DNA of 64,000 nucleotides from Dysidea avara (lineage: Eukaryota > Porifera > Demospongiae > Dictyoceratida > Dysideidae), in NCBI RefSeq assembly GCF_963678975.1, contig NC_089272.1, forward strand, positions 8,786,408 to 8,850,407, in the 5' to 3' direction. Shown piece after piece: positions 1-64,000 of the stretch (the stretch's first letter is position 1; each line of letters starts with the position of its first letter). The notes under the pieces were generated by a model. The model was not told the DNA's origin, searched no databases, and saw only the letters and a program-made list of their open reading frames with translations. The position numbers and the translations under genes were made by a program.

Positions 1-1690
1 ATTGTCTTTTGGAGCAATGCTGGGGCAGATGCTACCCCAAGGGCACTCGGGTATACTGGTATAACCCTTGATGGGTGTTGATAGTGACATATTTACGGGA
101 CTCGCAATCTAGTTCAATTTGTTGATACGCTTGACTCAAGTCAAGTTTCGAAAACTTCTGACCACCTGCTAATTGGGCCATTAGTTCATCTGGCCTTGGC
201 AATGGGTACTTGTCTACCACTAAAGCAGGATTAATTGTTACCTTGTAGTCCCCACATACTCTTAGGGCTCCATCACCCTAGGGGACAACTACCACAGGGG
301 CAGCCCATTCACTATGAATAACTCTTTCTAATATACCTAATTCTTCTAGCCTGGAGAGCTCCCTTTCTAAGGTTTCTTTCAATGCCAAGGGCACTGGGCG
401 GGGCTTACAAAACTTTGGAACAGCTTTTGGTTGAACTTCAAGATGAGCCTTTCCTGTCTTAAATTTTCCTAATTGGTCATTGAAAACCTCAGAATACCTC
501 TCTAGCAGTGGCAAGTGACATACAGACTTGATATTAGCCACAGTCTGTGCAACACTCCTCCAGTCCAGTCTAATGTGTCTAAGCCAATCCCTCCCTAGGA
601 GACTAGAGCCTACCCCCTTTACCACATACAATACATAAGGGCCCTTTTGTATACCATAACATACATCAACAACAATTTGTCCAAGTACCTGAACTTGTTC
701 TTCAGTATAGGTCTTCAATCTCATAGAAGATCGCTGTAGGGTCTTGCTGGGGAAATGCCTCTTGTATGTCTCCTCAGATACCAGAGTGACAGCTGCACCA
801 GTATCGACTTCAAACATTAATGTGGTGCCTTCTACACACAACTCCACAGTAAATGGTCTAGTTGCCTTGCCAGTCACTTGGTCAATTGGCTAACTCTCTG
901 AAGACTCATCAATCCATTTGGCCTCTCACGATCCTGTCTGGCTTGTAGAAGGTTTGTTCGGCAACCTAGACTTGCAGACCTTAGCCAAATGTCCTGTTTT
1001 GCCACATTTAAAACACTTAGCATTCTTGTGGTGACAGTCTCTTGTCTGATGTCCATGTGTTCCACAACGTATGCAAGCACCTTGCTTGTCACATAATTCC
1101 TTAGTCTTTGGTGTCTGAACCTTCAACACTTGACTAGCATTAGCTGATCCCTTTTCCTTCAACTGTGTAGACTGTTTCTCAGCAGCTTCCACACTGCGAG
1201 CAATATCCACTGCTTTAGTCAAGGACAGGTTAGATTCAAGTAACAAACGTTTCTGCGTGTTATCATGACGAATACCACACACCAGACGGTCTCTCAAGAC
1301 TTGTTCCAAGTATTGCTCAAATTCGCAGTGGGTAGCTAGACGCCTCAACTCCGCCAAATATTCACTAACGCTCTCGCCTTCGGCTTGGTCTCGCCTATGG
1401 AAGTGGAATCTCTCCGCTATCACTAGTGGTTTAGGGTCAAAGTGACGCTGCAATGTGTCTGTAAGATCCTGAAAAGTCTTGTCGCGCGGTTTTGTAGGCG
1501 CCAACAAACTGCGTAGCAGTGCGTAAGTGTCACTTCCAATGGCCGTGAGTAAGACTGCCACTCACTTTTCATCTCCTTGAATGCCATTGGCATCCATAAA
1601 CAACTGCACGCGTTCCAAATAGGCGTCAATTTTGTCCTTGTCAGGGTTGAACACTGGTAACGAACCAATCAAGTCGAAGTAGCGGCCATT
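1..1690 (-). mobile_element. Ty3/gypsy LTR retrotransposon fossil, partial
   Basis: Seen on the minus strand in order: a gag region (about 926-1561) with two CCHC zinc knuckles near its C-terminus, an aspartic protease region (about 278-877) with the DTGA active-site motif, and the start of a reverse transcriptase (about 1-220) that runs out of the window. The order gag, protease, RT and the RT fingers-region wording (KLDLSQAYQQ) are those of Ty3/gypsy. No LTR could be recognised to the right of gag. The copy is broken, with a handful of breaks, and is cut by the window edge. It is moderately old. Confidence 0.85.
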
Positions 1691-1914
1691 ATTACATCAG
1701 GATAAACAACGCGTACGTACGTAGTCTATATCCTCGTCTCCAGTTGTGATGTTTGTGGTCTCACCACTAAAGCACTAAAGCACTAATCACTTCAATCACA
1801 GCCTAAGCAAGTCTGGAGGGAAACTGTCAAAACTCCAAACTGCGCATGCGTACATTTCATACATTAATTGGTACAATCAATAATTAATACATTAAAATAT
1901 TAAGTCCATCATTA
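1691..1914. other. No gene recognised
   Basis: AT-rich sequence between the gypsy gag region and an inverted LINE piece. It could include the leader or LTR of the gypsy fossil, but no matching second copy is in the window to prove it. Confidence 0.4.
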
Positions 1915-2250
1915 CACACTAGATGGATAAGTTGTAGGGATGGTAGTGGTATCTTCACTTGTAAAAACACTAGAAAAATAATTATTAAAAAGTGTAGCCA
2001 TATCATCATCAGAATTGACCAAGGAGCAGTCAGGACAAAGTAACTCAGAGATAACCGGTCAGATCTTCATTTTTGAGTTAATGTAACTCCAAAAAGCTTT
2101 TGGATTTGAATTTGCAGAGTGGTCTCTCAATCATTCTTCAGATTGCAGGTTAAGTTCCTCAGTTGTTTATTAACAGACTTGGAATTGGATAGATCACTAG
2201 TAGAGTGAGTTAAGATATTTCTTCCATAACTTGTTTTTCTTTTTCTTAAA
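1915..2250 (-). pseudogene. LINE ORF2 fragment (endonuclease-RT linker), inverted
   Basis: Read on the minus strand in changing frames this gives pieces such as NPKAFWSYINSK and NNYFSSVFTSEDTT. These match the linker between endonuclease and reverse transcriptase in CR1/L2-like LINEs; the intact LINE in this window has KKFWSFIKNCRKD and SVFTIEDT at the same place. The fragment is decayed, with frameshifts and stops. It sits head to head with the plus-strand 3' part of a similar LINE at 2285-2950, which suggests a single insertion with 5' inversion rather than two events. Confidence 0.6.
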
Positions 2251-2284
2251 AGTGAACACATCGGAATTGGTAGAGACTTTTTTT

Positions 2285-2950
2285 TGTATGATTACTTCAC
2301 ACTTTGGAGTGACGTTGGACGATCACCTTTCATGGTCTACCCATGTTACTAATGTTGCTAGTAAGGCTACAAGGATGTTAAACTTTCTCAAACACCACCT
2401 TACTAAATGTTCAACTGATATCAAGCATACTTATTATTAGTTCGACCATTAATGGAATACGCATGTGTTGTTTGGGACCCACATTACATTGTACAAATAA
2501 CACTTTTAGAAAAAGTCCAGAGGCGTGCTGCAAGATGGGTCCTTTCTGACTATAACTATCACAGTAGTGTCAGTAGTATGCTGGAACAGCTTAATTGGTT
2601 GCCATTAGCAAAGAGAAGGAAGCAACAAAGACTAAACATCTTTACCAAATAATGCACGACATGATTGGCTTATCTCTACCTGATTACTATCACTTTACCA
2701 CCACACATACTAGACAAAATCACCCATTCCACCTAATGATACCATCCACAAGTACCACTGCACATATGACAAGCTTTTTCCCGAAGACGATCAGATAATG
2801 GAATGTACTACAAATACCTCTGACAGAAATGGACAATTTAACAAAATTTTCAGAGGCCATAGTTGAATGTCTATAATGTATTTACTTGTACCATGTAGGG
2901 CCTAATCAGCCTCGGCTGTCTGCCCTATTTAACCAATAATAATAATAATG
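2285..2950 (+). pseudogene. LINE ORF2 C-terminal fragment with (AAT)n tail
   Basis: Plus-strand pieces in two frames encode the RT thumb and C-terminal region of a CR1/L2-like LINE: GVTLDDHLSWSTHV, then MEYACVVWDPHY, KVQRRAARWVLSDY and LEQLNWLPLAKRRK, then a short C-terminus ending near SFFPKTIR. The copy ends in a short AAT repeat at about 2937-2949, as the LINE 3' ends at 25382 and elsewhere in this window do. It is frameshifted and 5' truncated. Confidence 0.75.
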
Positions 2951-3104
2951 ACCAGAAGCCATTAAACTGTGTCAACTGAAACCCGTCTACATGACAACTG
3001 AATCCCTCTATTAGCTAGAGCCTCTTGGTCATCGATCCACGCTTTACAGTGAGCAGTGACGCAGCAATGTTAACGTCATGCAATTAAAACTCCGGCGTTA
3101 AAAA

Positions 3105-3163
3105 TTTTTGTACTCAGTTTCACCAGACCCTATTCTAGGTATAAGGACAGGCGGCGCGAGACT
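3105..3163. mobile_element. Terminal fragment of the TAGTCTCGC element family
   Basis: The last roughly 55 bp, ending GCGCGAGACTA, match the right end of the complete element at 51824-52237 (shared stretch TCAGTTTCACCAGACCCT, then the CGCGAGACTA terminus). No left end is present, so this is a solo end. Confidence 0.5.
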
Positions 3164-3568
3164 AGCCATGTTTCTGATTAAAATAGCCCCTAAACTTTGT
3201 CAGGCCAAGATCAGTTTGTCAACTCATAAAAATATGCACATTTTACTAGCATTTATTACAAATTACCTGAAACCATAGCGAACCAAAGTCAAACTAGCTG
3301 TAAAATAGTCACCCAGCGCCTTCTTACTTACTAGCGCCTCTACAAATAATTATCGTGTTTGTTTAAGACATTCAGAGCTTTTTAAAACAGCTTTTAAGGC
3401 TTCACAACCATCTGAAAAGGCCAAAATAGCAAAAATCAACAGTGAGACACTACTAAGAGGTGATTATTTGCTGCTTCAAAATGCAGAGAATCTTGCTCTC
3501 CCCAACCACCTACAACTTACCCTGTTTATGTCCACCCCCCTTCCTACCAGCTCCTAGATTCGCCCCTG
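3164..3568. mobile_element. hAT-like miniature element, copy A, left-truncated
   Basis: It shares most of its length with the element at 24673-25140: TGTCAGGCCAAGATCAG, AATAATTATCGTGTT, then an end TCGCCCCTG matching that copy's TCCGCCCCTG. The left terminus is missing and the homology starts where the TAGTCTCGC-family end stops. No coding capacity. Confidence 0.65.
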
Positions 3569-3654
3569 GTGACTACTTGCGTGGGTCTTCATCTGCATCA
3601 TCTGTAGTGCTAAAACAACGCTTGCTTGTAGTGTGGGTATTAGGGGAAGCGTCT

Positions 3655-3707
3655 AATACCCACACTACAAGTAGTCACCAGGGGCGACTACTTGTAGTGT
3701 GGGTATT
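3655..3707. repeat. Perfect 22 bp hairpin, 9 nt loop
   Basis: Arms 3655-3676 and 3686-3707 are exact reverse complements built on CTTGTAGTGTGGGTATT. That 17-mer occurs again in direct orientation at about 3625 and 3733, so the stretch is a small cluster of direct and inverted copies. Confidence 0.8.
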
Positions 3708-3762
3708 TTGGGTATTCGAAACCTTTCATAGTGTGGTTAGTTGCTTGTAGTGTGGGTATTCG

Positions 3763-3825
3763 AAACCTTTCATAACCCTTACGTAATATGAAGCTCAAAA
3801 GCATCCAGACTTCCTACTGTAGACT
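3763..3825 (-). repeat. Inverted partial copy of the adjoining ACTCTTTTCACC element
   Basis: This stretch is the reverse complement of the inner right end of the element at 3848-4332 (about 4266-4318: GTAGGAAGTCTGGATGCTTT through GGGTTATGAAAG). It shows that a second copy of the family lay here in the opposite orientation. Confidence 0.75.
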
Positions 3826-3847
3826 TCCTACATTCCATTATCTGAGT

Positions 3848-4332
3848 TACTCTTTTCACCCTATTTCATATCCCTGTAGAACTTAGACAAAAACCGGTGA
3901 ACCAAAAAGGCGAAAAAAAGTGCAATCCTGAAGGAGAATCGAATCCGGGATTCCATTGTGATAGTCCAGTGTGCTACCGATTATGCTACAGCTGCTAGTT
4001 CCTTTGATTCCCTTCTTTTCTATCTTATAAATGTGACTCACGAAGTAAGCTGTATATAGTAAGAAGAACCTAACCCTAAAGGTGAAGAAGAAACCAAAGC
4101 TGAACTCTAACCCTAACCCTAACTGCTAACGCTAATACTACTAGACGCTTCTCCTAAAGTCGACTACTCGTGGCAACTAGCTACTGGACGCTTCCCCTAA
4201 AGTCGACTACTCGCGGAAACTACTAGACGTGTGCTCTAACGTCGAAGAGAGAGAGCAACAACTACAGTAGGAAGTCTGGATGCTTTTGAGCTTCATATTA
4301 CGTAAGGGTTATGAAAGGTGGTGAAAAGAGTA
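3848..4332. mobile_element. TIR miniature element with tRNA-like and telomere-like modules, copy 1
   Basis: Ends TACTCTTTTCACC and GGTGAAAAGAGTA are terminal inverted repeats. A second complete copy lies at 23732-24242. Inside, on the minus strand, is a tRNA-like stretch with a good A box (TAGCATAATCGG) and B box; after it come CCCTAA-type telomere-like hexamers (CTAACCCTAACCCTAAC near 4107), then short direct repeats CCTAAAGTCGACTACTCG. It has no open reading frame. A 3 bp flanking AGT duplication is possible. It lies about 340 bp upstream of the F-box gene. Confidence 0.75.
3925..3996 (-). other. tRNA-derived module (A and B boxes) inside element
   Basis: On the minus strand an A box TAGCATAATCGG (3977-3988) is followed about 32 nt later by a B-box-like GGATTCGATTC (about 3935-3945), at tRNA spacing, and then by a run of T (pol III stop) near 3913-3919. 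The D and T arms pair only in part and the anticodon loop is not canonical, so this looks like a SINE-type relic, not a working tRNA gene. Confidence 0.55.
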
Positions 4333-4509
4333 AGTACGCGTGATCTTCCAGCTCCCGGTTCCCGGTTTTTACCAAGCAATCTCCCGCTCCCATTCCCTTC
4401 CCGGTTTTACAAATACCCAGAGATTTCAGATTCTTCATCAAGATTCCAGATTCCATTTATGGATTCCAAGTGATTCGTGTCGGATTCCAGTTGAAGTCGG
4501 ACCCCCACT

Positions 4510-4517
4510 TATAAAAA
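4510..4517 (+). promoter_or_regulatory. Possible TATA box of the F-box gene
   Basis: TATAAAAA lies about 155 bp before the ATG at 4671. No other element was recognised. Position and match are plausible, but in AT-rich DNA such matches are common. Confidence 0.25.
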
Positions 4518-4670
4518 AATGAAAACTATGATGATCATAACACACGTACATACTGAAAACTACAACATACTACTACTTATTACCCAACTATATACTTATT
4601 ACTACCTATACGTACTTAACCAATGTCAAATTAGGAAATATACGGAAAGCTACCGGAATAGCTATTACTG

Positions 4671-6524
4671 ATGGAGCAGGACCAGTCCGTTATTGACGTT
4701 CCTATCTTTACTCTTCCAACAGAGCTACTGGTTATGATCGTTTCGTACTTGTTTTCACGTGATAAAGTCAACCTGCTGTACGTTTCACAGAAACTACAAA
4801 CTGTAAGCAAAACACCGTCACTATGGCATGAATTTGTGTGGGATTATTACGACTCTCGTGAGGAGACTTGTGTCAAGAACACGTTGAAGAAGCGTGGAGA
4901 ACACATCAAACGACTAGCCTTTCCAGGATACTTGGCACCAAAACTGGAGGAAATACTACAATACTGCAGCAATGTAAGTCATCTTAGTCTACCAGTAGTG
5001 AGATTGAATCGTAATCAACTAGCGCTACTAGGAGAGGCTGTAAAAAAAATGAAACAGTTACATACATTAGATATTGGTATGTTCACCTATGTCCGACATT
5101 TACTTGAAATTGGTTTAAAGTTGCAAAATCTAACATTATATGTTACAGTATATGCTCAACCAGCAATGTTTTTTTATGTGTTAGAAGAATGGGCAAGAGT
5201 AAAATTTAGGCCACCAAAATTGATCATTATCTTTACTGTGTTTCAGATGCCAATGGTAAAGGAGTTGATAGTTAACTGGCAACAATGGAACTCAAAAGTA
5301 CCAGCAGGTCATAATGCTTGGTTAAAAATTTATCCACGTTATAAAATACCATTAAATCTTTCTCCAGTTCTACCAGCTTTTCAACTACATCTTGGACAAA
5401 CAGCTGCTCTTCCTTTTGTGCAAGCTAAACAATGTGGAATACAAGGGATGGATTATTTACAGCTAACTGACTGCTATAGAGCTGGTCAGATTTTCTACAA
5501 GGCTGAGACATTATTGCTTGGTTACTACCCACAGTTCTATAACATTGTGACTAGTATTCATTGTGTGACACATTTTGATGTATCAAAATATAACTGCTTA
5601 CTTCCAAGTGATATAGAACAAATTGCCATTGTGTGTCCTCATCTTCAACAACTTAAAATCAGCAGGTGCTGCCAATGCTTGACGAGCCTACATGGTCTAC
5701 AAGCTATTGCAAGTCACTGTCACAATTTTCAAGGACTCAACATGGTAGGCATATCAGTTTCTGCTGTGGAGAATCAAATTCAACTGTGGGAAATACTAAG
5801 TAACATGAAACTGACCCACCTGGTGGTAGATTACTGTATTATTGTTACCCCATCAACAGGAGATGCTGGTCATAAGAAAAGTTTAGCTTCTTTGTATCAG
5901 AGATGCTCATGGTTGTTAGCATTGGAGATTCACTGCTTGTATACTTCATGCAGATCGTGTAAAGAAGTGCCAATTGAGAATGGTGTGCTTTCATTGAGTT
6001 ATTTAATATCTCTGAAGTACTGTGCAGTGCATAATCTTCATTCCACCACAACAAAGGACATTCTTACTAGCTGTAAGGAACTGAGATGTTATAGAATTGT
6101 TAATCTCAGTGATCCTCTTGCATCCCTCTCACTTGCCCATAACCTTAACTTACAGCAACTGTATGTCATTTCAACAGCCACAGTTGTCTCCGATACCTTT
6201 ATGATGTCAGTTTCAGCTCATGGTGGACTAGTACATGTGTTTCTGTCTGTAGCATCAATATCTGTTGTGGGTATTAGAGTGTTAATAGAGAACTCTCCTA
6301 AACTTACCACTTTCCAAAGTTTACTTGAAATACATGAGGAGGGTGGCCGAAGACTATCAGTACATGAATTCATGCACTTTGAAAAGATATTGAAGCAAAA
6401 GTTTTGTCACCACAAACTATTTTATACAGGTGGCTACAGTTTGTCCCAACAAAACAAAACATCTTTGTCAACCTTTTCATTTCTGGAACAGACAGATGTT
6501 GGTAACTTGTGGGATACCTACTAA
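4671..6524 (+). CDS. F-box/leucine-rich-repeat protein, intronless
   Basis: A 617-residue uninterrupted ORF from an ATG to TAA. Residues about 12-60 are an F-box (LPTELLVMIVSYLFSRDKVN, then SLWHEFVWDYY), the SKP1-binding module of SCF ubiquitin ligases. The rest (about 85-580) is a run of irregular leucine-rich repeats, for example LEEILQYCSNVSHLSLP, LQQLKISRC and LTHLVVDYC, likely the substrate-binding solenoid. There is no signal peptide or membrane segment, so it is probably cytosolic or nuclear. The first ATG of the frame directly precedes the F-box, which supports this start. A single long exon without introns, in a region where other genes are spliced, could mean a retroposed or family-expanded gene. 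Its substrate cannot be named. It is the only clearly intact host gene in the window. Confidence 0.9.
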   Translation: MEQDQSVIDVPIFTLPTELLVMIVSYLFSRDKVNLLYVSQKLQTVSKTPSLWHEFVWDYYDSREETCVKNTLKKRGEHIKRLAFPGYLAPKLEEILQYCSNVSHLSLPVVRLNRNQLALLGEAVKKMKQLHTLDIGMFTYVRHLLEIGLKLQNLTLYVTVYAQPAMFFYVLEEWARVKFRPPKLIIIFTVFQMPMVKELIVNWQQWNSKVPAGHNAWLKIYPRYKIPLNLSPVLPAFQLHLGQTAALPFVQAKQCGIQGMDYLQLTDCYRAGQIFYKAETLLLGYYPQFYNIVTSIHCVTHFDVSKYNCLLPSDIEQIAIVCPHLQQLKISRCCQCLTSLHGLQAIASHCHNFQGLNMVGISVSAVENQIQLWEILSNMKLTHLVVDYCIIVTPSTGDAGHKKSLASLYQRCSWLLALEIHCLYTSCRSCKEVPIENGVLSLSYLISLKYCAVHNLHSTTTKDILTSCKELRCYRIVNLSDPLASLSLAHNLNLQQLYVISTATVVSDTFMMSVSAHGGLVHVFLSVASISVVGIRVLIENSPKLTTFQSLLEIHEEGGRRLSVHEFMHFEKILKQKFCHHKLFYTGGYSLSQQNKTSLSTFSFLEQTDVGNLWDTY

Positions 6525-6599
6525 ATGACACTTTTCTGTAGTTGTAATTTGAGCTAGCTAGTTATTCAGTGCAGTTAAGTGTTGCGTATAACATTTGCA

Positions 6600-6960
6600 T
6601 GATCATATTTTGTAGAAGGGGTGTCGGGGTCGTCGCCAGCTGGGGAAGAACTGGCTCAACTCTCTTCATCAAGTGACCCTTCCTTAGTCATTGAGACCGC
6701 GTTTTCACTCTGTTATTGACACAGCTCTTTTTAAATCTATTTTTTTATTCCTGCCTACAGCCCCCAGCACAAAAGGTATGTGTGCTGGACACAACTGATA
6801 TAACAATAATGGGGACAATTAAAAGTTCCTAGGGCCACTTACAAGGCCCAGCTCCGGGGAAGCATCAGATGATTTAAACAGGCTGTAGGACCAGGTGTCC
6901 TACAGACCTTCAGCACTTGTACTGTAAAGCCTTAATAAATAAATAAAAATAAAGAATAAA
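6600..6960. repeat. Probable retroposon 3' end with AATA-rich tail
   Basis: Downstream of the F-box gene there is a non-coding stretch with a small hairpin (CCAGCACA with TGTGCTGG, 6770-6790), ending in an AATAAATAAATAAAAATAAAG tract at about 6931-6958. The hairpin region resembles, in reverse, 17716-17755 after the RT fragment. The tail might also supply polyadenylation signals for the F-box gene. Family unknown. Confidence 0.4.
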
Positions 6961-7141
6961 ATGATCTGTAAGAGATGGAACGGCTTCCCCTGATGCACAT
7001 AGTTGCAGATTATTATTATTACTAGGACCGCGTCACACATAGACTAACCAAGTAAATTTGTTAATGCATACATATTTTGTCTAACTGTGATGCATAATAA
7101 TGCATTGGTCATGTCCACCTTTAAGCAACATAGTTCACAAT

Positions 7142-7427
7142 CACTACCAGAAACAGTGCATGAAATTGCCATGAAAATAACCATGAAATACCAATGAAAA
7201 TACCTATGGTTTATCCCATGAATTTTAACGTTTCATGGGTACTGCACCCATGAAATCTCTGCAATGCCATGAATTTACCATGAAAATCTGATCTGGAGAT
7301 GCATTTCATGGCCCATGATACAACCCATGCTATACCATGAATTGACTTTCATGGTACATTTCATAGGGGCGGTTTAACATTTCATGGAAAAAACATAGAC
7401 GTTTCATGGCATACTTTTCTGGTAGTG
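7142..7427. mobile_element. Miniature element with CACTACCAGAAA inverted ends and many CATGAAA motifs
   Basis: Ends CACTACCAGAAA and TTTCTGGTAGTG are inverted repeats. In between, CATGAAA or its complement TTTCATG occurs more than a dozen times in about 285 bp. No coding capacity. The target duplication is not clear. It abuts the reverse-transcriptase fragment at 7430. Confidence 0.65.
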
Positions 7428-7429
7428 AA

Positions 7430-7996
7430 TTAGAGCCCACATGCAGTAGCAAGGATGGTACGAAGAGAATGTACAGCAGCTTCTAATCCATTACGAATAC
7501 CTACACCAACTTGACCATGAGGAAGTAGCAAACTAGGAAGTGAATCACGCACAGACACACAACATACCTTGCTGACCAGACGACGAAGGGTCTCACCAAC
7601 AACAATTGGACGAAAGGCACCAGAACCCTTCACCAATGCAGTCAATGGTGCCGCGGCACCACAAAACCAAGGAGCAAGACGAGAATCAAGCTTACCAGCA
7701 AGTAAGGCTACATTAAGAGGATGACGATGGATCAAATCATCCCGAGCTGCAACATTGTCGTAGGCGGAAGCAACACCCCTAGAGCCTAGAGTACGTAGCG
7801 AATTACCATAACGTCCATCTGAGGCCCAGCGCAAAGCACATCTAATGTTCCCCTTCTCCAAAGACTCAGCAGAAGTAGCGACAGATCGAGCTGAAGAGCC
7901 CCGCTGAAGAGCACCTGCAGCTTGCCAAAGATCTAAGATACCATCAACACCAGATTTCCACTTGTTCAAACGATCACACAACAAAGAACCAATCAA
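7430..7996 (-). pseudogene. Reverse-transcriptase-like fragment, N-terminal half
   Basis: An open stretch of 188 codons on the minus strand. The segment GSGAFRPIVVGETLRRLVSK followed by GQVGVGIRNGLEAAVHSLR is the finger-palm entry of a reverse transcriptase family common in invertebrate genomes (usual wording GGIRPIAVGEVLRRL and LGVGVKGGAEAAVH). Its catalytic YxDD part is missing because the frame stops next to the miniature element at 7427. The matching C-terminal part of the same type of protein lies on the other strand at 16727-17619, beyond the MULE. The clade of the element is not clear to me. Confidence 0.65.
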
Positions 7997-8002
7997 ATAG
8001 GA

Positions 8003-8166
8003 GTCAGCCTATTTGAAGAACCAATCAAATAGGAGTCAGTCACTCTAAAAGAACCTCAAATAGGAGTCAGTCACTCAAATAGGAGTCAGCCTCAAATAGG
8101 AGTCAGTCACTCAAATAGGAGTCAGTCACTCTAAAAGAACCAATCAAATAGGAGTCAGTCACTCTT
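8003..8166. repeat. Tandem repeat, unit TCAAATAGGAGTCAGTCACTC
   Basis: About seven imperfect copies of a unit built on CAAATAGGAGTCA, some extended by CTAAAAGAACCAA. A lone copy of TCAAATAGGAGTCA lies at 17787-17800 on the far side of the MULE, so the repeat probably belongs to the RT element flanking it. Confidence 0.85.
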
Positions 8167-8260
8167 ATTGCAGCTGAGGAGTACTCAGCCTCGTGTCACA
8201 TTACTGAGCCTCTTTCACAATTCATTCTGGACCGGGGTACCAATTAGGCTATTGTTAAAC

Positions 8261-10375
8261 GCAGTGGCTATTCGTCCGGCAGCCGGACACCACCTTTCTG
8301 CGCTATTCGTCCGGCACTTCCTGTTTGCACACGTGAGGGCTCACGTTTCGTTCAGGTTGAGGCGCACTATTAAAACAGAAGAGTCTTGGTTGGTTCTTGG
8401 ACGAACTATGGCGGTATCCTTCGAAGTTGGTGACACCTTTTCGTCCTATAAAGATTTGAAGAATCGTGTTGAAGAGTTTGAAAAAATTAATTTCGTTCAG
8501 CTTGCCCACAGGGATTCCAGGACATTGGCAGCTGCAGCTAACAGGGCGCCTAAGGTAGTGGAGAAAGCAAATAAAGAGCTTGTGTATTACAGCATTGTGT
8601 TAACTTGTGTGCTTGGGGGAAAGAAGCACAAATGTGAAGGATCCGGTGTTAGACCAACACAAAAGTGAGTCCATCATCAGTGTCTGTAGTGTCAGTTATA
8701 CTCTGATCAAGTTTTTGTGTCTTGTGCATTGGCCAGAGGGTACATGACCAAATTTAATTGTGAAAATAGCCAATGGCTGACGGGTTGCTGTATTTGGTGG
8801 ATCAACGGATCACGTGATGAACATATTATTCTACTACTCATTGGATTATTGTGTAATACTCTTGATATAGTAATTATTTTACTAATAATGACAAATGCTG
8901 CACCTTCATCGCTAAAATGTCCACGCACTGTTTATGGATTTAGCTAGCTACGTAATCATAGATTAGATCCACTACCTAGTTTTAAACACAAAAGTGTTGT
9001 TTTTTTTGTCATTAATTTTAGTCAAGAGGATGAGACTACGTACAGCCAGCCCATACCACAACTGTAATCCTACAATCATTCTATAATTTACCTTCTTCAG
9101 GCTTTATTCTCATGGAAGGAGAGTGTGCTGAGGCCCAGACTGCTGAATTGAGTCAATTCACCGGCTTTCCTGTTAAGAATATTTGCTTCTATAAAGATTG
9201 TCAACAGTGCTAGCTTGCCAAGTTAACTTACTCAGGCTGTATCAGTTAAGTCAGTAAAATCCAGACTCCTCAAACACATACCTATCCATGGAAAATGATG
9301 TAGCTACTTGTGCAGCACCAGATAGTGGACTATATAGACTACGTACTGTATGCATAAGTTTAATATGACTGCCATAGCTAGCTAGCTAGCTAGCTAAATC
9401 CGTAAATCTGAAACGGTGAGTACAGTTGAGAAGTTAAAATGAAGTGAAGTGAGCAGTGTTTTGTCATTATACTAGTAAACTAATTATTATATCAAGAGTA
9501 TTACAACACTGACATTGCTTACACATCTCCAATGAGCAGTGGAATATGTTCATCATATGAACCGTCTACCCATGATCTATCGACCAATGATTTGCCCAAT
9601 ACAGCAACCCATGGCCGACTGCAATTTCTAACAGTTTATATACCATGTATACTATTTTATGTTCTGCTTTGCAGGACAATCAAGCAAGGCTGCCCAGCTT
9701 CAGTGAAACTTTGCTTGACAGAAGATTGCCAGGAGCTCACAGTGTCTCATGTCAATATGAATCACAATCATGATGTCAATAAGGTTGTAACTGATGTTGA
9801 TTGTGTTGGTTGTGTATGACAGCACTAATGCATAATCTACTGTATAGAGAGAAACTTTGGCAGGGGTAAACTTTAGTTAAATTGCATTTGGTGAAATAAA
9901 AACTTTGGCAAATTCAAGCTCATGCAATGTTTAGCTATAAAGAAGCTAATCTGAGACGCTATGAGTAAATGGCGGATTTGGCTAAATCACCAAATTTGTC
10001 GAAATTTCCCTCTATACGGTATTGGAGTTGTTGATACTATATACTTTTGTAACCTTTGGTTTGCCTGCACATTATTTATTTGTATAGTAAATTGAATTAC
10101 AAACATATTGTTAAAACTGGCCTTGAAAGCCTATGAAATAGTGTGCTGTGTATTCTAAACCACTTTGCATGGTAAATATGAGTTTGCTGTGGATAATTAC
10201 AGCTACTAAATTAAACAATTATAATGAAATTCCATTTTTTTGCTAATAGGAGATGTACAGCCATTTACCAAGGTAAAGAAAGTTAAACAGTGCAGAAAAG
10301 GATGAAGTGAAATTGCTATTGGAGATGAACGTGAATGAGAGACTAATACAACAGCACTTAAGCTTATAGGAGAAA
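8261..10375 (+). repeat. Left long terminal inverted repeat of the MULE
   Basis: It matches 14600-16707 in reverse complement. The encoded 73- and 76-codon stretches around 8707-8947 are identical in both copies, and a 95-codon stretch at 9532-9819 differs at one residue. The last about 140 bp (10235-10375) are a more diverged copy of transposase exon 3. It contains transposase-type exon 1 and exon 2 pointing inward. Confidence 0.9.
8408..9782 (+). pseudogene. Second copy of transposase exons 1-2 inside left TIR
   Basis: Exon 1 copy 8408-8667 (ATG, encodes MAVSFEVGDTFSSYKDLK onward) ends at a GTGAGT donor. The exon 2 copy, from about 9674, follows a TTTGCAG acceptor and encodes TIKQGCPASVKLCL and HVNMNHNHDVNK. 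The join keeps frame (codon AA|G). This is the N-terminal DNA-binding-like domain of ZSWIM/FAR1-type transposases. On this side the exons read toward the 3' end of the transposase gene, so they have no full gene to join; a diverged exon 3 copy follows at about 10250-10375. If the TIR holds the promoter, it would make transcripts antisense to the transposase 3' end. Confidence 0.7.
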
Positions 10376-10556
10376 AGATACAAAGCACTTAATTTAAGCA
10401 CTTCTCAGCAGGATTGTTATATGTAAAATTGTAGTTTTGTTGTGTAATACACTTGTATGGATTAATTGCTAAAAAATGTAAAACAACTAATAATGTGCAC
10501 AGACTTAAAGGGTTGATGTGTTGGAGTATGCAGTACTGCTATGGGGTCAACTAACA

Positions 10557-13500
10557 CTAAGTAAGAATGTTGTTATAACATGAACGACAAAACCACACTG
10601 CACACTTTGGCTTCTGCTTTAAATTCACGCACTTGAAATGATACCATATTAGGCAACTATCACATTGTATGGAATCATCTTCATCATCATTAATAGGGCG
10701 AGTACAGCTGCCACAGTAATAAGCAGGATTCTTTATTGCTTCCACCACATTATGTACAGCCATCCATCCATCCTGAGTGAAGTACTTCTTGCATGAATCC
10801 AAATGGACTTGGTTATCTAAACAAGATGTTGTAATGCGTTCTGGTAGAATTTCAACACCATCTTCCTGAATTAAGCCCTTTCGTGCAAAGACAATCTCTA
10901 GGTTCCACAAACCACTGTAGAATTACTAGAATACAGTACAACAATAGTGTATAATATAATAATTTATGTGACCTGATTTTGGAAAAACCTACATTTTGTA
11001 CACCATGTTAAAACATATATAGACAAACAGTATTTTATAAGGCCTCTATAATAATCCATGGGCATTCACATGCCTACAGAAGTCCATATATGTGTATGTG
11101 CCAAAACGGTAGGTGTTACAAAATCAGGTCACATTAGTTGCTCACCTCTTCCTCTGTCAAGTGGCAACTTCTTTAAAAATGGCACAGGCTTGTCCAATCT
11201 TTTCTTCTTTCTAGATAACCCAATTACAGTTTTCTCTGCCCCTTTTGGCCTGCCTCTCTTCTTTAGTTTAGGTGGCAGTGTTACATCTTGAAATTCTAGC
11301 AAACAAATTGTGTGATTTAAATACCAAACAGGTTCGCAGTTGAATTGAATGCTTGGTCTACCTGAATACTAAATAAATGGTGCATCTTATTGTAATTCAC
11401 GTTTGATAATTGAAAATCAGTGCACAATTGTCATGCACTGTCATAATCATCATACCGTAATTGGGTAAACATTTCTCATATTAAAAATTTACTAGATTTG
11501 CATTATAGTTTTTCAATGATGTGTCTGACATTAAGACAAATTTGTTGGGTGTGGTCAGATAAGATGTACATGACACACTTTTTGGGGGTACTACTGGGGA
11601 AAGGCACATGCTTAAATTAGTACACACCTTGGTCAAAACATATGGTCAAGAATTCATTATATACGTACAAGTGCTATAGCTTTACGATTGGCGTCCAGTA
11701 GCACAGGTGTGCTGCTATCATTATTGTCAGTTGCTAATCAAATTCACAAATGGAACTGTGCTACAGTATGTGCCTGCTTACCATCATCATTGTCCTCTCC
11801 TCCTCATCATGACTCTGATAAACCTCACCACCATCTATAGTTACTTCACTACTGACAGGTGGTACTAAGTGTCCTTCACAAGTGTCCACTGTATTGCTGA
11901 TCTGAACAGCTATTATCCAGTTATTAATGGCACACAGTATGCCAGAAATGTTGAAAACAAAAATTAGTTAATTTTTTTTGGGAAAGAACATAGGTGGCTG
12001 GAACCTAGCTACCTAGTGCATATTCAGAAATTCTTATGTTTTCCAAACATTGCTCCCCATAAGTTTCTGGCATTTGTGATCAGATTTACAAAAAGGTACT
12101 TTTTCATACTCAAAATTCTACCCATTTCTGAACCTTGAAGCTTCATAATAGGGCTGGAAGATAATTTAGATAAACAGATAATCTAGATACCTATTGTAAA
12201 TTAGATAAAGACTTTCATTATCGAGATGATAGTAAATCTCTGCAATCTAGTATATATCAACCACAGTCAGATGAAAAACTTTTGGAAAGGTATCAAATTA
12301 AATGAGGAACAGGTAAAACTTATGACTTGACGAGGACTTTACGTCAACAAATATGTAAAACTGTGCTTACAAAAGTACATTATTATATCGATATTCAAGA
12401 TAAGATGGTTGTCAGTTATCGAGGTCGAGATGTAGCCTTACTTCATAACTTTTTTATTTTCCATGAGTGCAGCTAAAGTGTTTAGCTGAATTTTGAAACT
12501 AAGAGCAAGTTAATCAGCATAAGGAATCAAGTGTTACATCATTTTGCTTGCTGGCATGTACAATGTGTGGAAAAGGAACCTTTCACAAATTCAGTCACAA
12601 TTTATAGTTACACACATATATGTATAATGTAAAACTTCAAAAGGCAAAAAATACTTTCCTTCAACCTCACATACAGTATTTATATAAAACATGCAATAAC
12701 AATAATTTTATAATGCAACCGTATTAACCTCTGTGCTATCAAAATAGATGAAGCACTTACTCAATAGCTATTAATTCTTAGGGTAGTAACGTTTCTTAGG
12801 ACAAAAAGTGCACTAAGTTTGAATGAGACAAATGCTAACTTTAACTACAAACATTAATGGGTGAGCAAGCCACAGAAGTTTTTGCTACACAATATGGTTA
12901 CTTACATGGATTATTCTCATTGCGGAGTTGCTGAATATTCTCATCATCTTCATCAAAAACTATCACACTTCCACCATGAGCCCAGGCATCATGAACCTGC
13001 TTCAGTGTATCCATTCTCTTCATGAATTCATCCATTCCTACTTCTGCTGCAAGAGAGGGTAATTTGTCAACAATTGCTTTGGCTTTCTGAAATTTCTGAT
13101 GCTGGGTAAGTGTGCTACGACTAGTCCCCTGAACAGTATCACCAGAACTTCTATAGCTAACCTGCAGGTGCATTAGGTATAGTACATGGTGTACATACCT
13201 CATACGAGCAATCTTGAACTGTTGAACTTTTGTTTTTGAAAATCTCCTTCAAGTAAGACAGCTTCCATCTATTGGCAACACCAACTTCAGAATACAGAGG
13301 TGACTTCTGCAAATCACGCACCGCAAATATGTGACGACAAGGCAGTTTCATAGTGTTAGCAAATGCACATTGGCAAGAGCTAGAAGTCACTGATAAAGTA
13401 CCTATGAAAAGCAAACTAACAATAATTGATGAAGCAATATTAATACCTTCACTGGAAGAAACTGTATAGAAATCATTTTGCTGAGTTAAAATGTTGACTT

Positions 13501-16500
13501 TTTTCCGCAATGTTTGTTGTTTCAAAACAAATTGGTAAGCATACGGTGTAACTAAGTTCACAAATTCATCTTGATCAGACTCAAAGACAACTGGCTTCTT
13601 CACCAATGCCATAACTGTGCCATGGTCCCATTCATTCCGTAACACAGATAGCACTGAAAAAAACTGGTCAAAAAATTGTGAGAGGCTAGCAAATTTTGAG
13701 CAGACACTCTTTACTTTGCTGTTGATTGATTCCAACCTGTTGTTGGTTCTTTCACCAAAGGTAACACAAGCTGACTTAAAACATTCTACCCACTCGTGCT
13801 TGATAACATTCCAGTTAGCATTATAGTAGTTGACAACAGATTTAGGAGCAGTTTCTAGCAAAGTGGCATAATGCTTTTCATACTCTTCTTCTGAACGAGA
13901 ATACCCAACTTTGTTATGATCTCTAAAGAGTAATCCCTTTCTCCAGGAGTTTATCAGCTGTCACTTCCCTCCGAAATGACCTTAAAGCATGAAACAAGCA
14001 TATCTGTAATTGTACTCCTGGAAATTGCTCCTCAAACACAGTTCTCACTGTAAAATCTTTGTCCGTAACTACAACACCCACTTTGCACCATGATGGGTTA
14101 ACAGATTTGAAAGCCTTTACCCTGTTGGTGATGGCTTCCTTGGTTTCAAGTGATGTAAGGAACAGTGAAACTATTTCGCTTTGTCCATTGCTGTCAATCA
14201 CTAACATTAAGTACAGTGGCATCCGAAATTCATTAAGTTTATAAGTAGCATAAAAAAAGACTTCTGGGAAACAATTGAAATTGTATTTCACCATGGCATC
14301 TTGGAAAACAGCCCTGTAAATACTTTCTTTTCATCAACAAATACATCCACAGCTGACCCTAAATTTAGGATAAATTGTTACACTATTATATAATATAAAC
14401 ACATCTTTACATGTACAATAAGTTACAGCACACATCTAAACATCTTTCGATTTAATTGCACTGTAAAACTAAAACAGCAAAAATAAATATACCTTCAAGC
14501 TTCCTTAAACGGCTAACTAAACCATCCAAATCATTCCCGGAACTACTTGAATTCAGTTCTCTTTGTACATTTGAAATGTCTTTAAGAGTGACAACTTTTC
14601 CAGAGCTGCTTAAGTGCTGTTGCAATAGTTTCTTGTTCACTTTCATCCCAAAAAACACTTTTGCTTCATCTTTTTCGGTACTGTTTAACTGCCTTTGCCT
14701 TGGTAAATGGCTGTACATCTCCTATTAGTAAAAAATGGATTATCATTATAATTATTTCATTTAATAGCTGTAATTATCCACATCAAACTCATATTTACCA
14801 TGCAAAGTGGTTTAGAATACACAGCACACTATTTCATAGGCTTTCAAGGCCAGTTTTAACAATATGTTTGTAATTCAATTTACTATACAAATAAATAATG
14901 TGCAGGCAAACCAAAGGTTACAAAAGTATATAGTATCAACAACTCCAATACCGTATAGAGGGAAATTTCGACAAATTTGGTGATTTAGCCAAATCCGCCA
15001 TTTACTCATAGCGTCTCAGATTAGCTTCTTTATAGCTAAACATTGCATGAGCTTGAATTTGCCAAAGTTTTTATTTCACCAAATGCAATTTAACTAAAGT
15101 TTACCCCTGCCAAAGTTTCTCTCTATACAGTAGATTATGCATTAGTGCTGTCATACACAACCAACACAATCAACATCAGTTACAACCTTATTGACATCAT
15201 GATTGTGATTCATATTGACATGAGACACTGTGAGCTGCTGGCAATCTTCTGTCAAGCAAAGTTTCACTGAAGCTGGGCAGCCTTGCTTGATTGTCCTGCA
15301 AAGCAGAACATAAAATAGTATACATGGTATATAAACTGTTAGAAATTGCAGTCGGCCATGGGTTGCTGTATTGGGCAAATCATTGGTCGATAGATCATGG
15401 GTAGACGGTTCATATGATGAACATATTCCACTGCTCATTGGAGATGTGTAAGCAATGTCAGTGTTGTAATACTCTTGATATAATAATTAGTTTACTAGTA
15501 TAATGACAAAACACTGCTCACTTCACTTCATTTTAACTTCTCAACTGTACTCACCGTTTCAGATTTACGGATTTAGCTAGCTAGCTAGCTAGCTATGGCG
15601 GTCATATTAAACTTATGCATACAGTACGTAGTCTATATAGTCCACTATCTGGTGCTGCACAAGTAGCTACATCATTTTCCATGGATAGGTATGTGTTTGA
15701 GGAGTCTGGATTTTACTGACTTAACTGATACAGCCTGAGTAAGTTAACTTGGCAAGCTAGCACTGTTGACAATCTTTATAGAAGCAAATATTCTTAACAG
15801 GAAAGCCGGTGAATTGACTCAATTCAGCGGTCTGGGCCTCGGCACACTCTCCTTCCATGAGAATAAAGCCTGAAGAAGGTAAATTATAGAATGATTGTAG
15901 GATTACAGTTGTGGTATGGGCTGGCTGTACGTAGTCTCATCCTCTTGACTAAAATTAATGACAAAAAAACAACACTTTTGTGTTTAAAGCTAGGTAGTGG
16001 ATCTAATCTATGATTACGTAGCTAGCTAAATCCATAAACAGTGCGTGGACATTTTAGCGATGAAGGTGCAGCATTTGTCATTATTAGTAAAATAATTACT
16101 ATATCAAGAGTATTACACAATAATCCAATGAGTAGTAGAATAATATGTTCATCACGTGATCCGTTGATCCACCAAATACAGCAACCCGTCAGCCATTGGC
16201 TATTTTCACAATTAAATTTGGTCATGTACCCTCTGGCCAATGCACAAGACACAAAAACTTGATCAGAGTATAACTGACACTACAGACACTGATGATGGAC
16301 TCACTTTTGTGTTGGTCTAACACCGGATCCTTCACATTTGTGCTTCTTTCCCCCAAGCACACAAGTTAACACAATGCTGTAATACACAAGCTCTTTATTT
16401 GCTTTCTCCACTACCTTAGGCGCCCTGTTAGCTGCAGCTGCCAATGTCCTGGAATCCCTGTGGGCAAGCTGAACGAAATTAATTTTTTCAAACTCTTCAA

Positions 16501-16561
16501 CACGGTTCTTCAAATCTTTATAGGACGAAAAGGTGTCACCAACTTCGAAGGATACCGCCAT
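10557..16561 (-). CDS. MULE transposase (ZSWIM type), spliced, damaged
   Basis: Nine exons can be followed by GT-AG signals on the minus strand: 16561-16305, 15295-15187, 14721-14493, 14358-13447, 13401-13199, 13161-12906, 11901-11782, 11295-11146 and 10914-10557 (stop TAG). Order of parts: N-terminal ZSWIM/FAR1-like domain (exons 1-2); MULE catalytic core in exon 4 (MPLYLMLVIDSNGQ, VVVTDKDFTVR, CLFHALRSF, then NNRLESINSKVK with the likely catalytic Glu); SWIM finger SCQCAFANTMKLPCRHIF; an AT-hook-like KKRGRPKG (exon 8); a PHD-like finger in the last exon (YYCGSCTRP to WFCRSCYNN). It should bind the TIRs and cut DNA in the nucleus. Oddities: the usual first catalytic Asp is absent (FFYATYKLN where DATYKLN is usual), exon 4 needs two frame changes (near 14305 and 13930), and the exon 8-9 join is out of phase. 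The long intron 11902-12905 and the other introns hold nothing else recognised. Confidence 0.8.
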
Positions 16562-16707
16562 AGTTCGTCCAAGAACCAACCAAGACTCTTCTGTTTTAAT
16601 AGTGCGCCTCAACCTGAACGCAAGTGAGCCCTCACGTGTGCAAACAGGAAGTTCCGGACGAATAGCGCAGAAAGGTGGTGTCCGGCTGCAGGACGAATAG
16701 CCACTGC
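14600..16707 (-). repeat. Right long terminal inverted repeat of the MULE
   Basis: Reverse-complement partner of 8261-10375. It contains the functional-side exons 1, 2 and the start of exon 3 of the transposase, plus their presumed promoter between 16561 and 16707. An inner CTAGCTAGCTAGCTAGCTA tract at about 15575-15594 is shared with the left copy. Confidence 0.9.
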
Positions 16708-16726
16708 GATTGTCGCAACAGAACAA

Positions 16727-17619
16727 CTATCTCGCAAGTCCGCAATCCGCAATTCCAAATCTTCCAACTATTCGGATAGATCTTCCAGTTTGCGTACCCA
16801 CTTGGATCCCTCCTCTCAACGCGCTTTAGATCTAGCCTCAGCCAAAGGGGCCTCCAACTGGCTTACCACCCGGCCCCTACAGGAACAATGCTTTACACTG
16901 CATAAGTCCGCGTTTCATGATGCCGTGGCACTACGTTATGGGTGGTCTCCTCAGCGGACTCCTGCTCACTGTGCATGTGGGACTTCCTTTTCAGTGGAGC
17001 ATGCTTTATCCTGTCCCAAGAGTGGCTTGCCTTCTATCCGACACAATGAGATCAGAGATCTAACTGCTACCCTGCTGACTGAAGTATGCTCTCAGGTAGC
17101 TGTTGAACCAGAGCTCCAGCCGGTTTCACAGCAGGACTACCCTGCTTCTGCCAATATCCAAGATGGTGCCCGTCTTGACATCGCCATGAATGGTTTTTGG
17201 GGTGGAAGAAGTGAAAATGTTTTGTGGATGTGCGGGTGTTCAACCCTCTGGCTGCTTCTAATGCGTCCTCATCACTGGCCTCCTGTTATCGGAGGCACGA
17301 GAACATTAAGAAACGTGAGTATGCTCAGAGAATTCGTGAGAAGGAGCATGCCTCTTTTACCCACCTGGTAATGTCTGCCTCTGGTGGTCTGGCTCATGAG
17401 GCTTCTGTTTTTTATCAACGCTTGGCTCGTCAACTTTCAAATAAGTGGGACGATGATTACTCTGTTGTCATGGGGTGGTTAAGGTGCTATCTATCTTCCT
17501 CTCTCTTGCGGTCCTCCATACAATGCATCCGCGGAGCCCGCTCATCCATCGGTCACTATGTTAAGATTCCCCCAATTGTGGAGCTGATTCGGGCAGAGTC
17601 TCAGTTTGCCGTAGACTAG
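16727..17619 (+). pseudogene. Reverse-transcriptase-like protein, C-terminal half
   Basis: Two overlapping plus-strand frames (to about 17230 and from 17224) encode a conserved C-terminal region found behind RTs in many invertebrate genomes: SAKGASNWLTTRPLQEQ, FHDAVALRYGW, CACGTSFSVEHALSCPKSG, IRHNEIRDLTATLLTEVC, then DVRVFNPLA and MSASGGLAHEASVFY and VMGWLRC. One frame change lies near 17225. The histidine-cysteine cluster CXCX8HX4C may bind zinc. The stop is at the border of the 73 bp insertion at 17617. The fragment is probably the partner of the N-terminal half at 7430-7996, now on the opposite strand. Confidence 0.65.
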
Positions 17620-17689
17620 TCTCGCGTGGCCAGACCGCTTTTTTCCCCACCCAATATACGGAAAAAATCGGTCTGGCCACGCGAGACTA
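17617..17689. mobile_element. 73 bp TIR transposon with perfect 9 bp target duplication
   Basis: The ends are reverse complements starting TAGTCTCGCGTGGCCAGACC; about 28 bp of each end pair, leaving almost no interior. It is flanked on both sides by GCCGTAGAC (17608-17616 and 17690-17698). The TAGTCTCGC terminus and the 9 bp duplication match the longer element at 51824-52237, so both belong to one MULE-like family. Confidence 0.85.
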
Positions 17690-17986
17690 GCCGTAGACTA
17701 AGAAAGTCCCGGTTTGTCCAGCACAGGCCATTTATGTGCTGGGGGTGGTAGGCAAGGGCAGTCCATCAAGCCCGGGAAAAAAATCAAATAGGAGTCAAGT
17801 AATCACGTGATCCCGAAAGTAGCGAAATTCGTCCCATCCTCAGTAATTCTTCTCGGCGAAGTTTTTCAGCTGTGGTGCCGTGACATTCATTCTACTAACG
17901 GTACCCTCGAAGGTTTAATCTAATTTCGTAGAATTATTGTTGTCTGGTGTTTTATTGAAACAGCGGTGCGTGCCATTTGGAATAAA

Positions 17987-18930
17987 ATGTCTAAAACTGT
18001 CGCTATCAAGCGCAAGGAGCAGGCTAGTTCAGTGTCACCAGAAGCTAATAGACCAAAGAAGCAGAATCAGGGAGGTGATACATGTGTTAAGTGTAAGATT
18101 ATAATTAATTATGATGAGGAATGCAGTATTCAGTGCCAGTGGTGCCAATCATGGGTGCACAGTAAGTGTGCCAATTTGAAAGATGATGAGTGTGATATCC
18201 TACGTAAGTCTAGCATCAACCTTGTGTTTTTCTGTTGTACTTGTGCACCAAATTTGGATGAAGCTTTAGAATACTTCGATGACAACAAGACCAACCCACC
18301 TGCAAGGGATAGTCTACTAGCACCTGGAAAGCAAAGTCAGCTTGAAAACCAACTAGCAGTGGTTGAGTCAAAACTGAATGAAATTAAAGAAGAACTGTAT
18401 CTACAATTGCAACTGTCAAAGTGTCGTTCAATGTTTAGTTCCCCTGATGCCAGCTCTAGTAAACCACTCCCACTTATTGAAAACACTGTTGTGACTGCGT
18501 TAAATGAAGAAAGAGAGAGGGAGAAAAGTCAACTCAGCCTGATCGTGCATAACCTAGCTGAATCCAATGCTAGTGAAGGTGAAACTCGAAAGATCGATGA
18601 TATCAAACATGTTACAGATATTTTTAATTACTTTGGGGCTAAGACCAGTGTGACCAAAGCTATATTAGGCTTGGAAAGAAGTCAGGAAAGCCAAGATTAC
18701 TGAAAATAACTGTAGACAGTGTTGAGTCCAAGGCCTTTATTCTACGTAATTGCACAAATCTTCGAAAGGCTGATCCATCCAGCCAGTACAATAAAATTTA
18801 CATTACCCCTGATCTAACTCCTTCACAGAGAGAAGCTAACCGCCAGCTATGCTCAAAGCTTAAAGAGATGAATAAGGATCGCAATAGCTACAAAATAAAA
18901 AACGGGAGAATAGAGCAGAGGAGGGACTAG
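17987..18930 (+). pseudogene. LINE ORF1 protein with PHD finger and coiled coil
   Basis: From an ATG at 17987. Residues about 30-85 form a C4HC3 PHD-type finger (CVKC, CQWC, WVHSKC, CCTC). Next comes a charged, coiled-coil-like stretch (QLENQLAVVESKLNEIKEE), then an RRM-like domain (SLIVHNLAESNA) and a basic C-terminus (QREANRQLCSKLKEMNKDRN). PHD-type ORF1 proteins are known from CR1/L2-like LINEs; they bind RNA and may guide the particle to chromatin. One frame change near 18695 separates the RRM-like part from the C-terminus; the stop is the TAG at 18928-18930. No other defect was noticed. Confidence 0.7.
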
Positions 18931-18959
18931 ATCTCCCTCATGCACTGATAAATAATAAC

Positions 18960-21004
18960 CTAATTCAATTGAAATTGTTTGTAATTAATTTTCAAAGTGT
19001 GCTAGCTAAAAGAGCAGAGCTCTCTACCCTGATTCATGAACATCAACCTGACATCATCTTTGGAACTGAAACGTGGCTCTTACCAAACATCAATTCCACA
19101 GAATTTTTTCCAACCGGATATACTTTGTTCCGACAAGACCGATCTGATGGATACGGTGGGGTTTTACTGGCTTTTAGAAAAGACTTAAGTGTAATAGAGT
19201 ACCAAATAACTAACTTGAACCAGTGTGAAATAATTGCCTGTACAGTTGTGAATAACACCTACTCACTAGCACTTTGTAATGCTGTAGCTACTAGACTTTA
19301 TAGTAGATCATGGCTTCTCTCAAACAGTATTGACCCCAACAAGAAACCAGAACATATTAGATATCTTCCTTACTAATAGACCAACAACTATTACATCATG
19401 TGAAGTCATACCAGGTATCAGTGATCACGAAATTGTCTTGATCTTAACTTCAATTACTGTGCCACACCACAAGAACAAAGAAAGAAACATCTTCCTATGG
19501 CATAAAGCCAACTTCGACAACATAAGGAATTACATCACAGAGTTTTCCAACACATTCTTACATGTTTATGACCATAGTGACCCAATTGGTATACTATGGA
19601 ATGAGTATAAAGCACTATGTATAGCTTGTATGGCGATGATGCCACAAAAGAAGTCTATTAAACACCAACTACCTTGGATCACAAACAGCATTAAGAGACT
19701 GTCAAGGAAAAAGCAGAGAAAGTACAATTTAGCACGTCGAACAAACACAGATGATAACTGGGCACCCTATCACAACTTGAAGAAACAAGTCCAAAGATTG
19801 TGTCGTACCTCACACAATAACTATGTTTCATCCCTTTTAGATTCTCACAATAAATGTACAAAAAAAAGTTTTGGAGATACATCAAAAGCATGCGTAAAGA
19901 TCAAGTTTCCATCAATACCCTACAGGTAGATGGTGAATCCTACTCTGACAGTTGCTCTAAAGCAAACGTTCTTAACAATTACTTCTCTTCTTTTTTTATT
20001 AAAGATGAACAGTCTCCTCATCCTGACATAAATAGTACACCAGTTCCTAACATCCCACCAATAACAGTTGAAGTAGATGGAGTGTATAATCTTTTAGTCA
20101 ATCTGGGCCCTCACAAAGCAACAAGTCCGGACAACATCCCAACAAAATTACTTAAAGAGACTGCACAGCAAATGGCTCCATTACTTACATTAATTTTTCA
20201 AGCATCGCTTAACCAAGGAAAAATACCTTCTGACTGGAAATCAGCTAATGTAGCACCCATACATAAAAAAGGTAAAAGAACAGATCCTTCAAACTACAGA
20301 CCAATTTCCCTGACTAGTGTTTGCTGCAAGACTCTAGAACACGTCATATACTGTTCTATATTCTCGCATTTAGAAAACCATAAGGTATTAAATGATAGTC
20401 AACATGGGTTCCGTGCACGACGATCCTGTGAAACCCAGCTAATTGGTGCCATCACTGACTTCCACCAATGCCTACATGATAGAAAGCACATTAAAGCTCT
20501 ATTTCTTGATTTTGCTAAAACGTTTGACAAAGTCTCTCATGACAAGCTCTGTCACAAACTATCTCACAATGGAATTAATGGACAACTCCTTTCATGGATT
20601 AAAGACTATCTATCTGATCGGTCTCAATCAGTAGTACTTGATGGAATATCTAGCAGACCACATACAGTTACTTCAGGTGTCCCACAAGGGACAGTACTAG
20701 CCCCACTGCTATTTCTACTATACATCAATGACAAAACTACCTCTGTAAACAGTACAATCAGACTGTATGCAGACAACGTCCTAATATACAGAGTTATCAA
20801 TTCAGAAAACGACTGCCTAATCTTACAAAATGATATCAACAAACTAGAACACTGGGCTGACTTATGGTCAATGAAATTCAATCCTACCAAATGTGTGCAC
20901 TTAACAATAACAAACAAGAGAACTTCCTTTAAACACAGTTATAGCATTTATGACCAACAACTACAACAAGTTTCATCAGCCAAATATCTGGGAGTCACTA
21001 TTGA
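18960..21004 (+). pseudogene. LINE ORF2: endonuclease and reverse transcriptase, 5' and middle part
   Basis: Endonuclease start (HQPDIIFGTETWL, FRQDRSDGYGG), a deletion between about 19260 and 19335, then its end (ILDIFLTNRP, PGISDHE). The linker KKFWRYIKSMRKD follows near 19860. RT motifs: NYRPISLTSVCCKTLEHVI, QHGFRARRSCETQL, FLDFAKTFDKVSH (motif A), SGVPQGTVLAPLLF and RLYADNVLIY, where the usual YADD reads YADN, so a catalytic Asp is lost. At least two frame changes (about 19300 and 19870). The reading frame is cut at 21004 by the palindromic element and resumes at 24291. Confidence 0.85.
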
Positions 21005-24000
21005 GGTGGGGTCTATTCTACAGAACGGAACGGAACGGAATGATGGACTAAACCACGGAACGGAACACTTTCACAAATTGAAGCTTGCAACTTACCATTG
21101 CTGAAACTGCCCTTATAAGTTAGCTGTGGCACCTCCAGTGGGTGATTAAACATAAGATAAAAAGAATTAACAGATCGATTGTGGGTTTTTGTTGGTTGTC
21201 ATTAGTAATGAAGTATTATTGTGGGATGAGCTGTATCAGTGATGTTCATCCATGGTTCATCTACGGAAGAGAACTTTATGTGAGCTGTTTTTCTTATTTA
21301 GACTTTAGAAAACAGTCTGGGCCGGCCTTTCAAGTCATAAGTCAGTGTACAAATAAAGCAAGCAGGAAGATACTGGTAACAGGAAAGAGCCAGCTGAATT
21401 AAAACTTGAAGAATTCTGTGTAGTGTGTGTGGAGCAAATATTTTGGCAGACCACAAGGAGGGTATATTCTGCAAACATCACTGAAGTGTATCCATGGAGT
21501 TATTTATATATTAATAGCTGGTGCAGTGGACTAATGCCGTATTCAATAGTGAGCTGATTTTATTTGTTGCACAATTCAAGGATGTGTCTGACTGCTAGCC
21601 TTGAATCAGACTAAATGCCAAAACTCCAAGATCAGCCAAATCTCAATTATAAGCCGCATGTGAAACCATGCCCGTAGCCACCAGGCAAACGAGATTTGCA
21701 CCAGTATGTGTTTGTAATTTCAATGTATCTAGTCAGACCTGAAATGGAACACTCACATTAATTACATACCACCTAAGAATCCTAGGATTTCTTAAGTGTA
21801 ACATTTCACATGCTTCACTTCAAACAAAACAGGTTAAATTTTTTCATCTATTTTCAAGTGACTCCCAGTCCAACTGGTCCATGAAATTACAGTGAGATCA
21901 CATGTATTTGTTACAGTGTGGACTGTCCTGTATTGGATCTACTCTAGAGTTGAGATTTCAAGGTAGACTCACTGCCAATGTACTGACACTAGTACTGTTG
22001 TAGCATATTTAAGTGGAGGACAAATGAATACAGTAATGTTAGATTATTTATGTATACAAATTTTTCATAATGAAATTGATATCCCATTTTGATTTGTACT
22101 TCCACTTTGCAACATATTTAAGAACAAGAAGCTACCACACTTTTAATCTCCAACCACTGTCATTAATTAACCAAGATCTCACCAGTCTGTAATTCACCTT
22201 ATTGTAGTGATTTTATTAATTCATCTGTATGTTTTCTTCATTTTCCTTTGAAGCTGTACCAAGAGTTCATAATAAGGTGGAGAGTGTCTAACTTGAATGC
22301 ATTCACCAAACACCCTGCTTAAAGTAACACCTCATCCTTATTTCAGAACAAAGGCTTTACCTTCAGCAACACTAATCAACAGTTTTCTATCCCCAGTAAA
22401 GGTATTGATTTGATGAAAGGTGAACTTTAAGCAGGGTGTTTGTACAGGCCATACTGAGAGTTAGACACTCTCCCCCATACAAATATTATGAACTCATGGT
22501 TGTACAGTATAGGTAAACAAAGATAATTTTCTCTCCCGTCTTATTCTAGGATTTCTATTGACTAGGAAAATTCAAATATTTGTATACAGGCTCAAATTTG
22601 AGAAAATATAAAGAAAGTGAATTAATATTATACAGTCAGTTTGCTTTTGGATATTTAATGTCTCCAACCGCAACAAAAATTCGATGAATCCGTGCATCTC
22701 ATCACTGGTCGCCTGAACATTCTGAAAGTGATACCTCACTCAATCAACCATATATTATTCTGTTTATTACACTGAATAAAGTCATGATCACCTAGCCTTT
22801 TCATGTGACCAGTAACTTTCTAGTTAATTTCTCTGTGGATATAATCCTCTGAAACTGAAGAAATTGAGTGGTCTTCTAAACTATTTATCTTGTCAAGATA
22901 AGCAGAAACAACTGACATCCAATCGGTTACTGTATTGTAGTAACAAAACTTGCCTTGGTCATGCAATAAATGAATTAAAGAGACCTGCTTAATTTATCAG
23001 GTAGTAGAACAATCACTTAAGTAATGTTTTATAATAATCCTATTCCATTTTCCTGGAGGTTCCACTGATAAAATGCAATTTCAGCAATGATAGCAGCTAG
23101 CCAAGTTGCAAGTTGATTCAGAAAGCATTTCATTCTGGAAAATAGACCCAATCCAGAATTCAATTCAGTACTCAGGCTGAGATATCTGGCAATAGTCCAC
23201 TAAATATATTGTATGAACATCAATGAATCATTGATGTTCACACAATATAGCCTCCTTGAGGTATCTGAATGTTTGCTCCTAACACACTGCACAAAATTCC
23301 TTTAGATTCTGCTTAGACTGAGTTGATTCAGCTTGTCACCATACTTGTTTCCTTTGTAGTGTAGCTATACACATACTGATTTATGCCGATTAGGAAGGCT
23401 GGGCCTCAGACTGTACATTCTAAAGTCAAAGTAAGTAAAAATAACTCACATACTAGTAAAATCAAGTCGCTCCCTACTTGATATATCCGAAGATGAACAC
23501 ACTGAGTCAGCTATTCCCACAAATAGTACTTCGTTACTAGTGACAACCAACAAGAACCCACAATCGATCCTTAAATTCGTTTTATCTTTCTTAGGGTACG
23601 TTTGATTACCTGCTGGAAGTGCCACTGATAACTTGTACAGCAATGGTAAGATGCTAGCTTCAATCTGAGAAAGCATTCCGTTCCGCAGTTTAGTCCATCA
23701 TTCCGTTCCGTTCCGTTCCACCCCGGGTATCACTCTTTTCACCCTATTTCATAACCCTACAGAACTTAGAAAAATAACGGTGAACCAAAAAGGCGAAAAA
23801 AAGTGCAATATTGAAGAGGGATCGAACCCAGGATCCCAGTGTGATGGTCCAGTGTGCTACCGATTATGCTACCGCTGCTAGCTCCCTTGATTCCCTTCTT
23901 TTGTATCTTATAAATGTGAATAACGAAATAAGCTGTATATAGTAAGAAGAACCTAACCCTAAAGGTGAAGAAGAAACCAAAGCTGAACTCTAACCCTAAC

Positions 24001-24281
24001 CCTAACGCTAACACTACTAGACGCTTCCCCTAAAGTCTACTACTCGTGGCAACTACTGGACGCTTCCCCTAAAGTCTACTACTCGCAGCAACTACTGGAC
24101 GCATCCCCTAAAGTCGACTACTCGCGGCAACTACTAGATGCGTGCCCTAAAGTCGAAGAGAGAGAGCAACAACTACAGTAGGAAGTCTGGATGCTTTTGA
24201 GCTTAATATTACGTAAGGGTTATGAAAGGTGGTGAAAAGAGTAAAACTCGTTCCGTTTCGTTCCATAGAATAGACCCCACC
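21005..24281. mobile_element. Palindromic MULE-like element, GGTGGGGTCTATTCTA family, copy 1
   Basis: Ends GGTGGGGTCTATTCT and its complement, flanked by CACTATTGA on both sides (20996-21004 and 24282-24290), interrupting LINE ORF2. The first about 470 bp match the last part inverted (GGAACGG repeats, GATGGACTAAAC, CTTACCATTGCTG, TTGTTGGTTGTCA), and a second inverted match meets at the centre (GAGAGTGTCTAAC near 22282, with GTTAGACACTC near 22461). The whole unit is thus a long imperfect palindrome. It has no transposase. A miniature element is nested at 23732-24242. A close second copy is at 36236-38775. Confidence 0.85.
23732..24242. mobile_element. TIR miniature element with tRNA-like and telomere-like modules, copy 2
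   Basis: Ends ACTCTTTTCACC and GGTGAAAAGAGT; closely similar along its length to 3848-4332. Here the tRNA-like module is better kept: A box complement CCGATTATGCTA at 23860-23871, B box complement GGGATCGAACCC at 23818-23829. The CTAACCCTAACCCTAAC stretch is at about 23991. Nested inside the palindromic element near its right end. Confidence 0.8.
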
Positions 24282-24290
24282 CACTATTGA

Positions 24291-25381
24291 CAGCCATGTT
24301 ACTTGGAAAGATCACATCAATGATATCTGTTCCAAAGCTAACTCTGCAAAGGCGTTTCTACAAAGAAATATGTACCAGTGTCCAAAAGCCATAAAGTCAA
24401 ATTGCTATAAATCACTAGTCAGGCCAATTCTAGAATATGCTGCACCAGTGTGGTGTCCCTTACTACAATGCCAAACTTATCAAATAAAGAAGATACAACG
24501 TAGTATGGCACGCTTTGTAATGAATGACAATTTCGGTATAGCAGTGTCACAAACATGATGAATCATCTTTCTTGGTCCACATTAGCAAGTAGACGAAATT
24601 ACCTAAAACTGATTTTGTTCTACAAAATTGAAAAAGAATTTGTGGAAACCACTGTAAACTTACTGCCACTAACAATGGCGGATCCAGGATGGGGCATTTG
24701 GGGCAAATGCCCCCCCCCTCTCACCTTGTGGAGAAGCTAGCCATAGCTACTTCCGAATAAAATACTGAACTTTGTCAGGCCAAGATCAGTTTTGCTATTA
24801 AACTTGTGAAAATATGGTAGAATTTCACTTGAAATCAAAGCAAACCAGTCAAACTAGTTGTGAAATAGTTACCCAGCACCTTCGTTAATTCGTGCGTACT
24901 AAGCGCCTCTAAAAATAATTATCGTGTTGCAGTTGTTTAAGACATTCGAAACCTTTTGAACAGCTTTTAAGAGTTCACAACCATCTGCAAAGGGCAGTGA
25001 GACACTATAAAGAGGTGATGGTTTGGTGCTTCAAAAATGCAGAAACTAACTTGTGACAAGAGAATCTACTCAGTTCCCCAACTACCTACAACTTAGCCTA
25101 TTTGTGCCCCTCCCCTTGCCAGCTCCTGGATCCGCCCCTGACTAACCACAGTTACACGAGGACAACCCTGTCGTTACATCGTCCCTCCAATCAGAACTGA
25201 GACTTTTTCCGACTCTTTCCTACCCTCCGCTACCAAACTGTGGAATGAGCTACCCGAGCCACTAGTGATGATAGACAACTTGACTGATTTTAAGGATCAA
25301 CTATCACAGCATGTTTGTTATAGCTAGCACTTAATTGTAATTGCATCTGTGCGTTTATACTCCCTGTGAGGTTCTACACAG
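24291..25381 (+). pseudogene. LINE ORF2 C-terminal part, interrupted
   Basis: It continues the ORF2 of 18960-21004: TWKDHINDICSKANSAKAFL, then YKSLVRPILEYAAPVW and IQRSMARFVMND, then (after a frame change near 24555) NHLSWSTLASRRNYLKLILF. After the hAT-like insertion (24673-25140) it resumes as TRGQPCRYIVPP and FLPSATKLWNELPEPLV, ending near 25327, followed by a short 3' UTR and an AAT tail. Confidence 0.8.
24673..25140. mobile_element. hAT-like miniature element, copy B
   Basis: Ends CAATGGCGGATCCAGG and CCTGGATCCGCCCCTG are inverted repeats of the CAGGGGCGGATCC kind often seen in hAT elements. Direct flanks share ACTAA(C), shorter than the 8 bp expected for hAT, so assignment is tentative. 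A poly-C tract lies near the left end. It interrupts LINE ORF2. Related copy at 3164-3568. Confidence 0.75.
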
Positions 25382-25403
25382 TAATAATAATAATAATAAT
25401 AAA

Positions 25404-25670
25404 TAGCGATTCTTTTTACCAGCACGAGGGGGGAACAGAGAACAAGTTTTGGAAACAACAACAATCTTACAAACCCTCATAATTTATGTTGGAAGCATAA
25501 ATTATGAGGGTTGTCCTCGTGTTGGTAAAAAGAAGAGGTTACCCCCATATCTAGATTGCTTTTGGAAGCAATCGAGATATGGGCACCTTCAAAGGCCTGC
25601 GGCCTAGCCTGGCATGTTAGCTTGCCTTGGCATCTACAAGTCCATTAAATAATAATAATAATAATAATGT
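25404..25670. repeat. Three hairpins followed by AAT tail
   Basis: Outer arms TTCTTTTTACCAGCACGAGG (25410-25429) and 25515-25534; inside them a perfect 17 bp hairpin (25472-25488 with 25496-25512); next to it a near-perfect 18 bp hairpin (25544-25561 with 25566-25583). The stretch ends in (AAT)n at about 25650-25668. It looks like the structured 3' end of a retroposon. Confidence 0.65.
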
Positions 25671-25754
25671 TGCAAGGAAAAACAAAGGTTTTTGCTAAGC
25701 ACTGAAGCTAACAGAGGCCGAACAGTACAAGGAATGTAACGAACTATATACAAA

Positions 25755-25997
25755 TATTATTATTATTAATATTATTATTATTATTATTAATGGATGGATA
25801 TACAAACAGGGTTACAAAAAATAAAGTTTAGGCACTAGGCCTTTGTTCATATCCATATCCTATGTCATTCCAATGATTATCAAGACTTGCTTTGAAAGTA
25901 GAGATTGTTGGTGCTGAAACAACTCCTGCTGGCAGGGAGTTCCATGTATTTATCACTCTCTGGGTGAAAAAAAATCGACCTTAAAAGTAGACGTTAT
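25755..25997 (-). pseudogene. LINE ORF2 C-terminus, left part (split by BEL insertion)
   Basis: The minus strand encodes FFTQRVINTWNSLPAGVV and STFKASLDNHW, the usual C-terminal end of CR1-like ORF2, followed by an ATT-rich 3' tail (about 25750-25795). It stops exactly at the left LTR of the BEL fossil; the rest of the same LINE resumes at 47027. Confidence 0.75.
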
Positions 25998-26115
25998 TGT
26001 AGGAAATAGGGTCTATTTCGCTGCCGTGCGTTCGGTATTATACCCCATCTTTAATCATTACTGACAAAAACGTGGTAGATCACATGACACACACACACGT
26101 GATACATATATTACA
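25998..26115 (-). repeat. Left LTR of the BEL/Pao fossil
   Basis: Shares with 42627-42710 and 46987-47026 the order TAGGGTCTAT, GCTGCCGTGCGTTCGGTATT, ACAAAAACGTGGTAGATC and ACACGTGATACA. It starts TGT, ends ACA and is followed by a C-rich (polypurine on the minus strand) tract at 26119-26127. Confidence 0.75.
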
Positions 26116-28543
26116 TCATCCTCCCCCCGTTGACCATGTGAAAGACAAGGTCAACAAGGTACAAAAAGAAATAAATCATACAACAAAATAATAAGACTGT
26201 CAGTTTACTGTTCATCATGGAGCACAGTCTGCATCCAATCTCCTGCTAGTTGAGCGGCTGCTCTTCTGGGTCGGCAAATCGTAGGTTCAGTGGATACTGT
26301 ATCAACTGGCATTGCTGATGGTTCAATTGAGCTAACAACTTTAGGAGCTTCATTTCTACCGTCTAGATCTTCAGTACAACTAATCTCTAATGGATAGAGT
26401 TGGTTCACAGGACGTCTGAGGGTGGTAGTCTTTCCTTCTCTAGATGGGATACGCACTACAGCCCATCTCACTCGTCCCTCAACGCCCTTTATCAACGTTT
26501 CCACTTTAGCTAGCTTCCAAAATCCTCTTCGACTGCTATCATCATACAGTACTACTACATTCCCAGGACAAAGTTCTTCCTTAACATCACCTCCCTTGCC
26601 GTAGCGGTGACAGTCTCTTAATGACAAGAGGTATTCTCTTTGCCACCTCTTCCAGAAGTGATCAAAATCTTATGGAAATTTTACATTCTCCTGCTCAACA
26701 CATCTTGGGAAACGGTGAAGTCTTCATCATTATGTTCATAATGTGTTGGCAGATTAGTCACTCTTCGCCCCAGGATCAAATGTGAAGGGGTAAGAGGTTC
26801 TTCAACGTCATCACTGGTCATGTACGACAGAGGTCGAGAATTCAATATCATCTCCACTTCAGTGAGGGTGGTCAAGAGCTAATCATAAGCAGGGGCGTAG
26901 CCAGCCAATATTTGATGGTTGGGCATAACATGCACACACAAGAAACACACTCACTTTCATGTGAGACATTATCAAAGAAAAATATTAAAAACTGTATGTA
27001 CACAAGGCCTACAGCTACCTATACTATAGTGTAAATAAATGCTGCTTGCATGCATGCAAACATTTACTAGCTATATGCTATCTATTAAACTCGTAGGGCA
27101 GGCATCCACCGACGATCGCCGTAGCTGAGTATCACGTGACATCAAACTGCTGAACCTACAATGTAAACAGTTTATCATATATTTACCACAATCAACTGCC
27201 AGTATAGTTTACAGACCAACCACCACAGCGATATGAAATGCTTTTTCAATTAAACGCCACATGGTCCCAAATGAAAGCCGGGGGCGCTAATTTATGAACT
27301 ATAACACAAATAGAGTGAAGTATCAATTATCGGACAATCTGATGTTCGGACTTTTGCCACTCACTTCCTGGAAATCCTGCAGCTTAGTTTATTGTACCAA
27401 AAGGTAGGCTACAATAAGCAATAATTATCCTCCAACAATCAGCTTTGTGTGATTAAAAGCTTAAGAGTTACAGCCAATAGTATGCTTAGTCCGATAAAAT
27501 CTATGCTCGGATAAAACTATCAGTTGTCGGACTTTGATTTTTACTACCAGTAAACAATGTCCAATTTATTTCAAATTTGTATGCAAGATACCTGTACTCA
27601 TTAGCTATTAATGGCCAAAACATGGTTTCGTTATCTTTAGCATAGAGGGAGTACGAGCCTCCCAATTTTTAGCGGTATTGTCGGACGCCCTCCGCTTTAA
27701 TTTAGCCATGCCCACCAACAGAGTTTGTATGCTTTTGCAACAAATACACCAGTGCTAAATCACAGAAGAAGGTAAATAAATATCTCGCAAGAGTAGAGGT
27801 GTGCTTTAAAGTTGATATTCAGGATATTTCCATTGGAACGCAGTATTTTTGGCTCCTAAATGAAGGAGATGCGCGCAAGGTGGAAAAATGAAGTTATGTA
27901 AAACCACCTTCTGACCACCTACATATACTAGTCTTGGTGTCCTATCACAAATACTGTCACGGAAATTGAAAGACTTTTCTTTCTCTGCCTTATATGGGTG
28001 AAACAAAAAGGACGAAAATGTTGCTTTGTGCATCCATAGAAGGTAGAAAATGGAACATCTTTTCATTTCTAGGTGGTATTCGTGATTGAGACACCAAGAC
28101 TAACAAATGTGGTTGGTCAGAAATTTGTGCCTCGTAATTTCATTTTCCTACCTAGCGTGCATCTCCTTCATTTAGGAGCCAAAAATACTGCGTTCCAATA
28201 GAAATATCCTGAATATCAACTTTAAAACACACCTCTACTCTTGAAAGATATTTATTTACCTTCTTCTGTGGTTTAGCACTGGTGCATTTGTTGCAAAAAG
28301 CATGAACTCTGTTGGTGGGCATGGCTAAATTAAAGCGGAGGGCGTCCAACAATACCGCTAAAAATTGGGAGGCTCGTACTCCCTCTATGCTAAAGATAAC
28401 GAAACCATTTTTTGGCCATTAATAGCTAATGAGTACAGGTATATTGCATACAAATTTGAAATAAATTGGACATTGTTTACTGGTAGTAAAAATCAAAGTT
28501 CGACAACTGATAGTTTTATCCGAGCATAGATTTTATCGGACTA

Positions 28544-31286
28544 TATATATATATTTGTTAATGTACAAACTCAATCATGAGTATATTCGTACATATGTAG
28601 TTAGCTACTTATTTACAAATTTATATAATTGTTAAATAAATCAAGAGATGGAGCTTGGATAATATGATCATCTAGTTGGTTCCATAATTTTATTGTAAAA
28701 GGAAAGAAGGAGTTCATATAAGCATCTACCCTTGTTGGCAACTGCAGAAATCTTTGATGGTGACCTCTAGTTGTGGTGTTGCTTGGTCTAAACTGTTGGT
28801 GCACATTAATATCTACCATGTCATTAATTATTTTATACATTAGTGAGGCTCTCAAACTATTTCTTCGCTTCTCCAATGTGTGCCATTGTAAACTGTTCAA
28901 CATTTCTGTCACACTAGCTGTTCTATTATAGTTATTCATCACAAACCTTGCTGCTCTTCTCTGTACCATTTCTAATTTATAGATGTTATGTTCATGGTAT
29001 GGGGACCACACTGTACTGGCATATTCTAGAATGGGGTGAACAAATGTATTATAGCAGTAGCATTTAACTGTTGCAGGACACTTTGCTAGATTCCGTTGTA
29101 AAAGACTTCTTACTGAGTTTGCTTTTGCAGTGATCATGTTAACGTGTTGTGTCCATTTAAGATTTTTGTCGATAATGACACCCAGATACTTTGTATGACT
29201 TACTGATGGTATTAAGGTATTAGATAGGTAATAGGATGATTGAACATAATTCATTTTATTGGTAATTCTCAAAAATTCAGTCTTTGAAGGACTAAATGAC
29301 ATCTGCCAAACATCAGCCCATTGTGATAAAGTATCCAAATCATTCTGAAGGGCTACCACATCTTGTTCAGAATGAATACTTCTGTAGAGTAAAGTATCAT
29401 CTGCATACAACCGAATTTTTGATGAAATATTGTGTGCAATATCGTTAATGTAACATAGAAACAAGAGTGGTCCCAACACTGACCCCTGTGGCACTCCTGA
29501 AGTTACTTTACACAGTTGGCTATATTCACCATTCACAACAACTTGTTGGGATCTGTCTGTCAGGAAGCTTTTAATCCATCTTAATATATTTCCACAAATA
29601 CCATAGTGACTAAGTTTGCTGCAGAGTCTGTTTATAGGTATGGTATCAAAGGCTTTAGACATATCTAAGAAAATTGCATCAATTTGTCCTGATAGGTTGA
29701 GAGTAGTGGCAAAGTCATCAATTGTTTCAATTAACTGGGTTTCACAAGATCTTCTGGATCTAAAGCCATGTTGTTGGTCAGCAAGAACATTGTGTTTATT
29801 TAAATGAGAGTAGATATTTGAAGATATTATATGTTCTAGGGTTTTGCACACAACACTGGTAAGAGAAATTGGCCTATAATTTGCTGGTAAACAGCGATCC
29901 CCTCTCTTAAAAACAGGTACCACAAAAGCTTTCCTCCAATCATCAGGGATAATTCCTTGTTCTAAGGATCCTTGGAATAACATTGTAAGGCAAGGTGCTA
30001 GTTCTGAAGAGAATTCTTTCAAAAATCTGGTTGGAATATTGTCAGGGCCACCAGCCTTTTGAGCATCCAAGTTAGACAGTAATTGTGTCACTCCTTCAAC
30101 ATTAACTTCAATACAGTCCATATCTGGAAAAGGTGGGCCTGGTACTTCTGGTGTTACTGAAGTATCTTCTATTGTAAACACAGACTTGAATTGATCATTA
30201 AGAGCATTAGCCTTATCTGTATCATCTGTGATTGTGTTCCCTTCAACTGTCAGGGTTGTGATTCCAGTAGTATCTTTACGACAATTTTTAATGAAAGACC
30301 AAAACTTTTTGTTGTTCACTCTAGGGTCAGATATTCTTGACACATAATTGTAGTATGCTCTGCGGCATTCATGCTGAGATAACTTTTTTATGTTTTTGTA
30401 GTTGGACCAATCACTTGCTAACCCAGTAGAACGGGCTTTATTATATAACCTTTTCTTTTTACTACAGATACGTTTGGTTCTGGTGGTTACCCATGGTTGG
30501 TTGAATCTAGAACTAGGATATGTGTAAGGCACAAGCTCCATACAATCCACACACATTGCTTTGAAGTCATTCCACATCTTCTGTACACATGAAGTGGTTG
30601 TATTAGAGCTAGTGAAACTTGAAGTAAATTCTGTAATAACTTGTGATAACAGTTGGAAGTCAGCTTTTGCCCACTGATAAAGTTTTCTTTTAGCTGGACA
30701 CCTGTACTTTGCCGTAATGAATGATTCAACATAAACTGCATCGTGATCACTGATTCCTGGGATGGGGATACATTTATTTATAAGATTTGGCCTGTTTGTA
30801 GCAAAAATATCCAGAGTGTTATTTCCCCTAGTGGGAAAGGATACCATTTGTGAGATACCTGAATCACAGAAAAGTTCCAGTACTAAGTTACAAAAAGACA
30901 CAGGGTAATTATTTCCATTATGTGAATTTGTAAGCCAGTCAATGTTAGGGAGATTTATGTCTCCTCCAATCCAAATAATTGCCCCAGGGAAGTCAGTTAT
31001 TATGTCCTGTATAAGATTACACAATGACTGAAGATATGCAGCATCACTATTTGGTGGTCTATAGACAGCCAGTACTATAAGTAGGTGATGATTTAGCTGG
31101 AGTTTGCAAGCAACTGCTTCCACATTGGTTGTAAGAGTTAAGCTTTCCCAATTGTACATCTTACTACATGCCAGAAAGACACCGCCATAACCATCATTTC
31201 TGTCTTGTCGAAATGCTTCAAAGTGTTGTGGTGCAAATATCTCAGATGATGAAATGGTAGGATTCAGCCATGATTCTGTGCCAACT
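28544..31286 (-). mobile_element. CR1/L2-like LINE, 5' truncated, single open ORF2
   Basis: Inserted in the right arm of the palindrome. The 4 bp ACTA on each side (28540-28543 and 31287-31290) restores the arm sequence when one copy is removed. It ends at its 3' side in a TATATATATA tail. It carries 3' sequence identical to a 53 bp insert at 32211-32263. Confidence 0.85.
28613..31286 (-). CDS. LINE ORF2 polyprotein: endonuclease and reverse transcriptase
   Basis: An unbroken frame of about 890 codons: the first Met is at 31159, but the frame is open to the truncation point at 31286, where endonuclease sequence is already in progress (VGTESWL, FRQDRNDGYGG). Endonuclease: WIGGDINLPNIDW, NTLDIFATNRP, PGISDHDAV. 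Linker KKFWSFIKNCRKD. RT: NYRPISLTSVVCKTLEHII, QHGFRSRRSCETQL, FLDMSKAFDTI (motif A), SGVPQGSVLGPLLFL, RLYADDTLLY (catalytic YADD intact). The C-terminal thumb region reads WKRR-like EKRRNSLRASLMYKI. It copies LINE RNA at nicked target DNA. It lacks ORF1 and the first part of the endonuclease, so the copy cannot be autonomous, but the missing frame damage points to a recent insertion. Confidence 0.9.
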
Positions 31287-32210
31287 ACTAAGCATACTAT
31301 TGGCTGTAACTCTTAAGCTTTTAATCATGCAAAGCTGATTATTGGAGGATAATTATTGCTTGGTGTAGCCTACCTTTTAGTACAACAACCAAAGCTGCAG
31401 GATTCCCAGGAAGTGAATGGCAGCTGTCCGAACATCATATTGTCCGATAATTGATACTTTACTCTATCAGCATGCCATGAAAGCTTCGTCCCAGACTTAC
31501 AGCAGCCAATGTACATTTTGCATGAATCTGGTGTAAACCACAACTCTGTTAATCAGTACAATTTGTGCACGTGATACTTTATAATGACTTGACCTTTTCT
31601 CCATTTCCAGCTCCATTTGCATATGCTATTATTTTTATCTAGAAGAGTCACGTTTTCCTGTTTTCTTTCATCAGCAGTAAGGTAGGCTTTACGGTACTTT
31701 CCTTATCAAAAAATACGTTTGACAAATCCACTCAGGAAACGAAATCTTTTGCTGTCAGCACCATCCACACTGAATCCTACTGACGATTATCACTCACTGT
31801 GAATCAGAGGTACAGTACCACGACTGTAGTGTACCACGCTTTGACTCCATTTTAAATTTCGAATTTAAACCGCGCCAAGGAGCGTGGCACGTACGTCTTT
31901 TATAGGGACTTCCCAAGGGATTTTCCACGTAGTGGATCACGTGATATACCATCTATCTCGATCTCTTCTGAAATCATGGTTCAAGAAAAGAGGTACATGT
32001 TTACGCTTTACAGTATTAAAGTAGCGTGGTTTTGTGTGCTGCTGTGAATCCTCGCGTGAATCTTAAGCTACTTGTGATGGTTGGGCAAGAGTTTGTGATG
32101 GTTGGGCAAGAAACTGTGATGGTTGGGAAAATGCCCGCCCATGCCCACCCTTGGCTACGCCACTGATCATAAGTCAATTTGGCTCTTCCAATTGCCTTTC
32201 TGAGGTACCT

Positions 32211-32263
32211 ACATATGTACGAATATACTCATGATTGAGTTTGTACATTAACAAATATATATA
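32211..32263 (+). mobile_element. 53 bp LINE 3'-end insertion
   Basis: The sequence from ACATATGTACGAATATACTC to the TA repeat is identical to the last bases of the LINE at 28544-31286 (minus strand, 28544 to about 28598). It is flanked by a 5 bp duplication TACCT (32206-32210 and 32264-32268) within the BEL integrase region. This is an extreme case of 5' truncation. Confidence 0.8.
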
Positions 32264-32821
32264 TACCTCTTAGTAGATTTCACCATTCGCTCGAACATTC
32301 CACCCCACCAAGGAGCCTTCTCCAGATTAAACTGCAACTACAACCCGACCAGGCTGCTGTACTGCTTCACATCTGGGTGTGTTAGCACTGCTTGAATAGC
32401 CTTGGCCGACGACTTGAGCGTTTTCCCATTGTCTGATACAACCTTACGAGGGAATCCCCTCCTTGAGGTAAACCGTCTAAAACATCGAAGAAAGGCATTG
32501 GCTGATATATCCGGTACTATGTCTAGATGCACTGCTCGCACCACACAGCATGTATATGAACATATCCATACCTTCCTCTCCATAGGCGGATCTGAGGGGG
32601 TGCCAAGGAGTGCTGTGCCCCCCCCTGGCCCTTCTCTTGCCCCCCTTGGACTTTCAGTACTATATTGATACCAGAAACTAGAATCATGCATTCACAGTGT
32701 ATTCAGAAGTATAGAAAGCCAATGGGCAAATAGAAGACAACAATTATAAATGTACTTTACAGTTATAGCTAAACTGTACACTATAAAGAAAGCGAGACAA
32801 ATAGATTTGAATTTTTGTGGA

Positions 32822-32880
32822 AAGATCGAGATACTCTAATAGAGCAGTCACTACTCTAATAGAACAGTCGCAGTTCTAAT
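32822..32880 (+). repeat. CTCTAATAGAGCAGTC motif cluster
   Basis: Two and a half copies after the lead-in GATCGAGATA: ACTCTAATAGAGCAGTCAC, ACTCTAATAGAACAGTCGC, then a degraded third. It lies inside the hAT element but outside the nested element. Confidence 0.85.
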
Positions 32881-33189
32881 GTCATCAATTTACAAATATA
32901 ACAATGCTAGCTACTCCTTATTTTGTTTTGGTATGCACTTTACCATCAAACAGGTTTATCTCAGATAGGCCAACCAATCTTTGTATGCATTGCAAAGCAT
33001 ACACTTTGTTAGCTAAGTGCTATCAAAAATGCTCTCAAATTCAAACCTAGGAGGTCAAATTTTTAAAATTTTCTCCAACTACAGTCTTAAAAACTGTATG
33101 TCCATCATTCATCCAGCTATATGCTAAATAAAGTTATACAAATGAATATAATTTGTGTACTAGAATTCCGCCATTCTTATCCTCAGTGA

Positions 33190-33649
33190 TATGGATGCGG
33201 CAATTATGCCAGCATAATTTCGAGCATAATAGGTATGTGCGGGAATCAGGAATTATGCTAGCATTTTGAGATGATTATAAAGCTTTAACAATAGGAAAAT
33301 CTACAGATTGAACAACTTAATTTTAAAAGAAAATCTACAGATTGAACAATTTCGTTTTAAAAGATCGAGATACTCTAATAGAGCAGTCGCTGATTATTAT
33401 TTACTCCAATAAAGCAGTCACATTGAAATGAAATACTCTAATACAGCAACCAGCTAAAGAATCCAAGACTATTTGAAGCTTAGACATCAACGAAAATGGT
33501 GTGATACAGCAATAAACTGGCATTATTAGCCAATTATGGTGGCATAATTTGGGAATTATGGGCAATTCTCAAAAGCATAATAGGTGATTTTTTGAGCACT
33601 GCTCAAAAGTATAATGCTCAATTTTTGGAGCATAATAGCCTCATGCCTA
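33190..33649. mobile_element. TAGGGATG-family miniature element, copy 1
   Basis: Ends TATGGATGCGGC and GCCTCATGCCTA are imperfect inverted repeats. The 8 bp flanks CTCAGTGA (33182-33189) and CACAGTGA (33650-33657) match at 7 of 8. It is full-length similar to 51126-51594. Contains the motif cluster at 33362-33450. Confidence 0.85.
33362..33450 (+). repeat. CTCTAATAGAGCAGTC motif cluster in TAGGGATG element
   Basis: Lead-in AGATCGAGATACTCTAATAG, followed by the variants ACTCCAATAAAGCAGTCA and ACTCTAATACAGCAACC about 40 bp apart. Confidence 0.8.
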
Positions 33650-34844
33650 CACAGTGAAATAAACACTGTAGTGCACTAAAATTTCTTGCTCCCCCTTGGC
33701 ACCCCCTGACAGTGTCTCCTAGATCCGCCTATGTTCCTCTCCACAACTAGTCCTTGGGTTTTCACATATAGTGGCCCTGCAAAATCTATACCAACATATG
33801 TAAATGCTGGATCATCCTTCACTCTGAATTGCGGTAACGGCGGAGGCTGTGGAGTACGCTGAGGCAGACCCTCGTATCGTCGGAAAATCACACACCTGGA
33901 TAACACCTGATGCACAACCTGCCTCCCTTGAACGGTCCAATACCTTGACCTAAGAGTTTTCTTGACTCCATTATGCATGATTCGTTCATGCGCTTCCTTT
34001 ATCACCAAAACTGTCAAGGGGTGATGCTTCGGTAATAACACAGGATGTCTTGTAGTCATTGGGAGGTCCGCATTCTCTAATCTACCTCCACATCTCCACA
34101 ACTGCTTATCGTCCAAGTAAAGACCAAACTTCCTTTTCCACATGGGAAATGCCTTATCCGTAATTAGTTCATGCTGTGCTGTCAAAAGCCACCTGGATTC
34201 TGCTTCAGCTATCTCCGCTGAGCTCACCTCCGAACATTCTACCATCTGGCGTCTGCCTATCTTACTCTTCAATATCTCCACAAATCTCAGCACATAAGCA
34301 GTGACACGCAACAATCTCCTTAGTCTACTAAACTTCTCACAATCCACAACTTGCTTCAAATTAACTAACTCACTTGTACTCAGTAAGGAGTGTGAAGCAC
34401 TGGATTGGTTAGCCTTGAGCTCCTCCAAACACGTATCGGACATGACTGTCTCTTCCTCTGGTACATCGGTCAAGTTAACCAGCCAACTTGGGCCGTGCCT
34501 CCACAACACGTTCCTGTTCAACTCCGAAGGCGTTGTCCCTCTCGATGGTACGTCTGCTGGATTCTCTTTACCAGGGCAATGATGCCAACATTCAATTGGT
34601 ACTAGCTTCCGTATCTCGTTGACCCGGTTTTGGACGAATGGTTTCCAGTCCTTCTCGAGTCCTCTGATCCAGCACAACGCCACCTTCGAGTCTGTAAAAC
34701 AAAACAGAGTGTTAAATTCCATCTCTTGTTCAAGTGCAGAGGACACACTACTTATCAACTTAGCAAGGAGAAGTGCTGACAGTAACTCCAGTCTAGGGAT
34801 TGTTTGTGCCTTAACTGGGGAGACTCTTGTCTTAGCGGTCACAA

Positions 34845-35655
34845 ATTTTGTATTTGTATTTGTATTTTAAGGATAAAGGTTAATGCCTGTACATCCATAA
34901 ACAAAATTAATAATTATTATGTACTTAGCTATTCTAATTACTATACAAAATCAAACAAGCAATTACTGTAGTGTCTGTCCAGCAGTGTTTTAAAATCATT
35001 GACAGAGGGAGAATCAACAATAGATTGGGGTAATGAATTCCAGTCATTGATTACTCTGTTACTATAAAAATTATATCTTGTATACGAATTAGTGTGATGT
35101 TTGAATAATTTCCTTGTGTGACCTCTTGTTACAGTAGAAGTGGATGGGGCAAATAAATGATTTTCTATATCATAACTGCCTTTGAGAATTTGGTACAAAT
35201 ATATCAAATCACCGCTTCATCTACGGTGTTGTAAAGATGGTATGTTTAGATGTCTTAATCTGTCGTAGTATGATAAATGGTTGATAGATGGAATCATTCT
35301 GGTTGCTTTACACTGCATTCTTTCAAGTTTTTGATTGTCAAGTGTGTAAGAAGGTCCCCATATGACATTGTTATATTCAACAATTGGGCGGACAAGTGTT
35401 TTATATAGTTTTACCATGACATCAGAGTCCTTACACTCACAGATGAGACCTAGAATCCGGTAGGCCTTTTAACTACCATATCTGTGTGAATGTGAAATTT
35501 TAATTTGAAGTCAATTTGTATGCCAAGATCTCGAATGTTATCCAATAGCTCCAGCTGGATTCCTGCTATAGTATAATTGCCGGTGTATGGAGCATTGCCA
35601 ATATATAAGACCTTGCATTTTACAAATTCAACTGAATTTCCCACTAAAGTTTCAA
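34845..35655 (-). pseudogene. LINE 3' fragment inserted in the BEL fossil
   Basis: The minus strand encodes the RT C-terminal part of a CR1-like LINE: LLDNIRDLGIQIDFKLKFH, VKLYKTLVRPIVEYNNVIWG and LERMQCKATRMIPSINHLSY, then YDRLRHLNIPSLQHRR, and FYSNRVINDWNSLPQSIV at the end. The 3' tail is an AAATAC repeat (34845-34868, minus strand). It is 5' truncated with at least two frame changes. Confidence 0.85.
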
Positions 35656-36235
35656 CCCTTATGTACACTACTGCAGCGTATGCTCGTGATGATGCATCGC
35701 AGAATCCGATGAGACTGTACTGTTGAGAAGCTTGCCTAGAACTCCAACAATAACATCGGGGTATGGACAATGTGACACTGTCAAAACGTGAAGTTATAGC
35801 CTTCCACTTGTTGAGAAGCTCTCCCGCCAATGGCTCATCCCATCCAACCCTACCCACACACAAGTCTCTGAACAACATTTTGAACTGTATGGTGATGGGT
35901 GATACAAATCCTAAAGGATCATAAAACTTGCTAGCCACACTGACTATCTGTCACTTAGTAGCTTCGACGCTTCTTACAAGAATTGCCAGCTCACTAAGAT
36001 CAAATACTAAGTGATCTTGTACAAAATTCCACTTTACACCCAGTATTCTCTGCTCTACATCGTTCCTTTGCTTCCCACCCAAGACCTCCTTGGTGTAGGT
36101 CTTGTCTTCATCAACTACGGATTCACATTCTCCTTTACATTTTCTGGCAGTTAGCCCACCCTCGATTGACTCTATGCGTTGCTGTAGTCCCTCAGAATTG
36201 CTCACGAACTTACGCAAATTGAAGCCTCCATCAAG

Positions 36236-38775
36236 GGTGGGGACTATTCTACGGAACGGAACGGAACGGAACGGAACGGAATGATGGACTAAACCACGGA
36301 ACGGAACGCTTTCTCAAACTGAAGCTTGCAACTTACCATTGCTGAAACTTCCCTTATAAGTTAGCAGTGGCATCTCCAGTGGGTGGTTAAACATAAGATA
36401 AAAAGAATTAACGGATCGATTGTGGGTTTTTGTTGGTTGTCATTAGTAACGAAGTATTATTGTGGGATGAGCTGTATCAGTGATGTTCATCCATACAGAA
36501 GGGAACTTTATGTGAGCTGTTTTTCTTATTTAGACTTCAGAAAACAGTCTGGGCCGGTCTTTCAAGTCATAAGTCAGTGTATAAATAAAGCAAGCAGGAA
36601 GATACTGGTAACAGGAAAGAGCCAGCTGAATTAAAACTTGAAGAATTTTGTGCAGTGTGTGAGGAGCAAATATTTTGGCAGACCGCAAGGAGGGTATATT
36701 CTGCAAACATCACTGAAGTGTATGCACGGAGTTATTTATATATTAACAGCTGGTGCAGTGGACTAATGCCGTATTCAATAGTGAGCTGATTTTATCTGTT
36801 GCACAATTCAAGGATGTGTCTGACTGCTAGCCTTGAATCAGGCTAAATGTCAAAACTCCAAGATCAGCCAAATCTCTATTATAAGCCGCATGTGAAACCA
36901 TGCCCGTAGCCACCAGGCAAACGTAATTTGGACCAGGATGTGTGTGTAATTTCAATGTATCTAGTCAGACCTGAAATGGAACACTTACATTAATTACATA
37001 CCACCTAAGAATCCTAGGATTTCTTAAGTGTAACATTTCACATGCTTCACTTCAAACAAAACAGGTTAAATTTGTTCGTCTATTTTCAAGTGATTCCCAG
37101 TCCAGCTGGTCCATGAAATTACAATGGGATCACATGTATTTGTTACAGTGCGGGCTGTCCTGTGTTGGATCTACTCTAGAGTTGAGATTTCAAGGTAGAC
37201 TCACTGCCAATTTACTGACACTAGTACTGTTGTAGCATGTTTAAGTGGAGGACAAATAAAATAGTAATGCTAGATTATTTATGTATACAAATTTTTCATA
37301 ATGAAATTGATATCCCATTTTGATTTGTACTTCCACTTTGCAACATATTCAAGAGCAAGAAGCTACCACACTTAATCTCCAACCACTGTCATTAATTAAC
37401 CAAGATCTCACTAGTCTGTAATTCACCTTACTGTAGTGATTTTATTGATTCATCTGTATGCTTTCTTCATTTCCCTTGAAGTTGTACCAAGAGTTCATAA
37501 TAAGGTGGGGAGTGTCTAACTTGAATGCATTCACCAAACACCCTGCTTAAAGTAACACCTCGGCCTTATTTCAGAACAAAGGCTTTACCTTCTTCAGCAA
37601 CTCTAATCAACAGTTTTCTATCCCCCAGTAAAGGTGTCTTATTTGATGAAAGGTGAACTTTACACAGGGTGTTTGTACAGGCCATACTGAGAGTTAGACA
37701 CTCTCCCCCATACAAATCAGTATTACGAACTCTTGGTTGTACAGTATAGGTAAACAAAGATAAGTTTCTCTCCCATCTTATTCTAGGATTTCTATTGACA
37801 AGGAAAATTCAATTATTTGTATACAGGCTCAAAATTGAGAAAATATAAAGAAAGTGAATTAATATTATACAGTCAGTTTGCTTTTGGATATTTAATGTCT
37901 CCAACCACAACAAAAATTCGATGAATCCATGCATCTCATCACTGGTCGTCTGAACATTCTGAAAGTGATACCTCACTCAATCAACCATATATTCTGTTTA
38001 TTAGACTGAATAAAGTCATGATTACCTAAACAATCACTTAATTAATGTTTTATAATTATCCTATTCCATTTTCCTGGAGGTTCCACTGATAAAATGCAAT
38101 TTCAGCAATGATAGCAGCTAGCCAAGCTGCAAGTTGATTCAGAAAGCACTCCATTCTGTAAAATAGACCCCATCCAGAATTCAACTCAGTACTCAGGCTG
38201 AGATATCTGACAATAGTCCACTACTCTCTTAATGAATCATTGATGTTCACACAATATAGCCTCCTTGAGGTATCTGAATGTTTGCTCCTCACACACTGCA
38301 CAAAATTCCTTTAGATTCTACTTAGACTGAGTTGATTCAGCTTGTCACCATACTTATTTCCTTTGTAGTGTAGCTATACACATACTGATTTATGCCGATT
38401 AGAAAGGCTGGGCCTCAGACCTCGCCTCAGACTGTACATTCTAAAGTCAAGTAAGTAAAAATAACTCACATACTAGTAAAAAAAAGTCATGCAGTAAGTT
38501 CCCTACTTGATATATCCGAAGATGAAATCACTGAGTCAGCTATTCCCACAATTAGTACTTCGTTACTAATGACAACCAACAAGAACCCACAATCGATCCT
38601 TAAATTCGTTTTATCTTTCTTGGGGTACGTTTGATTACCTGCTGGAAGTGCCACTGATAACTTGTACAGCAATGGTAAGCTGCAAGCTTCAATCTGAGAA
38701 AGCATTCCGTTCCGCAGTTTAGTCCATCATTCCGTTCCGTTCCGTTCCGTTCCGTTCCGTAGAATAGTCCCCACC
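36236..38775. mobile_element. Palindromic MULE-like element, GGTGGGG family, copy 2
   Basis: Ends GGTGGGGACTATTCTA and complement, with a perfect 9 bp duplication TCCATCAAG (36227-36235 and 38776-38784), within the BEL reverse transcriptase region. Closely similar to 21005-24281 but lacking about 200 bp (copy 1 positions about 22790-23000) and the nested miniature element. Four to five GGAACG/GAACGGAACG-type tandem units occur at each tip. Confidence 0.9.
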
Positions 38776-41589
38776 TCCATCAAGTAGTATCTTCTTAGCC
38801 TTGGCATAGAGGTCAAAGGCACCATCATCATCTGCTGCTCAGAAGCTGACATCATCTACATAAATAGAACGACTAAAGGTTTCAACAAATGATGGTTCGA
38901 TATCCTTGTATTCCTCTACATGATGTCTGATAGTGGCATTCAAAAGGAATGGGCTTGACGACACTCCAAAGACAACTCGGGCAAACCTTAGTGTCAAGAC
39001 TGCTGGTACCTTCTTGTGTACGTCATCAATCCAGAGAAACCGTAGTACATCTCTATCACATGGCGCAACTGAGATTTGTAGAAAGGCCTTTTCTATGTCA
39101 GCCACTAGCGCTACTTTGTGTGACCTGAATCTAAGTAGTATGTCCAAAATACATTGGTCAAACTTGGGCCCCGCATACAAGCAATCATTAAGAGATGGAC
39201 TTCGAGTTTTGGCCGAGGCATCGTAAACCACCCGGACCTTCGTTGTCAACTTATCCTCTCTGATTACTGGGTGATGCGGTAAGTAATGGGTCAACTTACT
39301 CTGAGACCCTTCATCCTTCACAACTTCCACAATTCCAGCAGCAAGCTGTTCCTTGATCACATCATCATAACGTCGGAGTACGTCTGGGGACTGTCTCAAG
39401 CATCTAAGCAATCCGGTAAGTCTCTTCAGGGATAATTCATAGTGGGATGGTAAGGTGGGAGTTGCCTCCTTCCACGGCAGGTTAACTTCATATATCCCAT
39501 TCTTAAAACATATTTCCTTCTGGAACTGTTCGTACACATCCGCCTCACCTTCCCTTATGCCAAGTGACTCCAAGTCCCGAAAGGACTTGAGAGTTCTGTC
39601 CAAACTGCGTTCGGACTCTTGTGGCACATAGCCATCCACCTTCAAAGCATGAGTCGACACAAGGTTACATGATGTATTCTGAGATAGCAAGCCTTCAACT
39701 GGTCCAGACAATACCCATCCAAGTCTTGTATGAACTGCAGTAGGACCATCACCTCTATTAATCAGCTTGCCAGTGACCAATTTCCAATAATTGTCAGCAC
39801 CAATCAACTTGTCTACTTCTAATTCATCACCATCACATGAGTAGTCTGCAAAATCTAGGTTAGCAAGATACTCATATAGCTCTGTTACACATGATATTGT
39901 TTGGCCACACAACGGTTCACAAATAAATGGTACAGCTAAAAACAATAAGTTCATACTCCCCCCAGCTCGCAGGTTGATCCCCACTGACACAGCATCACAC
40001 AATTGTCTATTGCCCTTCTCAGACCCAAAGGTCTTGATTAACATGGTTTCTGAATATAGCATGTTTAATCAGAGGGAATGTTTCACCCTCTCACTTATAT
40101 AAGATCGTTGGCTTCCGCTATCAAATATTGCCCGTATGTTCATTGATATAGTTGGCTCACAGGGCTTGAAGACAGACACTTGTGCTGTCTGCAACAACAC
40201 TGGCACCTTAGTAGTACTACTCTGAAATGCAGCAGTGGTAGTTGGCATACTGGGAACCATTCCACCAGTGTTGGGTGCGTCCTGGATTTGCAGCATCTGA
40301 GGTTGAATAGTAGTTGGAATACCACCAGTACCTTGATTCTGCCTAATGGTCTGGGATCTAGCTCCATCCTGCATCATTCGTCCATTACAAATACTAGTAT
40401 GATGCCTCCCTCCACAGCCCGTGCATCTTAAAGTAGAGCGACAATCACGGCTTGTGTGGTGTCTTCTGAGACACACAAAACACCTTCTCGCCTTCCTCAA
40501 AATTTGCTTATGCTCATTTGGATCGGTTACCATTCTACATGAAATGGAGGAGTGTTGTTGTCTACAGTAAGAGCACTTAGGAACAGGGGATTCACTTGAA
40601 TACAGTGCAGTGTTAGTAGGCAGGCTCTTGCCTTGAGCCTTGGGTAGACGGTTACCGTCAGTGCTTGCATTGGACGTGTTAGAAGCACGTTCCCTGGCCT
40701 TAATTTCCACATCATCAGTTCATCTAAATTCCATCTTCCTTCTCTTACTTCTCGACTCACAATTAGGCGTAGTTCTTGGGGAAGCTTTTTCAAAATTACG
40801 GGTGACAACAAACTACCATAGGAGTTGGCTGCAATGCCAAGGGCTCTGAGACCCCTCACCTGTGACTCCACTTGATCGTGCAAGTGACGTAATGCCTTCA
40901 AGTTGTATTGTGAAGTAACTGCTTCCAGTGAAAGTAGTGCCTCCATGTGTTTCCCACGATTTGATCTATGTCACCGAATCTGCCCTGGAGAATAGATACT
41001 GCTTCATTGTAATTGGCCGCCGTGATCCTTAATCCCGCCACCGATTCTGATGCTGGGCCTTCCAACAGTGAATTAAGGTAGACAAATTTATCAATGTTGG
41101 ACAAACTGGGGTTGTTATGTATGAGGTTTCATAGGAGTCCCAGAAAGGTGTCCACTTCGTGAGGTCACCATTAAACTTCTTTAAAGTTAGTTTGGGTAGT
41201 TTCACCTTGGGCAAAGGACCAACACTTAAAGCAGTGGAGTGAAGCGGGCTTGAAACATCAAATGACACCACTGAAGCCAACGTCGTTCTTGTCTCTGAGT
41301 GAAGTACAGGCGTACTGAAGATAGGTGGAGGGATGACCGGCAATCCGGTTGTCAAAGATGACGTTGGAATTGTGAATACTGGTGCAGGAGGAGCAGTACT
41401 GGATGTCAGCGGCGGAGGAAGTAGTTGATATGATGGGGGGCTGGGCTGACCCAGACTTATTTCTATAGTTTGGTAAGGTGAGACCAACAAAAAAAAAAAG
41501 GTCGCAACCAACTTACAAGAGCTTTCTACCTCACCAACTACCATTTCTAGCTGATAAACTACATAAAAATCCTTTCATAGCTCTCTACA

Positions 41590-41738
41590 AACTGACTACT
41601 TTATTAGAGTGACTGCTCTATTAGAGTATCTCGATCTTTATCACGGTTTTCAGCCCCACTCCAAGAAAGATAATTTCGGTGTGATATCATTCCGAGGGGG
41701 GGCTTTAGCCCCCTAGCCCCCCCTTTCCGCCGCCTATG
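41590..41738. mobile_element. Right part of a hAT-like miniature element
   Basis: Ends CCGCCGCCTATG at 41738, like the CCGCCTATG end at 33733, after a stretch of GGGGGGCTTTAGCCCCCTAG. It contains the reversed motif pair ACTGCTCTATTAGAGTATCT at 41594-41639. The left end was not found; it may extend to about 41470. It lies within the gag-side part of the BEL fossil. Confidence 0.5.
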
Positions 41739-43014
41739 CTGGATGTGGAAACTGTACCTGGTGTAGTAGTATCTGTCAGTATTGATACTGGTGTAGTCTC
41801 AGAAACTTCAGGAACTGTGGCGCTGGTTGTAGCAGCAGCAGTACCTGTAGGGGTTTCAGTTGCTGCACTGGTCGTAGCAGCAGCTACTGTAGAAGCTTCA
41901 GTGGAGGGGGCACTCGTCTCATCAGTTGTAGTGGGATTGCTTACAGTTACTTGCGTTGAAGTTGGGACCAATTTTACTTCGATTGCACGAGTGGCATCAA
42001 TTATGGCTCTATGCACCCTTCCACTAAAGGTATCAGCTTCATCGATCTCATGTTCCACTTCTTCATCTCCTACCAACTCCAGTATTTCATCATCCTGCTG
42101 TCTGATAATCTCCAGTTTCTCTTCAAGTGATATCTTACATTGTTCTAGCTTAGTTACCATGGAATTTCTCTCATCTGTGGATTCCATGGCTTCATATATC
42201 TCATGAACCATACGTGTAGCAGACCCCCTATGTCCGCCACGAATCTTTCTCCTTCTACTCAATCCTTCAGACATACTGTGCCTTAATTACTTAACTCACT
42301 TATTGTTGCGTTCAATGAGGTTTCGGCGTGTCAGTGGGTAACTGCCAGGACTTCCGCTTCGTCCAATCCAATTAACGTATGCCAAACTGAGCAGTAGTCT
42401 CGCGCGCTAACTCCGCACGAGACTTCCTACACGGGTAACAACACACAACAAGAAGTTCTATGACACAATCAATTACTCGCCTTCCAGGGTACCATGCCCG
42501 GTACCAAGGATTTCTTGTGGTGGGTTAATAATAATGGCGAGATACGAGTAGTATGTCCGGGTTGACGAGATCCTGACAGTTAATCTTAAATGAAATCGAT
42601 CCGTAGGTCTTCGGCTCGAAGGACCATGTAGTAGATAGGGTCTATATCGCTGCCGTGCGTTCGGTATTATACGCCATCTTTAATCATTACTGACAAAAAC
42701 GTGGTAGATCTGTCATGCTACAACCGGTCCCCCCAAAATCGGTCCCCCCGGACCAGTTGCAGCAACTACACTTGGTCCCCCGGACTACTTGCAGCACTGC
42801 AACTTGTCCCCCCCGGAAAACTTACGCCGCCACAGTTGGCCCCCTCTCTGCCATAAGTGGTCCCCCACTAGCTTTATCATAGACTCGATCATAGAGATCT
42901 TTGAGAAGGCGTAGGGCTAGGTACAAAGTGCCCCACTTTGCCGACCTAGCTTCCCGTTCCACTGCGGCCTCCGAGTTGGCCTTATAATTACTAGTATGCG
43001 TACGTGTTATACAA

Positions 43015-43072
43015 GATCGAGATGCTCTGATAGATCAGTCAGTCAATACTCTAATAGAACAGTCACCTAAAA
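43015..43072 (+). repeat. CTCTAATAGAGCAGTC motif pair
   Basis: Lead-in GATCGAGATG, then CTCTGATAGATCAGTCAGTC and ACTCTAATAGAACAGTCACC, near the left end of the TGTCA element. Confidence 0.75.
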
Positions 43073-43386
43073 TCTACAGTTGCATTGGTACATTTAGCCT
43101 GCTAAGGATATCTTGCAAATGAAATGCATGCGATCTTGTGTATGCCATTCTTTAGGTCTATAATAACAATCTGCTGGCATGATTGTCACTCTATACAACT
43201 CTTGATTAGTGTAGTCCACATAAAAGCAATATGATCTAAACCATTCAAGATGTTTTGTCCTGCAAAAAGCTTTAGCTTCTGGGAGGCACAGATCCCTACT
43301 CCATATACTGGTTCACCCCCTTTGATAAACCCTGGATCAGCTGCTGTAAACATTAGGGGTAAAAACACTATAGCTAGCTAGTACAC

Positions 43387-43583
43387 ACAGTGGAACCTCT
43401 CTTAATAAACTCCCCGAATTAAGGACACAATAGAATAAACCTCCATAATAAGGACAAAAATTTTGGCCCTAACTGGTATGGTCAATACATTTTACCTCTG
43501 AAAAAGGAAAACCTCTATATTACAGCAAAACGTGGCCAAAAATTCTGGGTCTCACAATGTCCTTAATAAAGAGGTTCCACTGT
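43387..43583. mobile_element. pogo/Tigger-like miniature element
   Basis: Ends ACAGTGGAACCTCTCTTAAT and ATAAAGAGGTTCCACTGT. The CAGTGGAACCTC terminus is known from pogo/Tigger-type mariner relatives. The flanking TA duplication is not clean. No coding capacity in about 200 bp. Confidence 0.65.
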
Positions 43584-44768
43584 ACAATTAAACTTGCAGC
43601 TTAATGCCGACAAGATAAAATGACATAGCACCAAAACGTTAGCTGATACTATTATTAGTTTTACTATTATTAGTAGCTAACTATTAGTGTTCATAGTATT
43701 GATGTTGACTGGCACAATCCACTGGCAGAGCAGGTTATGGGCTGTGATTCCTGAGCATATAATGTACTCACATCAATGCATTATAACTATAGTGCTATCT
43801 AAATGACGATGAAAAGTATAATACACATCACGTAAATGCAATTTTAATAGGTTCTTGGAAAGGTAATCTTATGTCGTTGACATGAGGCATGATTAAATTG
43901 TGAGCTGGATTTTCATACAAGTGCAGTAATATATGCCTTCACTGATCTCATGCATAACACTATAATGCAGTCCACGATGAGCTTATATTGTAGTCATTAA
44001 GTCTCCAGGAAGATCAGTGCCATCTGAATCAATAGCTATGTTGCAGTTGTAAACTGGAACTGCAATTTCACCATCTATAATTAAAGTACTTGAGCTCTTT
44101 ACAGCTACTGACCATATCCTGCACAGTCAAGGAGCATAATGCACAAGAAGAGAATGTCATAATATCAAGTAATAGATCAGAGATACCAGATATTGTTGTC
44201 AACAATAATTGTTTGTAAAGATCATGTGATCAATAACTAACTTACTCACACTTAAATAATTATTTTATATTGCATGTATACTCTTTTTGAGTCCTGCAAC
44301 TTTGAGTGGTCTGTACAATCTTCGTGATGAATTGTGTATCAGTGCTTTTGTGAAGTGTTGTTGTGAACATGGTGAAACCTTTTCTATATAACCATGTGAC
44401 AACCACGACCTGGTGTAAAATGGTGAAATATACAGTAACTTATATAGTTGCATGGACATCAAGTGAATCTTTCAGATTTGGCAATTATTTAACTTGATTG
44501 GTAGTCATTCTAACCTATATCATAGCACTGGCCAACAGTGAGGGTGGTCTGGTCATAACACTGATGCTTCAAGTTCACACATATATATGGGTACATTTTC
44601 ACACAATTATGGTTTGAAAATAGCCTATTATGCTTTTGAGCGGTGCTTAAAAATCCAGCCTATGGTGTTCAAAATTTAAACATTGTTTTAGAACATCAAG
44701 AGGTGGTCAAGTTTGAATAGCCACTACAATGATTTTTGAAACTGAGGTAATAAATGTTGCAGTGTTTA

Positions 44769-45007
44769 ACACTGCTTGAAGGTTCTTAGTTTACTAATTT
44801 GTTAAGATGCCTTACTGTAGTTATACTGATAGTAAAGTGTCAGTAAACTTAAGTATATGGAACATAATTATTTTACTAAGTTTTAAACTCTCAGTAAAAC
44901 TTCAGTGAATGCGGGTTTACTGAAAAACTACTAAAATAACAAACAATTAACTGTTCCATATACTGGGGATATACCACTGTAGTAAACTAAGATACTTCAA
45001 GCAGTGT
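44769..45007. mobile_element. Miniature element with ACACTGCTTGAAG inverted ends
   Basis: ACACTGCTTGAAG then CTTAGTTTACT at the left; AGTAAACTAAG then CTTCAAGCAGTGT at the right. The interior is AT-rich with further AGTAAAC repeats. Family unknown; target duplication unclear. Confidence 0.6.
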
Positions 45008-45390
45008 AACCAAGTAAATAAGATAAATGATATGGCCAGTATAGAACAATAAAACCATTGTGTGTGGTGATTCAGTTAAACTATTATGTGTCACACTCTA
45101 AGTTTACTAACTTATTGGCTTGTAAGAACCACGTAAGGTCGCCAAACTGCATCAGTTCTAGTATCATTAATGGAGAGTGTATGGTTTACACACTAAGACT
45201 AGAATAGAACTCTTCAGCTTTAACCTGCCTGTATATAGCATTTTCGACGAAACTGACATTTTAGCACATGTTGACATGTTCAAAAAATTATTGTCTATAA
45301 CTATTGAAGCTGCGTATGAAGCGTGAAACATGCAGCTTGATTGATTGATTATTACTTTACAGTACTGCATACAAGTATAGAATAAGAGAT

Positions 45391-45942
45391 CAGCGTTGAA
45401 ACCGGGTCGGGTCATCCGGGTCATCCGGGTGACATTTTCTCCGGGTCATCCGGGTCTGACCCGGTTTACAATTTATCCGGGTCTGACCCGGATTGGATCA
45501 CGTGAGAAACGAAATTGTTCGTTTGACGACGTGGAAACTTATAAACGCTATCGCGTAGCTCTTTCGTGAGCCACGCCCACTTATCGCATTACCAACATAC
45601 GCTCAGCCACGCCCATTTGTTAGTAAGTGTAGTATGTAGCACGAAACTGAGGGTATCTATGGTGAGGGGTAGCTATTGTCAGTAGGTGAAGACCTTTTTT
45701 TTTTTGGTCTTCAATCTATAGCTAGGCTGAAGTTGCAATATTTACTCAACACGAATGGAACGCTCAAAATGTAGACTCGTTCGCTCGCTCGAGACTAGCT
45801 GAAACATGTCTCGGCTTTAATTAATCCGGGTCACATCCGGGTCAATCCGGGTCACATCCGGGTCACATCTGGGTTTGACCCGGATTGCTTTCCGGGTCAG
45901 TGGGTCATCCGGGTCAGCAGTAGTGACCCGGTTTCAACGTTG
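45391..45942. mobile_element. hAT miniature element with CCGGGTC arrays
   Basis: Ends CAGCGTTGAAACCGGGTC and GACCCGGTTTCAACGTTG, flanked by a perfect 8 bp duplication TAAGAGAT (45383-45390 and 45943-45950). CCGGGTC or its complement recurs more than fifteen times, crowded within about 110 bp of each end. The middle has no ORF. Confidence 0.85.
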
Positions 45943-46503
45943 TAAGAGATGTACAATTAATAAAATCTTTAGGATACTGTACTGATGGTCTGCTAGCTCA
46001 AGGCTACCGGCCATTAAAATTCAAAATTTTATACTTACCGAATTACATTACTTATAAAAAACACATTACATATACTTAAAGAGTTACATTAAAGGGGGCG
46101 GGGTATGTTGGAACATTTACTATACATGGGCATAAAAAATGAAAAGTACAAGGGTTGTCAGCTGGTAGTTCCTGATCACTGTCCAAGCCTATATCCAAGT
46201 AAATTAATGATTATCACCATTGGTAGAACAGCTGTCTAACCCATACTCCAGCCTAAATTACAGTATAGAGATTAAATCATGTTTTATTATAGAACTAGGA
46301 AAACTATAGCCAACTGTTCGAGTGGTGTGTCATGGCCTCTGGAAAGTGGAGAAAGTAAATTGAGTATTGCAAGTTACTCTGAAGTGGTGAAGATACCCAA
46401 AAGCTTTATTTGTAGCCTCTTCTGGAGATGCATCTTAGTGTTATCCTGTCACATACTGCTGACAACTGCATGTGGATGACTACATGACACTAAGCTATAT
46501 CAT

Positions 46504-46553
46504 GGTGACTGTTCTATTTGACCATGATTTGACTGACTGCTCTATTAGAGTAT
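46504..46553 (-). repeat. CTCTAATAGAGCAGTC motif pair, reversed
   Basis: GTGACTGTTCTATT and GACTGCTCTATTAGAGTATT, the complement of the motif, near the right end of the TGTCA element and opposite in orientation to 43015-43072. Confidence 0.7.
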
Positions 46554-46788
46554 TTTTGAAAGGGGGATCAAAAGGGACACTGGTGCCCACAAGGCGTTAT
46601 ACAAATTAAGAACCACGTGCAAATGCAAAACAATGCAATGTTCAGAATTATTTGTTTAAGAATAGGTCATGCATTACTCAAATTTCGCTTCACTGCTTCA
46701 AGACTAGTATTCCGTGGAGGGCAGTGCGTTTTGATCAAGACGTTGAGCTAGCACTGACTGGGAAGCTGATAGTGAAGATTTCTTTGGG

Positions 46789-46902
46789 GGGACCATCTGC
46801 AGCAGGGCGGACCATCTGCAGCAGGGATGACTATCTGCAGCAGGGCGGACCATCTGCAGCAGGGCGGACCATCTGCAGCAGGGCGGACCATCTGCAGCAA
46901 CT
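46789..46902 (+). repeat. Tandem repeat, unit GGCGGACCATCTGCAGCA
   Basis: Six copies of an 18 bp unit, one diverged (GGATGACTATCTGCAGCA), in the right subterminal region of the TGTCA element. The unit resembles the GGACTACTTGCAGCA words of the left subterminal region. The open frames across it are a consequence of the repeat. Confidence 0.9.
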
Positions 46903-47026
46903 TTACATGGTCCGGCCGGACTACTTGAGGTGCGGTGGTTGGTCCGGCCGGACCACTTGCGGCGGGGGACCACTTGCAGCGTGACAGATCACATGACACA
47001 CACACACACGTGATACACATATTACA

Positions 47027-47505
47027 TGATGGTTTTTTGAAAAGTTTCAAGTAATGTCCTCTTGTGTGATGCACAGAGCTTAGAGTAAAGTACCTGACCA
47101 GTCGACATCATAATAACCGTGTAAAAGCTCAGTAAACTTCAATTAGATCCCCTCGTTGTCGTCGACAGTAAAGAGAATAGAGTCTGAGTTTACTTAACCC
47201 TTAACCTTGACTCATAAGGTAGTTTGACTAGTTCATTCACAAGTTTAGTGGCCCGCCTTTGTACATGTTCTAGAGTGTCAATGTCCCGGGCTAGATATGG
47301 ACACCAAAGTTGGACACAATATTCTAGCTGTGGTCTAACATAAGTTTTAAACTGGAAGATAAACAATTCTTTAGAGAACTTTGTAAATGTTCTTTTAAGC
47401 ATTCCCAGGATTCTGGTTACAGCAGCTGCAGCTTTATCACAGTGCAAGGAAGGTTTAAGAGAAGATGGTACCCATACGCCTAGATCTTTCTCAAAATCCA
47501 GGCGT
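47027..47505 (-). pseudogene. LINE ORF2 fragment, right part (split by BEL insertion)
   Basis: The minus strand encodes KDLGVWVPSSLKPSLHCDKA, TRILGMLKRTFTKFSKELFI and YVRPQLEYCVQLWCPYLARD, VQRRATKLVNELVKLPYESR, ending HHTRGHYLKLFKK exactly at the right BEL LTR. The following C-terminal part is at 25755-25997 on the other side of the BEL fossil. Several frame changes. Confidence 0.8.
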
Positions 47506-47640
47506 ATGTGTAATTATCGCTTTGATAATGCGAATACTTTACTAGCGTTACTTAATAATAATAATAATAATATATTGCTTTACAGAATTGTGGTACAACT
47601 GCACATACAGAAAACTTGTGAATGTAATTTCAACTTATTG

Positions 47641-47681
47641 CACTGGGCCCTGGTGTCGGTGCAAGTCTAGTTACGCCACTG
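47641..47681. mobile_element. Solo hAT-type end
   Basis: GTCTAGTTACGCCACTG is the right-end wording of CAGTGGCGTA-type hAT elements. No left partner was found nearby, so only the end is supported. 47506-48000 otherwise shows no gene. Confidence 0.4.
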
Positions 47682-48235
47682 CATGTCAGCGGAGAAGTAC
47701 TGAGCCCATTTCTTCCATAAATTCATTCATTTGTACATCACTTCTCCGTAGAACGACCTGTCGAATTTGTTTTCTAGAGTATCCCAAGCTTTTGATCGTT
47801 CGAAAAAGTATTAATGGTACTAATACTTGCCCAAGTCCCAGTGTTTTAAAATATCTCATTCTGCAGTTCGCTTAAATATATATAGACCTATCTGGTCTAA
47901 CCATTAAGGCGTCTACAATGGCAAATTCTTCGGCTCTACCTAAAAGTGGTTTAGAGTCTAAATTGGCCGTCTTTATAAGAACGCAGAAAGCAAGCACGCC
48001 TCATCGTATTGTACAAGATAGTTAATCATTTATTACTGGTCCCAAATCGCTGACTGCCATCATTAAATCAAACTGCTACCAGAGCCCATCATGATCAGAC
48101 TTGTACAATCTTCAGTAAACACGTATCTCTATTCATTCCTACCCAGAACTATTCCCCATTGGAACGATCTATGTATCCCAAATCTATCTACCATTGATCT
48201 TGAAACATTTAAACAATCAACTACTCCTACTTTAT

Positions 48236-48420
48236 AGCTAACTGTAACTTAGCACTTATTCTATTTATTGCAACTTAGCACTCACTGTAATTTAGTATTC
48301 ATTGTAATTCTAGCACTTATTGTAACTTACCACTTACTGTAATTTAGCACTAATTGTAACCTAACACTTATTGTAACTTAGCACGTATTGTAACTTAGTA
48401 CTAATCATTATTGTAACTTA
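48236..48420 (+). repeat. Minisatellite, unit TGTAACTTAGCACTTAT
   Basis: About ten imperfect copies of a 17-18 bp unit in the LINE 3' UTR. One more partial unit continues after the inserted element at about 48928. Confidence 0.85.
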
Positions 48421-48435
48421 AACTATAGGCACTTA

Positions 48436-48923
48436 TAGACGGGTTGCCTATTTAGGGCGTGTCCCTTGTGTAACGCAAGAAAATGCGACTTTCCGTTTTA
48501 CGCATGATTACAATGTTGGTCAAGAAGTCAACAAAAAACCCATTTTTTAAAATAGTTTGACAAACGTTTTTGATTCTTCAAAGGTACAAGGTGAGTTAAA
48601 ATCATCCAGTCTATCATTCTAAGTAGTAGCAAAGTCTTACAAAGAATGTTTTCAGCGAGTTTTATCGCTTTCCAAAAACCCCGAGATTGAGAGAAAATCA
48701 TCTTCTCGCTCAGCCTTCACCTTACACGCTGGATATGTTACAGCTCGAACTTTTCTCTATAACATACTTTCTGTTCTGAAGGCTGGCTAACTCTTGCTTG
48801 CTAAAGTTAACCGAAACGTTCATTTTCTCCAATAGCCTTAATACATTTTTGACTTAGCGAACTCGGAAAGTATGTGGAAAATTTACGGCAAAACGACCAC
48901 GCCTTAAAAAGGCAACCCGTCTA
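48436..48923. mobile_element. TIR miniature element, TAGACGGGTTGCCT ends
   Basis: Ends TAGACGGGTTGCCT and AGGCAACCCGTCTA, then GGCGTG and CACGCC further in. Flanked by TA on both sides. It interrupts the LINE minisatellite. No coding capacity. TA duplication suggests a Tc1/mariner-type mobiliser. Confidence 0.75.
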
Positions 48924-49384
48924 TATTGTTGTAACTTAAGCTAGGCACTTATGTGTACGTACCGTGTACATTAGCGTAAAAACCCTGTCGGGTGTTTGCT
49001 AATCAATAAATAATTTTTTTTTAAAATTAATAGAGCCACTATTGTGAAGTTCTGGTACAACATCTCCATTTTCGTCGTAGCGCCGGAGATCAAACACTCT
49101 GTTTATTCTAGGACTGTTAGGGGGAACTGTCCCCCCACTTAAAATCTCAGACTCACCCCTTAAAATTGTAAGTGACTATTACACTATGCTTAGGTTATAA
49201 TAAGCTTGGTATTAAATGGTTATCAAAATGCTCTCAGATTCAATCTCATATAGAGTGTTTTATATGAAAAAAATTTCCTGGTTAAACAATGCGAACGCAA
49301 CTTTAAAATGCTCTCAGATTTAGTTTAATTTTAAACACCTCCTGTATGATTATGATTATGATGTGATTTGGGTTGAGACTTAGA

Positions 49385-49633
49385 AGCCTGTACACCCATT
49401 CAATTACATATATACACATACATAAATTAGATGCAATAAATAAAAATTAACTATGAATATAATTATTACATTAACATAAATCTATAGTCATAAAAGTAAT
49501 TATCTATAGCTGATTTAAAATTATTTAATGAAGAATTACCTACAATATCACTTGTAAGATTGTTCCAGTCATTAATTACTCTAGTACTAAAATAGTTGAC
49601 CCGACATGAATAAGATACATAATAATTATCAAG
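49385..49633 (-). pseudogene. LINE ORF2 C-terminal fragment
   Basis: The minus strand encodes LDNYYVSYSCRVNYFSTRVI and NDWNNLTSDIVGN then NNFKSAIDNYF, the end of a CR1-like ORF2, with an AT-rich 3' part at 49385-49480. Confidence 0.7.
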
Positions 49634-49711
49634 ACTCACGGTAGTGGATCACGCGGCCAAGAAACTACAAAGCGCACGCCCATATAAAGACGCGCGGCTA
49701 CTACTGTGAGT
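49634..49711. repeat. 78 bp inverted-repeat unit
   Basis: Arms ACTCACGGTAGT and ACTACTGTGAGT enclose a GC-rich core with CACGCGGCC and CGCGCGGC. It may be a tiny transposon, but no target duplication is clear. Confidence 0.4.
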
Positions 49712-50300
49712 TATTTATATTTAAAAAAACTGTTTTTTTACGTGTTGGGTCGGTTTCGCAATATTAGTCTTACATTATGCAACATCTCTCAATAGATTTG
49801 TATGGCGTTACGTGATAAAAAAATCTTTAGGAGTCGTCATCATCATCATTGTCTTGCGACCTCGCTAAGATATGAATACGCTAATTTACACATACACAGC
49901 TAAATAAGAGACTATTACGGGACGAAATTATCCCGTAAAGATACCCGTAGCTGAGCAAATACGCGACAACTACGGATTTCGTACTTAACCCCAAGACGAG
50001 GTTCGAGCTTACCGTGGTGGAACCACCTTTCAAGACGTGGACCCGTCTTTATACTCGTATCAATCTCGAGACGCGTCGTCATGATGGGCGTAATTGTGCC
50101 ATGCACGTGAGCACTAATCTATATTCGCGACTCCGGGTTTGGGTTATAAAATTCGCGTAAAATTTTAATACTTGCAATATAATATTTACAACACAATTCC
50201 CCCATAATCACTGTCACTCCCATTATCTCCGCTTAGTGTGTCAAAAACTTCTAGTCTTCCTTCCTCTTGATACTATGACGTGTACAGATATTAATAAACT
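49712..50300. other. No gene recognised
   Basis: Locally richer in CG dinucleotides (about 49640-50150) than the surroundings. No ORF with recognisable similarity. It could be a regulatory or unmethylated stretch near the candidate gene on the minus strand. Confidence 0.3.
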
Positions 50301-50331
50301 GTTGTATATACAACAATTATGTACATACCAC

Positions 50332-51010
50332 TGTCTTTGCATTCAAATGGTTCTCGACTATTGTTTAGTTGGTGCTATGTAGCTCAGCTGATTCAGTCTA
50401 AACACAATTAATTTCATTTACGAACTTATCCCTTAATAATATTAGCCTTACCATTTGCTGTTGGCACTTATGGTCCTGGCATTTTTTCTACCACTATGTG
50501 GGCTAGCTGTTTCACTCCTAGCACATAAGTTCATTGATTGACCAATTCCTCAAGAGAGTTATACTTACCATTTTGCTACTAGCACTTCCTTTCCTGTCAC
50601 TTCTGTCACGATGTTGGGTACACACTTCACTCTAAAGATACAATTTCACTCACAATTCCTCAACAATATTATACTTCATATCATATAACACATCATGTAT
50701 GTATGTACCTTCATGCAACCTATTCTGTACAGCATGTAGTTTATAAAGAATCATATCCATCTTTGGTCCATTTTTATGATAGCTCCTGAGTGATAAGTCT
50801 GAAACATGTTGCGTACAACATTCAGCAATGGAACAATTGAGCAATGGGAAGCCTTGATCATTTCTGAGTTGATTGCTGATGGCATTCTGTATATAGAAAT
50901 ACACAAGCACACAATAAATCACTGAGCTATGTAATGTCAGATACATACCGAATCATCATAGCCAGTAGTATCACCCATCCCACTTGCTTCCCTCGATACC
51001 TACCACCTGC
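50332..51010 (-). CDS. Candidate small spliced gene with repeated exon cassettes
   Basis: Five stretches on the minus strand are bounded by good AG/GT signals: 51008-50949, 50886-50709, about 50637-50575, about 50517-50455 and about 50404-50336. The first contains an ATG giving MGDTTGYDDS, which joins in phase to NAISNQLRNDQGFPLL, ECCTQHVSDLSLRSY and MILYKLHAVQNRLHE. The last three are tandem copies of an exon-plus-intron unit of about 120 bp: SEVCTQHRDRSDRKGSASSK, SETASPHSGRKNARTISANS and TESAELHSTN align. Which acceptor is used for the third stretch decides whether the frame stays open. No known domain. It may be a young host gene or non-coding. Confidence 0.35.
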
Positions 51011-51125
51011 AGGATACACAATAAAGAATCTATATGTTGATGAATATTTTAACACATAGCTCTCATAGTTCATCTCTGTGCGGCGAGACCTATACTTCCC
51101 TGCACTTCAGATGGCTGACCGAGTC

Positions 51126-51594
51126 TAGGGATGCGGCGATTATGCTGGCATAATTTCGGGCATAATAGGTATGTGTGGAAATCAGGAATTATGCTAGCAT
51201 TTTGAGGTGTTTATATAGCTTTAACAGTAGGAAAATCTGCAGATTGCACAATTCCGTTAAAAAAGATCGAGATACTCTAATAGAGCAGTCAGAAACTCTA
51301 ATAGAGCAGTCAGAAACTCTAATAGAACAGTCATTGAATATTATTTACTCTAATAAAGCAGTCATATTGAAATGAAATTCTCTAATACAGCAACCAGTTA
51401 AAGAATTCAAGACTATTTGAAGCTTAAACATCAATGAAAATGGTCTGATACAGCAATAAACTGGCATTATTAGCCAATTATGGTGGCATAATTTTGGGAA
51501 TAATGGGCAATTCTCAAAAGCATAATAGGTGATTTTTTGAGCACTGCTCAAAAGCATAATGCTCAATTTTTGGAGCATAATAGCCTCATGCCTA
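51126..51594. mobile_element. TAGGGATG-family miniature element, copy 2
   Basis: Ends TAGGGATGCGGCGATTATGC and GCATAATAGCCTCATGCCTA, with a perfect 8 bp duplication ACCGAGTC (51118-51125 and 51595-51602). The interior is rich in GCATAAT words. Contains the largest motif cluster (51263-51392). It lies just upstream of the candidate minus-strand gene. Confidence 0.9.
51263..51392 (+). repeat. CTCTAATAGAGCAGTC motif cluster, five units
   Basis: After the lead-in GATCGAGAT there are three units spaced 21 bp (two CTCTAATAGAGCAGTCAG, one CTCTAATAGAACAGTCAT), then CTCTAATAAAGCAGTCAT and CTCTAATACAGCAACC. Confidence 0.9.
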
Positions 51595-51823
51595 ACCGAG
51601 TCTGAGCTTGGCTGACTCCCAACGGGTCTCGCAACGGGCGGAAGCGCGCAGCTGCAATGGTGACTGTGACTGAGGCCAGTGTGGTGTGTTGCCAGTGTGA
51701 GTATTACAGTCGCTAACCTGCAAGAGTAAGATAGCATAAATTCTGACTTAAACCAATTGTATCCTAGCATTTAAACAACGATTCTTTGCGTCGTCCACTT
51801 GAGCATTATAGCAGTCCAAGCAG

Positions 51824-52237
51824 TAGTCTCGCAGCGCCCGACCCTAAAAAGAGGGTCTGGTGAAACTGTGTACAAAATGTTTGAGCTCTGGAATGTTTAT
51901 TGGATGACGTTTTACGTGTTACGTAAGTGCACTGTTTACGTCACAACATCCATTCAACCAGATCCGCTTACAGCATCACCAAACCAATAGCGCTACTTTA
52001 TTTATTCAACATTAAAACGAACCCAACAGAATTGTATGGCTGTTTTCTCAATGAGTTTAAGCAGCAGAGTCACCGGATGTAATTAACCGTAAGCCGCGAA
52101 TCTTTTGAAATGTACACATTACATAATCAATTTGAAATGGAGCGATCTGATTGGAGCTTCCAACATTCCGGCAGTGCCAAACTTTTTGTACACAGTTTCA
52201 CCAGACCCTCTTTTTAGGGTTGGGCGCCGCGAGACTA
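51824..52237. mobile_element. MULE-like miniature element, TAGTCTCGC family
   Basis: Ends TAGTCTCGCAGCGCCCGACC and its near-complement (GGGTTGGGCGCCGCGAGACTA, 21 bp arms at 52217-52237), continuing inward to GTCTGGTGAAACTGTGTACA. A perfect 9 bp duplication TCCAAGCAG (51815-51823 and 52238-52246) spans the left junction of the hAT element. No coding capacity. Confidence 0.9.
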
Positions 52238-52708
52238 TCCAAGCAGTGGCGTAGCCAAGGGGGGGGCAAGGGGAGGCATTTGCCCCCCCCCCCGTCACTA
52301 AGTAGTGTTTTTTTAACTTCCGTCACAAGTTTTCCAGTAACTGACACACATTCCAAATTACTATTTGTGCGCTACTACGCGAGTGCACACAACATTCAAC
52401 TCGTTTGTGAATGCTGATAATAATGTTAGGCGCAATCTGTGAATTTGCGCAGTTTATAAATTACGCTGCGCATTTTGTGAATTCATAAAATGCGCAACAA
52501 TTTATAAATTGCGCAGCTCGAATGAGGACACGGTGCGGTGCGATCGAGTGTGCAATTTACGACCAACTATCGTTTCACACCTGGTAGTTCACGCGATTTA
52601 AGACCTAATTTCGTTCACACCTGGTGGTTCACGAGACCTCCTAGTGGTTCTTATACTATTATAGTGCTTTCGAGGTGTGAACTTCAACGAGTTAGCTAGC
52701 TAGTCAGT

Positions 52709-55700
52709 ATGTCGAAAGAAGGTCACAGAGAGCTGTTCGAAAAGTTCTGCAGAACGAAGTATTTTGATCACACCACTACAAGCAAGACAGTATCAGAGGA
52801 GAAGGCTAAGAAAATCATTGACGTTCTGAATGGAATTGAAAGAAGCTCGGTTTCAAACTCCTTCAAATTCTGGGTTATTAAAACGAAGAAGTTACTTTAT
52901 TCAAAGAGTAAGAAATGATGGTTTTTTGTGCCTCTCTTCACAAAACTATATTACAGAATGATAATGACAAAACAGTCTTTGGTAATCATCGCATAGTGGC
53001 AACAGCTGAGAAGTTTTATGATATATTAGAGCATGTGAACTCAACGGAAAATGGGCATGTAGGCTACAAGAAAACGCTTGCAGAGGTATGGGAATTGTGT
53101 ATGCTGTCATATTATTAAAGTGTCACCAAGTTTTATGGTCACTGAGACTGCATAATATAGTGAAGATGGGGTGGTCCTATGTTTATAATATAGCCACGCT
53201 TAATTTAATTTTGTAACTAAACATGTGAGCCCATTCCTTGGAGTACTGAGTTGGAAATAATACTGAGATAATAAAAGAAATCATTACGTGTGTGCAATGC
53301 AGGCTCTTGCTGAGATGATCAACTAATGTTTTAGCCTATTGTGGAAGTAGTTTTGGGAATATAGTGCTACACAGTAGAAAATTGAGCAAAGAAATCAATT
53401 TGAACAGTGAATATACTGACTACAAGTGCTTATATTCACAGCCATAACTTCAGAAGAGTTTGAAAATTTGGTTTGGATGTTGACCATAATATATTGGCAT
53501 ATATCTATCAGGGATATAACGAATTGGTTAAAATAATAAAATAGTAATGGTTAATTCCAGATGAGTTAGCTAGCTGCATGGTGCTTGGTTTTTAGAAGTA
53601 GCACAACATCAACTTGTTTCTGATTGCACTAGTGTGTTAACTGTTCTTGTTATGGCATAGCTATGTTATACACATTTGGCTATGACTGCTTTATTAGAGT
53701 GTCTTGATTTCAATACTTAAAGATATAGGAGTGCAGTTCCCATTGTTTTGTTTTCAACAGCAGCTGACTGCAATTAAAGGACATAATTGTGTGGCTCTGA
53801 AGTGTGGCATGTATGTGTTCTGATTGTTTAAGAGTGTGGTCCAGTCATGTCATTGTATCATTGAAGCTACATGTATTGTATCTGTCAGTAGTTTAAATGT
53901 CAAATAGTTGTTTGACTTGTTCTTCTAAGGAAAGTGTCTATACAGAAATTTAACACCTTATTATTATGGTTTCCTTGCATGAAGGAGATGATCATGTAAT
54001 ATAACAGAAAACAGACACTTGTCAGAACCAGAAAGGTTTATTCGTGAGTTTGTTATTGTGGTGGCCATGTACTGCTTGCTTTGGTTTGGCCTCTGACGTT
54101 GTGACAAGTCAGACAGACAGTCAGGCAGACAAAAAAATGGGTTTTGACGATTTTTTAAAATACAGGATTGATGTTTGATACACTAAGACTATTCAAAACT
54201 CATTTTCATCTCATATTTGTATGGTTTTCAACTACAACATTCTGAGAGGTGCCATTTATTTTCTTTAGTATTTGATTGCAGTACCTATTTCACACTTTGC
54301 CCACTTTTGTTTGTATGTCTAATTATATTTCCCGGCATTCTTAAGTATGTGTATTTAACAAACTTGCCCACAATTATCATAATTTCTAATTGTGTTACTA
54401 TTGTAGGTCCAAAGAATGTATGAAGGTTTGCCAAGGGAGACAGCTCAATATTTTTGTAGCACATGCCATATTTGCCAGCTGAAGCAGCCACAGAATTGTA
54501 CTGCTCCTTTGAAGCCAATCATTTCATCAGGATTTTTAACACATTGTCAGGTTTGTTGTGGGAGAGAATATAATTTACATAGAGGATTATTCACTCTTGC
54601 TTATTTTAGATTGATTTGATAGATATGAGGCACATGCCAGATGATTCTTATTGCTGCATTGCACATTACATGGACCACTGGTCAAAGTTTCACATGCTAT
54701 GGCCACTGATAAACAAGAGTGCCATTGAAGTAGCTAGTGGGCTTGTGCACAAGGTTTTCCCATATTTTGGGCTCCCCAAAATATTGCAGTCAGATAATGG
54801 AAGGGAATTTGTTAATGAAGTTATTAGAGAGATATTGAAGTCGTGGCCAGGAGAAGTGACAATAATCAATGGTAGACCTCACCATTCACAGTCACAAGGT
54901 TTAATTGAAAAGGGCAACCATCTTGTAGAAATGCAGTTGCAAGCATTTAAATGTGAGCACAAGGATTCCAACTGTGTATCTTGGACTGACTAGCTGCCAT
55001 GTATTCAATGTAAGTACTAGTATGAGCCCAACTAATATGTAATGTGCCCTTGCAGATAATTTAAATGTTCAAGTGTGTCGCACTTTAAAACAAAGCCCAT
55101 ACGAAGTGGTGTTTGGCCAGCCACCAAGGTTAGCCCCATTTGCTGAACTTCCCGAAGGAGTTGACCATTGTATAATGGAAGAGAATTTAACTGATCTTAT
55201 CAAAGATGGTTAGTGGTTCAATAGTGATGTAAAAAAATCAAGTGGCACTTTCAACTAGATGATGTGTCACTGCTATTTGATGAATTACCACCAACTGTGT
55301 TTCCACCAACATCTAGTTCAAGGATATCACCACAACAACTGAGTAGAAGTACATCACCACCATCTAGCTTAATGATGTCACCACGGCGACTAAGTAGAAG
55401 TTAATCACCCCCATCTAGTTCAAGGATGTCACCACAGCGACCAAGTAGTAGTGCATCACCACCATCTATCTCAAGGCGACCAAGTAGAAGTACATCACCA
55501 TCTATGTCACCACAGCGACCAAGTAGAAGTGCATCACCACTATCTAGCTCAAGGATGTCACCACAGCAAACATGTCAAAGTGTGCCACCACTGTTACCTG
55601 ACAAACCATTGTCAAATCAAATTGTATCTCCTATAGCATCTCCTACTGATGATACGTCATCACCATCTGATCACATGGAGTCGGAGTCTCAGAGGTACAA

Positions 55701-56558
55701 ATCATTACCAATTTTGTGTAGACTGCTATAGCTTTTTTGACCAGTGAAACCTCCTAGTTATAACTACACAAGCCATGTATAAATACATTCTGTGGGATCA
55801 AGGTTTTTTCATATCAAGAAGTGAAAATGTTTAGTTTCAGTGAAAATCTTTGTCCTTATTGTGTGAGGCCTATATTTCTTTTATCAAGTTGTTTAAGCAT
55901 GGAGGTTTTGTTATAACTGTAGTGTTTGGTGTTCTGTCTATGTGATTTCAGCAATGCCCTTATGTTTATAGCAATATGTTATTATTCTGTTAGCAAAAAC
56001 ACAGTGAAAAATCATATGATCACCTCACTACTTGTGATCGCCATAAGGCAATTCGGGAGGCAGCAGACTTAGAGTACCGAAAGAATGCTGAAAGAATGAA
56101 ATTGCAGTATGCAAAAGTTAATCATTGTTCAGTTAAACATTGTAGACAAAACTTATGTGCATGCATTGGTTTGACATCCAGGTCAATAGTATGGTGTTCA
56201 CATGCATTTACGTAGTATAGTGCATCAATAGAAGTCAATGCCTTGTGATAATTATAATCCTGTGAAGAAAATATATATATATTTTTGTTTATTTAGAACC
56301 ATTGAATGACTATTGCCATTCCTGTGGAATGATTGGTTTGGTGGATGATGATACAACTCCCTTGGTGAGCTCTAGTTACATTAACGAATCTTGTATTTAT
56401 GTGTGTGAACTCTGTAGGTCAGGTGCAATAGTTGCTCATGGGGGGGTACCACAGACAGTGCTAAGAGGCATGAAGTGACAATCTCACAGGACGAAAACAG
56501 TTTTAACTTTGTAGGGCCATGCTGTTCAAAGAATTGGCCTGTGTTTGTGTATAGCTAA
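52709..56558 (+). CDS. Integrase (DDE, KRBA2/SCAND3-like), spliced, damaged
   Basis: Exons on the plus strand: 52709 to about 53082 (MSKEGHRELFEKFCRTKYFD; HRIVATAEKFYDILEHVNS; one frame disturbance near 52910), 54409-54549 (zinc-binding CSTCHICQLKQ), 54611 to about 55009 (integrase core: IDLIDMRHMP with the first Asp, LQSDNGREF with the second, GLIEKGN with the Glu), about 55056-55209 (SPYEVVFGQPPRLAPFAELP), a Ser/Pro/Arg repeat region (55310-55735), about 55995-56150 (RHKAIREAADLEYRKNAERM), 56297-56364 (YCHSCGMIGLVDDD) and 56418-56558 (RCNSCSWGG, then CCSKNWPVFVYS stop). The core resembles the integrases of vertebrate KRBA2 and SCAND3, themselves transposon-derived. It should cut and join transposon ends. 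A TAG replaces a conserved Trp codon near 54992 (WTD, stop, LPCIQ), so this copy is probably dead. Exon limits are by eye. Confidence 0.75.
53683..53706 (-). repeat. Single CTCTAATAAAGCAGTC motif
   Basis: ATGACTGCTTTATTAGAGTG is the complement of the ACTCTAATAAAGCAGTCAT variant seen at 51345. It lies in an intron of the integrase gene. Confidence 0.65.
55310..55600 (+). repeat. Minisatellite coding for SPQRPSRS-type repeats
   Basis: Five to six imperfect copies of a unit built on TCACCACAGCGACCAAGTAG and ATCACCACCATCTAG. In frame it gives MSPQRPSSSASPP and RRPSRSTSPSMSPQ words, an arginine-serine-proline linker between the integrase core and the C-terminal zinc module. One early unit contains a stop. 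Confidence 0.8.
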
Positions 56559-58138
56559 CTGCTGTATTGGAGCTAATTCCAAGTTAAAATTGTAACTTTG
56601 TCACAAGCTGAATTTGAATATTAAAAAATCAATTAGATCTATACTGAATATAAATATTGTGTTCTAGCTAGTACATCAGGGGCGTGGTGTTGGATGTGTG
56701 CTCCATGCAGGAACTTGATCAGACAGAATGCACCTTATCCAATCCAACTGCAGAGTACGCAAAAGAACCTTGGAGGGAGAGATAGTCAATACAGAGAAAG
56801 CGGAACCGTCTTGACCCATGTTCCTTGTAGTAAACATATAGCTATCAAGGGGCTTATTAAAGTTATATAAAAGAAAATGAAAAAATTGGATCACATTAGA
56901 CCATTAGAATCATTAATAACCAGGCGTAAACACGATAATTATTGGTAGCATCATTTGCAATCCATGCCATCTATATACTAATCTGTGGGCAGAGCAGTAA
57001 ACTTCCCAATCTGTGGGGCTTATTACACCTCTCTGAAAGCAGCCATAATACGCACTTGATCAGCCAAGAACGTAACGGCGGTACACTGAATGGACCAGAA
57101 TCCAAAGAGTTCATAAAATGCGCAGCTCTTACGGTAGTTCACAAATTGCGTAACAATTTATAAATTGTTGCGCATTTTATGAATTCACAAAATGCGCAGC
57201 GAAATTTATAAACTGCACAAATTCACAGATTACGCCTAACAATAATGCGATGATTTCTTGCGCGTTACAAGCAATTAATAAAACGATGCGCTAAAAAAGG
57301 TATGTCCGAATCCCCAGGGGTTCCCCCGTGTAGACACTATGCCTTCACCGCCAACGAAAATATTAGACACAATTCTATATTTAGCTACCCTACACTACTC
57401 ACGTGATAGTGCATTTTTCGAATCTAAAGACAGATGACCCGCTCAAAGTGACTTCGCAAGAGTCGCAACTCAGAAGTGACAAGTGATATGCAATGATGCT
57501 ACAAACCTACGAGGTGATAAAGTGTTAAATGGACCAACTTTATTTTCCCGAGTTAATCACACTGGATCTTCGTACAGTGTTGTGGCATACCAGTTTAATT
57601 TTTTCCACTTTGTCAGTCAGTCAGTCAGATGATTCGTCACAAGCTTACAAATTCTGCTAACGGGAAAGGTATAGAATTGGGATTTCGTGCCAATGCATGG
57701 CGTTTGAATTTCGCCGGCTGAAGTGAGTGAGCTCGTCATACTATGCCAGTGTGCTAGGACTGCAGCACAGACTGTGGCTGACGTAAGTAACTGTGACATT
57801 GCGGCATTGTATTTGTATTTGTACTAAAATATTCACAATATAGTTCTACTGGATTATGGACGAATTTGTTGGAGTAGACTCTACAGTTGTGGCACGTGCG
57901 ATGATGCTCGACGAAAATATTTCCACTGATAAGTGATAGCTGGTAGCAATCAGTAATGAAGTAGTTATGTAGATTAGCTGTAATAATACGACACCATATG
58001 TTGGCTAGCCCATCATTGGGTCATTAGCCTTTTGTGCAATTATGAACAATGTCGAGTGTTTTGTGGGGGATGCCTGCCCCCCCTCCCCCCCCCCCCCCCC
58101 CCCACCACCGTCTGGCTAGCTACGCCCCTGAGTCCAAG

Positions 58139-58694
58139 TTGACCTGTATCCGTACTGCGCCGTCCGACTTGAAGGTCACTGTGTAGCTATTAATTCACGT
58201 CACCAGTTGATGTTCGCTCGACAGTTAAGTGCGAGAACATACTGTTGAAAAGGCTCTCTTCTATTCAGGATACAGAGGAATGCATCAAAGTTAACCACCT
58301 AGTAAACCACACGATGAATAAAGAATGGTACTAAGAGTATGCGGTAGGTAGACCGTCTATACGTATTTATACAGATTGACGCGCGTTTATACGTTACAAG
58401 CGCGCGGTAGGAGAGTAAAGGAAATCGCTCTTTTTAACACTGTTGATGACTGGATGATATGTCTATATCTATCCTTGGATAGTGTCTCACAGAGTAGTAA
58501 ACCTTGCGTTCCGCGTGTGGCCCCATACTGCAGTATACTGTCCATTTGCAGAGTGCCAGACGAGGTATAAGACTGAATCGTGACATGTTGTATTAAAGAT
58601 GGTTAGTCTGTTATAGCAATGCACATCGGCTGTTTTTTGTTAACAGCTACCAACCAATCGAACCTCAAAATTGCTGATTCTGATCAACTAATTA
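58139..58694. other. No gene recognised
   Basis: Sequence to the right of the hAT target duplication. A 64-codon open stretch at 58376-58570 has no recognisable similarity. Nothing else supported. Confidence 0.3.
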
Positions 58695-59399
58695 ATAGTC
58701 CAGTCATTTTACTGTTTAACCTTTAAATAATTGCAACAAAAACAGTTTCAATTGTTTCTGGTACAGAAAAATGTGCTTTACAACATATCAAAAGTCTCGG
58801 TGAGTCTCGTGAGGGGCAAGTGCTTTTTTGTGACCTTTTTATAGCCATTTTTAGATATTTTCAGTTCTACTTCATCTGTGCATTATCCAAACCACTCAAA
58901 TTGGGTACAAAATGATTGGTCTTACCGTAAGCAACAATTTGATACTTGTTTGGTGTCCATAGCTTAATCTGTTTCAAAGTTATAACCATTTTACCTGTCA
59001 CTTTAGTTTCGCCCACGCATATAATTGAATTTTGTTAAAGCAATTTCTTTCTGGATTAATGATACTTTAACCATGGCAGGAGACAAGTTTTCACAACAGA
59101 GGGTCATGATGAAACTTTATATGTATTTGTTACCATGGAAACCATAAGTGTGTACTTTTGTACAGTTATTGTGATAATTATTGTAAGATATCAACAACAC
59201 TTCAGATGATATGCATTACGGAAGATGTACACAACTGAGTCTAAAGTAGAATGAGTGCAATACAAATATATTTACTCATATCTTCATCATTATCATCATC
59301 ATCATCATTGCTTTTGATTACTTCTGAATTAGTACATCCCGACTCTCTGTATTTGCCATAAGCAACAGAAAACGTTTTGCTTACTTATTAATTTATTTT

Positions 59400-59790
59400 T
59401 ACTGTGCAGACAGCAATTGCCGATGCACCCAGGGAGTGAAAGACATCACATTTACACAAAACATACAGCAAATGATTAGATAGACAATAAGCAATTGGTA
59501 AATGTATCTACGTATGTTTTTTGATTCTATGAGACAGCTACTGGTAACCTGTTCCAATCTTTGATTGTTCTCGAAAATAAAGTGTTGGTAATAATTGGAC
59601 CGTATACTGGGTTGGAAAAATTGGTGAGTGTGGTGGTGTCTGGTGGATTACTGATTTGACAAGAAATTTGGTGGAACAGATAATCCTGATAAGTTGTTGA
59701 TCCCTTCATAAAATGTTTGCAGTTGATCAATTCTTTGTCTAGATTCGAGTGACGGCCAATCTAAATCTCTAGTAATTATAAATCAATAAC
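59400..59790 (-). pseudogene. LINE ORF2 C-terminal fragment
   Basis: The minus strand encodes LDWPSLESRQRIDQLQTF and NPVYGPIITNTLFSRTIKDW then NRLPVAVS, the tail of a CR1-like ORF2, with one frame change. Inserted between the arms of the inverted-repeat element. Confidence 0.65.
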
Positions 59791-59879
59791 ACTGGTAAGT
59801 CTATTAGATAGTACACTCAGCCCGACAGTCACATCTAGTTATGCTATCATGCCAGTCTGGAGTCTCAGTCTACTTTTTC

Positions 59880-60410
59880 TTCCAATAAATGTGCAAAAAA
59901 GCTGAACATCAAGGCTATAAATGAGTAATTGGGTCCTTTCTCTGCATGCATTCCTTGGCTGTGATACTACCTCACACCTGTATGGTATCGTAAAGTGCAC
60001 ATATCCATCAAGTCATTTGAGAACAAGCCAAACCTGTAATGTTAAAGAGTCAGCTACCCCTGAAGAAATTTCCGTTGCAGAACAAACATTAGATATTTTG
60101 TACAATTTGACACCTGGTGAGTCACTAAAATTCTGTGCCACAAACATATCAACAAAACTTTGCCACAAACGCATCTTTTACCCATCCATACAAAATGCTA
60201 AGTTTATTTTCAAATATTTGAGTGAAAAGGTAGCTGTGGCAAAATGAACCCCCTACAATGGGCATGAAACTCCATTACTTTCTGATTTACCACAAGCACC
60301 AAGTGAGGCTGACTTTAGCTGGCAGTATGAAGTGTACAACTGCACATGCAAGAAGCACAATGTGAAATGCTCTGTTGCTTATGGGAAGGCCAGGATGTAC
60401 TAATTCAGAA
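59880..60410 (+). pseudogene. Remnant of a transposon-type protein
   Basis: Two frames (change near 60245) encode SLHAFLGCDTTSHLYGI, ATPEEISVAEQTLDILYN, then PQAPSEADFSWQYEVYNCTC and KKHNVKCSVAYG. This LHAFxGCDTT plus Cys-rich tail layout recurs in predicted proteins of many invertebrate genomes and seems to belong to mobile elements; I cannot name the family with confidence. It is probably the former coding content of the surrounding inverted-repeat element. Confidence 0.5.
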
Positions 60411-61112
60411 GTACTTGAAAACAATTCTACTTTAAACTTGCACCAACTCAGTTGTGTACATCTTCTGTAATGCATATCATCTTAAGTATTGTTCATATCT
60501 TACAATAATTACAATAACTGTACAAAAGTATGTACTTATGTGTTTCCATGCCAACAAATACATCTAAGGTTTCATCATGACCCTCTGTTGTGAAAATGTG
60601 TCTCCTGCCATAGTTAAAGTATCATTAATCCAGAAAGAAATTGCTTTAAACAAAATTCAATTATATGCGTGGGCAGGACTAAAGTGACAGGTAAAATGGT
60701 TATAACTTTTGAACAGATTAAGCTATGGACACCAAACAAGTATCACATTGTTCCTTATGGTAAGACCAATCATTTTATACCCAATTTGAGTGGTTTTGAT
60801 AATGCACAGATGAAATAGAACTGAAAATCACTAAAACTGGCCATAAAAGGTCACAAAAAAGCACTTTCCCCTCACGAGACTCACTGAGACTTTTAATATG
60901 TTGTAGGGCACACTTTTCTGTACCAGAAACAGTTGAAACTGTTTTTGCTGCAATTAGTTAAAGGTTGACCCATTTTTTTGGCTAAAATGACTGGACTATA
61001 AAGGCTGGGAAATCCCATGACCCAGTTTATCATGTTTATGTAGCAGCAGGCCATATATGCTATAATTATCCACTATTATTATTATGTACTCCAAATAGAC
61101 GGTACCAGCAGT

Positions 61113-62027
61113 CAGTGGCGTAGCCAGGAATAAATTTTTACCAAGGCAAAGTTTATACATTGACCTAATTGAAAGGGTCTGCTTCTGACTCAACTGATTC
61201 ACAAATACTTTCAAGTATAGGTGGTACAACAATTGCAGGTTGACTCTCTGGTTGGATGAAAGAACTGTTTTCCTACATGTCATAAGTGATGCTCCAGCTT
61301 AGTTAATGCTGCAGTATACCATGATTCAATTATTAAACTAGTTAAATTGCATTCAACCAGCACAAAAAAAACTGAATTAGTCCTGAGATAGTTTGAGTGG
61401 TGCAGGCCATCCATAGCTAGACTGCAACGGAGGTCATAGTCGTGCACACTACTTTTTTATTGATTTGATGTGATATTTAAGTCAGAAATTATCTCTTTCA
61501 TATGATGTTCAACTGCATGTGCTAAGCACGTCAAGCTAGGGAATCTGGGGGCATGCTCTCTCAAGGCAAATTTTGAAAATATATGACATGTGGAAGCTAT
61601 TTTTATCGTAACTGATTTGTATGATCAATTAGCTCAATGCCATGCAGTTGACTCATTGGTACTGAAAAGTTATTTAATACAATTAACGTAAATGTAAATA
61701 ATTCAGACCAAGTAGTGTTACGAGAACGGTGGCTAATCTGTACTGAATGCTCTATTAGAGTATATTATGATGACTGCTCTATTAGAGTATCTCGATCTTT
61801 TACAAATTCAAGTAGCTGAAAAGTGGTCCAGCACTGTGTCACTGTAGGCTCTGGCCCTGCTTAGTACTACAGCCATAGATTCTATTATGTGTGATACAGT
61901 AATGCTGTCTAGTGTAAACGTTTGGGTAGACAATCAGGGGTGCCAAAACTCAGGCTTGCTCAGCCTGTTGTTGAGAATTTTTACTGAGGCAGCTGCCTCG
62001 GTTGCCTCATTGGTAGCTACGCCACTG
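61113..62027. mobile_element. hAT miniature element, CAGTGGCGTAGCC ends
   Basis: The left end CAGTGGCGTAGCCAGG and the right end GGTAGCTACGCCACTG are inverted repeats of the same kind as 51821-58130. The flanks share only GCAGT, so the 8 bp duplication is not secure. It contains a motif pair at 61745-61800. No transposase. Confidence 0.75.
61745..61800 (-). repeat. CTCTAATAGAGCAGTC motif pair, reversed
   Basis: TGCTCTATTAGAGTAT and GACTGCTCTATTAGAGTATC followed by TCGATCTTTT: complement of the motif with its full GATCGAGA lead-in. Inside the hAT miniature element. Confidence 0.85.
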
Positions 62028-64000
62028 GCAGTACGGTGTCAGTTGTGCATCACTTCAAACGTCATTAGTAAACAATGGCAATCAAGTTATTAATTTTTGT
62101 AGCTAGTTATGTCAGAAATCAACTTAGTGAATTGCTAAATTCATTAACTGACAGTGGCTACTATATCATCTAAATGTGGTCCAATGCATTTTGTAGCTGG
62201 ATGCTAAATATCAATGTTGACTTGCCGATGGGCTATTTGTACATCATTTCATATACAGTATTATGATACTTACCGAATAACCATGTTGATGAATATTAAT
62301 TTATATTACTATTGTATAGATCTCAGCAATCCATTTGGCCAAAAGATATTATTATGCAGTTTGAGGCTCTGTGATGTACAAGGAATTCATCGTATAATTA
62401 TCATAGCTACATATGAGAAAGGTATGCACTCTGTTTATACTGTGTTTTCATCATGCATATTGTATATCCGTATGAGCTACAAGAGTCAACATAAATGGAA
62501 ACTACGGTTTGAAGGATGATGTAAAGAAATCTGGATAAAACCACAGGTACATATAAACTATGATATGTTGCAAATTTATCATCTATCATTATTGTTTATT
62601 TCCTGTTCTGTATACAAGGTTACGGTATAGTCACGGGCAATCATTCAAACACCTATTGTTGGAAAAGGCCATAAAGCCAGCTGCTGTCTAGCAGCATAAA
62701 ATGTTTAAGTGCATGAGGCCAATTCAACTTCCCAAACAAGTCTTAAGAGTATAGGGATGGTGGGTCAGGATATAAATTTATTCAATCTATGAAAACGATG
62801 AGTTGTTCAGGCCATGAAACAAGATTGCCTAAATGTGAAGCCCTTTATATTAAAATATAATGTCTTCGTGTAGGTATACAGTGTAGTTCGAAACAACTAG
62901 AGCACTATACAAGGTGGATGGAGAGTAATTATACCTTCACAGTGATCCATCATCAAGGCAAGAACCACCAGAATGCTGATGTGCTGCCACCTAGCTAGAC
63001 CTGAACATCAGCCATTCAGCCATGCAAGTAAGCCAGCCTACAAAGCGCAAAGTACACAATTTACGCATATACATGCTGTTTATGTTTTAATCTATTTATC
63101 TGTTGGTGCATTACCAAAAAATAATTGATACTTGGTGGCAATTTTGGTTAATTTATCAACCTATTCATGCAGAATGTGATTATGGCTGCAAAGTGTCTGT
63201 GGTTGTGATTATGCAGGCAGTAGGTCACGACATCACAATAATTGCATGACATATGTGTACTGTACATTTTGCCGTAGAGTTTTGTTCTAGTAAACTGTGA
63301 AGTTTACCGCTATATTTATTGCCAGAAATAGTAAGTCATAGTATAGAAATAGTTTTTGAGTGCCTGGCCCCACCTAACCGCAGCAAAAGTACGGTGATTT
63401 TTGCAATAGGGCATTATTTAAAATAAATGCTAACCTTATTTTTGGGTGTCTGTGTTATTGTTGGCTGTATTAATATTCTTAATCGCTAGTAGTAAATTTA
63501 ATCAAACTTTATCATCTACAATTATGCAAGAAACCTTTACATTAAGTTTTGCAGCATGTAATTATCAATGGACTCAATTTACTTACCTAAGATCATATGT
63601 ATTATGACATCATGACCTACCCCCTGGTGATTATGGTTGTAAGTAGATAGATTACACAATGTGTTATTTGTGGTGATATTTTTTGGCTTCAGATTCACTA
63701 ACTAATTTGCAGCTAGTGTATCTACGTTAGTATATATTATGGTAGCAGTGGCATGCAGTAAGAGAAGGTGTTCCCTTTCGCCAGTGTTGCAATATTAGCT
63801 AGCATAGCACTTAAATTACTATGCATGACAGGAACTGGTGATCAACGATTATAATTGAACCTCACTACTATTGTGATAGCTTATATTTGGAGCCTTATGA
63901 AAACTGTACAAGGCAACCTAACTACTGCACTTTAATCTGCAAGTAAATAACATTAGCTACTTCAGGGTCTGACACATTTTCAATCAATCTTAATGCAAGG
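62028..64000. other. No gene recognised; weak inverted repeat
   Basis: No convincing ORF. A possible exon (about 62320-62421, between TTGTATAG and GTATGC) is not supported by any domain. An inverted pair with GTAGGTCACGACATCA (about 63220) and TGACATCATGACCTAC (about 63608) may mark a diverged element. Confidence 0.3.

Follow-up and report, generated by a model that had tools for sequence, protein, structure and literature searches.

As read from its sequence, a MULE of the sponge Dysidea avara combines known features in one layout: terminal inverted repeats (TIRs) of 2.1 kb that bear coding exons and enclose a nearly complete, broken transposase gene. The element lies in a stretch of 64,000 nucleotides of contig NC_089272.1 (hereafter, the window), to which all positions refer. 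The explanation that we favor, and to which we attach moderate confidence, is that a decayed animal-type MULE had its 5' end copied onto its 3' end by repair and that its arms later underwent arm-to-arm conversion. If so, the element is a clear sequence example of a cut-and-paste transposon turning part of its own coding region into a homogenised TIR.

An earlier note on this DNA had described inverted ends of 2.1 kb containing the promoter side and the first exons of the gene, and alignment of the two arms bears this description out. In a blastn comparison, the left region 8257-10363 was identical to the reverse complement of the right arm at 2,068 of 2,107 positions (98%). A column recount of the arm alignment (8260-10363 against 14608-16708) gave 38 differing columns out of 2,104. 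A repeat search of the window recovered the same two arms, but in pieces. The arms are separated by an interior of 4,244 bp, which holds the gene body, and their length places them among the long TIRs of MULEs (>100 bp). The TIR motif, with up to three mismatches allowed, is confined to the two element ends within the 64 kb window, and blastn (E 1e-5) found no further matches to the element elsewhere in it. The arms and their parts are as follows.

8260..10363, plus strand: left arm of the inverted repeat, consisting of the TIR and the putatively copied 5' gene end (blastn, repeat search, column count)
14608..16708, minus strand: right arm of the inverted repeat (blastn, repeat search, column count)
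8260..8348, plus strand: outermost left arm with two copies of a CTATTCGTCCGGC-type motif, mirrored at 16621-16708
8349..10186, plus strand: presumed homogenised tract, 7 differences in 1,838 columns against the right arm (column count)
8782..9610, no strand assigned: imperfect gapped internal inverted repeat extending over most of intron 1 (repeat search)

The exons were modelled from the sequence together with the domain matches. As had been proposed before, the first two exons and the beginning of the third are present in both TIRs, and the two sets are oriented inward. Each arm has an ATG (8408 on the left, 16561 on the right) opening an exon 1 of 257 nt with the donor GTGAGT, an exon 2 of 109 nt between an AG acceptor and a GT donor, and an exon 3 that starts after an AG acceptor (10250 and 14721, respectively). 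The GT/AG sites thus match at exons 1-3, and the splice signals are common to both arms, again as expected from the first reading. Exons 1 and 2 differ between the arms by one base each, at 8464 and 9733, respectively. Exon 3 is shared over 114 nt, of which 19 differ between the arms; on the left, codon 9 of this exon is an in-frame TAA. Internal sequence of the element is thereby repeated in inverted orientation within its TIRs, which is the property looked for in Galileo-type elements.

8408..8664, plus strand: left exon 1, 257 nt, donor GTGAGT (sequence reading)
9675..9783, plus strand: left exon 2, 109 nt (sequence reading)
10250..10363, plus strand: left exon 3 fragment, homologous to right exon 3, in-frame TAA at 10274 (arm comparison)
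16305..16561, minus strand: transposase exon 1 in the right arm, ATG at 16561 (sequence reading)
15187..15295, minus strand: transposase exon 2 in the right arm, with exon 1 encoding a ZSWIM3_N/FAR1-like zinc-finger domain (Pfam)
14493..14721, minus strand: transposase exon 3, first 114 nt inside the right arm (sequence reading)
13923..14358, minus strand: start of exon 4 and RNase H-like core, with a frame break shortly past the exon start (PF21056, PF10551)
13157..13960, minus strand: core continued in another frame, and SWIM-like zinc finger (PF04434, below cut-off)
12898..13248, minus strand: open reading frame with the following exon and a weak ZSWIM1-3_C match (profile below cut-off)
11129..11368, minus strand: open reading frame with a KKRGRPKG stretch, probable exon
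10557..10922, minus strand: C-terminal exon with a PHD finger and the gene stop (open reading frame, profile)

Judged from these matches, the right set begins a MULE gene of ZSWIM3/FAR1 type, with an N-terminal zinc finger, a MULE core, a weak SWIM finger and a PHD finger. The earlier note had called the element a MULE and had taken the right set for the start of its transposase gene; both assignments hold, since the core matches PF21056 (ZSWIM1-3 RNase H-like, E 6.2e-28) and the MULE profile PF10551 (E 5.7e-17) over the cut-off, and since on the minus strand the ZSWIM3_N domain is followed by the core and the PHD exon. Exons 1 and 2 together cover positions 2-102 of the 102 in the ZSWIM3_N profile, with matches over the cut-off on the right (E 1.8e-15) as well as on the left. 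The FAR1 profile matched the left and right N-terminal domains below the cut-off (E 2.5e-05 and 3.4e-05, respectively), as did the SWIM-like finger (PF04434, E 0.032) and ZSWIM1-3_C (E 0.051) in the frames listed above. The PHD finger of the last exon was matched with E 4e-08. The KKRGRPKG stretch looks AT-hook-like by eye. MULE-derived FHY3 transcription factors are known from animals, including the sponge Amphimedon (PMC10027918).

The gene body shows signs of decay. The core is interrupted by two frame breaks: the first lies a short way into exon 4, and the second shifts the frame somewhere in the interval 13923-13960. Where the first catalytic Asp would be expected, within a DATYK motif, the sequence reads FFYATYK, with Tyr instead of Asp (codon beginning at 14252). 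The PF10551 match starts one residue past this Tyr, at profile position 6, in agreement with the expected Asp site. The core accordingly lacks an intact DDE triad, which is a property of active members and not of MULE membership. A sequence search of the PDB with the core gave as its best match 6xg8, a 'Mutator family transposase', at a nonsignificant E of 0.082, and that alignment stops short of the first Asp. Transposition of Muta1 was lost when any one of the DDE residues was mutated (PMC5225508). Because of the two frame breaks in the core, the Tyr in place of the first catalytic Asp and the failure to find a clean target-site duplication (see below), this transposon copy is probably inactive.

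The differences between the arms are distributed unevenly. The inner edge (10187-10363) differs in 27 of 177 columns, the outer 89 columns differ in four, and the tract between them is nearly identical in the two arms. The longest stretch with at most seven differences reached 1,838 columns, compared with at most 1,140 in 20,000 shuffles. As for the 11 differences outside the inner edge, the placement of four of them within the outer 89 columns was reached by 17 of 20,000 shuffles. Intron 2 is 98% identical between the arms. Intron 1 is 99.5% identical, and both arms have its internal inverted repeat, a probable nested element, at corresponding positions; this near-identity implies that the arms share their history after the nested repeat arrived. 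A short inverted pair in intron 2 (9838-9862 and 9997-10021; 80%, E 0.006) possibly represents the ends of another small nested element.

A fresh single duplication would be evenly similar along its length, so the patchiness of the arms argues against it; the pattern fits an older inverted duplication that was subsequently homogenised by gene conversion. It may be asked whether the arms merely reflect a misassembly or an inverted duplication that arose locally only very recently, as the high identity across most of the arm might suggest. We consider this highly improbable, given an inner edge at about 85% and an outer end at about 95% identity, with single-base differences and indels scattered between them, and given that the 4,244-bp interior was searched for a second match in the window and has none. 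A mirror produced by the assembly was rejected for the same patchy divergence. We also considered coding constraint on the difference between left and right exon 3, as suggested by dN of 0.14 and dS of 0.46. Randomisation did not support it: the third-position excess was reached by 677 of 5,000 random placements and the amino-acid similarity by 543 of 5,000, while the 12 amino-acid changes compare with a random mean of 12.9. Constraint was therefore dropped as support.

According to the explanation that we favor, the element before the change would have had a short 3'-side end of about 90 bp, and the outermost ~90 bp of the present arms probably are the original short TIR. Repair using the 5' end as template would have extended the 3'-side end inward, thereby placing, downstream of the stop codon of the gene, an inverted copy of the promoter side, of exons 1 and 2 and of the beginning of exon 3. 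The arms would have diverged after the copying, until arm-to-arm gene conversion (or crossing over with conversion) re-homogenised about 1.84 kb; the inner edge and the outer end would have escaped conversion and hence be more diverged. This order and direction of events are read from one copy of the element. A similar process has been proposed for Galileo, in which a break in one TIR is repaired from the other and the copied tract exceeds the TIR length (PMC3573991). A bacterial insertion sequence is reported to undergo recombination between its TIRs, with conversion, that leaves the promoter in its correct place (PMC3004938). With exons 1 and 2 present in both arms, inversion by arm-arm recombination would leave the gene of the sponge element joined to a proper start.

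The ends of the element bear on an alternative origin. A clean target-site duplication of 8-10 bp was sought at both fixed and sliding TIR edges, and none was found. The sequences at the edges (8251-8259 and 16709-16717) match at six of nine positions, a score equalled by 254 of 20,000 random 9-mer pairs from the window. With sliding edges, the best match was 7/8 or 7/9, the edge then falling inside the right TIR. The imperfect match may be an eroded duplication, or the ends may derive from two events. As an observation of its own, degenerate tandem repeats with a CAAATAGGAGTCAGTCACTC-like unit occupy 7983-8165, just outside the left end.

In the absence of a clean target duplication, a fusion origin retains some probability. 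In such a case, two related MULE copies lying in opposite orientations would have been joined by a deletion or by ectopic recombination, the second copy contributing its 5' part as the left arm and the main copy its 3' part, with partial homogenisation afterwards. The strongly diverged inner edge of exon 3 and intron 2 (27/177 columns) could come from that second element instead of from divergence after copying, and ends without a clean direct repeat are also seen in chimeric Galileo copies, twelve of which are bounded by different 7-bp sequences (PMC3573991). However, this origin requires a second copy nearby and conversion of nearly the whole arm, whereas the 64 kb window contains no other match to the element and has the TIR motif only at the two ends. 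We regard fusion as rather unlikely and moderately favor copying by repair within a single element.

The left set retains coding capacity. If spliced like the gene, it would give a product of 130 amino acids consisting of the ZSWIM3_N domain (residues 6-118, E 7.5e-16) and eight residues of exon 3 before the TAA. This agrees with the suggestion of the earlier note that the left exons could yield a truncated N-terminal protein retaining a DNA-binding-like domain and lacking the catalytic core. Past left exon 3, the first plus-strand AATAAA is located only at 11372 (an AATATA is present at 10953), so a left transcript would overlap the last exons of the gene in antisense. Alternatively, an AATAAA at 9895, within intron 2 and present in both arms, could end unspliced transcripts early. 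On the gene strand, neither AATAAA nor ATTAAA occurs from the gene stop to 10080; a search for 13 poly(A)-like hexamers from 10556 to 10080 returned one weak form, AATACA at 10154. With no AATAAA or ATTAAA in that interval, the gene transcript may continue into the left arm, and its 3' end may there pair with its own exon 3. The predicted duplex between exon 3 and the 3' flank has an energy of -134.0 kcal/mol, whereas the most stable of 17 control stretches reached -44.3. The region 7800-17200 gave no Rfam match at gathering scores.

Self-regulation by the left set is therefore anatomically possible as a hypothesis. KP elements make a truncated repressor. By analogy with their part in the repression of hybrid dysgenesis (PMC4938643) and with the silencing of MuDR by Mu killer (PMC3440606), the element might belong to an evolved self-regulating MULE family, whose TIRs hold the promoter and first exons and whose left set limits transposition through antisense or hairpin RNA and through a competitor protein that can only bind DNA. 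The ZSWIM3_N domain retained in the left product, the splice signals retained in both arms, the near-identity of exons 1 and 2 and the antisense overlap expected from the poly(A) signals would all suit such a family. Nevertheless, we find it improbable. The core of the analyzed copy is broken, simple decay may account for the TAA of left exon 3, and conversion, which spans the introns too, explains the identity of the exons. The broken core together with the missing clean target duplication speaks against a functioning element that regulates itself. If the layout has any regulatory effects, we take them to be by-products.

A bolder idea, which we consider a long shot, is a MULE family in which the promoter side and first exons belong to the TIR and are kept identical by conversion in each round of repair. 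With a symmetrical start, inversion would never split gene and promoter, and the competitor and antisense RNA would form a built-in brake. If other copies of the family share the layout, they would show a natural element gaining a truncated DNA-binding protein and a self-complementary RNA in cis. Long TIRs as a protection from inversion between element ends would thereby become a testable idea.

The layout had also been called unusual. This holds insofar as a search of the open-licence literature, which is no proof of absence, found no coding exons in the TIRs of a copy with a nearly whole gene; it has to be qualified by two partial precedents, Galileo (PMC3573991) and Mu killer (PMC3440606). 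Galileo, a member of the P superfamily in Drosophila, has long TIRs that recruit internal sequence in inverted orientation (PMC3573991). It resembles the sponge element in the lengthening of its TIRs by such sequence, in the repair or conversion proposed for it and in the presence of some chimeric copies without identical target duplications (PMC3573991). However, in the relevant part of that report the named recruited segments are the spacers F1 and F2, outside the coding segment, whereas the sponge element recruits coding exons (PMC3573991). The longest Galileo TIRs described there are about 1.26 kb and never occur in nearly complete copies, while the sponge element keeps nearly its whole gene (PMC3573991). 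Moreover, the sponge element has a MULE core instead of a P-superfamily transposase; it resembles Galileo and is not a member.

Mu killer of maize contains two copies of TIRA and inverted 5' mudrA sequence (PMC3440606). It is likewise MULE-derived, and, as in the sponge element, two copies of the 5' TIR face each other, each leading into 5' sequence of the transposase gene (PMC3440606). Both of its halves extend into mudrA by 1.298 kb, and the middle of MuDR is apparently missing, according to the account of a locus whose center could not be sequenced (PMC3440606). The sponge element differs in that it has not lost the central region but retains an interior of 4,244 bp with the gene body. Mu killer silences MuDR (PMC3440606), and the likeness drawn here is one of DNA layout.

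Other MULEs are more distant parallels. Muta1 of Aedes and arthropod MULEs share the N-terminal zinc finger followed by the MULE core, and TIRs >100 bp are known among them (PMC5225508, PMC13359780). Yet Muta1 has a TIR of 145 bp and a transposase of 504 aa, in contrast to the exon-bearing 2.1 kb TIRs and PHD tail of the sponge element (PMC5225508), and the TIRs reported for arthropod MULEs range from 13 to 1,193 bp, compared with 2.1 kb here (PMC13359780). Plant MULEs with multiple long TIRs also have rearranged ends (PMC3310237), but those in the descriptions considered have additional TIRs, no transposase bar one decayed exception, and no transposase exons in the TIR (PMC3310237). Two further candidates were rejected as precedents. 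Tm1 Mutator/Foldback elements of nematodes have composite TIRs with no exon-bearing TIR in the descriptions at hand (PMC3169594), and the long repeats of KolobokP are direct, not inverted (PMC9587614).

Searches for relatives covered collections of prokaryotes, viruses and plasmids, where little was expected. For the core protein, 77 pattern stretches in prokaryotic genome contigs and eight in viral contigs included no relative, and plasmids gave no match. The second core frame hit three pattern stretches in viral contigs, none of them a relative, and PF10551 was absent from the one virus record inspected (L004). The 16-base TIR motif occurred in 18 stretches of viral contigs, and none of the 18 matched the element by blastn or the core by tblastn. 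A 25-base TIR pattern had 0 matches in genome contigs.

Judging by its reverse transcriptase frames and a Pao-type peptidase, the surrounding region is transposon-rich. The reverse transcriptase open frames are located at 28616-31312 (899 aa, with an endonuclease domain) and 19854-21101 (416 aa), and the Pao-type peptidase match at 33679-34866; an F-box protein is present within the window as well and, like the introns and the reverse transcriptase frames, marks the DNA as eukaryotic. A direct duplication in pieces, 94-98% similar and about 15.0-15.2 kb apart, links 21020-23719 with 36261-38748. Inverted repeats of about 80-110 nt lie at the ends of this duplication, and the two regions probably are copies of one mobile element. 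A near-palindromic repeat occupies 27310-28543, with arms at 27487-27941 and 28090-28543 (89-98%), and the adjoining 27310-27490 has an inverted copy at 31287-31467 (91%). Finally, a second inverted-repeat element at 58718-60966 has arms of roughly 520 bp, with pieces 92-94% complementary and a longest open frame of 108 codons, and looks like a non-autonomous element of the foldback type.
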